Below are positions 1 to 64,000 of a stretch of 64,000 nucleotides of DNA, in pieces. Origin of the DNA: Longimicrobium sp. (GTDB lineage: Bacteria; Gemmatimonadota; Gemmatimonadetes; Longimicrobiales; Longimicrobiaceae); contig DASVTZ010000214.1 in assembly GCA_036387335.1 (NCBI GenBank), positions 1 to 64,000 of the forward strand, written 5' to 3'. Each line of letters begins with the position of its first letter. Within the stretch, counting starts at the first letter, position 1. The notes below the pieces were generated by a model. That model was not told where the DNA came from. It ran no database searches and worked only from the letters and a program-made list of their open reading frames with translations. A program made the position numbers and the translations under genes.

Positions 1-987
1 CGCGACGCGGACGAGCTGGCGACCCGCATCCGCGGCGAGTTGGGCCGCCGGGGTGACAGCGACGCCGCGCGCCAGGTGGAGCGCAGCGCGGTCCGCGCCG
101 CGCGCCCCAGCAACCCCTGCGGCGACGACGACACGCGCGTCGCGGCCCTCAACGCCCTCATGGGGATGGACTCCGACCGCGCCCTCCCGGTGCTGGAGCG
201 CGTCCTCGCACGGCGCGACGAGTGCTCCGCGGAGCTGAGGGAGAAGGCCGTCTTCATCGTATCGCGCATGGGCGCGCCGGCCGCGGAGAACATTCTGATG
301 CGCGTCGTGCGCACCGATCCCTCGTCGGAGGTGAGGGAGCAGGCCGTGTTCTGGCTTTCGCAGTCGGGAACGGAGCGCTCGCTTCAGCTCATCGAGGAGA
401 TCCTCCGCACCTCGAACGACATGGAGCTGCGCGACAAGGCGATCTTCGCCCTCTCGCGCCACTCGAGCCCGCGCGCGGAGGCGGCGCTGCACGCATACGC
501 CGAGGGCGAGGGGAACCCGGCCGAGCTGCGCGAGAAGGCGATCTTCTGGATCGGCCAGCGCGGCACCCCGCAGAGCGCCTCGTACCTGCGCACCCTCTTC
601 GGCCGCACGCCGAACGCGGAGCTCAAGGAGAAGCTGGTGGCCGCCCTGGCGCACAGCCGCGGCAACGAGCGGTTCCTGTTCAACGTGGTCGCCGACGCGT
701 CGCAGCCGGGTGACGTGAGGAAGCAGGCGCTCTTCTGGGCCGGGCGCGCGAATGGGGTCACGAGCGCCGAGGTCGCGTCCGTTTACGACTCGCTGCGCGA
801 CCGCGAAATGAAGGAGCAGGCCATCTTCGTCCTGGCGCAGCGGGGCGACTCCGGCGCCGTCGACAAGCTGATCGCCATCGCGCGCCGCGAGCCCGACCGC
901 GAGCTGCGGGAGAAGGCGGTGTTCTGGTTGGGCCGCTCCCGCGACCCGCGTGCCGCGCAGACCCTGGCGGAGATCATCGGATCATGA
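1..987 (+). CDS. HEAT-repeat protein, 5' end outside window
   Basis: The reading frame is open from base 1, so the start lies upstream; 328 residues are visible. The protein is an array of about nine helical repeats of roughly 31-33 residues with the recurring signature E(L/V)R-(E/D/K)-(K/Q)A-(V/I)FW(L/I), as in EVREQAVFWLSQ and ELREKAVFWLGR. That pattern is typical of HEAT/PBS-lyase-like repeats, which act as protein-binding scaffolds; no catalytic motif is visible. The stop overlaps the start of the next HEAT gene (ATGA), so the two are translationally coupled and probably work together. Whether this one carries a signal peptide cannot be judged without the missing start. Family is clear; function is unknown. 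Confidence 0.85.
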   Translation, partial: RDADELATRIRGELGRRGDSDAARQVERSAVRAARPSNPCGDDDTRVAALNALMGMDSDRALPVLERVLARRDECSAELREKAVFIVSRMGAPAAENILMRVVRTDPSSEVREQAVFWLSQSGTERSLQLIEEILRTSNDMELRDKAIFALSRHSSPRAEAALHAYAEGEGNPAELREKAIFWIGQRGTPQSASYLRTLFGRTPNAELKEKLVAALAHSRGNERFLFNVVADASQPGDVRKQALFWAGRANGVTSAEVASVYDSLRDREMKEQAIFVLAQRGDSGAVDKLIAIARREPDRELREKAVFWLGRSRDPRAAQTLAEIIGS

Positions 988-1775
988 AGACGATCGTGAC
1001 TCGCGCCGCGCTGGCCGGCGCCCTCCTGCTCTCCGCCTGCGACGCGCAGGCGCAGGACGCTCTCGCCCGCCGCGTGGCCGCCGCTCCGGACGGTGAGGTG
1101 CGCATCTCCTTCGCGTCGAAGCCAGGGGTGTGCGGGTGGGAGGAGGGGATCTCGACCGGGCGCGGGACCAGCGAGGGCCGCCGCACCGTCGTCAACGGCA
1201 CCGGCTGGCGGTCGGAGGAGTGCATCGAGGGCCCGGTGCGCGTGGCGCTGACGAAGCGCGGCGGCCGCGTGACCGACGTCAAGACGCGGGTCGGGCACCC
1301 GTTCCACGACCGCGGCGAGCGCGTCACGGACCTGGGGACGGTGGAGCCGCGCGAGGCATCCGACTACCTCCTCTCCCTCGCGGAGCGCGGTACGGACGCG
1401 AGGGGCGGCAAGGAGGCCATCTTCCCCGCGACGCTGGCGCAGGGGGCGACCACCTGGCCCGCGCTGCTGCGGATCGCGCGGCGCGAGTCGATCCCGTCGG
1501 AGGTGAGGAATGGGGCGGTGTTCTGGCTCAGCCAGGAAGCGAGTGACGCCGCCACCCGCGGTCTCCAGTCGATCGCGGACGACGACGGCGACCAGGAGGT
1601 GCGCAAGCAGGCGGTCTTCGCCCTTTCGCGCCGCCCCAACGACGAAGCGGTCCCCGCGCTGATCCGCATCGCCCGCACCCATCGCGACCCCGAGCTGCGC
1701 CGCACCGCGCTGTTCTGGCTGGGGCGTTCGGAGGATCCGCGCGCGCTGGCGCTGTTCGAGGAGATCCTGCGGTAG
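984..1775 (+). CDS. HEAT-repeat lipoprotein
   Basis: 263 residues. The N-terminus is basic then hydrophobic and ends in a lipobox (LLSAC, Cys at about 19), so the product is probably a periplasmic lipoprotein. The middle (about 30-130) is a charged region that I do not recognise. The last 120 residues carry at least three HEAT repeats of the same type as the upstream gene: EVRNGAVFWLSQ, EVRKQAVFALSR and ELRRTALFWLGR. The start ATG lies inside the stop of the upstream gene. The close similarity of repeat signatures suggests the pair arose by duplication and forms one envelope-associated scaffold. Partner and role are unknown. Confidence 0.85.
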   Translation: MKTIVTRAALAGALLLSACDAQAQDALARRVAAAPDGEVRISFASKPGVCGWEEGISTGRGTSEGRRTVVNGTGWRSEECIEGPVRVALTKRGGRVTDVKTRVGHPFHDRGERVTDLGTVEPREASDYLLSLAERGTDARGGKEAIFPATLAQGATTWPALLRIARRESIPSEVRNGAVFWLSQEASDAATRGLQSIADDDGDQEVRKQAVFALSRRPNDEAVPALIRIARTHRDPELRRTALFWLGRSEDPRALALFEEILR

Positions 1776-1978
1776 GGCCCCCACCCCCGCTCGTCACCTC
1801 GCGGCCCCTCCCCCAAAACTGCCTGGGGGAGGGGCTGTTTGCGTGGGTTGGTGCGCGCCTGCGGGGTTCGCCGCGGGGGAGGGCACGGGCAGCCACGTGG
1901 GGCGGCCCCTACAGGGTGGCGGTGCGCGTGGCGGGGTGTGGTGCGCGGGAAAGGGTGGGCAGACACGTGGGTCTGCCC
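1776..1978. repeat. Intergenic hairpin repeats
   Basis: Between convergent genes. It holds a hairpin, CCCCTCCCCCA - AACTGCC - TGGGGGAGGGG (about 1805-1834), a second copy of which lies at about 43017-43046. It also holds two members of a GTAGGGGC-type family, in which a GGGC..CACG half is followed by a complementary GCCCCTAC half (about 1885-1911 and 1956-1981). The first hairpin may also end the HEAT operon. No gene is visible. Confidence 0.6.
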
Positions 1979-2812
1979 CTACGATTTTCCACGGGGAGGG
2001 CCGAAGATCGCGTTGAGGCCGTAGGAGCAGAGTTGCTGCAGGCGGTCCGGGCGGAGGTTTCGGTCGGCGGGGATGCGCGCGGCTGAGCGGATGATGTCGT
2101 CCACGGCGCCGAATTGCTTCGCGGTCAGTTCCGGGATGGTTCGTCCGATTTTCGGGGGCAGCGTAAGGAGGAGCGAGGATGTCCAGAGGTCGCGGAGGGT
2201 GTGCAGCTCGTTGCCGAAAAGCTCGAGTGTGTCGTGGATGTAGAGAGCGTCCTGCGCCTGTTTGTCGGCGGGACGCTTGCTTCGGATCAGGAGCTTCTGC
2301 GCGATGAAGCTGACCGGGTTCGCGATGGAGAGATCGACGGGGGGATCGAGGGGGATCGGCGCACCTGGGCCAAGGCGCACCGACCAGGGGTCGGCCAGGA
2401 GCAGATCCACGTGCCGAAGCTTCTGCGCCGTGATTCCGGCCTTCCGGAGGGTGGCATCCGGGGTGCCGTCGCGGCGTACTCCGCCGCCGTGCAGCGGGGT
2501 GAGGAACTCGGCGTAGAATCCCTGGCCCTCCTCGTCGCCGAGCTGGTAGTGGACTACCGGCGGAGTGTGGTCGCCGCGGAACGCTTCCTGGAAGTTGGCG
2601 GCGCGCAGTGCTTCGCGGATGTCTCCGGTGAGTGGCGAGCGTCCCGAGAACGCCACGTCCGCGTCGAGCGTCATCAGCGGAGCGTAAAGCGGGGTGCCCG
2701 CCAGCTCGTGCAGCCGGTGCAGACGGTGCGACCAGCCGCCCACGATCACCAGGTGGCCGAGCCAGGGGCGAAGCGCGTCCACGAGCCGCGCAAACGAGTC
2801 CACCTCGCTCAT
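1979..2812 (-). CDS. Nucleotidyltransferase-fold protein, AbiEii-like toxin candidate
   Basis: 277 residues. The N-terminus shows the hallmarks of the polymerase-beta nucleotidyltransferase fold: GGW at 25-27 and a D-x-D pair (D50, D52) in TLDADVAF. The later part (LSIANPVSFIAQKLL, then KQAQDALYIHDTLELF) resembles the helical region of AbiEii/GSU2403-type nucleotidyltransferases. The ATG at 2812 overlaps the stop of the upstream regulator by 4 bases, and the hydrophobic core begins right after it, so the long in-frame upstream extension is rejected. Type IV toxin-antitoxin systems pair such an enzyme with a winged-helix repressor, as here. Toxin activity is inferred; a housekeeping role is possible. 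Confidence 0.7.
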   Translation of the reverse strand: MSEVDSFARLVDALRPWLGHLVIVGGWSHRLHRLHELAGTPLYAPLMTLDADVAFSGRSPLTGDIREALRAANFQEAFRGDHTPPVVHYQLGDEEGQGFYAEFLTPLHGGGVRRDGTPDATLRKAGITAQKLRHVDLLLADPWSVRLGPGAPIPLDPPVDLSIANPVSFIAQKLLIRSKRPADKQAQDALYIHDTLELFGNELHTLRDLWTSSLLLTLPPKIGRTIPELTAKQFGAVDDIIRSAARIPADRNLRPDRLQQLCSYGLNAIFGPPRGKS

Positions 2813-3939
2813 CCTTCCTCCGGCCCGGAGATCAGCGGCTCCAGTACGCGGCGGCGGATCGCGTCCGCCTGTTCCGATCCGCGCGACGGGTGCAGGGAAA
2901 CGTCGAGCCAGACCTGGATGGCGTCGCTGGCCCACACGCCGCCTCTCTCCACCATCCCCCGGAAGACCGAGCTTCCTGGTGGACGCTCACGCAGGATCAA
3001 CGTGGGCGCTTCGTGCCGCTCGGCGGGGACGATGTTCTGCCGGGCCGCGCCGCCTGCGAACGGGTCGCGCTGCACGTAAACGTGGGGTGGGACGCCGTGC
3101 ACGAAGCCCAGATTAAGCGCGTCCGCGGCCGCGAACAGGCCGAGACACCCCTCGCCGTTCTGCGCCAGCCGTGCGGCCTCCGCGCGCGGGTCGCCAATCA
3201 GCACGCGAGACGGCATCTCCCGTCCAGGCCGCGAGGCGGAGTGCAGCCACCGTTCGAACAGCGGCTGCCGCCGTACGAGGCGCAAGTAACGCCGCGACTC
3301 GTCCATTTGCCCCTCGCGGACCAGCTGCCGCGTGAACCGGTACGCCACCGATGCCGACACACGTGCCGCCTTCGCCAGCTCGGACGCATTCCGGTAACGG
3401 CCGCGGGGTGCCGTCAGGAGCTCTTCCGGGAGCTCGGGCGCGAGCAACACCTTCAGCAGCCACTGGTTGAGATCGGAGAAGAGGTCCGCGTGCGACGCAA
3501 CGGCCACGCGGACGCTCGCGCGTGGCGCGTCAGGATCGGCGTTGAGCGTTTCGAGGCCCTCACCCCGGAAGCGCCGCAACCCCGCGAAGTCGATCACGCC
3601 CGCGGCTGTGTCGGGGGCGTACTTGGAGGCGAATTCCAGGACTGCGTCCGCCGCTTTCGAAGAGATCTTGGGTGCCGCCACAACGGCCAGTGCCCGCCGC
3701 GCACCGCGCCGGTGCGACGCCTGAAGGCACGCCTGTGCCCACAGGGGGATGAGGCGGTCGCTTCGCCCCTCCGCTCCCGCCTTTACCTCGACCACGTACC
3801 ACGGAGAGTCCGCGCTTTGACGCGCAACGAAGTCTGCTGCTGCGCGTTCCACCGTCCACCCGGCCGACGCGAACGCCTGCTCGAGCAGCTCCCCGAACCG
3901 CCGTTCGCGGGCGCGCGGTTCCTTCGCATCCGCGACCAT
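2809..3939 (-). CDS. AbiEi-like winged-helix regulator with nuclease-like N-terminal domain
   Basis: 376 residues. Residues 1-140 look like a PD-(D/E)xK nuclease-fold domain: D36 followed by E51-V-K53, then EGRSDRLIPLWAQA. Residues about 180-225 form a winged helix (NASELAKAARVSASVAYRFTRQLVREG). The C-terminal 150 residues are like those of AbiEi-type antitoxins (LGFVHGVPPHVYV; SSVFRGM; VWLDVS.HPSRG). A longer reading frame starts at 4017, but the ATG at 3939 has a strong GGAGGGG ribosome-binding site and leaves a 15-bp inverted repeat just upstream, so I chose it. Probably an autoregulated antitoxin for the coupled nucleotidyltransferase. Whether the nuclease-like domain is catalytic is unknown. 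Confidence 0.65.
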   Translation of the reverse strand: MVADAKEPRARERRFGELLEQAFASAGWTVERAAADFVARQSADSPWYVVEVKAGAEGRSDRLIPLWAQACLQASHRRGARRALAVVAAPKISSKAADAVLEFASKYAPDTAAGVIDFAGLRRFRGEGLETLNADPDAPRASVRVAVASHADLFSDLNQWLLKVLLAPELPEELLTAPRGRYRNASELAKAARVSASVAYRFTRQLVREGQMDESRRYLRLVRRQPLFERWLHSASRPGREMPSRVLIGDPRAEAARLAQNGEGCLGLFAAADALNLGFVHGVPPHVYVQRDPFAGGAARQNIVPAERHEAPTLILRERPPGSSVFRGMVERGGVWASDAIQVWLDVSLHPSRGSEQADAIRRRVLEPLISGPEEG

Positions 3940-3957
3940 TCGCCCCTCCGCGAAAAA

Positions 3958-3993
3958 GTGTCGCGGCCAAGATAGTTGTCTTGGCCGCGACAC
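3958..3993. promoter_or_regulatory. Perfect 15-bp inverted repeat, putative operator
   Basis: Arms GTGTCGCGGCCAAGA (3958-3972) and its exact complement (3979-3993) flank a 6-base spacer. The site lies 19-54 bases upstream of the ATG at 3939. On the minus strand it overlaps a weak promoter-like pair, TTGTGT and TATCTT, 15 bases apart. Direct autoregulation by the AbiEi-like protein is the obvious reading. A bidirectional terminator is less likely because there is no T-tract. Confidence 0.65.
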
Positions 3994-4017
3994 AACAGTG
4001 TATTCTTCCTTGAGCAA

Positions 4018-5781
4018 CTACCGCTTCCCTTCGATCTCCGCGCGCAGGCGAAGGAGGGCGTCTTCGGAGGTCACGAGCTCGTCGCGGGCTTCGTTGAGCT
4101 GGTCCTGCTGGACCTGCACGAAGCGGCGGTAGGGGGCGATGCTCTCGTTGACGCGCTCGGTGCTGTCACCGATGGCGCCGTGGACCTGGCGCGTGAGGGC
4201 GTCGCGGAGGCGGGTCCGGAGGTCGGAGATCTTTTGCGTGAACTCGGCCTTGGCCTGGCGGCGGCGCGCGGGGATCACGTACAGCCCCGTCGCCGCCAGG
4301 GTGGTCGCCAGCACCACGCCCGTCACGTCCGCCACGGCGCCGGTGAGGAGCGCGGTCATCAGCACGCCGAGGCCCATCCCCGCGCCGGCGAACATCGTCA
4401 TGCCGGACGAGGAGCGCACCTCGTCGGCCAGCTTGCGGCCCTCCGCTTCACGGTTGTAAGTGCCAACCGCTTCGCGCGAGGCTCGGCCGATGGAGTCGAG
4501 CAGCGCCTGGCGGTTGTACGAGAAGTTGCCGGTCACCTCGCCGATCATTCCCTCGCGGTGGCGGGCGATCTGGCGGCGGTCGATGTAGCCGCTGATGTCC
4601 TGCCACAGCTTGAGGTTGCGCTCCACGATCCAGTCGATGACGCGGCCCACTTCGTCGTCGATGTCGCGCGGGGTGTCGCCCACCACGTCGCGCTCGAAGT
4701 CGCGGCGGATGGTCTCGCTGTTCATCAGCTCGCGGATGCGGCCGAAGCGGATGCGCTCGTCGAAGAAGTTGAGGCCGCGCACCTCCATCTCCGAAAGGAG
4801 CGCGTCCATCCGCCCCAGCCGCGGCTCGAAGTCGCGCAGCATCTCCTGGTGGAAGGCGCCGAGCTGCGTGTCGATGTTCTGGAGCGTGGAGACGTCCTCG
4901 GCCAGCATCTTGAGCCGGTCGAAGGCGGTCTCCTTGTACTTCCGCGCCAGCGTGAGCCCCACGTTGAGAGGGTTGAGGAGCTTCAGCCGGACGCGCTCTT
5001 CCTGGTCCAGCGTGTTGAGCAGGTAGTCGTCCACCGCCGCGAAGCCGCTCTCCTTGTAGAGCGCGTCGTCGTTCTGCTCGCGCGCTTCCTTGGCCTGCCG
5101 CGCGGATACGGGAAGCACCAGCGCCGGCTCGCCCAGCAGCCGCTCCGCGTTCTCGCTCACGAAGGTGGTCACCTGCCGCCGGTCCATGGGGTCCTGCAGC
5201 AGGTCGATCTTGTTGAGGATGAAGACGATCTTCTTCCCCCAGGTGCGGATCTGCTCCAGGAAGCCGCGCTCGCTTTCCGTAAAGGGGCGGTCCGCGGAGG
5301 TCACGAAGAGCACGAGGTCCGAGCGGGGCACGAAGTCGCGCGTGAGCTCTTCGTGCTCGCGGATGACGGCGTTGGTGCCCGGGGTGTCGACGATGTTGAG
5401 GTCGCGCAGGATCTCGGCGGGGTGGCGCCGCTCCAGGAGGTACGCCTCCACCATCTCCTCGCCCGGCTCGTCGCCGTGGCGCACCAGGTTGATGCGGTCG
5501 GTGGTGGGGGTGACGCCTTCGGGAAGGATCTTCTCGCCGAGGAGGGCGTTGATGAAGGAGCTCTTCCCCGAGTTGAACTCGCCCGCGATCACCAGCAGGA
5601 AGAAGGAGGAGAGCGCCTCGCGCGCCTGCTCGAAGTGGCGCAGGTCGTCGGCATCGACATCCGTGCCGAAGCGCCCGAGCGCGGTCGAGAGGCGGTCCAG
5701 CAGCTCGCGCTCGCGTGCGCGCAGCTCCAGCTCGCGCTCTCCCAGCAGCCGGTTTCGCCGCCGCAGCAGTCCCAGCGCCAT
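4018..5781 (-). CDS. Dynamin-family GTPase (bacterial dynamin-like protein)
   Basis: 587 residues. GTPase motifs are complete: P-loop GEFNSGKSS (67-75), G2 threonine in TPTTDR (about 92-96), DTPG (132-135) and NKID (190-193). A long helical stalk follows, with two hydrophobic stretches at about 455-505 that fit a membrane-inserting paddle. A charged coiled-coil tail ends the protein. Bacterial dynamin-like proteins bind and remodel the inner membrane. The ATG at 5781 has a GGAG about 7 bases upstream; the longer frame runs into an intergenic repeat and is rejected. The next gene downstream starts 79 bases past the stop, so this one is probably monocistronic. Confidence 0.9.
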   Translation of the reverse strand: MALGLLRRRNRLLGERELELRARERELLDRLSTALGRFGTDVDADDLRHFEQAREALSSFFLLVIAGEFNSGKSSFINALLGEKILPEGVTPTTDRINLVRHGDEPGEEMVEAYLLERRHPAEILRDLNIVDTPGTNAVIREHEELTRDFVPRSDLVLFVTSADRPFTESERGFLEQIRTWGKKIVFILNKIDLLQDPMDRRQVTTFVSENAERLLGEPALVLPVSARQAKEAREQNDDALYKESGFAAVDDYLLNTLDQEERVRLKLLNPLNVGLTLARKYKETAFDRLKMLAEDVSTLQNIDTQLGAFHQEMLRDFEPRLGRMDALLSEMEVRGLNFFDERIRFGRIRELMNSETIRRDFERDVVGDTPRDIDDEVGRVIDWIVERNLKLWQDISGYIDRRQIARHREGMIGEVTGNFSYNRQALLDSIGRASREAVGTYNREAEGRKLADEVRSSSGMTMFAGAGMGLGVLMTALLTGAVADVTGVVLATTLAATGLYVIPARRRQAKAEFTQKISDLRTRLRDALTRQVHGAIGDSTERVNESIAPYRRFVQVQQDQLNEARDELVTSEDALLRLRAEIEGKR

Positions 5782-5877
5782 GCTCGTTCTCCGCGTGTCC
5801 GTGGCCTCTCGCTCCCCAATCCCGCGGAGAGTAGCAAACGCGGGGCCGCACGTCGCAAAAGCACGCGATGTCGCTTG

Positions 5878-6052
5878 TCTCACGCAGAGGCGCAGAGACG
5901 CAGGAAGAGAACAACAGAGAAAATCATCACACAGGGGGAGGCCAGAGATGAAACAGAAAGCCACAGAGAAAACCTTTAGCGGTTCTCTCTGTGGCTCTGT
6001 GTGAGCTATGCAGTTGCAGCTCTCTCCTGCGTCTCTGCGCCTCTGCGTGAGA
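5878..6052. repeat. Long palindromic intergenic repeat (CGCAGAGGCGC family), copy 1
   Basis: Outer arms 5878-5905 and 6025-6052 are a perfect 28-bp inverted repeat (CTCACGCAGAGGCGCAGAGA at its outer part). Inside are nested, less perfect CACAGAG/CTCTGTG arms and the core GTGTGAGCTATGCAGTTGC (from about 5999). Related copies lie at 37429-37555 and 57934-58102. The whole stretch 5782-6076 is noncoding. Confidence 0.8.
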
Positions 6053-6076
6053 CTTCAGTGTCTCCGTGAGGCGTTT

Positions 6077-9000
6077 TCAGTCGCCCCAGGCCGGCTCGGG
6101 GGCCAGGCCGGCGTGCTCCTGCTCCTCCTCGATCTCAGACTCGCGGGCCGGCGACGTCAGCTTGCGCTTCACCCATCCGCCGAAGTCGTCGAAGTAGGTA
6201 TAGGCGACCGGCACCACCAGAAGCGTGAGGAGCGTGGAGGTGATCAGGCCCCCGATCACCGCGCGGGCCATCGGGGCCCGGAAGCCGCCCCCCTCGCCCA
6301 TGGCCATCGCCACGGGGAGCATGCCGAAGATCATCGCCAGCGTCGTCATCATGATGGGACGCAGGCGCACCTCGCCCGCCTCCACCAGCGCCGTCCAGCG
6401 GTCCTTGCCGTCGGCGCGGCGCTCGTTGGCGTTGTCCACCAGCAGGATGGCGTTCTTCACCACGAGCCCCATCAGCATGATCAGCCCGATCATGGACATC
6501 ATGTTGAACGAGTCGCCCGTAAAGAGCAGCGCCAGCAGCACGCCGATCAGCGAGAGCGGCAGCGACAGCATGATGGCGAACGGCTGCGTGAACGACTCGA
6601 ACTGCGACGCCAGGATCAGGAAGATGAGGATGACGGCCAGGATGATGGCCTCCAGCACGTAGCCCACCGTCTCCACCATCTGCTCCGTCTCGCCGCCGAG
6701 CGTGACCTGGTAGCCGGCGGGCATGCGCACGTCCTCCAGCGCCGCCGTGATCCGCGACGAGGCCTCGGAGATCGAGAGCTCCGGCGCCGTGCCGGCCGAG
6801 ACCGTGGCCACGCGCTCCAGGTTCTGCCGGTCGATCTGCGAGGGCGCGGTGCCCTGCACGATGCGCGCGACCTGCCCCAGCGGCACCGTCACCGCCGCGC
6901 CCGCCGCGTCCCGCCGGCCGGTGGCCACGGGGAGCGAGGTGAGGCTGGCGAGCGAGGTGCGCTGCTCGGGGGCCACCTGCACCACCACGTCGCGCTCCTC
7001 GCCCGTGGGGTCCTGCCAGGTGGTGGCCGTCTGCCCCGCCAGGAGCGGGCGGACGGTGCCCGAGATCTGGCCCACGTCCAGCGCCAGCTCGTTGGCCACG
7101 TCGCGGTCCACGTCGATGCGGAACTCCGGCCGCGGCGCGCCCAGGGAGGTCTCCACGTCCACCACGCCGGGGATCGCCTTCATCTTCGCCGCGATCTGCC
7201 CGCTGATGCGCTGCAGCTCGGCGACGTCGGGGCCGCGCAGGTTCACCATGAGCGGCTTCTGCGCGCCGCCCACGCCGCCCGCGTCCAGTACGGCCACCGT
7301 GGTGCCGAAGTGGCCGCCCAGCGCCCTGCGGGCCGCCACCATCAGCTCGTCCTGCGAGCGCTCGCGCTCGGCCGGCTTCACCAGCTTCACGTACACGTTG
7401 CCGCCCGTGACGGTGCCGGTCACGCCCGCGCCCACGGTGGTGTAGGTGTAGTCCACCCCCGGCAGCGCCTTGATCCGCGCGCCGATCTCCTCCGCCCGCT
7501 GCCGCGTGTACGCCAGCGACGAGCCCTCCGGCGTCTCGAAGGTGACGGCGAACTCGGAGTTGTCCGAGTCCGGCATGAAGCCGCCGCCGATGAGCGGAAA
7601 GAGCATCATGGAGCCCACGAAGGCGAAGAAGGCCATCGCCAGCGTCGTCTTGCGGTGGCCCAGCGCCCACTCCACGATTCCGCGGTACTTCCTGGCCTGC
7701 CGGTCGAACCAGCGGTTGAACGCCGCGATCCCGCGCGTGACGGGGTTGCGCGACGGCGTGTGCGAAGCCGAGTGCGCCTCCACGCCCCACCACGCGGCCA
7801 GCATGGGCGTGAGGGTGAAGGAGACGAAGAGCGACACCAGCACCGCCCACGCCACCGTCATTCCGAACTGGTAGAAGAAGCGGCCGATGATGCCGCCCAT
7901 GAACGCCACCGGCACGAACACCGCCGCCACCGAAAAGGTGGTCGCCATCACCGCCAAGAAGATCTCCTTCGTCCCCACGTTGGCCGCGGTGAAGTGGTCC
8001 TTCCCCATCTCGCGGTGCCGCACGATGTTCTCGATCACCACGATGGCATCGTCGATCAGAATGCCGATGGAGAGCGAGAGCGCCATCAGCGACAGCACGT
8101 TCAGGGTGAAGCCCAGCACGCTCATCAGGATGAACGACGAGATCACGGAGACGGGGAGCGCCAGCGCGGTGATGGCCGTCGCCTTCCAGTCGTTCAGGAA
8201 GAGCATCACCACCACGATGGTGAGCACCGCGCCCAGGATCAGCTCGTGGATCACGTCGTCCACGGAGCGCCGGATGCTCACCGAGTTGTCGCGGATCACC
8301 TGGAGCTGCGTGCCGCGCGGGAGCGAGCGCTGGATCTTGGCGATCGCCTCGTTGACGCCGTCGGCCACCGCCACCGTGTTGGCGCCCGACACCTTGAGCA
8401 CGTCCATGGAGACGGCGCGGGTGCCGTCCACCAGGGCGAGCGAGCGCTCCTCCTCGGTGCCGTACTCCACGCGCGCCACGTCGCCCAGGCGCACGGGCTG
8501 GCCCTGGCGGTTGGCGACGATGACCTGCGCGAACTGCTCGGGCCTCACGATGCGGCCGGTTACGCGAACCAGCTGCTCCTGCGACCCGCTCTCCAGGCGC
8601 CCCGCGGGGACCTCCAGGTTCTGGCGCTGCAAGGCGCCCATCACCTCCTGGGCGCTGACGCCGGTGGCCTGCATGCGGTCCGGCTGGATGAAGACGCGCA
8701 CCTCGCGCTCCAGCCCGCCGGCGATCTGCACCTGCCCCACGCCGCTCACCGACTCCAGCTGCCGGCGGATCCCCTCGTCGGCCAGCGTCGTCAGCTCCGC
8801 GATGGGCGCGGTCTTCGACGACAGGGCCAGCGAGATGATGGGCTGCGCCGAGGGGTCGAACTTCTGCACCACCGGCTGCTCGATGTCCTGCGGCAGGGAG
8901 CGGCGCACCGCGTCGATGCGCGCGCGGATGTCCTGCGACGCCTGGTCGCCGTCGCGCCCCAGGTCGAACTCCACGATCACCTGGCTGACGCCTTCCAGCG

Positions 9001-9277
9001 AGATGGAGGTGATCTTGTCGACCCCTTCCACCGGGTTGAAGGCCTCCTCCAGCCGCTTGCTCACCTCCCGCTCGATCGTCTCCGGGCTGGCGCCGGGGTA
9101 GACGGTCTGCACCGTCACCACCGGGATGTCCACCTCGGGAAACTGGTCGATGGGAAGGCGCCGGTAGCCAAAGATTCCGAGCACCACCAGCCCCACCATC
9201 ATCATGGTGGTGAAGACGGGGCGCCGAATGGCGAGGGCGCTGAGCCCTCCGCCCATGCTCTGTCTGTTGTCGCTCAT
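6077..9277 (-). CDS. RND efflux inner-membrane permease (AcrB/MdtB type, HAE1)
   Basis: 1066 residues, normal for the hydrophobe/amphiphile efflux family. The N-terminus has the typical first TM helix after RRPVFTTMMM, then LPIDQFPEVDIPVV and YPGASPETIE. The proton-relay region IGILIDDAIVVIENI is intact, including both aspartates. Two large periplasmic loops and 12 predicted TM segments are in the expected order, ending with the LVVKNAILLVDNANERR segment and a short cytoplasmic tail. It uses the proton gradient to drive drug or metabolite export through the adaptor and TolC-like protein encoded just upstream. The gap to the adaptor gene is 5 bases. Substrate cannot be told from sequence. Confidence 0.95.
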   Translation of the reverse strand: MSDNRQSMGGGLSALAIRRPVFTTMMMVGLVVLGIFGYRRLPIDQFPEVDIPVVTVQTVYPGASPETIEREVSKRLEEAFNPVEGVDKITSISLEGVSQVIVEFDLGRDGDQASQDIRARIDAVRRSLPQDIEQPVVQKFDPSAQPIISLALSSKTAPIAELTTLADEGIRRQLESVSGVGQVQIAGGLEREVRVFIQPDRMQATGVSAQEVMGALQRQNLEVPAGRLESGSQEQLVRVTGRIVRPEQFAQVIVANRQGQPVRLGDVARVEYGTEEERSLALVDGTRAVSMDVLKVSGANTVAVADGVNEAIAKIQRSLPRGTQLQVIRDNSVSIRRSVDDVIHELILGAVLTIVVVMLFLNDWKATAITALALPVSVISSFILMSVLGFTLNVLSLMALSLSIGILIDDAIVVIENIVRHREMGKDHFTAANVGTKEIFLAVMATTFSVAAVFVPVAFMGGIIGRFFYQFGMTVAWAVLVSLFVSFTLTPMLAAWWGVEAHSASHTPSRNPVTRGIAAFNRWFDRQARKYRGIVEWALGHRKTTLAMAFFAFVGSMMLFPLIGGGFMPDSDNSEFAVTFETPEGSSLAYTRQRAEEIGARIKALPGVDYTYTTVGAGVTGTVTGGNVYVKLVKPAERERSQDELMVAARRALGGHFGTTVAVLDAGGVGGAQKPLMVNLRGPDVAELQRISGQIAAKMKAIPGVVDVETSLGAPRPEFRIDVDRDVANELALDVGQISGTVRPLLAGQTATTWQDPTGEERDVVVQVAPEQRTSLASLTSLPVATGRRDAAGAAVTVPLGQVARIVQGTAPSQIDRQNLERVATVSAGTAPELSISEASSRITAALEDVRMPAGYQVTLGGETEQMVETVGYVLEAIILAVILIFLILASQFESFTQPFAIMLSLPLSLIGVLLALLFTGDSFNMMSMIGLIMLMGLVVKNAILLVDNANERRADGKDRWTALVEAGEVRLRPIMMTTLAMIFGMLPVAMAMGEGGGFRAPMARAVIGGLITSTLLTLLVVPVAYTYFDDFGGWVKRKLTSPARESEIEEEQEHAGLAPEPAWGD

Positions 9278-9282
9278 GACGT

Positions 9283-10434
9283 TCAGCGCCCCCCGGCGGC
9301 GTTGCTGGCCCCGCGCACCACCACGCGCGCGCCCTCTTCGATCTCGCCCGGCGCCACCAGAACCCGCTCGCCGGCCGAGAGCCCCTGCGCCACCGCCACC
9401 ATCCCGCGGGCGTCGTCGCGCTCGCCCAGCGTGATGACGCGGCGCTCGGCGCGGTCACCCTTGATCACCCAGACGAACGACTCCGCGCCCGCCGTGCGCA
9501 CCGCCGCCGAGGGCACCACCACCGCCTGGCGCGTGGTGCCGGTGAGCACGCGCCCCGTGGCGAAGAGCCCGCCGATCAGCGACCCGTCCGCGTTGGGAAG
9601 GCCCAGCGTGACGCCGAGCTGGCGGGTGTTGGGATCGGCCACCGGGTCCACGCGCGACACGGTGCCGCGGATCACCCGCCCCGGCTGCGCGTTCAGCTCG
9701 AACTCCACGGGCTGCCCTTCGCGCACGGAGGCGGCCTGGTCCACCGGCACCTGGCCGCGCAGCTCCAGCCTCCGCGAATCGACCACCGTCAGCAGCACCT
9801 GGCCCACGCTCACGGCCTCGCCCGGCTCCACGCTGCGCTCGCTCACCTGGCCGGTGATCGGCGACACCACGCGCGTGCGCGACGCCTGCTCCGACGCGCC
9901 GGACGACGCGGCGCGCGCCGCGGCCACCTGGGCGCGGGCCGCCTGCACCTGCGTCTCCGCCGCGCGGAAGGCGATCTCGCTCATGGCGCCCGCCTCGTGG
10001 AGGGTACGCGCCGACTCCAGCTGCCGCTGCGCCTGCGCCAGCGCCGCCTGCGCGCCGGCCACCTGCGCCGCGGCGCCGCCGGCCTGGCTCTGGATTCCCT
10101 GCGCCTGGATGCGGGCCAGCAGCTGCCCCTGGCCCACGCGGCTCCCGCGGTCCACCGAGAGCCCCGCCACCACGCCCGGCACCTGGGCCTTCACCTGCAC
10201 CACCCGGAACGGCTCCAGCGACCCGGTGAGCGCCACGCCGCCCTGCAGCTGCGTGGTGCCCGCCGCGGCCACGTCGGCGGGGGAAAGGACCACCTCGTCC
10301 CTGGCCGCCACCGTGTCGCCGCGCGCCTCCTCGGCCGATGCGCCGCCGCCGCCGCCGCACGCCGCCAGCGCGGCCGCCAGCGCCAGCGCCAGGGGAGCGC
10401 GGGCCCGGCGCCCGCGCGATCTGTCGATCGTCAT
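9283..10434 (-). CDS. RND efflux periplasmic adaptor (membrane fusion) lipoprotein
   Basis: 383 residues. The signal peptide ends in lipobox LAAC, followed by a glycine-rich linker. Then come the adaptor modules in order: beta-barrel/lipoyl half (VVLSPADVAAAG, VKAQVPGVVAGLSVDRGSRVGQGQLL), an alanine/glutamine-rich coiled-coil hairpin (about 110-190), the second lipoyl half (VVSPITGQVSERSVEPGEAV) and the beta-barrel and membrane-proximal domains. A GTG at 10473 overlaps the tolC-like stop (GTGA) and an ATG lies at 10446. I prefer the ATG at 10434, which has GGAG 6 bases upstream and leaves a normal signal peptide. It links the permease to the outer-membrane channel. Confidence 0.9.
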   Translation of the reverse strand: MTIDRSRGRRARAPLALALAAALAACGGGGGASAEEARGDTVAARDEVVLSPADVAAAGTTQLQGGVALTGSLEPFRVVQVKAQVPGVVAGLSVDRGSRVGQGQLLARIQAQGIQSQAGGAAAQVAGAQAALAQAQRQLESARTLHEAGAMSEIAFRAAETQVQAARAQVAAARAASSGASEQASRTRVVSPITGQVSERSVEPGEAVSVGQVLLTVVDSRRLELRGQVPVDQAASVREGQPVEFELNAQPGRVIRGTVSRVDPVADPNTRQLGVTLGLPNADGSLIGGLFATGRVLTGTTRQAVVVPSAAVRTAGAESFVWVIKGDRAERRVITLGERDDARGMVAVAQGLSAGERVLVAPGEIEEGARVVVRGASNAAGGR

Positions 10435-10469
10435 CACCGTCTCCATTGGGTCGAGGTTGGGTTGCCGCG

Positions 10470-11903
10470 TCACGGTGCCACCGCTCCCGCCGTGGCGCGC
10501 CGCACGCGCGCCGTGGCGATGCGCAGGTCGGCCGTGGCCTGCGCCAGGTTGCTGCGCGCCTGGAGAAGCTCCAGCCGCGACTGCGACACTTCTAGCTGCG
10601 TGGCGAGCCCCCGCTGGTAGCGGAGCACCGTCAGGTCGTAGACGCGCTGCGCCGCCTGCACCGTCGTCTGCCGCGCGGCGATCGCCGTGCGCGCGCGCTC
10701 CGCCTCGCCGCGCGACTGCTCGTACTGGAGCTGCACGCCCGCGCGGAGCTGCGAGAGCTGCAGCCGGGCGCGCTCGGCCTCGATGCGCGCCTGGGCGAGC
10801 TCGGCCGTGCGCTGGCCGCCGTTGAAGATGGGCACCTGCACCGCCAGCGTGGCCGCCGCGTCGCCGCGGGAGGCCTCGTCGAATCCGAACACGCTGGACG
10901 GCTGCAGCTGCCTGCCGTAGTGCGCCTGCACCGAGACGCTGGGGAGGAACGCCCCGCGCGCGATGCGGATCTGCTGCTCGCGGATCGCCACCTGCCGCTC
11001 CGCCGCGGCGATGGAGGCGCGCCCCGCGGTGGCTTCGGCCGCCGTCAGCGCCGCCTCGGCCTCCTGGGGCGCGTCCAGCGGCGAGGTGAGCCGCAGCGGC
11101 TGGTCGAGCGGAAGGTCCAGGAGGCGCTTCAGCTCCAGCAGCGCCAGCTCGGCGGCGTTGGTGGCCTGCACCAGCTGCGGCCGCAGGTTGTCGCGCGACA
11201 CCTGCGCGCGCAGCACCTCCAGCTCGGAGCCCTCTCCGGCGCGCAGCCGGAGCTGCTCCTGCGCCAGGAACGCCTCGGCCTGCTGCAGCGCGGCGCGGGC
11301 GAAGCCGGCCAACTCCTGCGCGAGCTGGGCCTGCGTGTACGCGTTCCTCACCTGCAGCTCGATCTCGGCGCGCCGCTCGGCCAGCCCCAGCTGCGCCGCG
11401 GCCGTGTAGTCGCGCGCGATGCTGAGCGCCGCGCCCGTGCGCCCGCCCGAGTAGAGGAGCTGCGATCCGCTGAGCGTGGCCGTGTACGTGTTCTCCTGCC
11501 CGAACGGGAGGCCGCTGAACAGCCCGCCGATCCCGGCGAGCCCCGCCAGCGGCGCGTTGCGCTCCAGGTAGGCCACGCGCTCCGCCAGGCTCGCCGTGCT
11601 GTCGGGCGAAAAGCGGAGCGAATCGGGAAGCGTGAACGCGCCCCCGCCGCCGAACGGCGACTGGAAGGTGCGCGTGTACGCCAGGTTTGCGCTGAGCTGC
11701 GGGAGCGCCCCGGAGCGGGCGGCGGTCACCTGCGTCCGCGCGAGCCGTACCTCGCTCTCGGCCAGGCGCACCTCGTCGCTCTCGGCCAGCGCGCGCGTGA
11801 GCGCCGCTTCCAGCGTCAGGTTCACCGTGTCGCGCGCCTGCGCCGGCAGCGCCCGCGGTGCTCCCGCGGCGAGCAGGGCAAGGAGGAGGATCGATCGTCT
11901 CAT
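10470..11903 (-). CDS. TolC-family outer-membrane efflux protein
   Basis: 477 residues with a cleavable signal peptide (SILLLALLAAGAPRALPAQA). The rest shows the two repeated TolC halves, each rich in alanine, glutamine and arginine heptads: LTLEAALTRALAESDEVRLAESEVRLA opens the first and ASIAAAERQVAIREQQIRIA the second. A final LEVSQSRLELLQARSNLAQA helix closes it. It forms the trimeric outer-membrane channel of the pump encoded downstream. It lies 32 bases after the second repressor gene, so all five genes probably share one transcript. Confidence 0.9.
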   Translation of the reverse strand: MRRSILLLALLAAGAPRALPAQARDTVNLTLEAALTRALAESDEVRLAESEVRLARTQVTAARSGALPQLSANLAYTRTFQSPFGGGGAFTLPDSLRFSPDSTASLAERVAYLERNAPLAGLAGIGGLFSGLPFGQENTYTATLSGSQLLYSGGRTGAALSIARDYTAAAQLGLAERRAEIELQVRNAYTQAQLAQELAGFARAALQQAEAFLAQEQLRLRAGEGSELEVLRAQVSRDNLRPQLVQATNAAELALLELKRLLDLPLDQPLRLTSPLDAPQEAEAALTAAEATAGRASIAAAERQVAIREQQIRIARGAFLPSVSVQAHYGRQLQPSSVFGFDEASRGDAAATLAVQVPIFNGGQRTAELAQARIEAERARLQLSQLRAGVQLQYEQSRGEAERARTAIAARQTTVQAAQRVYDLTVLRYQRGLATQLEVSQSRLELLQARSNLAQATADLRIATARVRRATAGAVAP

Positions 11904-11935
11904 CTATCTTCTTCGTTCGAGAGTGTTCGGAAGCA

Positions 11936-12421
11936 TCACCGCGCGGCCGCGGCGCCGCGCTTGAGCCGGCGCAGCGTGCGCTCCACGCTCCGCGTGGCGA
12001 AGGAGTGCAGCCGGCAGAGGACGCGGAACCGCTCGCCCACCACCGGGTTCTGCGCGGCGGTGGTTCGCGAGCCCAGGTCCGCCGCGTCGCGCAGCCGCCG
12101 CATCCACTCCAGGCGCCGCTCCAGCATCATCACCGCACCGTCGGGGCGTGCGCGGTAGAAGTCGCGCCGGTCGCCGGGTCGGCTCACCTGCTCCACCACG
12201 CCCCACTGCTCCAGCAGGCGGGCATTGGTGCTGACGCTCGCCTTGCTGGCCTGCACCCGCTCCGCGATCTCGTCCAGCGACAGCTCCTTCGGGCTCAGCA
12301 GGAGGAGCGCGGCCATCCGTCCGGCCGTCCGCGAGCCGCCATCCTGCTCCACCAGCCGCGCGAAGTGCTCGATGAACTCGTCTTCGTGCAGCGGAGGTCC
12401 TTCAGTGCGTTCAGTATGCAT
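11936..12421 (-). CDS. GbsR/MarR-type transcriptional regulator, second of a pair
   Basis: 161 residues. An N-terminal helix (EDEFIEHFARLVEQDGGSRTAGRMAALLLL) precedes a winged helix (SLDEIAERVQASKASVSTNARLLEQWGVVEQVSRPGDRRDFYRA). That layout is typical of the GbsR branch of MarR-like repressors. It is a clear paralogue of the upstream gene: both share SKxSVSTNARLLExWGV and RPGDRRDFYR. No good ribosome-binding site precedes the ATG. The first codons overlap the 13-bp GTGCGTTCAGTAT element that is also found before the first regulator. Probably represses the downstream efflux genes. Confidence 0.85.
   Translation of the reverse strand: MHTERTEGPPLHEDEFIEHFARLVEQDGGSRTAGRMAALLLLSPKELSLDEIAERVQASKASVSTNARLLEQWGVVEQVSRPGDRRDFYRARPDGAVMMLERRLEWMRRLRDAADLGSRTTAAQNPVVGERFRVLCRLHSFATRSVERTLRRLKRGAAAAR
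12405..12417. promoter_or_regulatory. 13-bp regulatory element, copy 2
   Basis: GTGCGTTCAGTAT on the plus strand, covering codons 2-6 of the second regulator gene. The identical 13-mer occurs on the minus strand at 12977-12989, upstream of the first regulator. Candidate binding site for one or both GbsR/MarR proteins. Confidence 0.45.
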
Positions 12422-12466
12422 TATACGTCACGTGTACGAGATCTGTTTCGGCGTGCCGCGTTCCGC

Positions 12467-12919
12467 CTACTCGGCCGGGCGCCGCAGCTCCTCGCGAAGG
12501 CTCATCAGCGAGCGGATGGCCGCGCGGTTGAAGGTCACGGCCCTGCCGAAGCGCGCGCTCACCTCCGGGTCCAGCGGGCCCAGCGCCTCGCGCGACCGTT
12601 CCAGCCGCTCGATCATGAGCTCGATGCGCCCGAGCTGCCGCTCGATCAGCCGCTCGGAAAGGTCGGGGGCGATGCGGTAGAAGTCGCGCCGGTCGCCGGG
12701 CCGCGTGATCCGCACGGCGACGCCCCAGTCCTCCAGCAGCCGCGCGTTGGTGCTGACGCTCCCCTTGCTCACCTGGAGACGCTCCGCGATGTCGTCGAGC
12801 GAGCACGGCTCCTCACCCAGCATCAGGAACCCGAACACCCGCCCCGCGATCCTGGGAACGCCCTCTTCCTCGAAGTGGCGCCCCATGACATCGATGAATT
12901 CGTCCCGCGCGTCCGCCAT
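12467..12919 (-). CDS. GbsR/MarR-type transcriptional regulator, first of a pair
   Basis: 150 residues from the ATG at 12919, which has GGGGAG 2 bases before it; an in-frame ATG at 12943 would add eight residues. The N-terminal helix FIDVMGRHFEEEGVPRIAGRVFGFLML is followed by the winged helix SLDDIAERLQVSKGSVSTNARLLEDWGVAVRITRPGDRRDFYRI. Head of the five-gene regulator/efflux operon (regulator, regulator, outer-membrane protein, adaptor, permease). Two tandem paralogous regulators are unusual; they may form heterodimers or sense different ligands. The operator candidate lies about 50 bases upstream. Confidence 0.85.
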   Translation of the reverse strand: MADARDEFIDVMGRHFEEEGVPRIAGRVFGFLMLGEEPCSLDDIAERLQVSKGSVSTNARLLEDWGVAVRITRPGDRRDFYRIAPDLSERLIERQLGRIELMIERLERSREALGPLDPEVSARFGRAVTFNRAAIRSLMSLREELRRPAE

Positions 12920-12967
12920 CGCTCCCCAGAGGTTCCGTTTCAAGGTGCAACCTACATCTACCCGATC

Positions 12968-12989
12968 GTTTAGTCAATACTGAACGCAC
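12968..12989. promoter_or_regulatory. Operator candidate upstream of the efflux operon
   Basis: Bases 12968-12985 form an imperfect inverted repeat, GTT-AGT and ACT-AAC half-sites around a 5-base centre. This overlaps the 13-bp element ATACTGAACGCAC (12977-12989). Position and symmetry fit a MarR-like operator at the operon promoter. No convincing -35/-10 pair could be fixed. Confidence 0.5.
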
Positions 12990-13020
12990 AGAACAAAGCA
13001 GTGGTCAGCGTGGCACGAGC

Positions 13021-13352
13021 CGTCCCCTCGACCCGCGCAGTAGATCCTTCGCCACGCGCCAGAGTGTGGAGCCGGGGCAAGGCCCGAGAGGCGCGTTGCT
13101 CAGGATGACAAGAGGGGGGGACACCGCCCGCCTTCACCCATTTCTTTTTGTCATCCTGAGAGAGCCGCCCGCGCATAACTCTGCGTTCCCACCTAACTGT
13201 GGCGGCGATCAAAGGATCTAGCGTGCGAGGCAAGGGGCCGGCGTGACGGGCACCGTTCCCTCGACGCGCGTAGTAGATCCTTCGCTCGCGCCAGAGTTTG
13301 GGGCACGTGAAAGGGCGGAGAGGCGCTTTGCTCAGGATGACAAAAGGGGGGG
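13021..13352. repeat. Three-part repeat cluster (GTAGATCCTTCG...CTCAGGATGACA family)
   Basis: Two direct copies of about 100 bp (13021-13119 and 13252-13352) share CTCGACGCGCG-TAGATCCTTCGC, GCGCCAGAGT and GCTCAGGATGACAA. Between them (about 13147-13222) lies an inverted, shorter relative, starting TTTTTGTCATCCTGAG and ending GGATCTAGCG. The whole gap 12920-13388 is noncoding apart from the operator at its left end. Confidence 0.7.
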
Positions 13353-13388
13353 CCGAGATGCCCTCTCTGTGCCTCTGCGTGAGCTCAC

Positions 13389-15647
13389 CTACCGGCGGCG
13401 TGCGGTCCAGCGCCCGTTCGCCGTCACCTGCTGGCCGTCGGGGAGGCGGACGGGGCAGGAGAAGGTGCCCTCCATGCGATCGGGCTCGGTCAGGACGGCG
13501 GAAGGGCGGCACCCGGAAAGATCCAGCGATACCGTGGTCCCCCGCACGGTTCCCGTCCCGCTCCCCCGCCCGGAGTTGTCGATCGTGCGCCCGTCCAACG
13601 TGCACTGGCCGGTCTGCTCGAAGGTGACGCCGAGCGTGGCGCCGTCCTGGGTGAAGCGGTACGTGCCCTGGCTGCGGCAGCGGTAGCGGTCCCCCTCGCG
13701 GCCCACGGTCTCGTCGTAGTCCCACAGGCCGGTCATCTGCGGGGGGCGCGGCGCGTAGCTCACGCGGCGGACTTCGCGGATGCGCCCGCCGTCTTCCGCC
13801 CCCTCCACCAGCTCGTAGCCCAGCAGCGCGAAGATGCGGCCCCGCAGGAAGATGGGGCGCGCGTTGCCGTACCAGTCCACGCACGACGCGCGGCACCCGT
13901 CGTCGTCGCTGGAGGAGCGGGCGGCCAGGTCGCCCAGCTCGGAGAAGCGGAACGCGCGGTTGCGCAGGAAGAGCACCGACGCGGACCCGTGGCGAAGCTG
14001 GTCGTAGCCAGAAGCACCGGGGCCGCGGATGGGGAGCCCCAGCACGCCCGACTCCTCCCCGTCCTGCCGGTAGAAGAATCCGTGGCTGCGCGTCTCGCCC
14101 TGCGACGCGCTGGAGCGGGTGTAGCGGTCCGCGAGCGCCGCGGTCGTGCCCAGGCGCACCCCGCTGAAGTGCAGGTCGCCGCGGCTGTCGCTCCCCACCA
14201 CGACGGCGCCCGTCCCCATCGCCTCGATGCGGTCCACCCGGTGCGGCACGGGGAGGACGACCACGCTGTCCGCCGCGGCCCAGCGCACGGCAAAGACGGC
14301 CGCACCGCCGGCGGAGCGCGGCCCCCCGTCGCCGTTCCCCGTTCCGTACAGGAGCCACGAGCCGACGTACCGGTTCTCGAAGCTCCCGCGCCGCTCCGGC
14401 ACCAGGAGCGGGCGGTACGCGGAGACGGGCGCCGCCCGGCTCCCATCGCCGAACGAGGCGAGCGGAATGCGGAGGAGCGACAGGGGCTGCGGCATCGCGT
14501 GCGCCCCCCGGAGCGCGGCGTCGTGCACCAGCACGTTCAGGTGGCCGTCGCCGCTCTCCAGAAAGGAGAACTGGTCATCCGGCTCGCCCGTCACCCGCAC
14601 CCCCGTGGGCGCCGTTCCGTCGAGCGGCATCCGGTAGAGCACGGAGCGCGAGGGGGCGTCGTCCTTTGCGTCCCACGCGGGCTCCTGCGTCGCCCACACG
14701 TACACCGCGCGCGGCGACACGTAGAACTCGCTCGACTGGGGCCCGAGCAGGGCGGTGGATTCGCAGCGCATTTCCCTGCCCGCGGGGTCGCACACGGTCA
14801 CGGTGTGCATGACCGGCTCGTCTTCGAAGCTCACCGGGCCCGCGGGGCGGTACACCCGCGTGGCCCGGGCGGTGCGCCGGAAGGTGCTGTCCGGCGCGCC
14901 CCAGTGGCGCACGGCGGGCAGGGAGGCGAACGGGTCTTCGTCGTCCGCATCCACGGGGATGGGGGCGTAGAACACCAGCTTTCCGTTCACCAGCCGGCTG
15001 GCGTAGTTGCTGGGCGAGTAGTAGTCGAACGAGCGGAGCTGGTAGGTACCGCGATGCGCCAGGCCGCCCGCCGCGTCGATGCGAAAGAGCCCCACCTCGG
15101 TGCCGCCGCGCTGGTAGCTGTAGCCGATGACGGCCACCATCGTGTCGGACACCAGGAGCTCGTCGTACCAGGAGCTCCGCGGATCGATCCCCGGCCCGAA
15201 CGCGTCCACGGCGGCCACGGGCTGCAGCGCGTCGCCGCCGAAGCGCACCGTGAAGATGCGCCCGCGGCGGAGGATCACCAGGTGGTCGCCGTGCGTCTTC
15301 ACGATGCCGCCCTCGTCCACCCCCGCGTGCTGCACGTTGGTGATCGACTCGCCCGCCACCGGCGGGGCCGCGGCGGGTGCCTGTGCCGGTGCCGGTGCCG
15401 GTGCCCCTGGCTCGGCCATCGGGGGCGGGGCAGGCATGGGCGGCGGCGGCGGTGCCGGTGGAGGAGGCGGGCGCCTCTCCATGCTCCGCCGGTACTCGCG
15501 CACCATGCGGCGGTAGTACTCGGCGTACTCCTGGTCAGACCGGAAGGCGCGCAGCGTCTGGCCCGGCTGCTGTGCGGCCGCCGGACGCGCCGGCGGGTCG
15601 AAGAGGGTCCAGAGCGCGCAGGCGGCGAGAAGGATGCGGAGCTTCAT
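13389..15647 (-). CDS. Secreted beta-propeller domain protein with C-terminal four-Cys domain
   Basis: 752 residues. A signal peptide (LRILLAACALWTLF...AAA) is followed by a charged helix, then a proline-rich linker of PPPPPAPPPPP type (about 55-100). The core matches the secreted C-terminal beta-propeller family distantly related to WD40: ITNVQHAGVDEGGIVKTHGDHLVILRRGR, then repeated blades. The last 110 residues (from GLWDYDETVG) form a separate domain with four cysteines and a QTGQCTLDG...IDN motif. The same domain ends the DUF4344 protein at 55.1 kb. The start was set at the MKLRILL signal peptide. Divergent from the GGDEF gene. Function unknown. Confidence 0.75.
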   Translation of the reverse strand: MKLRILLAACALWTLFDPPARPAAAQQPGQTLRAFRSDQEYAEYYRRMVREYRRSMERRPPPPPAPPPPPMPAPPPMAEPGAPAPAPAQAPAAAPPVAGESITNVQHAGVDEGGIVKTHGDHLVILRRGRIFTVRFGGDALQPVAAVDAFGPGIDPRSSWYDELLVSDTMVAVIGYSYQRGGTEVGLFRIDAAGGLAHRGTYQLRSFDYYSPSNYASRLVNGKLVFYAPIPVDADDEDPFASLPAVRHWGAPDSTFRRTARATRVYRPAGPVSFEDEPVMHTVTVCDPAGREMRCESTALLGPQSSEFYVSPRAVYVWATQEPAWDAKDDAPSRSVLYRMPLDGTAPTGVRVTGEPDDQFSFLESGDGHLNVLVHDAALRGAHAMPQPLSLLRIPLASFGDGSRAAPVSAYRPLLVPERRGSFENRYVGSWLLYGTGNGDGGPRSAGGAAVFAVRWAAADSVVVLPVPHRVDRIEAMGTGAVVVGSDSRGDLHFSGVRLGTTAALADRYTRSSASQGETRSHGFFYRQDGEESGVLGLPIRGPGASGYDQLRHGSASVLFLRNRAFRFSELGDLAARSSSDDDGCRASCVDWYGNARPIFLRGRIFALLGYELVEGAEDGGRIREVRRVSYAPRPPQMTGLWDYDETVGREGDRYRCRSQGTYRFTQDGATLGVTFEQTGQCTLDGRTIDNSGRGSGTGTVRGTTVSLDLSGCRPSAVLTEPDRMEGTFSCPVRLPDGQQVTANGRWTARRR

Positions 15648-15788
15648 TCGAGGACGATGTGCGAGGAGACTTCGGTGGAGAACGCAACCTTGTATTGGAG
15701 CGGCGGTAGCGCAACGCCTTCGTTCAGGGCCGGGCGAGGACCCGCGTCGTATTCTCCACCGTGCCCTCTGTGTGACGCGGCGGGTTGG

Positions 15789-15817
15789 TTGGAAAACGGC
15801 CGCGATGCGACTATGAT
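15789..15817 (+). promoter_or_regulatory. Sigma70-type promoter for the GGDEF gene
   Basis: TTGGAA (15789-15794), 17-base spacer, TATGAT (15812-15817), 33 bases before the ATG at 15851. Confidence 0.6.
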
Positions 15818-15850
15818 TCGGTCGCCGCACCATCCTTCCCGGACCTTTCC

Positions 15851-17719
15851 ATGCGACAGCTCTCCCTCGCCCTCACCGCGGCCATGCTGGCCGCGGCGCT
15901 CACCCTGTCCGCACAGGCACCCGCCGCGCCGGGGTGGCTGGCGGATGCGCAGCGCCTGGAGGACGCCGACCCCGACTCCGCGTACGCGCTGGTGCGGCGC
16001 GGCCTTCCGAGCCTGCGCCCCGGGCCCGAGCGGATGGCGGCGCTCGCCCTGCGCTGCTGGACCGCCGCCTCCGCCGCGCCCGACTCCGTGCTCGCCCACG
16101 CCGCCGCGGGGATGGCCGAGGCCGCGCGCCACCGCGACGCCCTCGCGCTCGCGAAGCTGCGCGTCTGCCGCGGCTACGGGCTGGAGGATGCCGGCAAGCC
16201 GCTGGAGGCGCTGGCGGACTACGACTTCGGCGTGGCGGAGGGGCGCCGCCTGGGCGCGCGCGACCTGGCCGCCGTGGCCCTCCTGCTGCGCGGGCAGCTC
16301 CGCTACTACCGCGGCGACTTCACCCCCGCGCTCGCCGACCTGGACGAAGCCTACCGCACCTTTGCGGCGCTCGGCGACGAGCCGCAGCGGCGCAGCGCCC
16401 TCAACTCCATCGCCAACCTCTACGCGGACGGCCGCGTGGCGCAGTACGACCGCGCGCTGGAGTACTACCGCCAGGTCCTCGCCTCCAACCAGCGCGGCGG
16501 ATCGCGGCGAGGGATCGCGACGGCGCACTTCAACATGGGGAGCACGCTGGAGCGCATGGGCCGCCTGGGCGAGGCGCTGGCCCAGTACCGCCGCGGCCTG
16601 GAGATGGACGTCCGCCGCGGCGACTCGGCGGAGGTGGCGGTCGACCGCCGGGCGGTGGGCGTCGTGCTCTACAAGCTGGGCCGCCCCGCCGATGCGCTGG
16701 CGGAGCTCGAGCACGTCCGCGCCTACGCCGCGCGCGCCGCCGACGTGGAGCTCGCGGCCCAGACCCGCCTGTCGCGCGGCGTGGCGCTGCGCATGCTCGG
16801 CCGCACCGCCGAGGCGCTGGACGAGCTGGAGCGGGCGCGCGCCCACTTCCAGGCGACGGACAACCGCCGCTTCCTGGAAAAGGTGCACGAGGAGCGCGCC
16901 CTGGCCTACGCCGCCCGCGGCGCCTGGCGCGACGCGTACCAGGCCCGCGGCGAGCAGATGGCCCTGCAGCGCGCCCTGGAGGCGGGCGCCAACCAGGAGC
17001 AGAGCACCCGGCTGCGCGTGCGCTTCGACGCGGACAAGAAGGAGGCCGAGAACCGCGCCCTTCTCCGCGAGAACGCGCTGCGCCGCCAGGCGATGGCCGC
17101 GGCGGGGCGGGTGCGGCGGCTGCAGGTGGCGGTGCTCGTGCTGAGCGCGTTCGTCATCGGCGCGCTGGTGCTGCTGGCCGTGCGCCAGGTGGCCGGCGCC
17201 CGCCGCCTGCGCGCCATGGCGCTCACGGACGAACTGACCCGCCTCCCCAACCGCCGCCACCTCCACCTGCTGGCCGACGCCGCCGCGCGCACCGCCCGCT
17301 CGCGCGGCACCGCCTTCTCGGTGCTGGCGCTGGACGTGGACCACTTCAAGAGCATCAACGACCGCTTCGGCCACGACGCCGGCGACACCGTCCTGCGCCG
17401 CGTTGCCGACGCCGCGCGCCGCGCCCTGCGCGAGGGCGACCACCTGGGCCGCACCGGCGGCGAGGAGTTCGTCGCGGTCCTCCCCGATGCCCCCGCGTCC
17501 GCCGCGCACCCGGTGGCGGAGCGGCTCCGCGCCGCCGTCGAGCGCACCTCCTACGCGGACGTAGACCCGGCGCTGGTGGTCACGGTGAGCGTGGGGATCG
17601 CCGCCTGGGCCCACACGGACCCGGACTTCCACGCCACCTTCCGCCGCGCCGATGACTCTCTCTACCGCGCCAAAGCCGCCGGCCGCAACCGCGTGGAGCT
17701 GGCGCCGTCGGCCGACTGA
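15851..17719 (+). CDS. TPR-TM-GGDEF diguanylate cyclase
   Basis: 622 residues. Signal peptide (LALTAAMLAAALTLSAQA), then about 370 residues of TPR-like helical repeats (ATAHFNMGSTLERMGRLGEALAQYRRG), a coiled coil, one TM segment (about 425-445) and a GGDEF domain. The active site reads GGEEF at about 536-540, a catalytic variant. An RxxD inhibitory site (REGD) sits exactly five residues before it, so product feedback by cyclic di-GMP is expected. Topology suggests periplasmic TPR sensing coupled to cytoplasmic cyclic-di-GMP synthesis. It has its own promoter and no obvious operon partner. Confidence 0.9.
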   Translation: MRQLSLALTAAMLAAALTLSAQAPAAPGWLADAQRLEDADPDSAYALVRRGLPSLRPGPERMAALALRCWTAASAAPDSVLAHAAAGMAEAARHRDALALAKLRVCRGYGLEDAGKPLEALADYDFGVAEGRRLGARDLAAVALLLRGQLRYYRGDFTPALADLDEAYRTFAALGDEPQRRSALNSIANLYADGRVAQYDRALEYYRQVLASNQRGGSRRGIATAHFNMGSTLERMGRLGEALAQYRRGLEMDVRRGDSAEVAVDRRAVGVVLYKLGRPADALAELEHVRAYAARAADVELAAQTRLSRGVALRMLGRTAEALDELERARAHFQATDNRRFLEKVHEERALAYAARGAWRDAYQARGEQMALQRALEAGANQEQSTRLRVRFDADKKEAENRALLRENALRRQAMAAAGRVRRLQVAVLVLSAFVIGALVLLAVRQVAGARRLRAMALTDELTRLPNRRHLHLLADAAARTARSRGTAFSVLALDVDHFKSINDRFGHDAGDTVLRRVADAARRALREGDHLGRTGGEEFVAVLPDAPASAAHPVAERLRAAVERTSYADVDPALVVTVSVGIAAWAHTDPDFHATFRRADDSLYRAKAAGRNRVELAPSAD

Positions 17720-17756
17720 CGCGACGGCGCGCCCGCATCATGTATCCCGAAGCAAC

Positions 17757-18080
17757 TTGAGTAAAAACGCGTATCGCGCGTGGGGTGCCGGCGCCGCGCC
17801 GAAACGTCCGATCGGCACGTTCCCGCCGAGCGTGCGGAAGGCGGCGGAGTCCGTCAATGAGCGGGTTGATTTCAGGGAAGGTCCGGGGTACGTTGACTGG
17901 GTCGTCTCCTCGGGCGGGTGGCTCTCGAGGCGCGACGGTGTGGAACCCTTCCCGCCGCATTCGCTCCATTGCAGATACGAGGTCGGCCATGATCTCGGGT
18001 GCGCCGAACGTCAGCGCCCTCCCGGGCCGGCACGGCCGCGCGCAGCCATGACCTCCGGTGGCCCGGCGCGAAAGGCGTGA
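17757..18080 (+). CDS. Possible small protein preceding the biosynthetic locus
   Basis: A 107-codon frame beginning at a TTG (first residues SKNAYRAWGAG), weakly supported by GC-rich third positions in its first half. It resembles nothing I know; it ends 94 bases before the aminotransferase gene. It contains two cysteines close to the end and an aromatic stretch GPGYVDWVVSS. It could be a small accessory or precursor peptide of the locus, or not coding at all. No convincing ribosome-binding site is present. The rest of the 17720-18174 gap shows nothing clear. Confidence 0.2.
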   Translation: MSKNAYRAWGAGAAPKRPIGTFPPSVRKAAESVNERVDFREGPGYVDWVVSSGGWLSRRDGVEPFPPHSLHCRYEVGHDLGCAERQRPPGPARPRAAMTSGGPARKA

Positions 18081-18174
18081 GTAAGCGCACCCGCCGCATC
18101 ACGCGCACGGCCCCTCCCCCTATTCGCGCCGTTATCATGTACGCCACCCACCACATCGGCGCTGTACCGGGCCC

Positions 18175-19260
18175 GTGGCTCTTCGCGTGAACTCGCCCAA
18201 AGCTTCCACGCCGGGCGGCGGCCGATGTGCGTCGTACGCGCATCCCGCCGTGCATTCCGAGATGCTGGCCGCACGCGTGGCCCAGCGCCTGGAGGGGCAC
18301 ACGGGACTCCCCGTGGAGCTCATGTCCAGCGGCTCGGCGGCACTGGAGTGCGCCCTGCGCGTGCTGGAAGCTCCGCCCGGTGCGCGCGTGCTGGTGCCCA
18401 GCGTCGGGTGCGACGCCATCGCCATGAGCGTGCTGAACGCGGGAGCCACTCCCTCCTTTTACGAGATCGACGCCGAGCTGCGCATGCACCTGGGCCCCGA
18501 TGCGCGGGACGCGTTCGCCGTGGTGGTGAACTACCCCTTTGGATACGTGCCCGAGGGTGGCGAGCCCGCGCGCCTGGAACCGTTGCGGCGCGCCGGGGTT
18601 CGAGTGGTAGCCGACTGTGCCCAGGCATTCGGCACGCGTGTGGACGACCGCCCCGTGGGGAGCCTGGCCGACGTGGCCGTTTACAGCTTCGCCGATGGCA
18701 AGCACCTCTCCTGCGGCGAGGGAGGCGCGCTCGCCGCCGCCGACCCCGCGCTCCGCGAGCGCGCGTGGAGCTTCGCGCACGCGGCGCGGGTGCGCGGATC
18801 GTTCGACCGGGCGGCGTGCGGCCGCAATTTCGCCATGGCGCGCCCGGTCATGGCCGAGTTGAACCGGTGTCTGGACAGGTGGCCGCGCGACGCGGCGCGG
18901 AGGCTGGAGCGCGCCCATCTCGCGCGGGCGAGGCTGCGGGGCGCCGCGGTGCGGATCGTAGAGCCCGCGAACGACGCCGTGGTGGTGCCGCTCAAGCAGG
19001 TGATGCGGCTGGAGGAGCCCACTCCCGCGCACCGGGCCGCTGTGGCCCGTGTGGCGGCCGAGTTTCGCTTCGTGCAATCGTGGTGGCCGCGAGTGCCGAT
19101 GGAAAAGAGCTACCTGGGCGGCCGTCACCTGCCCTTCGCCTCGATCTCCACGTGGCGGGAGAGCGCTTTCACCCTCTCCCTCTCGCCCGCGGTGCCGCGG
19201 GACGAGTTCCGCCGTGGGCTCGCCGCGCTCAGCTCTGCCCTTTCCGGCACTGCCTCCTGA
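18175..19260 (+). CDS. DegT/DnrJ/EryC1/StrS-family PLP aminotransferase (first)
   Basis: 361 residues if the GTG at 18175 is used; a GTG at 18187 is also possible and there is no early ATG. Fold type I motifs of this family are present: SSGSAALECAL (phosphate loop), VVADCAQAFG (the Asp that binds the pyridine nitrogen) and SFADGKHLSCGEGG with the Schiff-base lysine. These enzymes aminate keto-sugars or cyclitols, or act as PLP-dependent dehydratases. It is short for the family (usually 370-400). First gene of a five-gene coupled operon; its stop overlaps the next ATG by one base. Confidence 0.85.
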   Translation: MALRVNSPKASTPGGGRCASYAHPAVHSEMLAARVAQRLEGHTGLPVELMSSGSAALECALRVLEAPPGARVLVPSVGCDAIAMSVLNAGATPSFYEIDAELRMHLGPDARDAFAVVVNYPFGYVPEGGEPARLEPLRRAGVRVVADCAQAFGTRVDDRPVGSLADVAVYSFADGKHLSCGEGGALAAADPALRERAWSFAHAARVRGSFDRAACGRNFAMARPVMAELNRCLDRWPRDAARRLERAHLARARLRGAAVRIVEPANDAVVVPLKQVMRLEEPTPAHRAAVARVAAEFRFVQSWWPRVPMEKSYLGGRHLPFASISTWRESAFTLSLSPAVPRDEFRRGLAALSSALSGTAS

Positions 19261-21164
19261 TGCACGCACCGGCCATCATCCCCGCCGCCGCCTGGGTTCC
19301 CCTCGAAGACGCCTGGCGCGCGACGTGGGGGGGTGATCCCAAGTTCTACGGACTTGCCGTAGCGGCGCTCTTTCGCCTCGGCGTTCCCGCGGGCGCGCTG
19401 GTGCTGGGCGCCCCCGGGTGGGACGCGGACACCGCCGAGCGCGCCGCCGCCGAGGCCATCGCCTGGATCGAATCCGCCGAGGGGAGGCCCGTAGGCGCGG
19501 CTGGGCCCGACGGCATCCCGCTCCTCCTGACCGTGCGCTTCGGCGACAAGTACTCGGATCCGCGCAAGCCGCCCTCCGTCTCGCTGATCGGCGCCGCCGC
19601 ACCGCGCACCTCCGCCGAGGCCGAGGCGCACCTGCGCGCCTTTCTGGGCCGCATCGACGCCGCCGGCCAGTACGACGCACTGGCCGCTCTGCCGCCGGCG
19701 GCACGCGCGGCGCGCATCGCGGCCCTGGGCTTCGCGCGGCTGGTGGAGCTGGGGGTCGAACGTCCGCAGGTGCTGCTGCAGCGTGCGGCCGTGACCGTGG
19801 ATGCGCCCGATAGCGGACACGGAACGGCGTACACGCGGCACCCCCAGACCGCCGCGGAGATGGACTACGGGCGCTACATGTGGGATGCCACCGGCCACGA
19901 GTTCGATGCGCGCTCGGGCGATCCACGCAAGCGCGACCTGTCCGTGCTGGCCGACGAGCACCCCGCGTCGTACGCGCGCCTCCGCTCGGTGCTGGCGTTC
20001 GTGGAGGCGTATTTCCAGGAGATCCGCTTCGTGGAGTTCGGACTGGAACGCGGCCGGCTGTACATCTTCCAGGTGACCCCCCGCAAGCGCGCCGAGGGCA
20101 CGATGCCTTCCATGCGGCGGCTCCCCCCCGTCAGCGGAGAGGTGAGCGATCCTCCGCCCGCACCCCTTCCCGGCGAGTGGCGGGAGCTGCGGATGGAGGG
20201 GCTGGCGGTGCGCGTGGGTGCAGGCGCGGCGGCGGAGGCCATACGAGAGGTGTCCGTGGCGGCGGACCCGCCGGGCGCGGATACGGCGGAAAGCTGGCTG
20301 CTCACGCTGGAGGAGGGGACGTGGCCCGCGGATCCGCCGCCGGGTGGCGTACCCCGGGTGATGGAGCGCAGCGTGCACGGGGTGCACCGGATCGCGTGGA
20401 GCGTGGCGCGCGCGCACACGGAGTGGATCGTGGAATCACGCTGGGGATCGGCGCTCCGCATCGAGCCTGGCACGCGGACGCTGCGGGTGCACGGCCCCGC
20501 GCGCGCCGCGGCCGACCTGGCGGCGCACACCGTGGAGGCGCTCCGGCGGGAATACCTGGAGGCGCACGGCTGGGCCTGTCTCCATGCTGCCTCGGTGGAG
20601 ATCGCGGGGCGGGCCTGGTTGCTCGTCGGCGACAAGGGCGCGGGAAAAACCACCCTGCAGCTCGCGCTGCTGGACGCGGGCGCCCGCCTGCTGAGCGCCG
20701 ATCGCACCTGGGTGGCGGCGGGAGCGGCCGGCCCCGCCGCCCGGCGCGGGCCGGGAGCGCTCCGCGTTACCGGGCACACGCTGGCCCTGGTTCCCGGCGT
20801 CGTCGAGACGGGTGGAGGAAAGCCCTCCGTGGGAAGCGGGAAGTACACGCTGCCGCTCGCGCGCTTCGCGGCCGCGGGAATGCTTTCCGGGTCCGCGCGG
20901 CTCCCGCTGGGCGGATACGTCTTCGTTCGCCGTGGCGAAGGCGCGGCCGGGTGGCGTGTACGGCCGGCGGCGGCGGACAGCGCCGCCGCGCACCTTATGG
21001 CCGGCCCAGCCGACCACCAGCAGCGGTGGCTGCACGCCTGGCGCTGGTGGGGCGCGGGCTCGCCACCGGCGATCCCCGCGGCTCCCGCGTGGAGCCTGGA
21101 GGGTAGCGGCAGCGCCGCCGAGGCCGCGCGCCGGGTAATGGACGTGCTGGCCGGGGAGGGGTGA
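19260..21164 (+). CDS. Fusion: PPDK-like nucleotide-binding domain + HPr-kinase-like P-loop domain
   Basis: 634 residues. Residues 1-285 resemble the N-terminal nucleotide-binding part of pyruvate phosphate dikinase: LLLTVRFGDKYSDP, GHGTAYTRHPQTAAE, then FVEFGLERGRLYIFQVTPRKR. The phosphohistidine and PEP/pyruvate domains are absent. Residues about 290-430 are an undefined linker. Residues 435-634 resemble HprK-type kinases as found in lasso-peptide and other peptide clusters: LHAASVEIAGRAWLLVGDKGAGKTT (Walker A at about 457-465) and GARLLSADRTWV. The ATG overlaps the previous stop (TGATG). I infer a kinase acting on a pathway intermediate or peptide. I know of no characterised protein with this domain pairing. 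Confidence 0.7.
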   Translation: MHAPAIIPAAAWVPLEDAWRATWGGDPKFYGLAVAALFRLGVPAGALVLGAPGWDADTAERAAAEAIAWIESAEGRPVGAAGPDGIPLLLTVRFGDKYSDPRKPPSVSLIGAAAPRTSAEAEAHLRAFLGRIDAAGQYDALAALPPAARAARIAALGFARLVELGVERPQVLLQRAAVTVDAPDSGHGTAYTRHPQTAAEMDYGRYMWDATGHEFDARSGDPRKRDLSVLADEHPASYARLRSVLAFVEAYFQEIRFVEFGLERGRLYIFQVTPRKRAEGTMPSMRRLPPVSGEVSDPPPAPLPGEWRELRMEGLAVRVGAGAAAEAIREVSVAADPPGADTAESWLLTLEEGTWPADPPPGGVPRVMERSVHGVHRIAWSVARAHTEWIVESRWGSALRIEPGTRTLRVHGPARAAADLAAHTVEALRREYLEAHGWACLHAASVEIAGRAWLLVGDKGAGKTTLQLALLDAGARLLSADRTWVAAGAAGPAARRGPGALRVTGHTLALVPGVVETGGGKPSVGSGKYTLPLARFAAAGMLSGSARLPLGGYVFVRRGEGAAGWRVRPAAADSAAAHLMAGPADHQQRWLHAWRWWGAGSPPAIPAAPAWSLEGSGSAAEAARRVMDVLAGEG

Positions 21165-22123
21165 TGTCCGCCCCCTCGGTTCCGAGCCCCGCGCTGGAGC
21201 CCGCGGACGCCGTGCGCCGGATGTACGGGCGCACGCTGGAGTGGTTCCACGCCACGTACGCCACCACCGCCGCCCCGGACCACACGCCGGGAGTGGTCGC
21301 CACCACCGCCGCGTGGCCGCTGGCCGGGGCCGAGCGGCTGGTGTGCGGCGGGCCCTGCCTGGACCACGCGCTTCCCGAAGGCGCGCCCGGAGTGAGCCTT
21401 CAGATCGCCGTGGAAACGGCCATCTGGCTGGAATACGCCGCCCGGACCGGACACCCGCTCTTCCTGTTCGTGATGGGTGGCGCCTCGGCCGAAGGGGAAG
21501 ATCGCCCCGCGTGGGAGGGGATGCTGCGCGCCTTCCGCGCGTTCGTCGACGATCTCCGCGCCCACCCTCTCATGGCGGCGCCGCGGGTGCACCTGGAGCC
21601 CACCTGGACGCGTGCCGCCGCATGGGCCGCGGCGCGCGCCGAGCTCTGCGCGGGGGTCGCCACCGCCCGCTACGACACCCTGTACCAACCGGTCCGGCCG
21701 CTCGACGCCGTGCGCGGCGAGCCGCTGCCCCGTGAGCTGGAGCGAGCATACCAGGACAACCTGCTGGCCTATCACCCGGCCATGGTCGCCCGGCTCAGTC
21801 CCTGGCCCTTCGAGCGGCTGCAGCACCTGGAGAACCTTCAGCAGCTTCGCGCCTACGCACTGGCCGCGCGCATCTTTCAGCTCGACGCCGCCGTGAACGC
21901 CCACACCAGCTTCCTTCCCATGACTTCCCCGGACGGGTCCATTCGGCTCACCCGCGCTCCCGGCGACGCGCGCCTCCCCGCGCGGCTGGGCGCCGCCGTG
22001 CTGCGGCGCCAGGCTATGGAAGAGCCCAACCTCCGCGGCTACCTGGATGCGCACCTGCCGCCCGCACTGCACGACCTCGTGGTGGAGCGCTTCTCCGCGC
22101 GCTTCGCGCCGGGGGTGGCGTGA
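21164..22123 (+). CDS. Unrecognised protein of the biosynthetic locus
   Basis: 319 residues; the ATG at 21164 follows GGGGAGGGG by 2 bases and overlaps the previous stop. It has no signal peptide or membrane segment. The composition is rich in Ala, Arg, Leu and Trp, with segments such as GVSLQIAVETAIWLEYAARTG, HPLFLFVMGGASAEGED and ERLQHLENLQQLRAYALAARIFQLDAAV. I do not recognise a family. Its place between two kinase-like genes, with overlaps on both sides, argues for a dedicated enzyme or complex partner in the same pathway. Confidence 0.75.
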   Translation: MSAPSVPSPALEPADAVRRMYGRTLEWFHATYATTAAPDHTPGVVATTAAWPLAGAERLVCGGPCLDHALPEGAPGVSLQIAVETAIWLEYAARTGHPLFLFVMGGASAEGEDRPAWEGMLRAFRAFVDDLRAHPLMAAPRVHLEPTWTRAAAWAAARAELCAGVATARYDTLYQPVRPLDAVRGEPLPRELERAYQDNLLAYHPAMVARLSPWPFERLQHLENLQQLRAYALAARIFQLDAAVNAHTSFLPMTSPDGSIRLTRAPGDARLPARLGAAVLRRQAMEEPNLRGYLDAHLPPALHDLVVERFSARFAPGVA

Positions 22124-23046
22124 GCGCCTCGGCGGCCCTGCGCGCGGGGTGGAAGATCGCGGCTTCGCCGCGCTCCGACGACCTGGGGGTCAACAACCGC
22201 GTATGGCAGGTGGGGCGGCGGTTCTGGCTACACTGCTACGACCCGGACGACCTTCCGTGGCGTGAGCGGCAGGCGCGGCTCGTGGAGGCGCTGGGCCAGG
22301 TCGCCGCGCGCGAGGGGGCGGAGCTGCGCGTTCCCCAGACGGTGCCTCCGCTGGGGGGAGGGCTCTTCCACCGGGACGAGGAGGGCGCCTGGCAGCTCAC
22401 CCACAACGTCCCCGGCCGCCGGCCCGATCCGCTCCACGGCGCCGAGTACCCGGCCGTGGCGGGCGGCCTCGCGCGGCTGCACCGGCTCCTGGGGCAGATC
22501 GATCCATCGCTGGCACCCGCGCCCACCACGCTCCGGGGCGACCTGCAGGCCAACCTGGCGCGCCATCGAGCCGAAAGCGGCGACGCCGCGTTCGCGGCGA
22601 TGGTGGAGCCCGCGGTCGAGAGGGTGGAGGCGTGGCTCCCGCGCCTGCTGTCGCTCCCGGTGCAGGTCATCCACGGCGACTTCTCGCACCCCAACCTGAA
22701 GCTCGCGGGGCGGGGCGCTGCCGCCGAGCTCACCGGGGTGATCGACTTCGAGTTCTGCAGCGCCGATCCGGCGGTGCTCGACCTGGCCACCGTGGTGCTC
22801 ACCCTCCTCCTCCGCGGCCCCGGCCGCGGTGCCGATGCCCGGATCGGCGCGATGCTGGATGCGTACGCCGCCGCGGGGGGGGTGGAGGTCGGGGCCGATG
22901 ATCTGTGGCCGGCGCTGCTGGCGCGCAAGCTCGACAGCTACTGGCACCACGGCGAGCGGGCCAGGCGCGATCCGGCGGCGCGCCCGGTCGCCGAGCGCCA
23001 GGTGGAGCAGCTACGCCGTCTCCTGGGCTTCCTGGACGCGCGATGA
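22120..23046 (+). CDS. Aminoglycoside phosphotransferase-like (APH-fold) kinase
   Basis: 308 residues from GTG 22120 (GTGA overlap). The C-lobe motifs of the APH/choline-kinase family are clear: VIHGDFSHPNLKL (catalytic HGD and Asn) and GVIDFEF (metal-binding Asp). The N-lobe nucleotide loop is less distinct (NNRVWQVGRRFWLHCYDP). Such kinases phosphorylate aminoglycosides, homoserine, sugars or cyclitols. In this operon, phosphorylation of a sugar or cyclitol intermediate, or self-protection, is plausible. Confidence 0.85.
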   Translation: MSASAALRAGWKIAASPRSDDLGVNNRVWQVGRRFWLHCYDPDDLPWRERQARLVEALGQVAAREGAELRVPQTVPPLGGGLFHRDEEGAWQLTHNVPGRRPDPLHGAEYPAVAGGLARLHRLLGQIDPSLAPAPTTLRGDLQANLARHRAESGDAAFAAMVEPAVERVEAWLPRLLSLPVQVIHGDFSHPNLKLAGRGAAAELTGVIDFEFCSADPAVLDLATVVLTLLLRGPGRGADARIGAMLDAYAAAGGVEVGADDLWPALLARKLDSYWHHGERARRDPAARPVAERQVEQLRRLLGFLDAR

Positions 23047-23849
23047 CCTCCGGCGTACGTGTCCGCCGCGCGGAGTGCCGGCCCGAGCGGCTGGACGAGG
23101 TGCGGGCCGCGGGCTTCGTCCACGTGGAGTGGGAGTGGTCGTGGAACGGCGCCGGCTCCAGCCCCGTGCCATCCGCGGGCGAGCTGGCGAGTGCCGCTCG
23201 GGCGCTGGCCGGCGCGGGGCTCACCTGCAGCGTGGCCGGCCCCACGGGGATCTCGGTGGCCGAAAAGGTCGACCCGCTCCGGGCCGTTTCCACCCGGCTC
23301 TGGCGCGAGCTGTACCAGGCCGCGGGGGAGCTGGGAGCGCGCTGGGTGGTGCTGGAGCTGGGCCAGGCGCGGTGCGCACCCGATGAGACGGAGAAGCGCC
23401 GCCGGCGGATCGACCTGGCGCGTCCCGCCCTGCACGCCATCCTCGAAGGCTCGGATGGCGGGCCGCTTCTGCTGGTGGAAAACCAGCGCCGCCTGGATCC
23501 CGTGCTGGGGCGGACCTACCTGGGAGACCATGCCGCCGACCTGGTTCACCTTCTCGACGGCCTCCCCCCCGAGCGCGCCGGGATCATGTTCGATGCCGGC
23601 CACCCGCTCATCGGCCAGGACCCCCTGGCCTTCCTCGAAGGCGTGGATCCCTGGATCCGCGCGGTGGCGCTGCACGCCAACGACGGGGTGCGCGACGAGC
23701 ACCGCGCACTCGAGCCCGGCGACGTGGACCGGCACCCGGCATACTGGCACGGGCTCGCCCGCCGCGCCGCGGGGCTCCCCGTCGTAGTGGAAATCGACGA
23801 CCTGGATGCGGCCCGCAGTTGCTGGCACACCTTCTCCCATCTCCCCTGA
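23043..23849 (+). CDS. Sugar phosphate isomerase/epimerase-like TIM barrel
   Basis: 268 residues, ATGA overlap with the preceding gene. The pattern is that of the xylose-isomerase-like (AP endonuclease 2) family: strands ending ...GFVHVEWEW, LLLVENQRR (Glu ligand), GIMFDAGHPLIG (Asp, His ligands), VALHANDGVRDEHRALEPGD (His ligand) and VVVEIDD (final Glu). The metal-site residues are therefore largely present. Members act as inosose isomerases, hydroxypyruvate isomerases or epimerases. Next to DegT aminotransferases this favours cyclitol or sugar chemistry. Confidence 0.8.
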   Translation: MTSGVRVRRAECRPERLDEVRAAGFVHVEWEWSWNGAGSSPVPSAGELASAARALAGAGLTCSVAGPTGISVAEKVDPLRAVSTRLWRELYQAAGELGARWVVLELGQARCAPDETEKRRRRIDLARPALHAILEGSDGGPLLLVENQRRLDPVLGRTYLGDHAADLVHLLDGLPPERAGIMFDAGHPLIGQDPLAFLEGVDPWIRAVALHANDGVRDEHRALEPGDVDRHPAYWHGLARRAAGLPVVVEIDDLDAARSCWHTFSHLP

Positions 23850-23864
23850 CCGTCGCCTACGCCC

Positions 23865-25106
23865 ATGATGAACAGCCCTCTCGCCCTTCACGGCGGCGCC
23901 CCCGTCCGTCCGACGTACAAGCCCGCCCGCCCGCGGGTTCCAGCCGAAGCCCGCGACGAAGTCCTGCGCGTACTGGACGACGGCACGCTGGCCCGCTTCT
24001 ACGGCGGCACCCACGTCCGCGCGCTCGAGGCCGAGTTCGCCGCCTGGTTCGGGCGCAGCCACGGCGTGGCGGTGAACTCCGGGACGTCGGCGCTCCACGT
24101 GGCCTACGTGGCGGCCGGCCTTCCCCCCTTCTCCGAGGTGCTGGTACCCGCCAACGCGTACATCTCCGCGATCACCGCGCTCATCCAGAGCCACCTGGTG
24201 CCGGTGATCGTCGACGTCGATCCGTCGAGCTGGGTGATGGACCCCGTCGATGCCCGCCGCAAGCTCACGTCCCGCACCTCGGCCATCGTGCCGGTGCACA
24301 TGTACGGGCAGCCGTGCCCAATGGACGACCTGCTGGAGCTGGCGCGGGCACACGGGCTGTGGGTGCTGGAAGATTGCGGGCAGGCTCACGGCGGCATGTG
24401 GAACGGGCGCCTGCTGGGGAGCCTGGGCGATGCGGCCGCCTACAGCGTGTGCTGCCGCAAGCACGTCACGTCGGGCGAGGGAGGGCTGGTGATCTCGGAT
24501 TCGGCCGCGCTGGTGGAGCGCGCCCGCAGCCTGGCTCACAAGGGGAAGGGTGACGGCTGGTTCGAATATCTGGAGATGGGCTTCAGCTACAACATGACCG
24601 AGGTGCAGGCGGTGCTGGCCCGCCACGGCCTGCGCGCCCTGGAACACGAGACGCAGACCCGTCAGAAGTTCGCCGCCGGGATCCGGGCCGCGCTGGATGG
24701 GCTCGGCCTGGAGTTCCCCCACCTGGGCGAAGGGTCGGCGCACGCATACTTCAAGTTCAACTTCCTCCTCCCGCGTGAGCTCGGCCCCTGGCGCAACGAG
24801 ATCGTCACGGCGCTGCGGCGCGAGAACGTGGGCGCCGACCCCGCGCATCCGTACGTGCTGGAGATCGACTGGCTGCGGAACCAGGAGCCGCTTCTCTACT
24901 CACAGATTACCGAGGGGCGGCCCTGCTATGCTCGTGAAAGCTGCCCCACCGCGCTGGATGTGATGGCCCGCCAGGTGGGGCTGGAACTGGGGCCGGGGCT
25001 GGACCAGGAAGACATCGAGTACACCATCGCCGCCGTGCGCAAGGTGATCCCGTGGTACGCCCAGAACCATGCGCGGCTCGGGAGTCCCACGGTCGTCTCC
25101 ATATGA
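23865..25106 (+). CDS. DegT/DnrJ/EryC1/StrS-family PLP aminotransferase (second)
   Basis: 413 residues (a second ATG follows directly). Motifs: LALHGGAPVRP near the N-terminus, VNSGTSALHVAY (phosphate loop), VLEDCGQAHGG (Asp) and YSVCCRKHVTSGEGGL (Schiff-base Lys). The N-terminal motif and overall length are close to the L-glutamine:scyllo-inosose aminotransferase/AHBA-synthase branch, as far as can be judged by eye. It is full-length, unlike the shorter first aminotransferase, so the two probably act at different steps. 15 bases after the isomerase gene; last gene of the plus-strand arm. Confidence 0.9.
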   Translation: MMNSPLALHGGAPVRPTYKPARPRVPAEARDEVLRVLDDGTLARFYGGTHVRALEAEFAAWFGRSHGVAVNSGTSALHVAYVAAGLPPFSEVLVPANAYISAITALIQSHLVPVIVDVDPSSWVMDPVDARRKLTSRTSAIVPVHMYGQPCPMDDLLELARAHGLWVLEDCGQAHGGMWNGRLLGSLGDAAAYSVCCRKHVTSGEGGLVISDSAALVERARSLAHKGKGDGWFEYLEMGFSYNMTEVQAVLARHGLRALEHETQTRQKFAAGIRAALDGLGLEFPHLGEGSAHAYFKFNFLLPRELGPWRNEIVTALRRENVGADPAHPYVLEIDWLRNQEPLLYSQITEGRPCYARESCPTALDVMARQVGLELGPGLDQEDIEYTIAAVRKVIPWYAQNHARLGSPTVVSI

Positions 25107-25135
25107 CGCGCTCCGCGTAAGGCAGCGTCACGCAA

Positions 25136-25170
25136 ACGGAGGTCCGGGAACCATTCTCCCGGACCTCCGT
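25136..25170. terminator. Hairpin between the convergent arms of the locus
   Basis: Perfect 14-bp arms, ACGGAGGTCCGGGA (25136-25149) and its complement (25157-25170), with a 7-base loop. It sits between the convergent stops at 25106 and 25202. There is no T-tract, so the termination mechanism is inferred. Confidence 0.65.
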
Positions 25171-25201
25171 CGCTCCTTGGGTCGTGGCCCCGCCGCACGG
25201 C

Positions 25202-26836
25202 TTACACGGCAGGCATCGCCGTAAGGAAGCGCGAGACGATGGCCGACTGCCCGGTGCACTTGTAGCTGTCGGTCATGCGGGCGCGGAGCGATTCCAGAAC
25301 GTTGCCGTCTTCCCCGGGGGTGTTGATCATGCGGTGAATCCGCTCGCCCACCTCCCCGCGATGGTCGCGCAGGATGGCGCGGAGGATGGAGGTCACCCGC
25401 TCCAGCCCGTCCGTCTCGGGGAGTCCGGGGGGAACCGCGAACTCGTCTCCGAACCCGCTGAAAGCCATGCAGCGCCCGGGTCCCAGCTCGTGGGCGTACT
25501 GCTCGCTGATCAGCGCCTGGCTGTAATTCTGCGGCAGCACGAAGTGCGGGATTTTACCCAGCGCCATCGCCTCCAGCGTAGTGGTGATCCCCGGAGAGGT
25601 GAGCACCACGCGGGCGGTGGACAGCCGCTCCACGAACTCGCGGTGCGGAAGGTGGCCGATGCGGACCCCGGTGCGCGTGCCCAGCCGTCCGCGCAGCCGT
25701 GCCGCCAGACGCTGGTTGCAGCAGACGGTGACCTCACCCTCCCCCACCGACTCCAGCACCTGCCCCACGATGAGGTCGGCGTATTCATCGTACAGCGCGG
25801 GATCGACGAACGGATTGGCGCACCCGCCCAGGCTCACCAGTACTTGGTCGTCCGGTGCATCCGCTCGCCGCGTAACGTAGTCGGCCGTCGCCTCGATCGG
25901 CGCCACCACCTCGATGGGAAGGCGGCTGGACCATTCCCGCAGCCGGCTCGGCGGCACCAGGTAATCCTGCACGAAGTAGCGGGTCGCGTGCTCGATCCCC
26001 GGCGGGGGGCCGGGCCACATCCAGGCCAGGCTGTCCACCATGTACAGCGGCGTGCGGCGCCCGGCCCAGAAGGGAAGAATGTCCAGGTTGAGCACCGAGA
26101 ACACGGCCTGATACGCCTCCAGATGCTCCGCGAGCGACGCCAGCACTTCGGGCCGGTCCACGTCCACGCGATACACCCGGTCGAAGGCCGGCGAGGTGCG
26201 CGCGAAATCGTAGTCCAGCCCGGCGCCGAAGCAGTGCAGGGTGATGCCCGGGCGCCGCCGTTTGATTTCGGCCGCGATCGCCACCGCCTTGGAGATGGGG
26301 CCGAAGCCGAACGCCGAGGAGAGGAAGGCGCAGCTCTCGCCCTGCGCGGCCGCGGGCGCGCGCTCCTCGCGCAGCTCATGCACGGCGGCCAGCAGCGCGT
26401 CGTGCAGAGCCGCCTGCGCCGCCACGTCCGTTCGCGCTTCGGCCGCGGCGGGCACGAAGATGCAGCGGCCCACGGAGGCCAGCCCCGCCAGAAGCGCCGT
26501 GGTGTCGCGCCCCCCTTCGGGCACCACGATCACCATCGGCTTGTCCATGGCGCTTGCCCACCCGAGTTCCAGGTGCACGCCGTAGCTGTCTTCCGCCAAC
26601 GCCACCACACAGTCGGCGCGCTGCATCTCCAGCATGTCGAAGGGGGTGCAGACGGAGGCGGCGCGCAGCTTCGCGCCGTACTCCTCCAGACGAAGCGCCA
26701 GAAAGACGTCATGCCCCGCGTGCTGCAGGGCCGTGTCGATCCCTTTGATGAAATGCGCGTATGCCGGTTCGACGGAGGGTACGGGGCCGTCGTGCCGAAG
26801 GTACCCGGTGATCGGGCACGCGAAGAAGATCCGCAT
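25202..26836 (-). CDS. Fusion: nucleoside 2-deoxyribosyltransferase-like domain + GT-B glycosyltransferase
   Basis: 544 residues. Residues 1-150 resemble nucleoside 2-deoxyribosyltransferases: MRIFFACPITG, IDTALQHAGHDVFL, DMLEMQRADCVVALAEDSYGVHLELGWASAMDKPMVIVV. The glutamate in GVHLELGWA fits the family nucleophile. Residues about 165-544 form a GT-B fold like MurG/family 28: LSSAFGFGPISKAVAIAAEIKRRRP (acceptor domain start), ..., TVCCNQRLAARL, GHLPHREFVERLSTARVVLTSPGITTTLEAMALGKIPHFVLPQ (donor-binding region). 45 bases downstream of the radical SAM gene. Predicted to make or transfer an N-glycosyl or sugar unit. I know of no precedent for this fusion. Confidence 0.7.
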   Translation of the reverse strand: MRIFFACPITGYLRHDGPVPSVEPAYAHFIKGIDTALQHAGHDVFLALRLEEYGAKLRAASVCTPFDMLEMQRADCVVALAEDSYGVHLELGWASAMDKPMVIVVPEGGRDTTALLAGLASVGRCIFVPAAAEARTDVAAQAALHDALLAAVHELREERAPAAAQGESCAFLSSAFGFGPISKAVAIAAEIKRRRPGITLHCFGAGLDYDFARTSPAFDRVYRVDVDRPEVLASLAEHLEAYQAVFSVLNLDILPFWAGRRTPLYMVDSLAWMWPGPPPGIEHATRYFVQDYLVPPSRLREWSSRLPIEVVAPIEATADYVTRRADAPDDQVLVSLGGCANPFVDPALYDEYADLIVGQVLESVGEGEVTVCCNQRLAARLRGRLGTRTGVRIGHLPHREFVERLSTARVVLTSPGITTTLEAMALGKIPHFVLPQNYSQALISEQYAHELGPGRCMAFSGFGDEFAVPPGLPETDGLERVTSILRAILRDHRGEVGERIHRMINTPGEDGNVLESLRARMTDSYKCTGQSAIVSRFLTAMPAV

Positions 26837-26881
26837 TCTGTTCGTGGGGAGTGGTATGAGACGTGGGGACGTGCAGGGGGG

Positions 26882-27931
26882 CTAAAGCCACTGGGCGTCG
26901 GGCCAGCCCGCCGCGGACAGCGCCAGGTCTGCATCGCGGTTGAAGCGGACGTTGCCGGGCTCGCAGCCGGTGCACACCTGCGAAGCCACCGACGCGAACG
27001 CCGCGCGCTCGCCGGCGAAGCCCGGCTCGTTCCAGCTCTCGCCGAACGGCCGGTCCCACACGCCTTCCAGGCTGAGCGGCCTGCCGCGGCGGTGCGGAAG
27101 GCAGTTGCACGCGGTGAGCAGGCCGCGCCGGGCATCGATGTAGCCCACCACGTCGGGAACGAAGCACCGGGTGTGAGTGGGCAGGCGGCCTCCCGCCGAC
27201 GCCACGCGGGCGGCGTCGCTGGTGCCGAAGACGTGCGGGCTCACGGCGTTCAGCCGCACGCGTGCGCGCTCCAGCCGCGCCTCGATGCGGGGGACGACCG
27301 AGGCGGAGAACTCGTGCGCTTCTTCGGCCGTAAGATACAGGCTCTTCTTGTCTTTGATGGGGATCAGGGTCCAGAAGTCCACGCCGATGCGGTCGAGCAG
27401 CGGAACGAATTCGTGGATGTCTCGAAAGGTCTCGGCGGAGACGATGGTGTTTACCGTGATGGGCAGGGAGCGGCCGCGGCGCGCGCGTTCCGTGGCGAGA
27501 GTCTCGAGCCCCGCGATCGCCGCCGCAAAGAGGCCGGGGGTGCGGCGCAGTCCGTCGTGGATCTCGGGGCGCGGCGAGTCGAGCGAGCAGGTGAGCGCGG
27601 AGAGACCGGCGTCCAGCAGCGGTGCGGCCATCTCGGCCAGACGGCTTCCGTTGGTGATGAGGCTCACCCGCAACCCCGCCGCGCGTACCTCGGCCACCGC
27701 CTCCAGCAATCCTTCGTGCAGCGTGGGCTCACCGCCGGTAAAACGCACCTCCTCGCCGCCCAGCGCCGCCAGCTGCACCGCGAGCGTGCGCACCCGCTCA
27801 ACCGCCAGCCGGAAAGGATCGCTGGAGTTGGCGAACGGGCACATCCGGCACCCGGCGTTGCACGCCTCCAGGATACGTACGTAGACGATTTTGGGGCTCG
27901 TCCGCTGGAATACGGGAAGAGGCGCGTTCAT
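26882..27931 (-). CDS. Radical SAM enzyme with C-terminal cysteine motif
   Basis: 349 residues. The SAM-cluster motif is C24-x3-C28-x2-C31 (CNAGCRMC), followed by FTGGEPTLHEG (66-69 GGEP) and LITNGSRL. The C-terminal third has further cysteines (CFVPDV; CNCLPHRRG; CTGCEPGN) that may bind an auxiliary cluster, as in SPASM/twitch proteins. The start at 27931 was chosen because the longer frame runs through a hairpin and has no coding character. First gene of the minus-strand arm. Substrate unknown: a peptide, sugar or cyclitol modification would all fit. Confidence 0.85.
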   Translation of the reverse strand: MNAPLPVFQRTSPKIVYVRILEACNAGCRMCPFANSSDPFRLAVERVRTLAVQLAALGGEEVRFTGGEPTLHEGLLEAVAEVRAAGLRVSLITNGSRLAEMAAPLLDAGLSALTCSLDSPRPEIHDGLRRTPGLFAAAIAGLETLATERARRGRSLPITVNTIVSAETFRDIHEFVPLLDRIGVDFWTLIPIKDKKSLYLTAEEAHEFSASVVPRIEARLERARVRLNAVSPHVFGTSDAARVASAGGRLPTHTRCFVPDVVGYIDARRGLLTACNCLPHRRGRPLSLEGVWDRPFGESWNEPGFAGERAAFASVASQVCTGCEPGNVRFNRDADLALSAAGWPDAQWL

Positions 27932-28118
27932 AAGACGACGTTTTGGCAGGTTGGCCCACGGGCGGTCGCACTCCAGCAGAAACGCTCTCGGAAAGAATTG
28001 CCGAATGTTCTTGTTAGCGCAAGGATGCCGGCCGTGGCCACGGACCAGAGAAAAACCTCGCGGTCCTCCGCCGCGAGCGCAGCCTGCGTGCTGCCCGCAC
28101 CGAGGATCTGAGAAGCCA

Positions 28119-28150
28119 GCAGGGGTCGTGCACCTGTGCACGACCCCTGC
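28119..28150. terminator. Hairpin terminator after the DacB-type gene
   Basis: Perfect 14-bp arms GCAGGGGTCGTGCA (28119-28132) and complement (28137-28150), loop CCTG. It lies 107 bases past the stop of the peptidase gene and upstream of the radical SAM gene, isolating the two. The rest of 27932-28256 shows no gene. Confidence 0.6.
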
Positions 28151-28256
28151 TTTCGATCCGCGGCAGACCCCTGGAGTAACGCACTTTTAATGTTCGACGT
28201 GTGCCCCCTCCGGGTGGCCGCAGAGGCGTCTCAACGTCCAGCGGGCGCGGAACGGC

Positions 28257-29750
28257 TCATCGTCGCTCAGCGCCCGTACGCGGGTGGTTGTACACGCGCA
28301 GCAGCGCCGCTTCCGCCAGGCGGTCCGCGGCGGCGGCGGAGAGGGTGTGGTTGTTGACGAGGATGGAGAACACCATGCGCTCGCCAGCGGCGGTGGTGAG
28401 GTAGCCGCTCAGGGAGCGCACGCCCGAGAGGGTGCCCGTCTTGGCGTGCACGTTCCCCGCGAGCGGTGTCCCCTTCATCCGGTTGCGCAGGGTGCCGTCG
28501 ACGCCGGCGACGGGCATGGCGGCGTAGAAGACGGCGTAGTTGGGGCTGCGCGTCATCCGCTCCAGCAGCGCCACCAGGTGCTCAGGTGCCACCAGGTTGT
28601 AGCGCGACAGGCCGCTGCCGTCCGCCGCGCGGAAGCCGCCGCGGGGGAGCTGCCACGCGCGCGCCAGCGAATCCTCCACCGCGAGCCCCGCCTGCGCGGT
28701 GCCGGCGTTGCGGATGCGGCGGCCCATCGTCTTCAGCAGGATCTCGCCGTACTGGTTCTGGCTCGGCTTCAGGAAGGCGGCCAGCACCTCCGGCATCGGC
28801 GGGGAGGCGTGGACGAAGAGCGGCGCGGCGGGGCGGCGAGCCGTGTCGGGGCGCGCGTCGTCGTCCAGCGCGGGGCCGTCCACGCGGATCCCGGCCTCGA
28901 TCAGCGCCTCTCGCAGCACGTGGGTGAAGAAGAGCGTGTTGTCGCGCACCGCCACCTCGATCTCCTCCGGCGTGGAGTCGGGCGGGGCGGTGCCGGTGAC
29001 CACGATGCCGGGGCCGAGCGGGGCGCGCGTCGCGTCCACGTTGCGGGCGGAGCCGGATGCGCCGGTCGTCGCATTCACGGTGACGGGGAGGTACGCCGTG
29101 GCGGGATCGAGGGTGACGACGGCGGGAGCGCCGGGACTCGGGCCGGGGCCCACGCGCACGGTGACGTACCCCTCGTTGAGCTGCAGCCCACCGATCTCGG
29201 CGGAGTACGACGCGTCCAGGTCGTCCCACGCCCAGCCGCGGCCCAGCGGCACGTCGTCGAAGACGTCGTCGTTGCCCACGACCGCGCCCGCGATGCGTGT
29301 GATGCCGCGCGCCCGCAGCGAGTCCGCCCAGGCGCGGAAGAGGGGGCGTGCGCCGCCGAAGCGCGCGGAAATCGTAGGATCGCCGCTTCCCCGCACCACC
29401 AGGCTGCCGGCCAGCACGCCGTCGCGAACGGGGCCCTCGGCCTCCACCGGGGTGCGGTAGCGGAAGTCCGGCCCCAGCGTCTCCAGCGCGGAGGCGCCGG
29501 TCACGATCTTCTGATTGGAGGCGGGGACGAAGAGCTTCTCCGCGTTGCGGCGGTAGAGCGTCTCGCCCGTCTCCAGCGAGCGGACCATCACGCCCCACTC
29601 CGCGCGGGCGAAGAGCGTGTCGCCGAAGATGGAGTCGAGCGCGACGGCGATCGGCGCGCGGGCGGGGGCCGGGGCGAGCGCGGGGCGTGCGGGAGCGCAG
29701 GCGCCCAGCGCGAGCGCCGCGGCGGCGACGAGGGTTCGTTGCGGGGTCAT
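28257..29750 (-). CDS. dacB: D-alanyl-D-alanine carboxypeptidase/endopeptidase (PBP4, S13 family)
   Basis: 497 residues with a lipoprotein-type signal (LALGACAP). All three penicillin-binding motifs are present: SxxK in VPASNQKIVT, SxN in KPSQNQYGE and KTG in VHAKTGTLSG. The insert between motifs 1 and 2 (VRGSGDPTIS, GRGWAWDDL) is typical of PBP4. It trims or cleaves peptidoglycan cross-links in the periplasm. The ATG overlaps the stop of the upstream GNAT gene by 4 bases. The length matches the family. Confidence 0.92.
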   Translation of the reverse strand: MTPQRTLVAAAALALGACAPARPALAPAPARAPIAVALDSIFGDTLFARAEWGVMVRSLETGETLYRRNAEKLFVPASNQKIVTGASALETLGPDFRYRTPVEAEGPVRDGVLAGSLVVRGSGDPTISARFGGARPLFRAWADSLRARGITRIAGAVVGNDDVFDDVPLGRGWAWDDLDASYSAEIGGLQLNEGYVTVRVGPGPSPGAPAVVTLDPATAYLPVTVNATTGASGSARNVDATRAPLGPGIVVTGTAPPDSTPEEIEVAVRDNTLFFTHVLREALIEAGIRVDGPALDDDARPDTARRPAAPLFVHASPPMPEVLAAFLKPSQNQYGEILLKTMGRRIRNAGTAQAGLAVEDSLARAWQLPRGGFRAADGSGLSRYNLVAPEHLVALLERMTRSPNYAVFYAAMPVAGVDGTLRNRMKGTPLAGNVHAKTGTLSGVRSLSGYLTTAAGERMVFSILVNNHTLSAAAADRLAEAALLRVYNHPRTGAERR

Positions 29751-30427
29751 CGGGCCGGGTAGGGGCGGGCGAGCATGCCGAGGAGGCGCGCCTCGACGGC
29801 GGGCCATTCGTCGTCCACGATGCTGTACCACGCGGTGTCGCGCACGCGGCCGCTCTCGGTGACGCCGTGCTTCCGAAAGATCCCTTCTTCGCGCGCGCCG
29901 ATGCGGAGCATGGCGTTACGGGAGCGCTCGTTCAGCGCATCCGTCTTGAGCTCCACGCGCAGGCAGCCGAGCGTCTCGAAGGCGTGGCGGAGCATCAGGA
30001 GCTTGGCCTCGGTGTTGGCGGCGGTGCGCTGCCACGGCCGCCCGATCCACGTCCAGCCGATCTCCACGCGCGGGTGAGGCGGCTCGACGCTGGCGAAGCG
30101 CGTGCTCCCGATCACCCGCCCCGTCGCCGCCTCGGTGGTGGCGAAGGGGAGCGCCGTGCCCGCGTCGCGCATGCGGAGCGCGGCGTCTACGTAGCGCTCC
30201 AGGTCGGCCTCGGTGCGTACGGCGTTCCACGTCCAGCGCCACAGCTCCTCGTCGCGCGCCACCTCCCAGAGCGCGGGGAGGTGCTCGCGTGTGAGCGGCA
30301 CCAGGCGGACGTGCGTGCCTTCGAGGGTGACGGGCGCGAGCTTCACGGGCGGCTCCGAAATGGGGTGCCCGGTGAAAGTAGGTGGAAGCCGCGGGATGGG
30401 ACAGGCTTCAGCGATCTCGTCGCGCAT
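29747..30427 (-). CDS. GNAT-family N-acetyltransferase (RimJ/RimL type)
   Basis: 226 residues. Pattern of the RimJ/RimL branch: VTLEGTHVRLVPLTREHLPALWEVA at the start, GRVIGSTRFASVEPPHPRVEIGWTWIGRPWQRTAANTEAKLLMLRHAFETLGCLRVELKTDALNERS (core with the acetyl-CoA loop), and a final GIFRKHGV. It could acetylate ribosomal proteins or small molecules. Coupled to dacB by ATGA. The first 28 residues are not conserved-looking, so a start slightly downstream is possible. Confidence 0.85.
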   Translation of the reverse strand: MRDEIAEACPIPRLPPTFTGHPISEPPVKLAPVTLEGTHVRLVPLTREHLPALWEVARDEELWRWTWNAVRTEADLERYVDAALRMRDAGTALPFATTEAATGRVIGSTRFASVEPPHPRVEIGWTWIGRPWQRTAANTEAKLLMLRHAFETLGCLRVELKTDALNERSRNAMLRIGAREEGIFRKHGVTESGRVRDTAWYSIVDDEWPAVEARLLGMLARPYPAR

Positions 30428-30476
30428 GGAAGGGCGCGGGGGAGCGGGCAGGGCCTCCCGCGGTTCTCAGCCCGTT

Positions 30477-30506
30477 GTAACCTTTCGTAGGGTAACTGGC
30501 CTACAT
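30477..30506 (+). promoter_or_regulatory. Possible ECF-type promoter
   Basis: GTAACC (30477-30482) and CTACAT (30501-30506), 18 bases apart, about 70 bases before the sigma-factor start. A second GTAACT lies at 30492. Resembles autoregulated ECF promoters; weak evidence. Confidence 0.3.
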
Positions 30507-30575
30507 AGATGTGGGCCCGGTCTTCTTCGACCCTGGGCCCCAGCTGAAGCCTCGCCACTCCCTCACCGGCTCCGC

Positions 30576-31067
30576 GTGAACGACTATAGCGATCCTGACC
30601 ACCTGCGTGATCTGTACGATCGACATTCGTCTTCCGTATACAGGATTGCGTACCGCCTCACGGGCTCCGCACCCGACGCCGAAGACGTCGTGCAGGACCT
30701 CTTCGTCGCTCTGCCGATGGCGTTCCGCGGTTATGAAGAGCGGGGGAGTATGGGCGGCTGGATCCGCACCGTGGCTACCCGCCTGGCACTCAGGCGCATT
30801 CGCCGACGCCGTAACGAGGTACCCATGGAGGCCGCCGCGGATGTCGTGGCGCGGGGGTCCGCCGACGGCTGTATCGACGTTCTCGACGTCCAGCGCGCTC
30901 TTCAGCTGCTTCCTGAAACGCTCCGTGCCGTGCTGGTGCTCCGCGAGATCGAGGGCTACTCGCATGCGGAGATCGCGAATGTGCTCGGGATTCGGGCGGG
31001 GACTTCCAAGGTGCGCCTTCACCGGGCGCGGGAAGAGATGCGACAACTACTCACAGGACCGAAATGA
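30576..31067 (+). CDS. ECF-family RNA polymerase sigma factor
   Basis: 163 residues from GTG 30576. Region 2: LYDRHSSSVYRIAYRLTGSAPDAEDVVQDLFVALPMAFRGYEERGSMGGWIRTVATRLALRRIRRR. Region 4: LPETLRAVLVLREIEGYSHAEIANVLGIRAGTSKVRLHRAREEMRQLL. The length is normal for an ECF sigma factor. The stop overlaps the anti-sigma gene start (ATGA). No upstream ribosome-binding site is obvious, so the start is tentative. Confidence 0.92.
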   Translation: MNDYSDPDHLRDLYDRHSSSVYRIAYRLTGSAPDAEDVVQDLFVALPMAFRGYEERGSMGGWIRTVATRLALRRIRRRRNEVPMEAAADVVARGSADGCIDVLDVQRALQLLPETLRAVLVLREIEGYSHAEIANVLGIRAGTSKVRLHRAREEMRQLLTGPK

Positions 31068-33187
31068 ACCGACATCCCAATACGCGGACGCTCAACCTGT
31101 ACATGGACGGTGAGCTGGGTGCACTCCGGCGCCGGCGGGTATCCGAGCACCTCGCGGAGTGCCAGCCATGCCGCGGCAAGATCCAGGCGTGGCGCGCGAT
31201 CGGTGCGGCACTCCGCGAAGACGCCGTACCCGAGCTTCCACTGGAGACGCTGGAGCACGTGCGTGCCCGGCGAGCCGCCGGTTCTCGCGTGCTCCTTCCC
31301 GCCGCGGTCACGCGCCGCCCGCGGGTCCGCGTGTTCGCCGACGCCGCGGCCGCCGCGGCACTGTTGCTCGCCGTGGCCGGCGGGCTCACGACGATGTGGC
31401 GCACGCCGGAGCTGGCTGCAGAGGGAAGTCAGCTGCTGCTCGCTCCCGCCGCGCCACGCCCAGGGCAGGTGGTGAAGGTGGAGTATCGCGCCGCGGGCAA
31501 GCTCGCGGGCGAGGAACGGCTCATCCTGCGCGCACGCCTCTTCCGGTCCGAGCCAAATCCCTACTCGGGGGGGCACGCCACCCTTGCGGTGCTGGCCCGC
31601 ACCGGGGCGCGGACATACACCGGCTCCTTCCAGATCCCGGACTCGGTCGTCTACGCCTCACTCGCGGTAGAAGATCCGAAGGGCGACCTCGTCGACTACG
31701 ACCCGGCTGCCTGGGAGGTACTTGTCCACGGTGCCGACGGGAAGCCGCTGGCCGTCGCGCTCGAGCGGAAGGTTGAGGGCACCGGCGAATGGGATTCGAG
31801 TATCGCACTACGGACCACCCGTGAGCTGACTCAGCTGTACCCCGACAGTACCGCCGGGTGGATGAGGCGGTATTCGGCGGAGAAGTCCATGCTGGATCGG
31901 GTGAGGGGCGACAGTCTGACCGCCGTGTTCCACGCGAGGTTCCGGACACTGGAGGCGAAGCGCGCGGAGACGCGGGACGCTCGCGAGCTGGCGCGCTTGG
32001 CATTCTTTGCGACGGCACTGCGTGACAGCGCAAGCGAAGCCCGCTGGAGTGACCGCCTCATCCGCCTGGCGCCCACTTCTCCCGAGGCCGTACAGTGGCG
32101 CGTGTTCAACGCGACTTCGAAATACCGGGCGGACCGTGCCGCGCTGCTCGCGGCGCTGGAAGCACTGTGGACCGAGGCCGGAGGAGTGTCGCCCCAGCTT
32201 TACTACACCGGCTTCACCACCGCCCGTGCCTCAGGGGATCCGGTCGCGATACTGCGCTGGGCACGGCGGTTGGAAGAGTCGATTCCCTCGTTCGCCGGAA
32301 TGGTCGCACGCATGCTCCCGAACGTTCCTGCCCTCCGGAACGAGAGAGAGAATCGTCTCCGTGCGCAGATTCGCCGCCAGGACCAGGATCAGAGCGAGTA
32401 CCGCCTGCTCGGGCACACCCGAACCGACTTTCAGACCGACCGCGCGCGGACCAAGTCCGCGTTGCTCGGGGACCTCGGCCGCTCCCTCATCGAGTCCGGG
32501 CGAGTCGCCCCCGGACTCGATACCCTCTCGCATGCAGCCGCGACGGGGTGGGACGTGGGGGTCTTCCGTACGATCGCGAATACGCGTTTCGCGATCGGCG
32601 ACACCGCCGGAGCGCTGCCGGTTCTGGCGCGGGTGGCGGTGGACCCCTCCACGTCGGCTACGTTCGTGGACTCCGTGAAGGTACGCGCCGCACGGCACTT
32701 CGACCCGTCGAAGTGGACCGCGCTCGAAGAAGACGCCCGGAGCGTGCTCGGTGCGTACGTCTGGGCACAGTCCATCAATCGGGGGTTGCGTGCGCCGGTT
32801 CGGCTCACGGACTCGTCAGGAACTTCCGTGACGTTCCGCGCCGAAAACCGGACCCCCACTCTGGTGGCGTTCTGGTCGCGCTACTGCCCTCCGTCCTCGG
32901 CGCAGCTGCGGGAGCTTGACCGTGTTTCGAGCACGCTCCAGAGCAGCGGCATCCGGGTGGTCACCATCACGAAAGACGAGTCGTCGGCGGCGGTGTCCAG
33001 TTTCCTGGGGCAGGCCCAGTACCGATTTCCCGCGTTCCTCGACCCGGACGGGGATGCCGCGCGCGCCTTCGACAACCAGATCACCCCGCGCTACTTCGTT
33101 CTGGACGGTGCTGGCCGGATCCGCTTCGACAACTACTCTCCGGACGACATCCTACGCCAGGTAGCGGCGCTCCGAAGCCCGCGGTGA
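31064..33187 (+). CDS. Anti-sigma factor fused to a periplasmic thioredoxin-like (TlpA-type) domain
   Basis: 707 residues. Residues 1-40 carry the zinc-binding anti-sigma motif H29-x3-C33-x2-C36 (HLAECQPC). One TM segment follows at about 92-112. The periplasmic part has a beta-rich domain (about 125-240), a long helical TPR-like region (about 260-580) and a C-terminal thioredoxin fold (about 580-707): TPTLVAFWSRYCPPSSAQLREL, VVTITKDES, FPAFLDPDGDAARAFDNQITPRYFVLDGAGRI. The active-site motif is CPPS (Cys at about 608), lacking the second cysteine. Coupled to the ECF sigma gene. I infer that a redox or thiol signal outside the membrane controls release of sigma. Confidence 0.85.
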   Translation: MNRHPNTRTLNLYMDGELGALRRRRVSEHLAECQPCRGKIQAWRAIGAALREDAVPELPLETLEHVRARRAAGSRVLLPAAVTRRPRVRVFADAAAAAALLLAVAGGLTTMWRTPELAAEGSQLLLAPAAPRPGQVVKVEYRAAGKLAGEERLILRARLFRSEPNPYSGGHATLAVLARTGARTYTGSFQIPDSVVYASLAVEDPKGDLVDYDPAAWEVLVHGADGKPLAVALERKVEGTGEWDSSIALRTTRELTQLYPDSTAGWMRRYSAEKSMLDRVRGDSLTAVFHARFRTLEAKRAETRDARELARLAFFATALRDSASEARWSDRLIRLAPTSPEAVQWRVFNATSKYRADRAALLAALEALWTEAGGVSPQLYYTGFTTARASGDPVAILRWARRLEESIPSFAGMVARMLPNVPALRNERENRLRAQIRRQDQDQSEYRLLGHTRTDFQTDRARTKSALLGDLGRSLIESGRVAPGLDTLSHAAATGWDVGVFRTIANTRFAIGDTAGALPVLARVAVDPSTSATFVDSVKVRAARHFDPSKWTALEEDARSVLGAYVWAQSINRGLRAPVRLTDSSGTSVTFRAENRTPTLVAFWSRYCPPSSAQLRELDRVSSTLQSSGIRVVTITKDESSAAVSSFLGQAQYRFPAFLDPDGDAARAFDNQITPRYFVLDGAGRIRFDNYSPDDILRQVAALRSPR

Positions 33188-33401
33188 GCTGCGTACGCGG
33201 GTGCCGCCTCGGGTCATGCACTCCCGGCCGGCCTTACGCACCACCAGCCGGACGGGAGAGGCCCGGCGTCCGAGAGGACTGACGGAGGTCCGTGCTCGAT
33301 ACGCGGCGCGCGGGAGCAGGGTGAACGAGCGCGGGTTTTCGGCGGGTCGAAGCGTGGGGCTACACGTCTCATCCACCTTCGACGCGCCTGCGCCGGACGC
33401 G

Positions 33402-33785
33402 CTACCGCACCTCGCTCATCAGGCCCAGGTGGTTGCCCTCGGGGTCGCGGACGAAGAACATCCACAGCTCATGGTCCGGCATGCGCGCGATCAGGTGCGG
33501 CGCATCCACGGTGTCCGCGCCGGCGGCCTGGAGCGATGCGTAGGCCGCGTGGATGTCGTCGACCTTGTAGTAGAGGATGGATGCGGGGTGGTCGAACTCC
33601 GGCTTCTCGGCCGTGCCCAGCATGAGGCGCAGGCCGCCGCAGTCGAAGAAGGCGCTGTTGGGGATCTGGAAGAGGAGGCGCAGCCCGAGCACGTTGCGGT
33701 AGAACTCCACCGCCCGCTGCACGTCCCGCACGTTGATGGCCACCTGTCCGACTCCGGTGATTCCCAGCGATGCGGCGGTGCTCAT
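33402..33785 (-). CDS. VOC-superfamily (glyoxalase-like) protein
   Basis: 127 residues from ATG 33785. Two beta-alpha-beta-beta-beta modules: GVGQVAINVRDVQRAVEFYRNVLGLRLLF, then SILYYKVDDIHAAYASLQAAG and VRDPEGNHLGLMSEV. The usual first metal ligand is Gln here and the terminal Glu is present. Divergent from a MarR-family gene with a palindrome between them, so probably that regulator's target. Substrate unknown; glyoxalase, dioxygenase or binding functions are possible. Confidence 0.85.
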   Translation of the reverse strand: MSTAASLGITGVGQVAINVRDVQRAVEFYRNVLGLRLLFQIPNSAFFDCGGLRLMLGTAEKPEFDHPASILYYKVDDIHAAYASLQAAGADTVDAPHLIARMPDHELWMFFVRDPEGNHLGLMSEVR

Positions 33786-33835
33786 GGGTGACCTCGCGTT
33801 GGAAGTGGATGCTTCACGGATCGTCTTCCTTGAAT

Positions 33836-33856
33836 ATTTAGCCTCGCTAACTAAAT
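33836..33856. promoter_or_regulatory. MarR-type operator candidate
   Basis: Nested inverted repeats in the 79-base divergent spacer: TTAGC-CTC-GCTAA (33838-33850) within ATTTAG...CTAAAT (33836-33841 and 33851-33856). An AT-rich island in GC-rich DNA, 9 bases before the MarR ATG. Confidence 0.55.
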
Positions 33857-33864
33857 TGGCAAGG

Positions 33865-34305
33865 ATGACGAATCGACCCCCCACGCCCGAGCACGTCGCC
33901 GACCGGCTGCACTCGGCCAGCATCCACCTCCTGCGCCAGCTTCGCCGGGAGGATGACGCGCTCGGAGTGTCGGCGCCGCTCCTCTCCGCCCTGTCGGTGC
34001 TCGTGTTCGGCGGCGCGAAGACGCTGGGGGAGCTGGCGGCGGCCGAGCAGGTTCAGCCGCCCTCCATGACCCGCACCGTTCGCAAGCTGGAGGAGGCCGG
34101 CCTCGCCACCCGCGAGCTCGACCCCCTGGACCGCCGCGTCACCTGGCTCTACGCCACCCCCGAGGGCGAGCGCGTGCTGCGCGAGGGCCGCGCGCGCCGT
34201 GTGGCCTCCCTCGCCGCGCGGCTGGGCGCGCTGGATGGGGAGGAGCTGGCGGCGCTGGAGCGTGCGGCGGAGCTGCTGGAGCGGGTGCTGCGCGGCGGCG
34301 GGTAA
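33865..34305 (+). CDS. MarR-family transcriptional regulator
   Basis: 146 residues from ATG 33865 (AAGG just upstream). N-terminal dimer helix (VADRLHSASIHLLRQLRREDDALGVSAPLLSALSVLV), winged helix (TLGELAAAEQVQPPSMTRTVRKLEEAGLATRELDPLDRRVTWLYATPEGERVL) and C-terminal dimer helix. It likely represses itself and the divergent VOC gene through the palindrome between them. Confidence 0.9.
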   Translation: MTNRPPTPEHVADRLHSASIHLLRQLRREDDALGVSAPLLSALSVLVFGGAKTLGELAAAEQVQPPSMTRTVRKLEEAGLATRELDPLDRRVTWLYATPEGERVLREGRARRVASLAARLGALDGEELAALERAAELLERVLRGGG

Positions 34306-34383
34306 TACGTTGAGGGTGGAAGAGGGCGGGGGTGGCTCCTCAAGTGGAGCCACCCCCGCATCTCTGCGTCTATGCGTCGCGGA

Positions 34384-34581
34384 TCAGCACCCGCCCGCGG
34401 CCTTGCCATCCGCGATTACGTCGCGCTTGCCGATGACCTCGGCCTCGTCAGGATCGGATTCCGCGATCGCCTCGGGCGAGAAGTAGCGGCGGACGCGATC
34501 CCGCGCGGCCAGCATGCGCTTGCGGGCACCCTTGTGCACTCCCCCCGTCGTATCGGCGGCTCGAAATGGGTTCGTGGACAT
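34384..34581 (-). CDS. Small hypothetical protein next to a GNAT-like gene
   Basis: 65 residues, starting one base after the stop of the upstream GNAT-like gene on the same strand. Basic N-terminal half (KGARKRMLAARDRVRRYF) and acidic second half (ESDPDEAEVIGKRDVIADG), ending in GGC. No known family. Spacing suggests co-expression with the acetyltransferase. Confidence 0.5.
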   Translation of the reverse strand: MSTNPFRAADTTGGVHKGARKRMLAARDRVRRYFSPEAIAESDPDEAEVIGKRDVIADGKAAGGC

Positions 34582-34582
34582 C

Positions 34583-35116
34583 TCAGCTCCAATTGTTCGG
34601 GAGGTCCTTCACCAAGTATCGGACCACACCCTCTCGGTGCGCAAGCGTAAACCCAAGATTGCGGTACAAAGTCTCGACCCCCGGGGCGGGGTTCTCGATA
34701 CGCACCCGCGGGAGCGAAAGTCCTTCGGCGTAGTACTCCGCCGCCGCTAGTACGATCCGCGCCACATGCCCCTGGAGCGGGTGCCCGTTCGGGCGGCCTT
34801 CCATGTATCTGAGCGTGAGAGCGCCGTGACCGCGGGGCACTGAGCCGATCGCTAAACCGCAGAGGACCGGCCCATGCCAGAGTGCGCAATGGAAGCTCCG
34901 GCGGTCATGCCGACACACCCGGTGCCAGAGCCGACTCCAATCGAACCCGCCGTACCCGGAGGGATGCCGCCCCTGCCAGGTGGTCGTATACGCGGTAAGA
35001 GCCTTTGAGTCGATGCCCGTGATTCTAACGCGGATCGGCGGGATCGCGTCGGACGCGTCTTCCTGGGCGAGCGAGTGCGCCAGGGTTCGGACAGCTCCGT
35101 AGTCCAGAAATGCCAC
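34583..35116 (-). CDS. GNAT-like acetyltransferase
   Basis: 177 residues from GTG 35116. The middle reads CALWHGPVLCGLAIGSVPRGHGALTLRYMEGRPNGHPLQGHVARIVLAAAEYYAEGLSLPRVRIENPAPGVETLYRNLGF. That fits the beta4-loop-alpha3 and C-terminal part of a GNAT fold, although the acetyl-CoA loop is divergent. Substrate unknown. The gap upstream (35117-35323) has an AT-rich stretch at 35190-35205 that may hold its promoter. Confidence 0.55.
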   Translation of the reverse strand: MAFLDYGAVRTLAHSLAQEDASDAIPPIRVRITGIDSKALTAYTTTWQGRHPSGYGGFDWSRLWHRVCRHDRRSFHCALWHGPVLCGLAIGSVPRGHGALTLRYMEGRPNGHPLQGHVARIVLAAAEYYAEGLSLPRVRIENPAPGVETLYRNLGFTLAHREGVVRYLVKDLPNNWS

Positions 35117-35323
35117 AGGCCGGACGACTCGTGATTCGTTCGAAGGATCTCATCCCGTTACCAGTACGGGGGCCGGAGCGCGAACGAGTAAAATATCTAA
35201 CATCAAGCCTGGCCGACATATACAAGCCGCGGAACCGGCGATATTCGTGCGCCGGCTGACGCAAAGCAAGCGGGCGCGGTCCCGCGAGTGGCGGGACCGC
35301 GCCGTTCAGGACTGTCTCGCCGG

Positions 35324-36769
35324 TTACGCGTCAGGCGAGGCGAAGCGGACGGACGAGAGCGCCTGGCCGAAGGTGTGGGCGTTGAAGGCGCCGTCGGGCT
35401 CCTTCTTCACGTCCATGAACCACTGCTCCGGCTCCGTGACCGGGTGCTTGCGGTGGAGGTTGCGGACGATCGCCACGTAGCCCTCCTTCACCCCGAGCTG
35501 GAACCACCCCTCGTCGCCCTTGAACTCGGGGGCGTTGAAGCACTGCACGGTGGCGCCCGTGTTCCCCAGCAGCAGGAGCGAACGGATCTCGTCCTCCGCC
35601 TCCATGTCGTTGGTGAAGCGGTCGTTCTGGATCAGGACGATGTCGTTCATCTTCGCGATCCCCTCCGTTTCGCGGAAGGCGATGTGCGGGTTGGTCAGCG
35701 TGCCGGAAAGGATGCTGCCGAACCCGAGCGCCAGCGGCCCGAACTGCGGAAAGGAGCGGAGCGCCTGGAGCACCGCCTGCAGCGGCTCCAGCCTCTTCAG
35801 GAACTGGCTGAGCTCGCCCAGCGGCGACCCCTGCGGCACCATCACCAGCGCCGGGCCGGTGAAGTTGTAGTCGGCGAACATCGCCAGCATCCGCGGAATC
35901 CCCAGCGACAGCGTGGCAAGCTCCACGGGACCCACGGACGCGGTGTGGCTCACGCCGGACGCCGAGATCGTCACGTCCGCGAACAGGTACCGCTTGGCGC
36001 CCTCCGCCGGCGGCGGGATGGAGCCGTCCTCCTCCTTGAGCCAGTCGAAGGTGTCCGGCCGCAGCACGATGTCGACGGAGGGCTGGTCCAGCGGACCGTC
36101 GATGCGGTACTCGGAGCTGCTCAGCGGCTCCTTCCCCGCCCTGTCGGCGCACACGCGCCAGCTCACCGACACCTTGAAGGGAACGTCCACGGGCAGGTTC
36201 ACCACGGTGTCGATGGTGGTGACGATGGTGCCGGTGATGGGGCCCGCGAGGTCGCCGGTCAGCGCGTGGTCGATGGTGGAGGTGAGCGAGCCGTCCGCCT
36301 GCGAAAGGGCGCCCGGCACCCCCTCGATCGCGGAGCGCGGCACGAGCCCCAGGTTGATGAGGTTGAAGTTCGGGCCGCTCGGTCCCTGGGGGGGAAGAGC
36401 GGGGAGGTTGATGAAGGGAAGCTCCGGCGCGCCCGCGTTCTGCGGATTCTCCACCCCGGCCCCTTCGAGCAGGGTGTTGGCGAAGAGCATCTCCTTGGAA
36501 ACCACGCGCGCGTCGAGCGTCTGCGTGAGGCCGCCGGTCAGCTTCACGTCCGTGAGCGTGGCGCCGAGCCGCACGTTCGTCAGCACGCCGGTAAGCGGAA
36601 AGTTCAGCGGCACGGGAAGGTCGCGCGTGAGCACTCCCGATTCCGGAAGCCCGATCACGCGGATGCCGATCGGCTTGCCGGCCTCCGCGGTGGTGGCGGT
36701 GAGCGGCTCCAGCTTCAGCGCCGCCAGCGTAGACTTCACGACGTCGTCCAGCAGTCGTACGGTTGCCAT
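35324..36769 (-). CDS. Large hypothetical protein
   Basis: 481 residues from ATG 36769, preceded by a GGAGAGAGAG ribosome-binding site. No signal peptide or TM segment. The composition is rich in Leu, Pro, Thr and Val with many beta-strand-like stretches (VRLGATLTDVKLTGGLTQTL, PITGTIVTTIDTVVNLPVDVPFKVSVSWRV). The C-terminal part is GDEGWFQLGVKEGYVAIVRNL. The look is that of a beta-sandwich protein. I do not recognise a family. It stands alone, bounded by noncoding DNA on both sides. Confidence 0.75.
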   Translation of the reverse strand: MATVRLLDDVVKSTLAALKLEPLTATTAEAGKPIGIRVIGLPESGVLTRDLPVPLNFPLTGVLTNVRLGATLTDVKLTGGLTQTLDARVVSKEMLFANTLLEGAGVENPQNAGAPELPFINLPALPPQGPSGPNFNLINLGLVPRSAIEGVPGALSQADGSLTSTIDHALTGDLAGPITGTIVTTIDTVVNLPVDVPFKVSVSWRVCADRAGKEPLSSSEYRIDGPLDQPSVDIVLRPDTFDWLKEEDGSIPPPAEGAKRYLFADVTISASGVSHTASVGPVELATLSLGIPRMLAMFADYNFTGPALVMVPQGSPLGELSQFLKRLEPLQAVLQALRSFPQFGPLALGFGSILSGTLTNPHIAFRETEGIAKMNDIVLIQNDRFTNDMEAEDEIRSLLLLGNTGATVQCFNAPEFKGDEGWFQLGVKEGYVAIVRNLHRKHPVTEPEQWFMDVKKEPDGAFNAHTFGQALSSVRFASPDA

Positions 36770-37151
36770 CGTTTCTCTCTCTCCAGACTGTGCGTGATCT
36801 CTGCCTGCCCCGTAAAATGGGCCATGTCGTGCCATCGCCCCATGGCAGCGCCGGTGCCAGCCCGGCCACGCCACGCCAGCATCCACGCAAAGCCTATTTT
36901 TACAACAGTTAACGCGCGCAGACACTCGCCTGTGCGCACTGTAAACTTTGTACCCACCGCGCCACAACCTGGGGCGCCACGGCCTCACGCATCCCCCCAC
37001 ACACTCCTATTCCGCCCGTGTTCCCTGGCGTAACCAGATCTTAACCGCGCGTCTTCTGAGGAAATCCACACACGAAAATGCACGGAGAAAAGGATCTTTC
37101 TCCGTGCATTCGATCAGAGCGCTAACGATGTCGAGGCTCGTTCCTCTCTCG
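36770..37151. other. Noncoding stretch
   Basis: 382 bases with lower GC than the surroundings, between a hypothetical gene and a small antitoxin-like gene. It carries T-rich and A-rich runs near 36895-36950 that may be promoter sequence for the gene at 35324-36769. There are also two short CACGGAGAAAA/TTTCTCCGTG arms around 37080-37105. No gene is visible. Confidence 0.4.
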
Positions 37152-37295
37152 TCATCCTCGAGGTTTGACTACCCCGTTTCGAGTGGTGATCTCCACCCGA
37201 TCCACGCGAGCGGCGAGGCGGCCCTCGTGATGCTCCACCGCCTCTTCCAGTGCTCTGATCAACATCTCGCCAAAGCCGTTTTTCTTCTTCTTCAC
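37152..37295 (-). pseudogene. Truncated antitoxin-like fragment
   Basis: 47 residues from GTG 37295, which has AGAGGAG 5 bases upstream; an ATG at 37340 is less well placed. The sequence FGEMLIRALEEAVEHHEGRLAARVDRVEI resembles the N-terminal segment of small helix-turn-helix antitoxins of toxin-antitoxin modules. The expected helix-turn-helix half is missing after the stop. It keeps a good promoter. Probably a decayed antitoxin, or a tiny stand-alone protein. Confidence 0.4.
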
Positions 37296-37345
37296 GAACT
37301 CTCCTCTGTCACCAGTTCCCTCATCCGGCGCTTGACTCACGCTTG

Positions 37346-37373
37346 ATCATACCCGGGCTTACGGGCAAGGCAA
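37346..37373 (-). promoter_or_regulatory. Sigma70-type promoter
   Basis: On the minus strand, TTGCCT (37373-37368), 16-base spacer, TATGAT (37351-37346), 50 bases before the GTG at 37295. Confidence 0.6.
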
Positions 37374-37428
37374 GTGGCGAACCTCCACTCACGCCGTGCC
37401 AGCAGGGGGAACTGCAAATCATAGACAG

Positions 37429-37555
37429 CCCTCCTGCTGTTCTCTCTGTGTCTCTGTGTCTCTGTGTCTCTGTGTCTCTGTGTCTCTGTGTCTCTGTGTG
37501 AGCCATGCAGTTGCAGTTCTCCGCGGCCTCCGCGCCTCCGCGTGAGGCCGCTTTT
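37429..37555. repeat. Palindromic-repeat family copy 2 with an 8-bp tandem array
   Basis: About 7 tandem copies of TCTCTGTG (37441-37497) are followed by the family core GTGTGAGCCATGCAGTTGC and a TCCGCGCCTCCGCGTGAG arm. The left outer arm of copy 1 is missing here. The stretch 37374-37768 otherwise has no gene. Confidence 0.7.
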
Positions 37556-37768
37556 TGTCCACCCCGGAAATATTCACATACACGTCCACATTGCCGCTCA
37601 ACAGCGGACGCATTGAGCCAGGGCGTTGCACCGCAAGTGATTGCACGGGCCACAGATGTGTTCACTCTGTACCCATTGCGCGCTGAGCCTTGATGCGGCT
37701 TTTCTTCGGTTTTAGTCTTGCAATACCCGGTCGCGTCCGGACAGTCCACCCTCGCTCCCGGATGAGCC

Positions 37769-38461
37769 ATGTCGGCACAGGTCGCCGCGCTGCGGCGCAC
37801 ACTGGAGGAACGCTTTCCCGGCGCCATGCCGGTGGCGTTCCGCACCGCACGGGCGGTGGCGACGGGGTGGACGGCGCTGGACGCGGCGCTCCCCGGAGGC
37901 GGCCTCCCGCGCGGAAGGCTCTCCGTGTGGAACGGGCCGGGCGCCACGGCCGTGCTGCGCGGAGTGTGCGCCGCCGCCCTGGAGCGGGGGGAGCGCGCCG
38001 CGTGGGTCGACGCCGCGCGCACCACGAGTGGCGAGGCGGAGTGGGGCGGGATCTCGCTGGTGAGGACGGAGAAGCCCGCCGACGCCCTCCTCTGCGCCGA
38101 AGAGCTCCTGCGGTGCGGGGGCTTCGGGGTGGTGGTGCTGGCCGGCGCCGCCACCGCCGGCACCGACCGCGTGCGGCTGGTGCACGTGGCCCGCGAGGGC
38201 GGCGCCGCCTTCGTCGAAGCGGGGTCGGGCGACGGGTGGATGGCGGCGGTCAAGGTGTCGTCGTGGGTCCCCCCCGGCGGAGTGCGCTGGCGGCGAGATG
38301 GGCTGGGGGAGGCGGTGGAGGTGGATGCGGTGGGAGTGCGCTTGCGCGCGACCGCGCTCGGCTGGAGCCGGGACGCGGAGGTGGAGCTGCCCGTGGCTGC
38401 GCGTGACGTTCGTCTGTCTCTGGAGCCCGGCCTGGGAGACCGCCGGGGCGCCGCTCGCTGA
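37769..38461 (+). CDS. imuA: ImuA-like (RecA-related) protein of the mutagenesis cassette
   Basis: 230 residues. A divergent RecA/SulA-like protein: VATGWTALDAALPGGGLPRGRLSVWNGPGATAVL resembles the ImuA start, with the P-loop degenerate (GPGATAVL, no GKT). Later strands (ERAAWVDAARTTSGEAEW, GGFGVVVLAGAA) fit the RecA core. In ImuA-ImuB-DnaE2 cassettes this protein helps load the error-prone polymerase. The next gene starts inside its last 59 bases. No clear LexA site is visible upstream. Confidence 0.8.
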   Translation: MSAQVAALRRTLEERFPGAMPVAFRTARAVATGWTALDAALPGGGLPRGRLSVWNGPGATAVLRGVCAAALERGERAAWVDAARTTSGEAEWGGISLVRTEKPADALLCAEELLRCGGFGVVVLAGAATAGTDRVRLVHVAREGGAAFVEAGSGDGWMAAVKVSSWVPPGGVRWRRDGLGEAVEVDAVGVRLRATALGWSRDAEVELPVAARDVRLSLEPGLGDRRGAAR

Positions 38462-39686
38462 AGTGGGGGCTTCGCTGATGGAGGCCGCCCCGCGCGTGGC
38501 GGTGGGGGCCGGTGTGGTGTGGGCCGACGGCCGCGGGCTGGATGCCGCCGCGCTGGCGGCGTCGCTGCTGGCGCGCGCCGGCGCGCTGGGGGTGGGAGCA
38601 CGGGCAGGGGTGGCCGGCGTTCCCGTGGCCGCCGAGGCCGCCGCCCGCCACGGCGGCGATCCCGTGACCGCGGTGCGAGCCGGGTGCGAGCGCGACTTCC
38701 TGGCCGCCATGGGGCTGGACGTGCTGGACCCCGACCCGCGCACGCGCGCGCTGCTGCAGGGCGCGGGGATCCGCCGCTGCGGCGACCTGGCCGCCCTTCC
38801 GCGCGAGGCGGCGGAGGTGCGCTTCGGCGCGGAGGGCGCGCGGCTCTGGCGCCTGTCGCGCGGCGACGATCCGCGCCTCCTCTTCCGCCCCATCCCCGCG
38901 GAGGCGCCGCACGCGGCCATCGACTTCCTGGACTACGCCATCACCGACGCGGCGCGGCTGGCCTTCGCCGCGCACGGGGCGCTGGCCAGCGTGTGCGCCA
39001 CGTTGAAAGAGCGAGGCGAGCGGGCGCGGCGCATGGTGCTGGAGCTCCCCCTCTCGGGCGGGGGCACGGTGACGCGCGTCCTGCGCACCGCGCGCCCCAC
39101 GGCCGAGCGCGACGAGTGGTCCGCCCGCGTGCGCGGCGAGCTGGAGAATCTCGCCCTTCCCGACGCGGCGGTGGGCGTCTCGCTACGCGTGGAGGGGCAG
39201 GAGCCGGCGTCGGCCACGCAGGGCGACCTCTTCGACCGCGGCTTCGCCACCGCCGCGCCGGTGGAGGAGACGGTGGCGCGGCTGGCCGACGCGCACGGCG
39301 CCCTGCTGGTGGCGCCCGACGTCTGCGCGCACCCGCTGGCGGACGCGCGCACGGCGTGGCGCCCCCTGGCCCCCGAGGAGGTCTCGGCTACGCGCGCCGC
39401 CCCCGCTCTCGCCGGCCTCACGCTGCAGCTGCTCCCGCAGCCGCGCCCAGTGCGGGTGGAGGCTCGCCCGCGCCGCGACCACGCCTTCCCCGCCCGCCTG
39501 CGCGACGGCGGCGTCTGGTGCACCGTGGCCGAGGCCGCGGGCCCGGACCGCGTCTCCGGCGGGCACACGGGCGAGCGCCCCTTTGCGCGCGAGTACTTCC
39601 GCTGCGCCACGGACGACGGCCGGCTGGTATGGCTGTTCCGCGACGCGCTGGAGGAGGGATGGTTTCTGCACGGGTGGTGGGACTGA
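38403..39686 (+). CDS. imuB: ImuB, Y-family polymerase-like protein
   Basis: 427 residues from GTG 38403. I chose this start because FVCLWSPAW matches the conserved ImuB beginning (xLWLPxWP); a later ATG at 38478 would remove it. Little-finger and helix-hairpin-helix segments follow: RTRALLQGAGIRRCGDLAALPREAAEVRFGAEGARLWRLSRGDD, then LFRPIP. As in other ImuB proteins the acidic polymerase residues are not evident, so it probably acts as an adaptor to the sliding clamp. C-terminus: EYFRCATDDGRLVWLFRD. The stop overlaps an ATG for dnaE2. Confidence 0.88.
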   Translation: MTFVCLWSPAWETAGAPLAEVGASLMEAAPRVAVGAGVVWADGRGLDAAALAASLLARAGALGVGARAGVAGVPVAAEAAARHGGDPVTAVRAGCERDFLAAMGLDVLDPDPRTRALLQGAGIRRCGDLAALPREAAEVRFGAEGARLWRLSRGDDPRLLFRPIPAEAPHAAIDFLDYAITDAARLAFAAHGALASVCATLKERGERARRMVLELPLSGGGTVTRVLRTARPTAERDEWSARVRGELENLALPDAAVGVSLRVEGQEPASATQGDLFDRGFATAAPVEETVARLADAHGALLVAPDVCAHPLADARTAWRPLAPEEVSATRAAPALAGLTLQLLPQPRPVRVEARPRRDHAFPARLRDGGVWCTVAEAAGPDRVSGGHTGERPFAREYFRCATDDGRLVWLFRDALEEGWFLHGWWD

Positions 39687-39862
39687 TGGGGAATGGGGAA
39701 ATGGGGAATGGGGAATGGGGGGGCCTGGCTTCCGGTGCGGTGGTGCGTGGCGGGCTCACCCTGCTGCCGCCGTCGCCCGACGGCGAGGCCGGCGCACCGG
39801 CGCGGATCCATGCGCGCGGTGCCGTTCAACCATTCCCCATTCCCCATTCCCCATTCCCCAAT
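39684..39862. repeat. Inverted GGGGAAT tandem repeats inside the 5' end of dnaE2
   Basis: GGGGAAT-type units (39687-39720) and their complement ATTCCCC (39829-39862) face each other across about 108 bases, forming a large hairpin. The insert keeps the dnaE2 frame open. Confidence 0.75.
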
Positions 39863-42800
39863 TATGTGGAGCTTCGCGCCCGCTCCGCCTTCTCCTTCGG
39901 CGACGGAGCCGTGGCGCCCGAGACGCTCGCCGAACGCGCGGCGGAGCTGGGGTTCGAGGCGCTCGCGCTGTGCGATGCGGCGGACCTGGGGGGGATCATC
40001 CGCTTCGCGCTGGCGGCGAAGACGGGGGGGGTCAGGCCCATCGCCGGGGCGGAGCTGCGGGTGGATGGACATCCCGTGGGGCTGCTGGCTCGGGATGAAG
40101 TTGGCTTCCGCAACCTTTCGGCGCTCGTGTCGCACGCGCGGCTGGAGAACGGGAGGGGGGAGGCGGGCGTGTCGTTCGACGTGCTGGCGGAGCGGTCGGA
40201 GGGGGTGCACGTGCTCACCGGCCCGGCATCGGGGCCGATCGGAGCGCGCATCCTGGAGCAGCGGCCGGAAGAGGCGCGCTACGAGCTGGCGCGCTGGCGC
40301 GGCGTCTTTGGAGAGAGGCTGGCGGTGGAGGTGCAGCGCCACCACGTCTCCGGGGCGGAGGGGGCGCTGGTGGACGCGCTCATCGAGACGGCGGAGAGGG
40401 CGGGGGTGCCGTGGGTGGTCACCAACGAGCCACGCTACCTGGATGCGGAGGGGCGCCGCGTGCACGACCTGCAGACAGCGCTGCGCCATGGGGTGGACTA
40501 CGACACCGCGCTCCGCCGCGGGCTCCTCCTTCCAAACGGCGAGTGGCGGCTCAAGGGGCCGGCCGAGATGGCGCTGCTCTGGCAGGGGCGCGAGGCCGGG
40601 CTGGAGGAGAGCGCGCGCATCGCCGAACAGTGCACCTTCGACATGCGCTGGCTGCGCCCTCCCCTTCCCCGTTTCGACCTGCCGGAGGGGCACACGGACG
40701 ACTCGTTTCTGGCTGAGAAGGTGCTGGAGGGCGCCATCGAGCGCTGGGGCGGGATCGACGAGAAGCAGCAGCGGCAGATCGAGCACGAGCTGCGCGTCAT
40801 CGAGAAGCTGGGCTTCTCCGGCTTCTTCCTCATCATGTGGGACGCGGTCCGCTTCGCGCGCCGGCGCGGCATCCTGTGCCAGGGGCGGGGGAGCGCGGCC
40901 AACTCCGCCGTGGCGTACTGCCTGTCCATCACCGCGGTCGATCCCGTGCGCCACGGCCTCCTCTTCGAGCGCTTCCTGAGCGAGGCGCGCGCGGACGGCG
41001 GCACCGAGGCGCCCGACATCGACGTCGACTTCGAGGCCGACCGGCGCGAGGAGGTGCTCAACTACGTCTATGAGAAGTACAGCCGCCAGCACGCCGCCAT
41101 TACCGCGGTCACGCAGATGTACTCCGCGCCCACCGCCATCCAGGACATGATGCGCGCCCTGGGCTACCCCGCCGAGCAGGCCTTCCGGCTCAGCAAGCGG
41201 CTGCACTGGGCCGGCCCCGCCGAGGGCGCCGAAGCGCTGGCCGGCGAGCTGGGGCAGGAGCAGGGCTTCGACGCGGCCTCACCCAGGGGACGCGCGCTGA
41301 TCGCGGCGGTGCGCGCGGTGGAAGGATTGCCGCGCATGCGGTCGACCCATCCCGGGGGCTTCGTGCTCTCCTCCCGGCCGCTGGGGGAGGCGCTCGCCAT
41401 CGAGCGCACCACCATGGGGCGCACCATCCTGCAGTTCGACAAGGACGACCTGGACGCGGCGGGAGTCCCCAAGTTCGACTTCCTGGGGCTCGGCGGGCTC
41501 ACGGCGGTGCGGATCGCCTTCGACCAGATCGAGCGCCGCACCGGCGTGCGCCCCCTGATGTACGACCTGCCGCAGGACGATCCCGAGACGTTCCGGATGA
41601 TCTCGGCAGGCGACACGCTGGGGACCTTCCAGATCGAGAGCCGCGCGCAGATCCAGAGCATCGTGCAGACGCGGCCGGAGCGGATCTACGACATCGTGGT
41701 GCAGGTGGCGCTGATCCGCCCGGGGCCCATCGTGGCGCACTTCGTAAAGCCGTACACCCGCCGCCGCCGCGGCATCGAGGAGGTCACCTTTCCGCACCCC
41801 GACCTGGAGCCGATCCTCGCGCGCACGCAGGGGATCCCCATCTTCCAGGAGCAGGCGATGGCGATCTCCATGGCGCTGGGCGGCTACACGGCGATGGAGG
41901 CCGACGAGCTGCGCCGCACCATGGGCAACTCGCGTAAGGCGGCGAAGCTGCGCGTGCAGATCGAACGGCTGCGCGAGCGGATGAAGGAGCGCGGGATCGA
42001 CGCGGAGGTGGCGGAGCGCATCACCGAGGACATGCGCATCTTCGCCAACTACGGCTTTCCGGAGAGCCACGCCTGGTCGTTCGGGCTGATCGCCTACGCC
42101 ACGGCGTACCTCAAGGCGCACCACCCGGCCGAGTTCCTGGTGGGGCTCCTGAACGCGCAGCCGATGGGCTTCTACTCCCCCGCCACGCTGGTGCACGACG
42201 CCATGCGCCACGGCGTGGAGGTGCGCGCCCCCTGCCTGCGCGACGGCGACTGGGACGCGACGCTGGAGGAGACCGCCGACCCCGCCAGGCCCGCCGTCCG
42301 CGTGGGCTGGCGGCAGATCCGCGGGATGGGGGCGAAGGCGCGCGAGGCGCTGCGGGAAGCGCGCGCGGAGGGTCCTTTCCGCTCCATCGAGGACCTGGTG
42401 CGCCGCACCGGCTTCGGCCGCGCGGACGCTCTGCACCTGGCGCGCGCGGGGGCGCTGGAGGCGTGGGAGCCCGGCCGCCACGCCGCCGCCTGGGAGGCCC
42501 TGCGCGCCGCCGCGGACACGCTCCCGCTCGCCCCGGCCCACCGCCTCCCCTTCCGCGCTCGGGAGCTGGAAGGATCGGAGCGCATCTTCCTGGACTACCT
42601 GGCCACGGGCGTCAGCGTGGCCGGCCACCCGGTGCAGCACCTGCGCCCGCGCCTCAACCGCATCGGCGCCCACTCCAGCGCCGACCTGCACCGCGCCCGC
42701 CCGGGGACGCACGTGCTGGTGGCGGGGCTGGTGGTGGCGCGGCAGCACCCCTCCACCTCCAAGGGCACGGTGTTCGTGCTGCTGGAGGACGAGTGGGGCT

Positions 42801-42982
42801 TCATCAACGTGATCGTCCCCCCCGCGCTCTTCCTGGAGCACAAGGAGGTGGTGAAGCACTCCCCCTTTCTCCTGGTGGAGGGGAAGTTCGAGCAGCAGGG
42901 CCCGGTGCTCAACGTCGTCGGCCGCCGCTTCAAGCGCATGGAGGCAGGGGCGCTGGCGCACACGTCGCACGATTTTCGGTGA
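39686..42982 (+). CDS. dnaE2: Error-prone DNA polymerase III alpha subunit DnaE2 (ImuC)
   Basis: 1098 residues if it starts at ATG 39686 (TGATG overlap with imuB), or 1038 from GTG 39866. The family begins at YVELRARSAFSFGDGA, just at the later start, so the first 60 residues are translated from a repeat insert and may not be used. The PHP domain has lost its HxH motif (RAR). The polymerase core is intact: GRGSAANS, PDIDVDFEADRRE (catalytic Asp pair), RSTHPGGFVLSS, LQFDKDDLDAAGVPKFDFLGL. A helix-hairpin-helix and an OB-fold end the protein. It performs mutagenic translesion synthesis with ImuA and ImuB. Confidence 0.93.
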   Translation: MGNGEMGNGEWGGLASGAVVRGGLTLLPPSPDGEAGAPARIHARGAVQPFPIPHSPFPNYVELRARSAFSFGDGAVAPETLAERAAELGFEALALCDAADLGGIIRFALAAKTGGVRPIAGAELRVDGHPVGLLARDEVGFRNLSALVSHARLENGRGEAGVSFDVLAERSEGVHVLTGPASGPIGARILEQRPEEARYELARWRGVFGERLAVEVQRHHVSGAEGALVDALIETAERAGVPWVVTNEPRYLDAEGRRVHDLQTALRHGVDYDTALRRGLLLPNGEWRLKGPAEMALLWQGREAGLEESARIAEQCTFDMRWLRPPLPRFDLPEGHTDDSFLAEKVLEGAIERWGGIDEKQQRQIEHELRVIEKLGFSGFFLIMWDAVRFARRRGILCQGRGSAANSAVAYCLSITAVDPVRHGLLFERFLSEARADGGTEAPDIDVDFEADRREEVLNYVYEKYSRQHAAITAVTQMYSAPTAIQDMMRALGYPAEQAFRLSKRLHWAGPAEGAEALAGELGQEQGFDAASPRGRALIAAVRAVEGLPRMRSTHPGGFVLSSRPLGEALAIERTTMGRTILQFDKDDLDAAGVPKFDFLGLGGLTAVRIAFDQIERRTGVRPLMYDLPQDDPETFRMISAGDTLGTFQIESRAQIQSIVQTRPERIYDIVVQVALIRPGPIVAHFVKPYTRRRRGIEEVTFPHPDLEPILARTQGIPIFQEQAMAISMALGGYTAMEADELRRTMGNSRKAAKLRVQIERLRERMKERGIDAEVAERITEDMRIFANYGFPESHAWSFGLIAYATAYLKAHHPAEFLVGLLNAQPMGFYSPATLVHDAMRHGVEVRAPCLRDGDWDATLEETADPARPAVRVGWRQIRGMGAKAREALREARAEGPFRSIEDLVRRTGFGRADALHLARAGALEAWEPGRHAAAWEALRAAADTLPLAPAHRLPFRARELEGSERIFLDYLATGVSVAGHPVQHLRPRLNRIGAHSSADLHRARPGTHVLVAGLVVARQHPSTSKGTVFVLLEDEWGFINVIVPPALFLEHKEVVKHSPFLLVEGKFEQQGPVLNVVGRRFKRMEAGALAHTSHDFR

Positions 42983-43791
42983 GCCCCCACCCCCAGCGTC
43001 GCTCCGCGACGCATCCCCCTCCCCCAAAACTGCCTGGGGGAGGGGGAGGGCGCGAAGATCTTGCACCACGCACGGGTCCCGTAGGGGCGCGATTTATCGC
43101 GCCCGTGCCCGACGCTGCTCCGCCGCCCGCCCGCTCACCCCGATGCCGTAGGGGCGGCCCCGCGTGGCCGCCCGTGCCTGCCCCGTCTCCGACGCCCGCT
43201 CAGGCATCCCCAGCCCTGCGCTATCCCCTTGAAAAACGCGCCTTTCGCGGTCCTCCTCCAGGGGTGGAAACGTCAAAGTTTTCCACAGCTCGCCGCGGCT
43301 GGAAATCGTTGGATTTCCGGCACTTTCGAGCCCTCCCCGCTGTGATCGGCGGCACCCTCATCCGAGCACCCTCGACACCCGTAGTTCCTCCCCCGCTCAA
43401 ATGCGGCCGGGGCGACGAGTGCGCAGCTTCTGAATACGAGTGGATCTGCGACGAATGCGTACCTCTGCCCTGCACAACGACTTACGCCTGCCGCGCTCTC
43501 ATTGCGCCGCGCCCCGTATCCGGGTAGCAGCAGGTACGTGGCAGTGTTTCCTGATGCGAATTCGGAGCGGCGGGAAATGGCTGCACACCCCGGAAGAGTA
43601 GGAGCGGCGCGGGTTTTCGCCGGGTTGCGGTGCAGGACCGAAGATCCGGAGTTATCCACAGCGTTGTGGAGAAAAGTTGGAGCCATTCGGCCTAAGTCTA
43701 TGTACCGTATCCACTGAACCGCGCGGCCCCTGGATTGCCGTGCGACGACGCACAGAGTTCGTCCAACGCACCCGCACGCCTGGAGCCCGCG
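42983..43791. other. 809-base noncoding region with repeats and DnaA-box-like sites
   Basis: Left part: hairpin CCTCCCCCA-AAACTGCC-TGGGGGAGG (about 43018-43044), which may end the dnaE2 transcript, then two GTAGGGGC-type hairpins (about 43079-43110 and 43148-43180). Right part: TTTTCCACA at about 43279 and TTATCCACA at about 43653, the latter followed by an inverted TTGTGGAGAA, plus lower-GC stretches. The frames here show no coding character. The region may hold an unrecognised RNA or regulatory site. Confidence 0.5.
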
Positions 43792-44721
43792 ATGACCCGC
43801 CCCGACCCCTCCACTACGACGATGCGCGTGGCCGTCACCGGCTCCTCGGGCCTGATCGGGGGAGCGCTGGTGGAGCGGCTCCGGCGCGACGGCCACCACG
43901 TCGTCCGCCTGGTACGCCGCCCACCCCGCGCCGCGGACGAGGTGCGCTGGGACCCCGAGTCCCATTCGGTGGACGCGGCGGCGCTGGACGGACTGGACGC
44001 GGTGGTGCACCTCGCGGGCGAGAACGTCGCGGGGCGCTGGACGGACGAGAAGAAGCGCGCCATCCGCCGCAGCCGCATCGACTCCACCCGGCTGCTGGCG
44101 GACGCACTCGCCCGCCGCGCCCACCCGCCGCGCGTGCTGGTGTGCGCGTCGGCCGTCGGCTTCTACGGCAACCGCCGCGGCGACGAGGTGCTGCACGAGG
44201 GGAGTGGAGCCGGGAGCGACTTCCTGGCCGGCGTGGTGCGCGAGTGGGAGGAGGCCTCCGGACCCGCCACCCGCGCCGCGATCCGCGTGATGAACCTGCG
44301 CTTCGGGGTGGTCCTCAGCGCGCGCGGCGGGGCGCTCGCCAAGATGCTCCTCCCCTTCCGCATGGGTGCCGGCGGGCGCATCGGGAGCGGGCGGCAGTGG
44401 ATGAGCTGGATCTCGCTCGAGGACGCGGTGGAGGTGACGGTGCGCGCCATCACGGACGACGCGCTACGCGGCCCGGTGAACGCCGTCGCGGGCGCCGCCA
44501 CGAACGCCGACTTCACGCGGGCACTGGCGCGCGCGCTGCACCGCCCCGCCATCATCCCCGTGCCCCCCCTCGCGCTCAAGCTGGTCTACGGCAGCGAGAT
44601 GGTGGATGGCACCCTCCTCGCCAGCCAGCGCGCCGAGCCTCGCCGCCTCCTGGAGGCCGGCCACCGCTTCCATCACCCTGCGCTCTCCGATGCCATCCGC
44701 GCGGCGCTGGCGAAGGGCTAA
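43792..44721 (+). CDS. TIGR01777-family NAD(P)-dependent epimerase-like protein (YfcH-like)
   Basis: 309 residues from ATG 43792 (GGAG 8 bases upstream). Rossmann start MRVAVTGSSGLIGGALVERLRRDGHHVVRLVRR; then VVHLAGENVAGRWTDEKKRAIRRSR, VCASAVGFYGNRRGDEVLHE (YxxxK replaced by the family's YG type) and WMSWISLEDAV. The C-terminal DUF1731-like part includes PLALKLVYGSEMVDGTLLASQRAEP. These are atypical short-chain dehydrogenases of unknown substrate, often linked to cell envelope or division. Stand-alone gene. Confidence 0.88.
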   Translation: MTRPDPSTTTMRVAVTGSSGLIGGALVERLRRDGHHVVRLVRRPPRAADEVRWDPESHSVDAAALDGLDAVVHLAGENVAGRWTDEKKRAIRRSRIDSTRLLADALARRAHPPRVLVCASAVGFYGNRRGDEVLHEGSGAGSDFLAGVVREWEEASGPATRAAIRVMNLRFGVVLSARGGALAKMLLPFRMGAGGRIGSGRQWMSWISLEDAVEVTVRAITDDALRGPVNAVAGAATNADFTRALARALHRPAIIPVPPLALKLVYGSEMVDGTLLASQRAEPRRLLEAGHRFHHPALSDAIRAALAKG

Positions 44722-44738
44722 GCCCGGGAGCCTCTGCG

Positions 44739-45083
44739 TCAGAGCTCCACAGTTCCAGATACGAACGAGCCGCCGAGATCTTCGAACTGGTTGATCCGGA
44801 CGGACCCTTCGGGGAAGCGCGCGGTGATCTCCAGATCGCCTCCCATGGCACGCAGGTATCGGCGCAGCGAGCTCACGTACATGTCCGTGCGGCGCTCCAT
44901 CTTGGAAACGCCCGCCTGGTTCGTGCCTAGCACCTGCGCCAGCGCTTCCTGCGACAATCGCCGCGCCTGACGCAGCTCGTGCAGCGGCATCTCTCGAAGC
45001 ATATCGGCGGTTTTGCGGGCTGCCTGCTCGAGCGTCTCTGAGTCGGCTCCCGCGCGAATCTCGCTCCACTTCTTTCGTCCCAT
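44739..45083 (-). CDS. XRE-family antitoxin (HigA-like)
   Basis: 114 residues. Central helix-turn-helix: LHELRQARRLSQEALAQVLGTNQAGVSKMERRTDMYVSSLRRYLRAMGGDLEI. The C-terminal tail (FEDLGGSFVSGTVEL) may contact the toxin. Its ATG overlaps the toxin stop. Toxin-before-antitoxin order is typical of HigBA-like modules. It probably also represses the operon. Confidence 0.88.
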   Translation of the reverse strand: MGRKKWSEIRAGADSETLEQAARKTADMLREMPLHELRQARRLSQEALAQVLGTNQAGVSKMERRTDMYVSSLRRYLRAMGGDLEITARFPEGSVRINQFEDLGGSFVSGTVEL

Positions 45084-45442
45084 CAGATCAATCCCTCTCG
45101 TTGAAGCAGTATGAGGTGTACATCATAAAGATCATCCGCCAGCGGCACGTAGGTGTCGTCCCATCGGTCATCACCCGTCTTGTCGCCGCCCAGCAGGAGG
45201 ATGGCGGCCCGTCGGGGATCGAAGGCGTACAGCACCCGGTACGGCCTGCCCGCGTGCTGAATCCGAAGCTCGCGCATGTGCGAGTGCCTCGATCCTCGGA
45301 TCCCCGAGGTATGGGGAAAGCCGAGGTACGGGCCTCTCGACTCCAGCAGGTCGACGCTCGCGACCACATCCTCCTTCTCCGCCGGACTCAGCGCCTCGAA
45401 CCAGGCAGCGAACTCGTCCGTACCCTCGATCTCCCATGCCAT
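45083..45442 (-). CDS. RelE/HigB-like toxin (Gp49 family)
   Basis: 119 residues from the ATG at 45442. Features: TDEFAAWFEALSPAEKEDVVASVDLLESRG, then MRELRIQHAGRPYRVLYAFDPRRAAILLLGGDKTGDDRWDDTYVPLADDLYDVHL, the core of phage-derived Gp49/HigB toxins, which cut mRNA on the ribosome. An in-frame ATG at 45469 could extend it by nine residues; the longer frame beyond that is not coding. Paired with the XRE antitoxin downstream. Confidence 0.88.
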   Translation of the reverse strand: MAWEIEGTDEFAAWFEALSPAEKEDVVASVDLLESRGPYLGFPHTSGIRGSRHSHMRELRIQHAGRPYRVLYAFDPRRAAILLLGGDKTGDDRWDDTYVPLADDLYDVHLILLQREGLI

Positions 45443-45467
45443 GGAAGGAATGTACCAGATCGACCGC

Positions 45468-45483
45468 ATTCCGTCAATGGAAT
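45468..45483. promoter_or_regulatory. Inverted repeat upstream of the toxin-antitoxin genes
   Basis: ATTCC-GTCAAT-GGAAT, 5-bp arms, overlapping TTGACG on the minus strand (a possible -35). Candidate operator for the antitoxin. Confidence 0.4.
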
Positions 45484-45604
45484 TGATACGTACAGCACGG
45501 AGGCCGAGGTCCGCGCATCCGTGGCTGAACGGCGTCATGCGGTAACACCGCTCCACCAAACACGTTGCCGTGTGTTGTCCCGGATACCAAGAATGCAACT
45601 TTGT

Positions 45605-45614
45605 CAAACGTTTG
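45605..45614. promoter_or_regulatory. Palindrome CAAACGTTTG upstream of the DUF4142 gene
   Basis: Perfect 10-bp palindrome in a lower-GC stretch, 90 bases before the ATG at 45704. Possible operator; no partner site seen. Confidence 0.3.
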
Positions 45615-45703
45615 TGCATACCTCTTGCCTCAAAGGCCGCGCCCCAACGTCGGGGCCGCCCGGATGCGGCGGCCCCAGGGTTCACTGAGCGGTAGGAGGA
45701 AAG

Positions 45704-46312
45704 ATGGGCAACGCGAAGATGCAGTTCCGTGGTCTGGCGGCGTGTGGGCTGGTGATGGTGACGGCGGCGTGCGCCACGACGGCGGAGATGGGGGCGTCGG
45801 CAGGGGCGGGCGGGGCGTCGGTGAACGCGTCGGCCACGGTGATGACGGACGCGAACGTGGCGGCCGTGGCGCACGCGGCCAACATGGACGAGATCCAGAC
45901 GAGCCAGGTGGCGCTCCGTCGCTCGCAGAACGCGCAGGTCCGCGAGTTCGCGCAGATGATGATCACGGAGCACACCGCGGTCGACCAGCAGATGATGCAG
46001 ATGCTGCAGGCCAAGAACATGACCCCGCAGCCGAACGCCGCCGCGCAGGCCGCCATGCAGGCGACCCAGGCCACGCTCGCCAACCTGAACCAGCGCAGCG
46101 GGATGGACTTCGACCGCGCCTACATGATGCACCAGGTGCAGGCGCACCGCTGGACGCTCACCTCGCTCGACCAGTCGCTGATCCCCTCGACCCGCGACCC
46201 CGAGATGAAGGGGTTCCTGAGCACGCGCGTCCGGCCGGCCGTGGCGATGCACCTGGAGTCGGCGCAGCGCATCAACGCGTCGGTCGGCGGCTCCGCGAGC
46301 ACCGGCAACTGA
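45704..46312 (+). CDS. DUF4142 lipoprotein
   Basis: 202 residues. Lipobox VTAAC after the signal peptide (AACGLVMVTAAC). A Ser/Ala-rich spacer, then a four-helix ferritin-like domain typical of DUF4142: AAVAHAANMDEIQTSQVALRRSQNAQVREFAQMMITEHTAVDQQMMQML, then DFDRAYMMHQVQAHRWTLTSLDQSLIPSTRDPEMKGFL. Such proteins are often stress-induced periplasmic proteins of unknown activity. AGGAGG precedes the ATG. A hairpin follows the stop. Confidence 0.9.
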   Translation: MGNAKMQFRGLAACGLVMVTAACATTAEMGASAGAGGASVNASATVMTDANVAAVAHAANMDEIQTSQVALRRSQNAQVREFAQMMITEHTAVDQQMMQMLQAKNMTPQPNAAAQAAMQATQATLANLNQRSGMDFDRAYMMHQVQAHRWTLTSLDQSLIPSTRDPEMKGFLSTRVRPAVAMHLESAQRINASVGGSASTGN

Positions 46313-46334
46313 GGTAGCACGCAGGGCCGGAAAA

Positions 46335-46376
46335 AAGAAGCGGGGCACGCCGATGATGGCGCGCCCCGCTCTTCTT
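46335..46376. terminator. Terminator hairpin between convergent genes
   Basis: AAGAAGCGGGGC...GCCCCGCTCTTCTT with a CGCC/GGCG extension around GATGAT. A-run on one side and TCTTCTT on the other, so it can work both ways. Confidence 0.7.
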
Positions 46377-46397
46377 CATGTATCCAGCACGAGCTCT

Positions 46398-46679
46398 CTA
46401 CTGCGACGGGAGCTGTTCCATCTCGTCGGAGCGCGGCGGGCGGGTGGAGCCGCCGCGCTGCAGGGTGCACACGAGGGTGGTCACCTCGTCGAGAAGCTCG
46501 GGGGAAAGACGGGGGTAGAAGCTGCGCGCGAGCTCTTCGATCTCCACCGGCGTGGAGCCGGGGCGAGCCGCGCTGCGCACGGCCAGCACCCGCGAGTCGC
46601 GGATGGCGCGGGCCGTCTGTTCGGTGCGCCGCTTTCTGGCAGCGGCCATCTCTGAGGCCAGATCCACAACGTCGGACAT
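46398..46679 (-). CDS. Small hypothetical protein
   Basis: 93 residues from ATG 46679, which has a strong GGAGGG 9 bases upstream. Mostly helical and charged (LASEMAAARKRRTEQTARAIRDSRVLAV; TPVEIEELARSFYPRLSPELLDEVTTLVCTLQRG). No family recognised; a cytosolic regulator or anti-sigma-like role cannot be argued from sequence. Stand-alone. Confidence 0.65.
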   Translation of the reverse strand: MSDVVDLASEMAAARKRRTEQTARAIRDSRVLAVRSAARPGSTPVEIEELARSFYPRLSPELLDEVTTLVCTLQRGGSTRPPRSDEMEQLPSQ

Positions 46680-46801
46680 CGGCAACCCTCCGGGATAAAG
46701 TGTGAGGGCAGGGCTCACCCTGCGCACTTGTGCTGAGGCAATATAACCCATTCAGCGCATAAGTGTGCAGTTTATCTGGAAATCTCCGCAGGAACGTGCG
46801 A

Positions 46802-47389
46802 TCAGCGCTCGCCGTCGCGTATCCACTTCTCCATCGTGGGCGGCTGAAAGCGGGCCATCGCGTCGAGGAGCGTGGCGGGTTCGGTGGCCTCCAGCACCAG
46901 CCCGCGGTGCGCCTCGCGGACGAACCCCTCGCGCACGGCGTGATCGAAAAGAGCGAGGAGCGCGTCGAAGTAGCCATCGACGTTGAGGACGCCGCACGGG
47001 CGCGCGTGGATGCCGAGCTGCGACCAGGTCAGCGCCTCGCACAGCTCGTCGAGGGTGCCGTAGCCGCCGGGGAGCGCCACGAACCCATCGGAGAGGTCCA
47101 CCATCAGCGCCTTGCGCTCGTGCATGGTGCCGGTGACGTGGAGGGTGGTGAGCCCCTGGTGTCCCACCTCGCGCTCCATCAGCGCGCGCGGAATCACGCC
47201 CGTCACCTCGCCGCCCGCGGCGAGTACCGCATCGGCGACCTCGCCCATCAGCCCAACCTTTCCTCCGCCGTACACCAGCCCGATCCCCCGCTCCGCCAGC
47301 AGCCGCCCCATGGCGCGCGCCGCCTCCGCGTACACCGGCCGCGTCCCCGGGCTCGACCCGCAGAACACGCACACGCGTTTCATCTCCAT
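46802..47389 (-). CDS. LOG-family protein (TIGR00730, cytokinin riboside 5'-monophosphate phosphoribohydrolase-like)
   Basis: 195 residues. Rossmann-like fold: VCVFCGSSPGTRPVYAEAARAMGRLLAERGIGLVYGGGKVGLMGEVADAVLAAGGEVTGVIP; signature LPGGYGTLDELCEALTW (PGGxGTxxE). These enzymes split nucleoside 5'-monophosphates to base and ribose phosphate. Two in-frame ATGs (47389, 47383) are possible; the first fits an AGGA spacing best. The upstream gap holds a copy of a dispersed repeat. Confidence 0.93.
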   Translation of the reverse strand: MEMKRVCVFCGSSPGTRPVYAEAARAMGRLLAERGIGLVYGGGKVGLMGEVADAVLAAGGEVTGVIPRALMEREVGHQGLTTLHVTGTMHERKALMVDLSDGFVALPGGYGTLDELCEALTWSQLGIHARPCGVLNVDGYFDALLALFDHAVREGFVREAHRGLVLEATEPATLLDAMARFQPPTMEKWIRDGER

Positions 47390-47410
47390 CGGTACGATTT
47401 CCTGGTGGCG

Positions 47411-47547
47411 GGTGGCGAGTAAACTCGCGGCTACAACAGCACAAAGTCCGCCTGCGCGGACTCGCAGTCCAGTGCCCGTGTGCACGAGCCGGCTTCAGCC
47501 GCCTTCGCGTGGTTCCAGCCGGGGGATTTATCCCCCGGCGGCCACGC
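47411..47547. repeat. Dispersed repeat (AACAGCACAAAGTCCGC family), copy 1
   Basis: Shares with 50956-51110 the blocks GAGT(A/G)AACTCGC, ACAACAGCACAAAGTCCGCC, GCGGACTCGC, CCGGCTTCAGCC-CTTCGCGT and GTTCCAGCCGGGGGATT-ATCCCCCGGCG. The last forms a hairpin. It overlaps the 3' end of the Cdd1-like gene. Confidence 0.75.
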
Positions 47548-47875
47548 CCCCGGATCTCGGCGCCGAGGGCCCGTCACCGGCCTTTCGCGTGAACGCCGGG
47601 CCGCCATCCTTCCAGCTCCACCAGCGGAGGAGCTCCGGATCGTGGCGCTCCTCGGTGGCGAAGTAGACGGCGCACCGAAATACGTACAGCATGCACCGGT
47701 CGACGTGCATCCCCTGTTCGCGGCAGAGGTCGTCGTAGAGGGTCTGCGGATCGCGGCCGCGCAGCTCCTCCACGCGGCGGAAGCCCAGGCGCCACAGGTC
47801 GTCCGCGATGGTGGGGCCGACGCCCGGAATGCGGCGCAGATCGCGAAGCGCGGCGGCCTTTGGAGAAGCGTTCAT
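47528..47875 (-). CDS. Helix-hairpin-helix protein (Cdd1/pathogenicity-locus-like)
   Basis: 115 residues from ATG 47875. Core: LRDLRRIPGVGPTIADDLWRLGFRRVEELRGRDPQTLYDDLCREQGMHVDRCMLYVFRCAVYFATEE, matching the small Cdd1-like family, in which a helix-hairpin-helix suggests nucleic-acid binding. The last dozen residues (SGGVAAGG) are encoded by the dispersed repeat, so the repeat has replaced the native C-terminus or extended it. Confidence 0.8.
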   Translation of the reverse strand: MNASPKAAALRDLRRIPGVGPTIADDLWRLGFRRVEELRGRDPQTLYDDLCREQGMHVDRCMLYVFRCAVYFATEERHDPELLRWWSWKDGGPAFTRKAGDGPSAPRSGGVAAGG

Positions 47876-48300
47876 CGGGATTCGTGTGCGGGGAGTGCAA
47901 CCTTTCGGGGCGTTCTCACGTCCAAAAGATCGGGAGTGGATGCGCGGAGCGAAACCCGGGGGGGAATCGTCCCGTAGCCATCTTTCGTGAAGTGGTACGA
48001 AGCTCACCAACCCTTAATCCTTTTGCCGCAACACGGTGAAGGAAGGGAAGGTACCATACGACGAGCACCGGGCGGAATTCGAGAACGCCGACGCTACCCC
48101 CACCTCTCGCTTAATCGCGTCCTCCGGGTGGGCACGGCTGAGAACCCAGACCACGGGCTCGGGAAGTACACGATGGGGGGAAATGGGCGATGAAGCCCGT
48201 CGGCCGAGAGGCCGGCGGGCTTCTCGCTTTGGAACAGAAGTGCGTGAGTGCGTGAGTGCGCAGGTGCGTTTGGATCCAGCGCACTCTCGCACTAACGCAC
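47876..48300. other. Noncoding region with two hairpins
   Basis: 425 bases. Hairpin AAGCCCGTCGGCC-GAGA-GGCCGGCGGGCTT (48193-48222, one mismatch), and a long palindrome of TGCGTGAG/CTCACGCA units (about 48238-48310) whose right arm supplies the nhaA stop codon. The left half (47876-48190) shows no gene or clear signal. Confidence 0.55.
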
Positions 48301-49653
48301 TCACGCACTTTCCGGCTTCGCGGCCCGGCGCAACATCGCCCACCCGACCGCGCCAGCCAGAATCGACGCGGTGAAGATGCCGATCTTGGCCTCGGCGACG
48401 AGGGCGCCGGGGGGGAACGCGAGGGCGGAGATGAAGAGCGACATCGTGAAGCCGATCCCGCCCAGCCAGCTCACCGCGTGGATGGAGCGCCAGGTGACGC
48501 CGCGCGGAAGCGCCGCCATCCGCGTGCGGACGGCGAGCCAGGCGAAGAGGGTGATGCCGATCGGCTTCCCCAGCACCAGGCCCACGATCACGCCCAGCGT
48601 CACCGGGTGCGTGAAGGCGGCGCCCAGGTTCCCCTCCAGGCGGATGCCGGCGTTGGCCAGGGCGAAGATGGGGATGATGGCGAAGGCGACCCAGTGGTGG
48701 AGCGTGTCCTCCATCCGCTGAAGCGTCGACTGTGCCTGGATGCACGTCGTCTCCAGGTCCTGGATGATGGCCTGCTGGCGGTCGCTGGTGAGGATGCGCT
48801 TCCCCTCCTCGCCGGTGTCGTCGAAGGCGTCCAGCAGGCGGCGGCCGCGGTCCAGGAACTCGTGCGTGTCGATGCGGGTGCGCACCGGGACGGTCATCGC
48901 CACCAGCACGCCGGCCACCGTGGCGTGCACGCCGGACTTGAGGAAGGCCAGCCAGACCAGCACCCCCACCAGCGTGTAGGTGATGGGAAGGCGCGCGCCC
49001 ATCCGGTTGAGCAGCGCGAGCACGCCCAACAGCAGCGCGCCGATCCCGAGCGCGCTCCACACGATCTGCTCCGTGTAGAAGAGGGCGATCACCAGCACGG
49101 CGCCCAGATCGTCCACGATGGCGAGCGCGGTCAGGAACACCTTGAGCGCGAGCGGCGTGCGCGGCCCCAGCAGCGCCAGCACGCCCAGCGCGAAGGCGAT
49201 GTCGGTGGCCATCGGGATCCCCCACCCCGCCGCACCCTCACCGCGCGCGTTGAACAGGGCGTAGAGGATCGCCGGCACCACCATTCCGCCCAGCGCCGCC
49301 GCGGCGGGTAGGGCGGCGCGCTGCATCGACGCCAGCTCCCCCGCCAGCACCTCGCGCTTGATCTCCAAGCCCACCAGGAAGAAGAACACGGCCATCAGGC
49401 CGTCGTTGATCCAGTGGTGCAGCGAGTAGGTCAGGCCGAACCCGGGCACGCCCACGGTGAGCGGCGTCTCCCACAGGTGCTCGTACGATGCGCCCCACGG
49501 CGAGTTGGCCCACGCCAGCGCCGCGATCGTGCTCACGATCAGCACGATCCCGCCCGCCGACGCGGTGCTGAAGAAGTCCTGGAACGGCGAAAGGAGCCGC
49601 TCGATGGGCGTGGGGCGCTGGGGGGGCAGCGCGAAGGTCTGCTTCACGTCCAT
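48301..49653 (-). CDS. nhaA: Na+/H+ antiporter NhaA
   Basis: 450 residues, 12 TM segments in the NhaA pattern. Ion-binding aspartates are present in FLTALAIVDDLGAVLVIALFYT (NhaA D163/D164). Also present: FFFLVGLEIKREVLAGEL, GWGIPMATDIAFALGVLALLG and GGIGFTMSLFISALAF. A cytoplasmic insertion of about 70 residues (RIDTHEFLDRGRRLL...) is longer than in E. coli NhaA. It exchanges sodium for protons at alkaline pH. The last codons lie in a palindromic repeat. Confidence 0.95.
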   Translation of the reverse strand: MDVKQTFALPPQRPTPIERLLSPFQDFFSTASAGGIVLIVSTIAALAWANSPWGASYEHLWETPLTVGVPGFGLTYSLHHWINDGLMAVFFFLVGLEIKREVLAGELASMQRAALPAAAALGGMVVPAILYALFNARGEGAAGWGIPMATDIAFALGVLALLGPRTPLALKVFLTALAIVDDLGAVLVIALFYTEQIVWSALGIGALLLGVLALLNRMGARLPITYTLVGVLVWLAFLKSGVHATVAGVLVAMTVPVRTRIDTHEFLDRGRRLLDAFDDTGEEGKRILTSDRQQAIIQDLETTCIQAQSTLQRMEDTLHHWVAFAIIPIFALANAGIRLEGNLGAAFTHPVTLGVIVGLVLGKPIGITLFAWLAVRTRMAALPRGVTWRSIHAVSWLGGIGFTMSLFISALAFPPGALVAEAKIGIFTASILAGAVGWAMLRRAAKPESA

Positions 49654-49779
49654 GGGCGCGTCGTCTCGGTTCGGATGTACCGGCCCGGCGCCGGCCCGAA
49701 CAAGCTAACCCCGACCCCCCCATCCAGAGAACGATTGCAGCTTCGAGTCAGCGGTTTACCCGAAACGGGGAAACGTGCC

Positions 49780-50088
49780 TCAAATCCTCTCCCCGGAACG
49801 CAGCCTCGCGGAGAGCTCCGCGACGTCCAGGGTGGCGCCGTCCGGATCGGGACCGGAGTAGCGCGCCACCAGCTTCTCGAACACGGACGCGACCTGCCCC
49901 GCATCCACCGAGTGCGCAACGAACGTCTGCACGGCGTGCTGAAACGGCGTATCCTGCTCGTCGTTGAGGAGCGCGGTCGCCAGGTAGAGGAGGATCCTGG
50001 CGTGCTCCTCCACCGAGAGGCCGGCCTTCTCCGCATCCTCCCGCAGCGCCTCGCCGAGCTGGGGCGGCAGTTCCAGCGTAATCCGCAT
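49780..50088 (-). CDS. Ribbon-helix-helix-like small protein
   Basis: 102 residues from ATG 50088. N-terminus MRITLELPPQLGEALREDAEKAGLSVEEHARILLYLATAL looks like a ribbon-helix-helix DNA-binding or antitoxin domain. The C-terminal part (VFEKLVARYSGPDPDGATLDVAELSARLRSG) is uncharacterised. No toxin gene lies next to it. A stand-alone antitoxin relic or regulator is possible. Confidence 0.6.
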   Translation of the reverse strand: MRITLELPPQLGEALREDAEKAGLSVEEHARILLYLATALLNDEQDTPFQHAVQTFVAHSVDAGQVASVFEKLVARYSGPDPDGATLDVAELSARLRSGERI

Positions 50089-50200
50089 CTCTTGCGTCTC
50101 AGGCTTCTGGTTCACTCGAGCGGTCGTGGATGATCCGCCGTACGACGCGACAACCTGGCGCGGGCTCTGCACGAATCCCGCCCGCGCGGTTCTCCCAACG

Positions 50201-50238
50201 GCGCAGAGGCGCGGAGGATGATCTCCGCGCCTCTGCGC
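50201..50238. repeat. Short perfect palindrome of the CGCAGAGGCGC family
   Basis: 16-bp arms GCGCAGAGGCGCGGAG (50201-50216) and complement (50223-50238), loop GATGAT. Between two minus-strand genes, just past the stop of the peptidase gene, so it may serve as its terminator. Confidence 0.75.
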
Positions 50239-50254
50239 TTCGTGGGATGGTGGG

Positions 50255-50842
50255 TCAGCGTCCTTCGCGCGAGCGCGCGGCGACGCCGGCCAGCATGGGG
50301 TACGGGTTGACGTTCTCCCCCTGCCACCAGCGGCGCGGGTCGTCCAGGCGCGACACGCTGAAGTGCAGGTGGAAGTTCCCGCGCCCCGCGTTCCCGGTGT
50401 CGCCCACGTACGCGATCACCTGGCCCCTGACGATGGGGAGCCCCTCGCGCAGCCCGGCGGCGTAGCGCTGCAGGTGGGCGTAGTAGTAGAGCGTCCGCCC
50501 ATCGCTGGCCAGCTGGTAGACGGTGACGCCGCCCAGCCCGCCCGTGCGCAGCTTGAAGATGGTGCCGTCGCCGGCGGCGAGCACGGGGGTGCCTTCGGCG
50601 GCCATGATGTCGATGGCGTTGTGCACGCGCCCGCCGGAGCGCGGCGACTCGTAGCTGTCGCGAAGCTGCTCCGGCCGGATGCCGCGCACCGGAATCGCCA
50701 GCGACGCACCCGGCGCGACGTACGCATGCGCCCTCGGTCCGTCAGGCTCGGAGTTGCCCATGCAGGCGGTGCCAAACAGCGCGGCGGCCACGACGGCGGC
50801 GCGGCGCAGGCGCCCCGGGAGGGGCCTGTAAATGGGATACAT
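50255..50842 (-). CDS. M23-family (LytM/lysostaphin-like) metallopeptidase, lipoprotein
   Basis: 195 residues. Signal peptide with lipobox FGTAC. Zinc-site motifs: HxxxD in RVHNAIDIMA and HxH in NFHLHFSV; the supporting His is in LYYYAHLQ. Typical of LytM-domain hydrolases that cut peptide cross-links in peptidoglycan. The L,D-transpeptidase gene nearby, on the same strand, also acts on the cell wall. Confidence 0.88.
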   Translation of the reverse strand: MYPIYRPLPGRLRRAAVVAAALFGTACMGNSEPDGPRAHAYVAPGASLAIPVRGIRPEQLRDSYESPRSGGRVHNAIDIMAAEGTPVLAAGDGTIFKLRTGGLGGVTVYQLASDGRTLYYYAHLQRYAAGLREGLPIVRGQVIAYVGDTGNAGRGNFHLHFSVSRLDDPRRWWQGENVNPYPMLAGVAARSREGR

Positions 50843-51222
50843 GATGCGGCGGGGACGGGGTCCGTCGGAGAGTCCGGGCGAGGTGCCTGGGGGGAAGAGT
50901 CTATACGGTGCGCTTTTACGGCGCTCAGCGCAAGGGGAACGTTAAGGGAGTTTGAGCAGGCGAGTGAACTCGCAGCAACAACAGCACAAAGTCCGCCTTC
51001 GCGGACTCGCGGGCGAGATCTCGACGCGTCCCGCGTTCCTCCAGCCGGCTTCAGCCGGCTTCGCGTCGTTCCAGCCGGGGGATTCATCCCCCGGCGCTGG
51101 GCGCCGATGCTCGCTGCGGCGCACCAACCCCGCCGCCCCAACCTGCGAAGGCAGGTTTCCCGCGGTTGTTGCAGCGGTTTCAACCGCCGGCCCCCATCCG
51201 GCCCACCTAACCTGACCACCCC
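50843..51222. repeat. Intergenic region with dispersed repeat, copy 2
   Basis: The repeat occupies about 50956-51110 and matches 47411-47547 block by block, including the GGGGGATTCATCCCCC hairpin. The remainder (50843-50955 and 51111-51222) shows no gene. An AACCTGCGAAGGCAGGTT hairpin lies at about 51139-51156. Confidence 0.7.
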
Positions 51223-51969
51223 TCACGGCAAACCCCACCCCCTGCGCAACCGCCGGTACTCGGCCTCCGGAAGCTGCACCAGCACCGGCCGCTTCCGCGG
51301 ATCCAGCCAGCGGAGGATGCGGCGGACGTCCTCTTCTGCGAAGGCGGTGCAGCCGACGGTGGGGGCGCCGGGGCGCGAGCGGATGTGGATGAAGATGCAC
51401 GAGCCCCGCCCCGCCACCGCCGGCCCCGTGTTGTGATCCACCCACACGCCCCAGCGGTACAGCCCGTCCGTACGCCGCATCTCCTCGTGGCTCGTCCAGT
51501 CCGGCGTGACGGTGTCGCGGTCCACGCGCTGGTTGTAGAAGCGGGAGGCGGAGTCGTCCACGCACTCGATGCTCGGGTCGCTGGCGTGGTAGGGGAGGCG
51601 GACCCAGCGCGCCGAATCCGCCGGGGCGTACCCGAAGGCGGAGCTCAGCCGGAATACCCCCGCCGGCGCTTTCCCATCCCCCTCGCGCTTCACGGGCCCG
51701 GCGCCCTGGTCCGCAGGGGCGTGCAGCCCCGTGCCCCATCCCAGCCCCGCGCGTCCAACCGACGCGCTCATCGCCGCCCCCACCTGCGCCCATGGCGAGG
51801 TCGGAGTGCGCCGCGCGAAGAGCCGCACGCGTGCCGTCGTCGCATCCCACCCTTCGGTCGTGGAGACGACCGCCTGCAGCGGCGGCTCGGAGCCCTGCGC
51901 GTGCACTGTGGCCGCGGGGAGCGCCGCGGCGGCGAGCACGGCGGCGAGGCGGATGCGGATCGAGAGCAT
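51223..51969 (-). CDS. Secreted L,D-transpeptidase (YkuD/YafK-like)
   Basis: 248 residues with a signal peptide (LAAVLAAAALPAATVHA). The catalytic region reads GSCIFIHIRSRPGAPTVGCTAFAEEDVRRIL, with the HIRSRPG histidine and the TVGCTA cysteine in the usual spacing. Upstream motifs (GDGKAPAGVFRLSSAFGY) match L,D-transpeptidases that cross-link peptidoglycan or attach lipoproteins. Confidence 0.88.
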   Translation of the reverse strand: MLSIRIRLAAVLAAAALPAATVHAQGSEPPLQAVVSTTEGWDATTARVRLFARRTPTSPWAQVGAAMSASVGRAGLGWGTGLHAPADQGAGPVKREGDGKAPAGVFRLSSAFGYAPADSARWVRLPYHASDPSIECVDDSASRFYNQRVDRDTVTPDWTSHEEMRRTDGLYRWGVWVDHNTGPAVAGRGSCIFIHIRSRPGAPTVGCTAFAEEDVRRILRWLDPRKRPVLVQLPEAEYRRLRRGWGLP

Positions 51970-52057
51970 ACGGTGCCTGTGGTTCAGGGGAGCGGGGGAC
52001 GCTGGATGTTACCCCGGCCGAGCCTGCGCGGGCAACCCGGGAGAGTACGCCATCTGT

Positions 52058-52085
52058 TTGCAAAACCGCACACCGTGGCTATCTT
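52058..52085 (+). promoter_or_regulatory. Sigma70-type promoter for the TonB-C protein
   Basis: TTGCAA (52058-52063), 16-base spacer, TATCTT (52080-52085), 41 bases before the ATG at 52127. Confidence 0.55.
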
Positions 52086-52126
52086 CCCGACATTCTTCCG
52101 CAGCCAACCGCCGCCCCAGTGCCTTC

Positions 52127-52849
52127 ATGACTATCCGCCTTCCCCGCCCCGCCGTCCTGGCCGCCGCCCTCCTCGCGCTCACCTCCGCCGCCGCCAGCGC
52201 ACAGGCGCCCATCGCCACCCGCGTGCCCGGGCAGCGCTGCGAGACCGTGCCGGACAGCGTGCGCGGCCCCACGCCCGGGCAGCTCAACGAAAGCCGGCAG
52301 CTCCGCGCGCAGCTGGTGGAGATCGGGCGGCGCAACGGCGTCACCGAGCCGCAGGGGCTGCTCCTGGTGGACGTGGACAGCACGCGCAAAGGAGTGCTCC
52401 TCTTCATGCACTCCAACTACCCGGAGCCGGGGGTGGCGCAGGTCACCGCGGCGGTCGACAAGTACATGGAGTCGCTCCCGCGCGGGCGCGGGTACCAGGC
52501 GCTGATCCGCGTCGATGGCGAGTACCCCGCGATCCTTCCCGGGCGCCAGCACTGCCGCCCGGTGCTGCTGAACGAGCAGGATCGCATCGACATGATCGGG
52601 CAGGCGGTGCTGAACCACCCCGAGCGCGGCAAGCTCCCGGCGCCGGTCACGCGCCAGGCGGTGGTCCTCCTCGTCGCGAACCGCGAGGGCGGCGTGTCGC
52701 TGGCGGTGGTCGCGCGCTCCTCGGGCGACGAGTACCTGGATCGCGCGGCCGAGGAGATCGGGCGCAGGCTGCAGTTCGCGCCGGCGACGCTGGACGGCGT
52801 TCCCTTCGATGCGCGCTTCCGCTTCCCGGTGGGCTTCCATATCCAGTAG
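52127..52849 (+). CDS. Secreted protein with TonB C-terminal-like domain
   Basis: 240 residues; signal peptide AVLAAALLALTSAAASAQA. The end (GGVSLAVVARSSGDEYLDRAAEEIGRRLQFAPATLDGVPFDARFRFPVGFHI) matches the TonB C-terminal fold. The first half is uncharacterised (LLLVDVDSTRKGVLLFMHSN), and there is no TM anchor or proline-rich span. So it is probably not an energy transducer but a soluble protein with a TonB-C-like module. Confidence 0.75.
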   Translation: MTIRLPRPAVLAAALLALTSAAASAQAPIATRVPGQRCETVPDSVRGPTPGQLNESRQLRAQLVEIGRRNGVTEPQGLLLVDVDSTRKGVLLFMHSNYPEPGVAQVTAAVDKYMESLPRGRGYQALIRVDGEYPAILPGRQHCRPVLLNEQDRIDMIGQAVLNHPERGKLPAPVTRQAVVLLVANREGGVSLAVVARSSGDEYLDRAAEEIGRRLQFAPATLDGVPFDARFRFPVGFHIQ

Positions 52850-52921
52850 CGCGCTGGCGCGGGTCCGGCCGGGGGAGTAGCTTTCCGCGCTTCCCGCACA
52901 CCGCACCCGCTCGTACGCACG

Positions 52922-53548
52922 ATGGAACTGCTGCCGCTGCTGACCGCCGTAAGCCTGGGCTTCCTGCACGCGCTGGAGCCCGACCACATGGCCGCGGTCA
53001 CCACCTTCGTCTCCCGCCGCCCGCGACCGCGCGAGGCGGTGGGCTTCGGGCTGCGCTGGGGTCTGGGCCACTCCGCGGCGATCCTGGTGGCGGGCTCCGC
53101 GCTGATCGCGCTGGGCATCCGCGTGCCGCAGGGCGTGGTCAATGGCCTCGAGTTCGGCGTTGGGACGATGCTCCTCGCGCTCGGCGTCTGGCTCCTGTGG
53201 AGCGTCGCCCACGGCGAGGCGCACGCGCTGGCCGAGGGCGAAGACGATCCGCATCCGCACCGCCACGGAAGCCTGTGGGTGGGGATGGCGCACGGCCTGG
53301 CAGGCACCGCACCGCTCGTGGCGCTGATCACCGTCACCGTCAGCAGCTCGCCCTGGGTGGCGGGGATGCACCTCTTCTTCTTCGGCGTGGGGACCACGGC
53401 GGGGATGGGGCTGTACGCCGCGGTGGCCGGCGCCGTCTTCCATCGCGCGCGCCACCGCATCCCCGCACTGGGCGGCACGCTGCGCACCCTCACCGCGCTC
53501 GGAAGCGCCGTGCTGGGAATTTTCTGGATGGCCAACGCGATCGGATGA
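52922..53548 (+). CDS. Nickel/cobalt transporter-like (NiCoT/UreH-like) membrane protein
   Basis: 208 residues, six predicted TM segments. First helix carries the HX4DH metal motif (HALEPDH). A cytoplasmic histidine-rich loop (EDDPHPHRHG) lies between helices 3 and 4, and HGLAGTAPLVALI follows. These features point to nickel or cobalt transport, either import for metalloenzymes or export. 72 bases after the TonB-C gene; the CDGSH gene follows. Confidence 0.85.
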   Translation: MELLPLLTAVSLGFLHALEPDHMAAVTTFVSRRPRPREAVGFGLRWGLGHSAAILVAGSALIALGIRVPQGVVNGLEFGVGTMLLALGVWLLWSVAHGEAHALAEGEDDPHPHRHGSLWVGMAHGLAGTAPLVALITVTVSSSPWVAGMHLFFFGVGTTAGMGLYAAVAGAVFHRARHRIPALGGTLRTLTALGSAVLGIFWMANAIG

Positions 53549-53605
53549 GGAACAGGGGACGTTGATCCCTGATCCCTAAATCCTATTCCCTACTTGGAGC
53601 ACATG

Positions 53606-53872
53606 ATGACGGACGGCAGCGAAGCGGCGAACAACGAGGCGGCGGTCACGATCCTGGCCCGGCACAACGGGCCGTTCGTGGTGGAAGGTCCCTTTCGCTT
53701 GATCGATGCGGATGGCAACGAGTTCCCGGTGGTGGCGGGCAAAAAGGTATCGCTCTGCCGCTGCGGCGCCTCCACACGCAAGCCGTTCTGCGACGGCACG
53801 CACAGCAATATCGGCTTCGACGCCGCGGAACGCGCCGTGCGCGAGCTGGAGGAAGGAAAGGAGCAGGGTTGA
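53606..53872 (+). CDS. CDGSH iron-sulfur domain protein
   Basis: 88 residues from ATG 53606, with GGAG 6 bases upstream; TTG 53594 and ATG 53603 are alternatives. The 2Fe-2S motif CRCGASTRKPFCDGTH is complete (C-x-C ... C-D-G-x-H, the mitoNEET type). Residues before it (RHNGPFVVEGPFRLID) are the usual beta-strand region. It may transfer electrons or clusters. The rhodanese gene starts 48 bases downstream, suggesting linked sulfur metabolism. Confidence 0.92.
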   Translation: MTDGSEAANNEAAVTILARHNGPFVVEGPFRLIDADGNEFPVVAGKKVSLCRCGASTRKPFCDGTHSNIGFDAAERAVRELEEGKEQG

Positions 53873-53920
53873 TGCGGCCCTGATCCGCATCTCCCGATTT
53901 GCCCGTACAACCGAGGAACC

Positions 53921-54793
53921 ATGCCCGACTCCACCCCGATCGACCAACGCGGCTACGCGCACCCCGACGCGCTCGTCTCCACCGAGTGGGTGGCCGCGCA
54001 CCTGGATGACCCCTCCGTGCGCCTCGTGGAGTCCGACGAGGACGTGCTGCTCTACGAGGTCGGCCACATTCCGGGCGCCGTCAAGATCGACTGGCACACC
54101 GACCTCCAGCACCCGCTGAACCGCGACTACCTGGACGAGGAAAGCTTCGCCCGCCTGATGCGCGAGCGCGGCATCTCGCCGGAGACGACGGTGATCTTCT
54201 ACGGCGACAAGAACAACTGGTGGGCCACCTACGCCCTCTGGGTCTTTCGCCTCTTCGGCCACGACCGCGTCAAGGTGATGGACGGCGGCCGCAAGAAGTG
54301 GGAGGACGAGGGCCGCCCCATGACCACCGACGCGCCGCCGTATCCCCCGTCCGAGTACCCCCTGCCGAAGCGCGACGACGAGCGCATCCGCGCCTTTCGC
54401 GAGGACGTGCTCCAGCACATCGGGCAGCGCGGCCAGCTCGTGGACGTCCGCTCGCCCGAGGAGTTCAGCGGCGAGAAGCTGCACATGCCGGACTACCCGC
54501 AGGAAGGAGCCATGCGCGGCGGCCACATTCCGGGCGCGAAGAGCATGCCCTGGGCGCGCGCCGTGAACCCCGACACGGGCGAGTTCCGCTCCGCCGGCGA
54601 GCTGCGCGCGCTCTACCAGGAGCAGCTCGGCCTCGACCCCGCCCAGCCGACCATCGCGTACTGCCGCATCGGCGAGCGCTCGTCGCACACCTGGTTCGCC
54701 CTCACGTACCTGCTCGGCTTCCCCAACGTCCGCAACTACGACGGCTCGTGGACGGAGTGGGGCAACTCGGTGCGCCTTCCCATCGAGAAGTAA
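53921..54793 (+). CDS. Thiosulfate/3-mercaptopyruvate sulfurtransferase (two rhodanese domains)
   Basis: 290 residues. N-terminal inactive rhodanese domain ([26 protein letters not shown]; the loop has no Cys), and a C-terminal active domain: [25 protein letters not shown] and the catalytic loop [16 protein letters not shown] (Cys nucleophile). It transfers sulfane sulfur to cyanide or thiols. Next to the CDGSH gene. Hairpin terminator follows. Confidence 0.92.
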
Positions 54794-54814
54794 GCGGCGG
54801 ACACGAACTCTCGA

Positions 54815-54843
54815 AGGGCCGGTACGAGACATGTACCGGCCCT
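54815..54843 (+). terminator. Rho-independent terminator of the sulfurtransferase gene
   Basis: Perfect 11-bp arms AGGGCCGGTAC / GTACCGGCCCT, 7-base loop, followed by GGATTGTTT. Confidence 0.75.
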
Positions 54844-54881
54844 GGATTGTTTCATCGCGTCGTCCAGAATGAGCCTTTCTC

Positions 54882-55017
54882 TTGACACAATCCCCGGGGG
54901 ATGAAATCATTCCTGACGTACCGCTTGATCCCTACCCGCCTGACCTGCTCTCCAGAAAACCTCCTTGTGTCGCATAAGCGACCCACACCGCTTTTCGGCG
55001 GCGTGGCGCTTTTTTTC
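54882..55017 (+). ncRNA. Candidate small RNA or attenuated leader
   Basis: Promoter-like TTGACA (54882-54887), 17-base spacer, AATCAT (54905-54910). About 70 bases on, a hairpin GTCGC-ATAA-GCGAC (54970-54983) abuts a second hairpin CCACACCGC / GCGGCGTGG (54983-54991, 54998-55006) that runs into a seven-T tract at about 55010. The predicted transcript of about 100 nt ends before the DUF4344 gene, so it is either a short RNA or a leader with conditional read-through. Confidence 0.4.
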
Positions 55018-55074
55018 TGGTGCGCTCCCGCTCGCAACTCGTTCTATCCCACGCCTTCGCAGAGTCAAACGCCC

Positions 55075-56256
55075 ATGAACGCACGCAGTCGTACGAGCAT
55101 CCTGATCTTCTTAACCGCCGTGCTTGCTGGAGCGGCACCGTCCTCTGCCGTAGGCCAGCGGGGCTTCACCGTAGCCATCCGCCCGCCGGTCCAGAATCCC
55201 CAGAAACACACACGTTACCAGCAGTGGCTGCAGCAGAGCCAAATGCTTCAGCAACTCGCACGGAGCGTCAATCAAGGCTTCAACATTCCGCAGCAGGCTT
55301 ATATCACGGGCGCAGAGTGCGGACAGGAGAACGCCTTCTGGCAACCCGAACAGCGCGTTGTCGTGATCTGCTATGAAATGATCGACGCGATATTCAAGGA
55401 ATTCCAAAACGACGGGCTCACGCCGGAGCAGTTCGGGACTGCAGTCGCGTCTAGCACGATCTTCATCGTCATGCACGAGGTCGGGCATGCGCTGGTCGAT
55501 CTGCTAGACTTGCCGGTGACGGGCAGAGAGGAGGATGTGGTCGACCAGTTCGCCACCATCGCGCTGGCGCAGGACAGCCCTGAGCTCGCGCTCTGGGCAG
55601 CCGTGTTCTGGCGTACGAAGAACGATCTCGGAGACATAGGCGTATTTCGAGCCGACCCGACACCGTTCGACGATGAGCACAGCTTCGATATGCAGCGCTT
55701 CTACAACGTGCTCTGCTGGACTTACGGCAAGGACCCGCAGAACCGTGGTCAGATCCTTTCAGAGCTACCGCAGGGACGTGCCGCACGTTGCCCCGGCGAG
55801 TACCAGCGGATGGCCAGCTCGTGGGACCGCATCCTGGCTCCTCATCAACGTGGCGCCACCACCCTTCCGCCTCCTCCCCGTGCGCCGAGGGTCGCGAACG
55901 TGGGTGGCACATGGGACATCGTGGAGCAGATCGGATCGCTCACGTCGGATTTCTACTGCGAAAGCCGCATCCAGATGAACGTCCAGCAGTTGACGCAGGT
56001 GTTCACCGCGCCATACCGACAGACTGGGCGGTGCACCATCAACGGACAGCAGATCGATAATCCGGGAAACGGCGAAATCGAGCGTGGCACTGTGGACGCC
56101 AACGGAATGCGCTTCCAGATGGAGACCTGCAATTACGCAGGGGTTCTCCAGGCCGGGAGCCCTAATGTAATCGTCGGGAATCTTGCCTGCGCAGTCAATC
56201 AGGAAGACGGCACGACACGGACTGTGAATGGAGTCTGGCGCGCAACTAGACGATAA
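55075..56256 (+). CDS. DUF4344 putative metallopeptidase with C-terminal four-Cys domain
   Basis: 393 residues from ATG 55075; signal peptide SILIFLTAVLAGAAPSSAVG. The DUF4344 region has the zinc motif HExxH: FIVMHEVGHALVDLLDLPVTGREEDVVDQFATIALAQ, with conserved EEDVVDQFA. From about 280, GTWDIVEQIG... begins a C-terminal domain shared with the beta-propeller protein at 13.4-15.6 kb. It keeps the WD, QTGRCTINGQQIDN, GTV and WRATRR motifs and cysteines. By eye, base composition is less GC-rich than in neighbours, so recent transfer is possible. Substrate unknown. Confidence 0.85.
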   Translation: MNARSRTSILIFLTAVLAGAAPSSAVGQRGFTVAIRPPVQNPQKHTRYQQWLQQSQMLQQLARSVNQGFNIPQQAYITGAECGQENAFWQPEQRVVVICYEMIDAIFKEFQNDGLTPEQFGTAVASSTIFIVMHEVGHALVDLLDLPVTGREEDVVDQFATIALAQDSPELALWAAVFWRTKNDLGDIGVFRADPTPFDDEHSFDMQRFYNVLCWTYGKDPQNRGQILSELPQGRAARCPGEYQRMASSWDRILAPHQRGATTLPPPPRAPRVANVGGTWDIVEQIGSLTSDFYCESRIQMNVQQLTQVFTAPYRQTGRCTINGQQIDNPGNGEIERGTVDANGMRFQMETCNYAGVLQAGSPNVIVGNLACAVNQEDGTTRTVNGVWRATRR

Positions 56257-56288
56257 TCTGGTACGCCCGCCACACATGCGGGATGAAC

Positions 56289-56329
56289 AACGAAGAGGCA
56301 CGGTGGGGATGGCGCTCCCCGTGCCTCTT
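56289..56329 (+). terminator. Terminator hairpin after the DUF4344 gene
   Basis: AAGAGGCACGG-TGGGGA ... TCCCCGTGCCTCTT; the stem has one small bulge. Downstream (56340-56440) is a degraded member of the CACAGAG/CTCTGTG repeat family. Confidence 0.65.
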
Positions 56330-56491
56330 CATGAACGGCTAACGGAGCCACCGAGAGACCCCAAAGGTTTTCTCTGTGGCTTTCCGTTTGTTCTGTGTTC
56401 TTTGTGTGAGGCCGTTTTGCTTGAGCTTGGACGATACGGAAGCTACCGTGCGACGATCGCCGATTGCGGTTTCCTATATCCGGGCTCCCCC

Positions 56492-57925
56492 ATGCGCCGC
56501 ACGACGCTCTTCGCCCTGCTCGCCTGCGCGGTTGGATGGCACCCGCTCAGCGCCCAGCTCGCGCTCACGCACGCGAACGTGGTGGACGTGGAGCGCGGGG
56601 TGGTGCTCGCGGACCGCACGGTGCTGATCTCGGGGAACCGCATCGTGGCGGTAGGCACCGGCGTGCGCGTGCCGGGCGGCGCGCGGGTGCGGGACGCGCG
56701 GGGGAAGTACGTGATCCCGGGATTGTGGGACATGCACGTGCACACCTCGCGCGAGGGGCGGGCGCGCCACTTCTGGCCGCTCTTCCTGGCGAACGGCGTC
56801 ACGGGCGTGCGCGAGATGGGGAGCTACCTCGACACGCTCCAGTACTGGCGTGCGGAGGCTCGGCGGCCGGGGAGCGGAGCGCCGCGCATCATCTGGTCCA
56901 GCCCCATGCTCGACGGCGTGCCGACCTCGTGGGTGCACGGCTACGGCGTTCCCGATGCGGCGCGGGCGCGCGTCGTCGTGGACACGATGCAGCGGCTCGG
57001 CTTCGACTTCCTCAAGGTCTACGACCGCCTCACGCGCGACGCGTACTTCGCCATCGCGGCGCAGGCGAAGCGGCGCGGGATCCCCTTCGCCGGGCACGTG
57101 CCGCGCGCGGTCACCGCCATCGAAGCGAGCGATGCGGGGCAGCGCAGCATCGAGCACGTGCTCGACGCACTGCACCTCGCCTGCACGCCGCGCGGCACCG
57201 AGTTGCTGACGGATTTCACCAGGGCGCGCGAGTCGCTCGGGCCCGCCGCGGACTCCACCCGGGCGGCGCTCCGGCGGCTTCAGTCCGCTGTCGTTCAGGG
57301 GCCGGTGGAGGACGCGTGCCGGCCCCTCTTCGCGCGGATGGTGGCGAACGGCACCTGGATGACGCCCACGCTCACCGTGACGCACGGCCAGGTGCCGCCC
57401 GAAGCGCTCATCGCCGACCCCCGCCTGCGCTTCGTGCCCCCCGCCCTGGCCGCGCGCTGGCGCAGCTCCGCCACCTCCGCCAACCCGGAGGAGGTCCGCC
57501 TGGAGCGCCGCCTGGAGGCGAACGCGTGGAGGCTGGTGGGCCTGGCGCATCGCGCGGGAGTGGGCATCCTCGCCGGCACGGACGCGAGCGATGAGGCGTA
57601 CGTCTTCGCCGGGTCGGGGGTGCACGACGAGCTCGCCCTCTTGGTCGGCGCCGGGCTCTCGCCGCTGGATGCGCTCCGGACCGCCACCCTGAACCCCGCC
57701 CGCTACCTCGGCGCCCTGGACTCGCTCGGCACCGTCGCGCCCGGCAGGCTGGCCGACCTCGTCATCCTGGACGCCAACCCGCTGGCCGACATCCGCAACA
57801 CCACGCGCATACACGCCGTCGTCGCGAACGGCCGCCTGATCGCCGCAGCCGAGCGCGCCCGCCTCCTCGCCCGCGCCGCCGCCGAAGCCGCCCGCGCCGG
57901 CACCGCCCCGCCCGCGCGCCGCTGA
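56492..57925 (+). CDS. Secreted amidohydrolase-superfamily protein
   Basis: 477 residues; signal peptide LFALLACAVGWHPLSAQ. Metal-dependent hydrolase motifs: GLWDMHVHTS (HxH), LKVYDRL (possible carbamylated Lys), FAGHVPR, SIEHVLD (His) and AGTDAS (Asp). N- and C-terminal strands (ALTHANVVDVERG; LGTVAPGRLADLVILDANPLADIRNT) form the usual beta-sandwich. It resembles the secreted imidazolonepropionase/prolidase-like group. Substrate unknown. Confidence 0.88.
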   Translation: MRRTTLFALLACAVGWHPLSAQLALTHANVVDVERGVVLADRTVLISGNRIVAVGTGVRVPGGARVRDARGKYVIPGLWDMHVHTSREGRARHFWPLFLANGVTGVREMGSYLDTLQYWRAEARRPGSGAPRIIWSSPMLDGVPTSWVHGYGVPDAARARVVVDTMQRLGFDFLKVYDRLTRDAYFAIAAQAKRRGIPFAGHVPRAVTAIEASDAGQRSIEHVLDALHLACTPRGTELLTDFTRARESLGPAADSTRAALRRLQSAVVQGPVEDACRPLFARMVANGTWMTPTLTVTHGQVPPEALIADPRLRFVPPALAARWRSSATSANPEEVRLERRLEANAWRLVGLAHRAGVGILAGTDASDEAYVFAGSGVHDELALLVGAGLSPLDALRTATLNPARYLGALDSLGTVAPGRLADLVILDANPLADIRNTTRIHAVVANGRLIAAAERARLLARAAAEAARAGTAPPARR

Positions 57926-57933
57926 CCCGCTTA

Positions 57934-58102
57934 TCTCACGCAGAGGCGCAGAGACGCAGGGGGAGAACAACAGAGAAAAGCCTCACACAGAGAACACAGA
58001 AGGAACTGAAAGCCACAGAGAAAATCTTTTGCGGTTCTCTCTGTGTTTCTGTGTCTCTGTGTGAGCCATGCAGTTGCGGTTCTCTCCCGCGTCTCTGCGC
58101 GA
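57934..58102. repeat. Palindromic-repeat family copy 3
   Basis: Left arm TCTCACGCAGAGGCGCAGAG... (from 57934) matches copy 1. Inside are CACAGAG/CTCTGTG arms and the core GTGTGAGCCATGCAGTTGC (58060-58078). The right arm (TCTCCCGCGTCTCTGCGC, to about 58100) is cut off where the end of the response-regulator gene begins. Confidence 0.8.
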
Positions 58103-58108
58103 ACGGTA

Positions 58109-58786
58109 TCACCTGCCGCGCACGCGCTCCAGCAGCCACCCGCGGCGACGGCGGCTGACGGGGATCACGATGCCGCTGACCAGGGTAACGTCCGCGGCGC
58201 CGATGCGGCGGATGCGGTCCAGGTGCACCAGCGCGCCGCGGTGCACGCGCACCAGGCGGGTTCCCGCCAGGCGCGCCTCGATGGAGGCGAGCGCCTCGCG
58301 CAGCAGGTAGCTGCGTCCGTGCGCGTGGATGCGCGCGTAGTAGTCGTCCGCCTCGATCCACTCCACTTCGTCCACGCGGATCACTACCTGCCCCCGCGCG
58401 CCGGGAACCAGGAAGTGGTCCGCCGCGGGGAGGCGGCGGCGGGCGCGGCGAAGCGCTTCCTCGAACCGCTCCTCGCGCACCGGCTTCACCAGGTAATCCA
58501 CCGCCTCTACGTCGAAGGCCTCCAGCGCGAACTCGCCGTACGCGGTCAGAAAGACGACGGCGGGCGGCGCGTCCGCGCCCAGTGCGCGCATCACCGCGAA
58601 GCCGTCCAGCTCCGGCATCTGGACGTCCAGGAAGAGGAGATCCGGACGGAGCGCGCGGATGGCCTCCAGCGCGGAGCGTCCGTCGCCGCACTCGCCCACG
58701 ATCTCCACGTCCGTGTGCGGCGCCAGGAGCTGGTGGAGGCCGCGGCGCGCCAGCGGCTCGTCGTCCACCACCAGGGCGCGGATCAC
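58109..58786 (-). CDS. LytTR-family response regulator
   Basis: 225 residues from GTG 58786 (GTGA overlap with the kinase). Receiver domain: RALVVDDEPLARRGL, phosphoacceptor Asp in LLFLDVQMPELDG, VFLTAYGEFALEAF and the KP motif in DYLVKPVRE. C-terminal LytTR DNA-binding domain: VIRVDEVEWIEADDYYARIHAHGRSYLLREALASIEARL. It binds DNA direct repeats when phosphorylated by its partner kinase. Confidence 0.92.
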   Translation of the reverse strand: MIRALVVDDEPLARRGLHQLLAPHTDVEIVGECGDGRSALEAIRALRPDLLFLDVQMPELDGFAVMRALGADAPPAVVFLTAYGEFALEAFDVEAVDYLVKPVREERFEEALRRARRRLPAADHFLVPGARGQVVIRVDEVEWIEADDYYARIHAHGRSYLLREALASIEARLAGTRLVRVHRGALVHLDRIRRIGAADVTLVSGIVIPVSRRRRGWLLERVRGR

Positions 58787-59871
58787 GGCGCCCGCCGCGG
58801 AAGGCGGAGGCGCGCCTCCGTGCCGCCGCCCAGCACGGGCGCCACCTCCAGCGACGCGGCGCCGCGATACAGCTCGCGCAGCCGCGCGGCCGTGTTCCCC
58901 AGCCCGATCCCCGGCTCCATCCGCCCGCCCGGGAGCCCCGCGCCGTCGTCGCGTACCGTCAGCTCGATCATCCCATCCTCCACCCGCGCCGCCAGATCGA
59001 TGGTGCCGCCCGCGGCCAGCGGCGCGAGCCCGTGGCGCAGCGCGTTCTCCACCAGCGGCTGCAGCACGAAGGCGGGGACCGGCGTGTCCATCGCCTCCGG
59101 CGGGAGCCGCTCCACCACGCGCAACCGGTCGCCGAAGCGCACCTTTTCGATCTCCAGGTAGCCGCGCACGAAGGAGAGCTCGCGCTCCAGCGTCACGAAC
59201 TGCCCGGCGTCGTTCTCCAGCACTTCGCGCAGGAGCCCGCCCAGCAGGGTGAGCATGCGGGCCACCTGGCGCGACTCGCCGTCGCGCGCCAGCACCGTGA
59301 TGGCGTTCAGCGTGTTGAAGAGGAAGTGGGGATGGAGCTGCATGCGCAGGGCGCCCAGGCGGGCCTCCGCGAGCTGCGCGCTCAGCTGTCCCGCCTCGTC
59401 CCTGCGCCGCTGCGCCTCCGCGTGGTGCTCGTACGCGTGCGCCACGCCCAGGAGCCCGAAGTAGGTGAGCGTGGTGAGCGGAAGCGACGACACGTACCAG
59501 CGCCAGAACATCCCGCCGGGCGGGTAAGGCATGGGCGTGGGGCTGAACGCGCGCATGGCCGCGGTGGCGACCCCCGCGTACACCGCCGCCACCACCAGCG
59601 AGACGGCGAGGTGCAGCGGCAGCGTCGTGGCGAGCGAAGCGCGCCGCACGGGGAGCCGACGCGCCAGCGCGAAGGCGAGTGGCGTGGCGAACGCGTACAC
59701 GAACCACGCGGGCGACTGCGTGGCCACCGCGCGCCACGCCGCGAACGGGCGCCCGGCCAGGCGCGAAAAGGTGTACGTCTCCAGCGCCGCCAGCAGCGCC
59801 GGCACCGCCCACACCGCCAGCACCAGCGGCCAGCGAAGGCGCACCCGCGCGTGGTCCTCCGGCAGTGCCAT
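58783..59871 (-). CDS. LytS-type sensor histidine kinase
   Basis: 362 residues from ATG 59871 (AGGAG 4 bases upstream). Four predicted TM helices in the first 150 residues, then a coiled coil and the His_kinase domain: LGALRMQLHPHFLFNTLNAITVLA (phosphoacceptor His). ATP lid motifs: FVLQPLVENALRHGL (N box), VRDDGAGLPGG (G1) and GIGLGNTAARLRELY (G2). No large extracellular sensor, so the stimulus probably acts in the membrane. Divergent from the gene at 60087. Confidence 0.92.
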   Translation of the reverse strand: MALPEDHARVRLRWPLVLAVWAVPALLAALETYTFSRLAGRPFAAWRAVATQSPAWFVYAFATPLAFALARRLPVRRASLATTLPLHLAVSLVVAAVYAGVATAAMRAFSPTPMPYPPGGMFWRWYVSSLPLTTLTYFGLLGVAHAYEHHAEAQRRRDEAGQLSAQLAEARLGALRMQLHPHFLFNTLNAITVLARDGESRQVARMLTLLGGLLREVLENDAGQFVTLERELSFVRGYLEIEKVRFGDRLRVVERLPPEAMDTPVPAFVLQPLVENALRHGLAPLAAGGTIDLAARVEDGMIELTVRDDGAGLPGGRMEPGIGLGNTAARLRELYRGAASLEVAPVLGGGTEARLRLPRRAP

Positions 59872-60086
59872 GGAGCTCCTGAGTGCCGAGTGCCAGGTGG
59901 ATTGGGACGGATGCACGTTACCCCGGCGCGCGGTCGCGAGGCAAGGCGCGACGGGCGGCCGCGCGGGCCGTTCGCTGCACGGGCGCGGCCGGTGGCTGCA
60001 ACGACGTTGCGGGGCCCGGATGGGGCCGGTAGCGTGGGGCACGGGAGCCGGTTCCCCGCCTGCCTCACGAACTCCGAAACCAGCCG

Positions 60087-61541
60087 ATGCACACACGACG
60101 AATCCACCTCGCGGCGCTCGCCGCGCTCCTCCTGGCACCGCCGGCGTCCAGCGCCCAGGCGCGCGCCTCCGTCCCCGCGCTCGACACCGCCATCGCGCGG
60201 ATGGGCGGCGCGGAGCGGCTGGCGGCCGTGCAACGCGTGCGCCTGGAGATGGTCACGCAGTGGCAGCGCACCACCTTGGCCGAGGGACCATACGGCGACG
60301 CACCCTCGTACGAGCTGAACACGGAGCTCCGCGACTACACGCGCGCCGCGTGGCGCAACACCCGGCGCTCGTACGGCGGCGGCGCGTGGCGCGAGATCGT
60401 GGACGTGGTGCTCGACAGCGTCGCCATCCGCCACCTTCCCGCGGGGTTCCCCTCCCCCTCCGCGCCCGGCGGATGGGCGCCGCTCAACGTGGCGTACGTG
60501 GACGAGCGCCATGAGCTGTTCGCCTTTGCCCCCGAGCGGCTTCTCCTGGCGCTGCGCGGCGCCCCCGATCTCCGCGCGCTGCGGGACACGGTGGCGGCGG
60601 GCGTCCGCTACGCCCGCGTGGCCGGCACGGTGGACCGCTTCCGCGCCACCCTCCTGGTGCGCCGCGGCGACGGCTTTCCCGCCTCCGTCCACTTCGCCGC
60701 GAGCGCGCCCAACGACTTCGGCCTGGTGCCGTGGGGGCGGATGGAAGTGGCGATCCACTACTCCGCCTGGCGCCCGCAGGAGGGCCTCGTCTACCCCTTC
60801 CAGTGGGACGTGGCGCGGGTCGGGCGCCCATACAAGCGGATGTCGATCCTTGGGGCGCGCTTCAACCCCGAGGCGTCGCCGGACTCCTTCGCCGTGAGCG
60901 ACTCGCTGCGTGCCGCCTACCTGGCGACCGCGCGCCGCCCCATGCACGACCTCCCGCTCGCCTCCGCGAAGCGGGTGGGAACGCGCTTCGCCACCTTCGC
61001 CACCTTTGGCGCCCCCGCCGGCGCGGTGAAGGTGGGCGGCCAGTGGCTCCTCCTGGAAGCCGGGCAGGCGCCGCTCAGCGCCGAGCGCGCGACGCAATGG
61101 CTCGCCGGCGCCGACCCGGGGAGCCGCGTGGGCGGCGCGATCCTCACCCTCACGGCGCCCGGCAACGGCGGCGTGGCGCACCTCGCGCGGGAGCGGGTCC
61201 CGGTGTACCTGGCCCCAGGCGCCCTCCCCTTCGTCGCCGCGATGCTGCGCGGCCACGGCGTCGCCTCCGCCCCGCCCGCGCCCGTCCGGAGCGCCCGCTG
61301 GCTCACCCTGGCCGGCGACTCCGTGTGGATGGAGCCCATCGACCTACCCGACGCGCCGGGAGCCATGCTGGTCTACCTCCCCTCGCTGGAGTGGGTGTAC
61401 TCCGGCACGATGTCGAACCCCATCCACCGCGGCCTCGTCCTGGCGCGCGTCTGCGGCCGCGGCTGGGCGGTGACGCGTGCGGGCACGCCTTCGCCCGCGT
61501 TCGAAGCGCCCACGCGCGGCAGCCTCTGCTCGGCGCGGTAG
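60087..61541 (+). CDS. Secreted hypothetical protein
   Basis: 484 residues; signal peptide LAALAALLLAPPASSAQA. Start region LDTAIARMGGAERLAAVQRVRLEMV is typical of a secreted beta-rich lipid-binding-like domain. The second half (LLLEAGQAPLSAERATQWLAGADPGSRVGGAILTLTAPGNGGVAHLARERVPVYLAPGALPFV) has a layout like a metallo-beta-lactamase fold, but the HxHxDH motif is absent. Possibly a degenerate hydrolase. Located divergently from the two-component pair, which may control it. Confidence 0.65.
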   Translation: MHTRRIHLAALAALLLAPPASSAQARASVPALDTAIARMGGAERLAAVQRVRLEMVTQWQRTTLAEGPYGDAPSYELNTELRDYTRAAWRNTRRSYGGGAWREIVDVVLDSVAIRHLPAGFPSPSAPGGWAPLNVAYVDERHELFAFAPERLLLALRGAPDLRALRDTVAAGVRYARVAGTVDRFRATLLVRRGDGFPASVHFAASAPNDFGLVPWGRMEVAIHYSAWRPQEGLVYPFQWDVARVGRPYKRMSILGARFNPEASPDSFAVSDSLRAAYLATARRPMHDLPLASAKRVGTRFATFATFGAPAGAVKVGGQWLLLEAGQAPLSAERATQWLAGADPGSRVGGAILTLTAPGNGGVAHLARERVPVYLAPGALPFVAAMLRGHGVASAPPAPVRSARWLTLAGDSVWMEPIDLPDAPGAMLVYLPSLEWVYSGTMSNPIHRGLVLARVCGRGWAVTRAGTPSPAFEAPTRGSLCSAR

Positions 61542-61577
61542 CGGCAAGCATGTCGGTGGACATTGGACACAACAAGA

Positions 61578-61606
61578 TTGCAAATGGCGACCAGTTGACG
61601 TACAGT
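61578..61606 (+). promoter_or_regulatory. Sigma70-type promoter
   Basis: TTGCAA (61578-61583), 17-base spacer, TACAGT (61601-61606), about 106 bases before the ATG at 61713. Confidence 0.5.
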
Positions 61607-61712
61607 GCCTCGGGACTCGGATCTCTTCCGGCCATGGAGCGAGGTGCGCCCGGTAGCGTTCACCCCCCTCGATGCTCTGAGTGCCTTACTCCTGCAAGAA
61701 GGTGGGCAACAG

Positions 61713-63128
61713 ATGCGTCATTCTTTCAAAGTGATCATGGTCGCCGTGCTCGTGGCCGGCGCCTGCCGCGAGAGCCTCATCGACGCCAGGCCCGAGCCCG
61801 GGATCCGCTTCACCGCGGGGGTGGGGAGCACCGACACGATCCAGGCGACCCCCGTCCAGGCTCTCAACGTCCGGGTGAACGAGGCGGATGGCAAGCCTGC
61901 CCGGGGAGCGGTCGTGCGCTTCGAGGCGGTGCTCTCCGCCGTGAGCTCGCTGCCCTCCATGACTGTGGGAACGCTCGCCTCCGCCCCGCTGATGGAGACG
62001 GCGGTCGACACCACGGACGCCAGCGGCGTAGCGTCCATCCTCGTGCGGTTCGGCATCATCGCCGGCCCGGGAAAGATCACCGTCACCGTTCCGGCGCTCG
62101 GCTTCCAGGACACCGCGCGCTACACCGTCACCCCCGGCGCGGCGGTGCGGACACACGTCACACCACGGGACACGGCGGTCTACCTCGACGGATCGGTCAC
62201 CCTGCACGCAATGGTCATCGACCGCATCGGCAACTGGCGCCTGGAGGTACCCACGCTCAGCAGTCCGGAGGGAGTGTCGGTCTTGGGACACACGGTCAGA
62301 TCCTCCAGCTTCGGGCGGCACGTGGTGCGCGCCGCGTTCCCGGGCATCACGGGGGACAGCGTGTACGTCACGGTGCTCCCGCGGGGGCGCCTGGCCGCCG
62401 TCCGCGGCTACATGGGCAACACGCTGGTGATGATGGATCTCGACGGCAGCAACCGGGTCGCCGTACCGCTGCGAGGCCCGATCTCGGGCATCGACTGGGC
62501 GCCCGACGGCAGGGTAGTGGCCGGCGTGGCGAACTCGATCGGCTCGGCCAACGTGCTCGAGGCGGTCTCCCCGGCAGGGCAGTCTTCCACGTTCCTGAGC
62601 GGCTCGCTGGCCACGGAGGGCGAGGACTACCCCGTCTTCTCCGCGGATGGGAGGTCGGTGTTTTTCGGCGGGCATGCAAACAACCGCCAGACGACGCTAT
62701 GGAGAGCTAATTCGAACGGCACGGAAAGCCAGTCGTCGTCGTTAAGCCTGCGCTTCGACTGGGGCTTCAGCTATGGCCCTTCGCCGGACGGCACGAAGCT
62801 GGTGCACTCCGGCTTCCTCTACGACCTGCAGACGCGAACCGTTACCTGGCTGGATACGCCCGCCGAAAGCTGGCGCTGGTCTCCCCTCGGGGACCTGATC
62901 GCCTACAACAGCTTCTCCCTTCTGGGCGTGATCAGGCCCGACGGCACCGGGCGCCGCGTCTTGTCCAGCACCTACACCGGCTCCACGGACCGAAGCGTCG
63001 ACTGGTCCGGTGACGGCAAGTATCTCGTGATCCGCTCGGGAACCGCGCTGGAGCTGTTCGAGGTAGCGTCCGGCAAACGGGCCATGTTGCCGTTCACCAC
63101 CGACTTCACCCAGGCCGTGCTGAAGTAG
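61713..63128 (+). CDS. Lipoprotein with Ig-like domain and TolB-like beta-propeller
   Basis: 471 residues from ATG 61713; lipobox VAGAC at about 15-19. Residues about 30-225 are Ig-like (Big) repeats (LNVRVNEADGKPARGAVVRFEAVLSAV; TTDASGVASILVRFG; DTARYTVTPG). Residues about 230-470 are a WD40/TolB-like propeller (GNTLVMMDLDGSNRVAVPLRGPISGIDWAPDGRVVAGV; FSADGRSVFFGG; WSGDGKYLVIRSG). A surface or periplasmic binding protein; ligand unknown. Confidence 0.82.
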   Translation: MRHSFKVIMVAVLVAGACRESLIDARPEPGIRFTAGVGSTDTIQATPVQALNVRVNEADGKPARGAVVRFEAVLSAVSSLPSMTVGTLASAPLMETAVDTTDASGVASILVRFGIIAGPGKITVTVPALGFQDTARYTVTPGAAVRTHVTPRDTAVYLDGSVTLHAMVIDRIGNWRLEVPTLSSPEGVSVLGHTVRSSSFGRHVVRAAFPGITGDSVYVTVLPRGRLAAVRGYMGNTLVMMDLDGSNRVAVPLRGPISGIDWAPDGRVVAGVANSIGSANVLEAVSPAGQSSTFLSGSLATEGEDYPVFSADGRSVFFGGHANNRQTTLWRANSNGTESQSSSLSLRFDWGFSYGPSPDGTKLVHSGFLYDLQTRTVTWLDTPAESWRWSPLGDLIAYNSFSLLGVIRPDGTGRRVLSSTYTGSTDRSVDWSGDGKYLVIRSGTALELFEVASGKRAMLPFTTDFTQAVLK

Positions 63129-63153
63129 GCGTCCCGCTTCAGCATACGGCATG

Positions 63154-63188
63154 ACGGGCCCGCACCTCTCCGGATGGTGCGGGCCCGT
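63154..63188. terminator. Bidirectional terminator hairpin
   Basis: Perfect 12-bp arms ACGGGCCCGCAC / GTGCGGGCCCGT, 11-base loop, between converging genes. The following 63189-63357 holds nothing clear. Confidence 0.7.
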
Positions 63189-63357
63189 CGCGGTTCTACA
63201 GTTCACGCCGCCGCCCGGGCCTCGCCCAGCCGCACGCGCAGCAGCAGGTCGTGCAGCGCGGCCCGCGTCGCAAGCGAAGCCGTCTCCAGACTACGACGCA
63301 GCCGAGCACGCCGCCCCGCCGCTGAGGCGCTCGTTCCGTTCGCACTGGAGCCAGAGC

Positions 63358-64000
63358 CTACTCGGTCTGGCCGGAGACGCGGACCGGCAGCAAGCTGCAT
63401 CTCAGCTCGCCTCCGCGACAGAGCGGCACGCTGCCGGCCGGCACCCCGAGCTGGCTCTCCTCGTTTATCCCCCAGCAGTAGACCACTCCGTCACTGCGCA
63501 CTCCGCAGGTAAACCCAACCCCGACGTCGACCTGCTTCCAGCTCGATCCGCCCGCCACCGGCAAGGGGACGGCGCTGCAGTATGCGCGATCGGCCCCGCA
63601 GCCGGCGCTCGCGGCCTCCGTGCCGAGCTGCCCACCGTCCCGGGTACCCCAGCAGTACGCCGCCCCTTCGGCAGTGAGCCCACAGGTGTTGCTGAATCCG
63701 GGGCTCAGCGACGCGAACCGGTGTCCGGCGGCGACGGCGCGAATGGGAGCACGCTGCGTCAAGGTATCTCCGACCCCCAGGATTCCCATGGTGTTCCGCC
63801 CCCAGCAGTACGACTCACCCGTGGTCGCCACCGCGCAGGCGTGATCCGCGCCGGCCGAGATCGATGTGAACCGCCTTTCACCCTGGACGGCGGCCGGCAC
63901 AATCGCGCACGGTGTGCCGGAGAAGCATCGGGCGCTTGGCTCGGATCCGAGCTGTCCCGTCAGATTCGTTCCCCAGCAGTACGCCCTGCCGTCGGTCGCC
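63358..64000 (-). CDS. RCC1-repeat protein, 5' end outside window
   Basis: 213 residues to the stop; the frame stays open past base 64000, so the start is beyond the window. At least four RCC1-type repeats of about 50 residues: AYCWGTNLTGQLGSE, SYCWGRNTMGILGVGD, AYCWGTRDGGQLGTE and YCWGINEESQLGV. Each is preceded by a (F/W)-x-x-(I/L/V) strand and C(A/G)(V/L) (ACAV, TCGL, TCGV). The paired cysteines in each blade suggest a secreted, disulfide-stabilised propeller. Binding partner unknown. Confidence 0.85.
   Translation of the reverse strand, partial: ATDGRAYCWGTNLTGQLGSEPSARCFSGTPCAIVPAAVQGERRFTSISAGADHACAVATTGESYCWGRNTMGILGVGDTLTQRAPIRAVAAGHRFASLSPGFSNTCGLTAEGAAYCWGTRDGGQLGTEAASAGCGADRAYCSAVPLPVAGGSSWKQVDVGVGFTCGVRSDGVVYCWGINEESQLGVPAGSVPLCRGGELRCSLLPVRVSGQTE

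Follow-up and report, generated by a model that had tools for sequence, protein, structure and literature searches.

A divergent gene cluster for probable cytosine-nucleoside biosynthesis in Longimicrobium, with relatives in the Paenibacillaceae

The eight genes at positions 18175-27931 of the window, i.e. of the whole analysed stretch of 64,000 nucleotides from Longimicrobium sp., probably form a discrete cluster for the biosynthesis of a cytosine nucleoside akin to blasticidin S and mildiomycin, and they represent a divergent sub-type of such clusters (we put the probability of this reading at roughly 70%). The initial annotation had missed the pathway class, and it can be named since the fusion protein g7 and the radical SAM protein g8 appear to correspond to the trio of CMP hydrolase, cytosylglucuronate synthase and cytosylglucuronate decarboxylase of blasticidin S and mildiomycin biosynthesis. 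We speak of a divergent variant, and only conditionally of the sugar donor and the decarboxylation, because both the C-terminal part of g7 and g8 score well below the curated cut-offs of their families. The likeliest product is an amino(deoxy)pentopyranose that is N-glycosidically linked to cytosine and carries further modifications. Previously, an aminocyclitol or aminosugar, possibly attached to a peptide or a nucleoside base, had been suggested: the aminosugar and the nucleoside base are indeed likely ingredients, but nothing supports the aminocyclitol.

Layout and surroundings of the locus

The locus consists, as the initial annotation had it, of eight genes in two convergent arms. Six genes lie on the plus and two on the minus strand, and all eight reading frames are open (GC3 0.86-0.91). 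The plus arm (18175-25106) starts with g1 (18175-19260), which encodes a divergent DegT/DnrJ/EryC1/StrS aminotransferase of 361 aa (PF01041, E=1.4e-29) and has a GTG start codon of uncertain position. It is followed by g2 (19260-21164) for a fusion of a PPDK ATP-binding-domain-like and an HPr-kinase-like part, g3 (21164-22123) for an orphan protein of 319 aa with a GGPC motif, g4 (22120-23046) for an APH-type kinase of 308 aa (PF01636, E=1.3e-19), g5 (23043-23849) for a xylose-isomerase-like TIM-barrel protein of 268 aa (AP_endonuc_2, PF01261, E=5e-13), and g6 (23865-25106) for a second DegT/DnrJ/EryC1/StrS aminotransferase of 413 aa (PF01041, E=2.4e-79). The junctions between these genes are -1, -1, -4, -4 and +15 bases, in agreement with the overlaps of one to four bases and the 15-base gap described before. 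The minus arm (27931-25202) comprises g8 (26882-27931), encoding a BlsE-like radical SAM protein, and, after a gap of 45 bases, g7 (25202-26836), encoding a fusion of a BlsM/MilB-like CMP hydrolase and a cytosylglucuronate-synthase-like glycosyltransferase. Pfam supports the names that had been given to the two DegT proteins, the APH kinase, the isomerase-type TIM barrel and the radical SAM protein, and we likewise find the window to be free of NRPS, PKS and lasso genes. The spacer of 95 bp between the arms contains a perfect 14-bp hairpin (25136-25170, fold z = -3.58), and with the two arms converging on it, this hairpin is a probable two-way terminator. A scan for sigma-70 promoters gave zero sites, and the GC content of the cluster resembles that of the surrounding DNA.

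The comparison with the genome G903 (L117) of the same genus reveals an empty site: The two flanking genes, one for a GGDEF protein and the other for a PBP4-like carboxypeptidase, with 84-87% identity to those of the window, are direct neighbours in this genome, only 327 bp apart, and the cluster is absent. Over the flanks of the locus (15811-17704 and 28264-30083), the window matches L117 at 86-87%; in place of the DNA between them (17705-28263), L117 has 327 bp that contain repeats. This empty site identifies the cluster as a discrete unit that has been gained or lost. Since most of the gene set recurs in four Paenibacillaceae genomes (see below) and is cleanly missing from the congener, the grouping of the eight genes goes beyond chance. 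Among 395 genomes of the phylum, g7 (E<=1e-10), g8 (E<=1e-25) and g3 (E<=1e-3) were detected only in the window's own genome; the fusion gene, a BlsE-like radical SAM gene (E<=1e-25) or g3 was present in 0 of the 394 others. The blasticidin/mildiomycin-type loci that we recovered are mostly actinobacterial, and the locus lies in a phylum in which such clusters are rare.

Two further features of the window may be mentioned here. Tandem and inverted repeats of the TCTCTGTG type are located at 37443-37499 and 57959-58088, and the empty site of G903 is filled by repeats of this kind. An RND efflux operon occupies 6077-12943: the permease gene (6077-9277) and the genes at 9283-10473 and 10470-11903 are preceded by a tandem pair of similar small regulator-like genes (11936-12421 and 12467-12943).

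Predicted chemistry of the encoded proteins

The two parts of g7 suggest how the pathway might begin. What had been described as a deoxyribosyltransferase-glycosyltransferase fusion is a fusion, but its parts can be defined more closely. The N-terminal part (residues about 1-150) is of the CMP N-glycosidase type: its top PDB matches are BlsM (5vto, E=1.9e-16) and then MilB, and the Pfam family Nuc_deoxyrib_tr is found marginally below its curated cut-off. In MilB numbering, with the positions counted back from E103 along the MilB chain, E62, D78, S97, G99 and the catalytic E103 are kept and the base-stacking Phe22 is replaced by Ile, i.e. five of six catalytic or substrate-binding residues are retained if Arg23 is left aside. 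Arg23 of MilB recognizes the hydroxymethyl group (PMC4081090). As this position is occupied by Thr rather than by Arg or Lys in g7, plain CMP and not hydroxymethyl-CMP is the expected substrate. For the C-terminal part (residues about 170-500), the best and nearly sole family is cytosylglucuronate (CGA) synthase (TIGR04467, E=1.1e-22), and the score of 80.7 bits compared to a cut-off of 300 places it outside the equivalog. Very probably, the N-terminal part would split CMP to cytosine and ribose 5-phosphate, and the C-terminal part would then use the cytosine and a UDP-sugar, for which UDP-glucuronic acid is the likeliest candidate, to form cytosylglucuronic acid. UDP-glucuronate is suggested as the donor by the gene for a UDP-glucose dehydrogenase that adjoins a related cluster in Paenibacillus helianthi (L018). 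The fused protein may pass free cytosine directly to the glycosyltransferase, and g7 offers a natural test of a direct hand-over from the hydrolase.

The carboxylate at C5' of the sugar would next be stripped off by g8, and this step, which we propose with moderate confidence, would yield a cytosyl pentopyranoside. The top family of g8 is indeed the cytosylglucuronate decarboxylase BlsE (TIGR04466, E=9.4e-48), which with 163 bits is by far ahead of the runner-up (72 bits), and the top PDB chain is a decarboxylase as well (7vob, E=8e-38). The cysteines and the GGEP residues of BlsE have been proven to be essential (PMC3715490), and all these motifs are retained in g8 (CxxxCxMC at 24-31, GGEP at 66-69), as are the auxiliary cysteines (further Cys residues at 256, 275, 277, 320 and 323). 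However, 163 bits is far from the cut-off of 400 for the decarboxylase equivalog, and in the radical SAM tree g8 groups with Paenibacillus proteins (100/100), which score similarly low (163-166 bits for g8 and these relatives), apart from the actinobacterial BlsE clade. Moreover, the counterpart in the Paenibacillaceae genome G495 reaches a score of just 84 with TIGR04466 and is matched better by another family. Cytosine might thus be released and glycosylated as proposed, and g8 might catalyze a different reaction such as an oxidation, an epimerisation or a dehydration, so that a six-carbon sugar or sugar acid is kept; given the family ranking and the conserved motifs, we regard this as unlikely. 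An even more different role, that of a prokaryotic viperin in a defence island for the production of modified nucleotides, comes to mind since the pVip models of PADLOC match g8 (E=2.6e-23) and nucleotide chemistry is encoded close by. We reject it on the model scores: g8 reaches 69.5 bits with the viperin model, far under its cut-off of 180, as compared to 163 bits with BlsE, and the other seven proteins do not match any defence model, leaving this role a negligible probability.

If g8 is a decarboxylase, the remaining proteins could act on the resulting pentopyranoside, and here both the order and the substrates are our guess. The DegT aminotransferases g6 and g1 may aminate the sugar and/or remove hydroxyl groups, with g5 perhaps acting as an isomerase or epimerase. 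We liken this step to the MilD/MilG route in mildiomycin biosynthesis, in which the two proteins are thought to produce a 4'-amino, 2',3'-unsaturated sugar, with the late steps unproven there as well (PMC11784345). DegT aminotransferases, which are also present in blasticidin S and mildiomycin clusters, are encoded twice. In the DegT tree, g6 falls among the DegT genes that adjoin BlsE-like radical SAM genes. The placement of g1, next to the second DegT protein of the related clusters, is less certain. Finally, the two parts of g2, the APH kinase g4 and g3 might serve to activate the product, to decorate it or to mask it; g4 is also a possible self-resistance gene. The kinase fusion that had been proposed for g2 holds as a fusion and is now refined to a PPDK-like part (residues about 1-280; NCBIfam PPDK, E=4e-12) and an HPr-kinase-like part with a P-loop at 457 (HprK-related kinases, E=4e-6), with all scores far under the cut-offs. 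In g4, the motifs HGDxxxxN and IDFE are intact, as are the P-loop of g2 and the PLP lysines of the two aminotransferases (K176 in g1, K199 in g6), and these four gene products therefore look functional.

Related clusters in the Paenibacillaceae

A scan of genome contigs with g7 as the sole query found no relatives. They were reached through an alignment of the radical SAM proteins, which was scanned against the genomes of 84,980 species and yielded 42 mainly actinobacterial loci. The top three are from Paenibacillus sp. A3 (L016), P. oleatilyticus (L017) and P. ehimensis (L054), and their radical SAM proteins are 54-55% identical to g8. Within about 16 kb, each of them contains genes for a PPDK-like and an HprK-like protein, two DegT proteins, a CMP hydrolase, a glycosyltransferase and a g3 homologue. 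Gene by gene, the A3 cluster was annotated: An APH gene, which corresponds to g4 at the level of the family, adjoins the g3 homologue, and there are additional genes for Asn synthase, PALP, FA hydroxylase, HAD phosphatase, Acetyltransf_6 and NRPS condensation-adenylation proteins (the APH, HAD and NRPS assignments refer to this one of the three clusters). The fourth Paenibacillaceae genome, G495, encodes two DegT proteins, a glycosyltransferase, a radical SAM protein, a CMP hydrolase (58% identity with its Paenibacillus counterpart) and homologues of g3 and g5 (E=8e-23 for g5). Its PPDK-like and HprK-like genes are adjacent with an overlap of four bases, and no APH gene was seen in the 36 kb that were read. 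The halves of g2 are separate genes in all four clusters, and both g2 and g7 join genes that are found individually in other genomes. The recurrence of the set in several genomes, which had been proposed as a check, is largely borne out by the three Paenibacillus species and the further Paenibacillaceae genome, with the exception of the APH gene in the latter. This set of helper genes was otherwise seen only in a few Paenibacillaceae genomes.

The same comparison bears on whether the two arms belong together. A strong hairpin separates them, they are encoded on different strands, and counterparts of g4 and g5 were not detected in every related cluster, so that the minus arm might make a cytosine glycoside next to an unrelated aminosugar/kinase operon. 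Yet, counterparts of both arms share one cluster in the three Paenibacillus genomes and in G495, and G903 lacks the two of them at its empty site. The co-occurrence argues effectively against separate pathways, which had been named as grounds for dropping the initial reading and which we consider quite improbable: the two arms are one pathway, and the claim of a single biosynthetic locus stands, as the set recurs in the Paenibacillaceae and is absent as a block in the congener. It is possible, though in our view doubtful, that the locus and the four Paenibacillaceae clusters form a second branch of cytosine-nucleoside biosynthesis that separated long ago, with phosphorylated intermediates (made by the PPDK-like/HprK-like proteins and APH), the wholly new g3 family, an altered radical SAM reaction and an unknown nucleoside class.

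No relative of the g3 family is known, and the family is now tied to a concrete pathway. Searches of Pfam and PDB assigned g3 to no family. The pairwise link to the Paenibacillus homologue is weak (BLASTP, E=0.03-0.05), but the comparison of profiles makes it clear: the hhalign score with the Paenibacillaceae cluster gene is 54, as compared to at most 19 for 40 shuffles and for nine decoys. In plasmids, viral contigs and samples of its own phylum and the Paenibacillus phylum, g3 was not found beyond the window's own genome and the Paenibacillaceae cases. A resemblance to class I tRNA synthetases, noticed by eye, was discarded as the profile matched the tRNA-synt_1b families no better than column shuffles did. 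The AlphaFold models are of low confidence, with a mean pLDDT of 42 for g3 and 36 for the Paenibacillus homologue.

The Paenibacillaceae comparison isolates a co-inherited core of CMP hydrolase, glycosyltransferase, radical SAM protein, two DegT proteins, the PPDK/HprK pair and g3, and thereby makes the later steps testable, i.e. the amination/deoxygenation after decarboxylation and the role of the kinases. In the literature searched, which left out most subscription journals, we found no report on such clusters in Paenibacillus or on BlsE genome mining, and no product of the Paenibacillus clusters; an earlier report could have been missed.

Several other loci are worth recording. The G495 cluster (L062:13132-17465) contains a second radical SAM/SPASM gene, an arginase-family gene and a gene for a 202-aa orphan beside the kinase pair. 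Compact CGA-type clusters are present in P. helianthi (L018:6343-15319) and Anoxybacillus (L030:732-7012), with genes for a glycosyltransferase, an ATP-grasp ligase, a radical SAM protein, Acetyltransf_6, one DegT protein and a CMP hydrolase; the former also carries an MFS gene. A trio of a BlsE-like radical SAM protein, a DegT protein close to g6 and a CGA-synthase-like glycosyltransferase is encoded in Desulfatitalea (L047:7595-10950), a Lysobacterales MAG (L051:9959-13324) and Plantactinospora (L053:9128-13357). The search for a CMP hydrolase gave no match in the first two of these loci, which are for this reason perhaps a related set that acts on another substrate. A plasmid of Streptomyces microflavus (L013:7517-18103) carries two DegT genes, a LOG-family gene, a P-loop/histidine-phosphatase fusion and an Asn-synthase-like gene, has no radical SAM gene, and encodes the most window-like glycosyltransferase among the annotated plasmid clusters; it is possibly another cytosine-nucleoside variant.

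Comparison with known systems

The blasticidin S pathway (BlsD, BlsE, BlsM; L014 of Kitasatospora sp. NBC_00039) shares with the locus the CMP hydrolase, the CGA-synthase-like glycosyltransferase, the BlsE-like radical SAM protein and a DegT protein. In contrast to blasticidin S clusters, the glycosyltransferase of the locus is fused to the hydrolase, and two DegT proteins as well as g2-g5 are encoded, whereas the blasticidin S genes blsF and those for the arginine 2,3-aminomutase, the carboxylate-amine ligase and the MFS transporter are absent. Overall, no homologues of a transporter, a peptide ligase, blsF or blsG were seen in the cluster. The family scores are far under the equivalog cut-offs: the Kitasatospora counterparts reach 575 (CGA synthase) and 662 (decarboxylase), those of the window 81 and 163.

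With the mildiomycin/arginomycin-type clusters (MilB, MilC, MilG, MilD; L012 of Streptomyces sp. NBC_00467), the locus has the core trio and a DegT protein in common. In contrast to mildiomycin, the eight genes include neither a MilA-like CMP hydroxymethylase nor genes for the arginine side chain, and Pfam finds no thymidylate-synthase-type family in any of the eight proteins. Since mildiomycin proper involves CMP hydroxymethylation and Arg or Lys at the position of MilB Arg23, the Thr in g7 sets the locus apart.

A Rhodococcus plasmid (L011) has adjacent CMP-hydrolase-like and CGA-synthase-like genes and DegT genes as in the window, but NDP-deoxysugar genes in place of a radical SAM gene; from its gene content, we take this cluster to be amicetin-like. 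The closest relatives of the locus are the clusters of the three Paenibacillus species and G495, which differ from it in that the hydrolase and the glycosyltransferase, as well as the PPDK-like and HprK-like proteins, are unfused.
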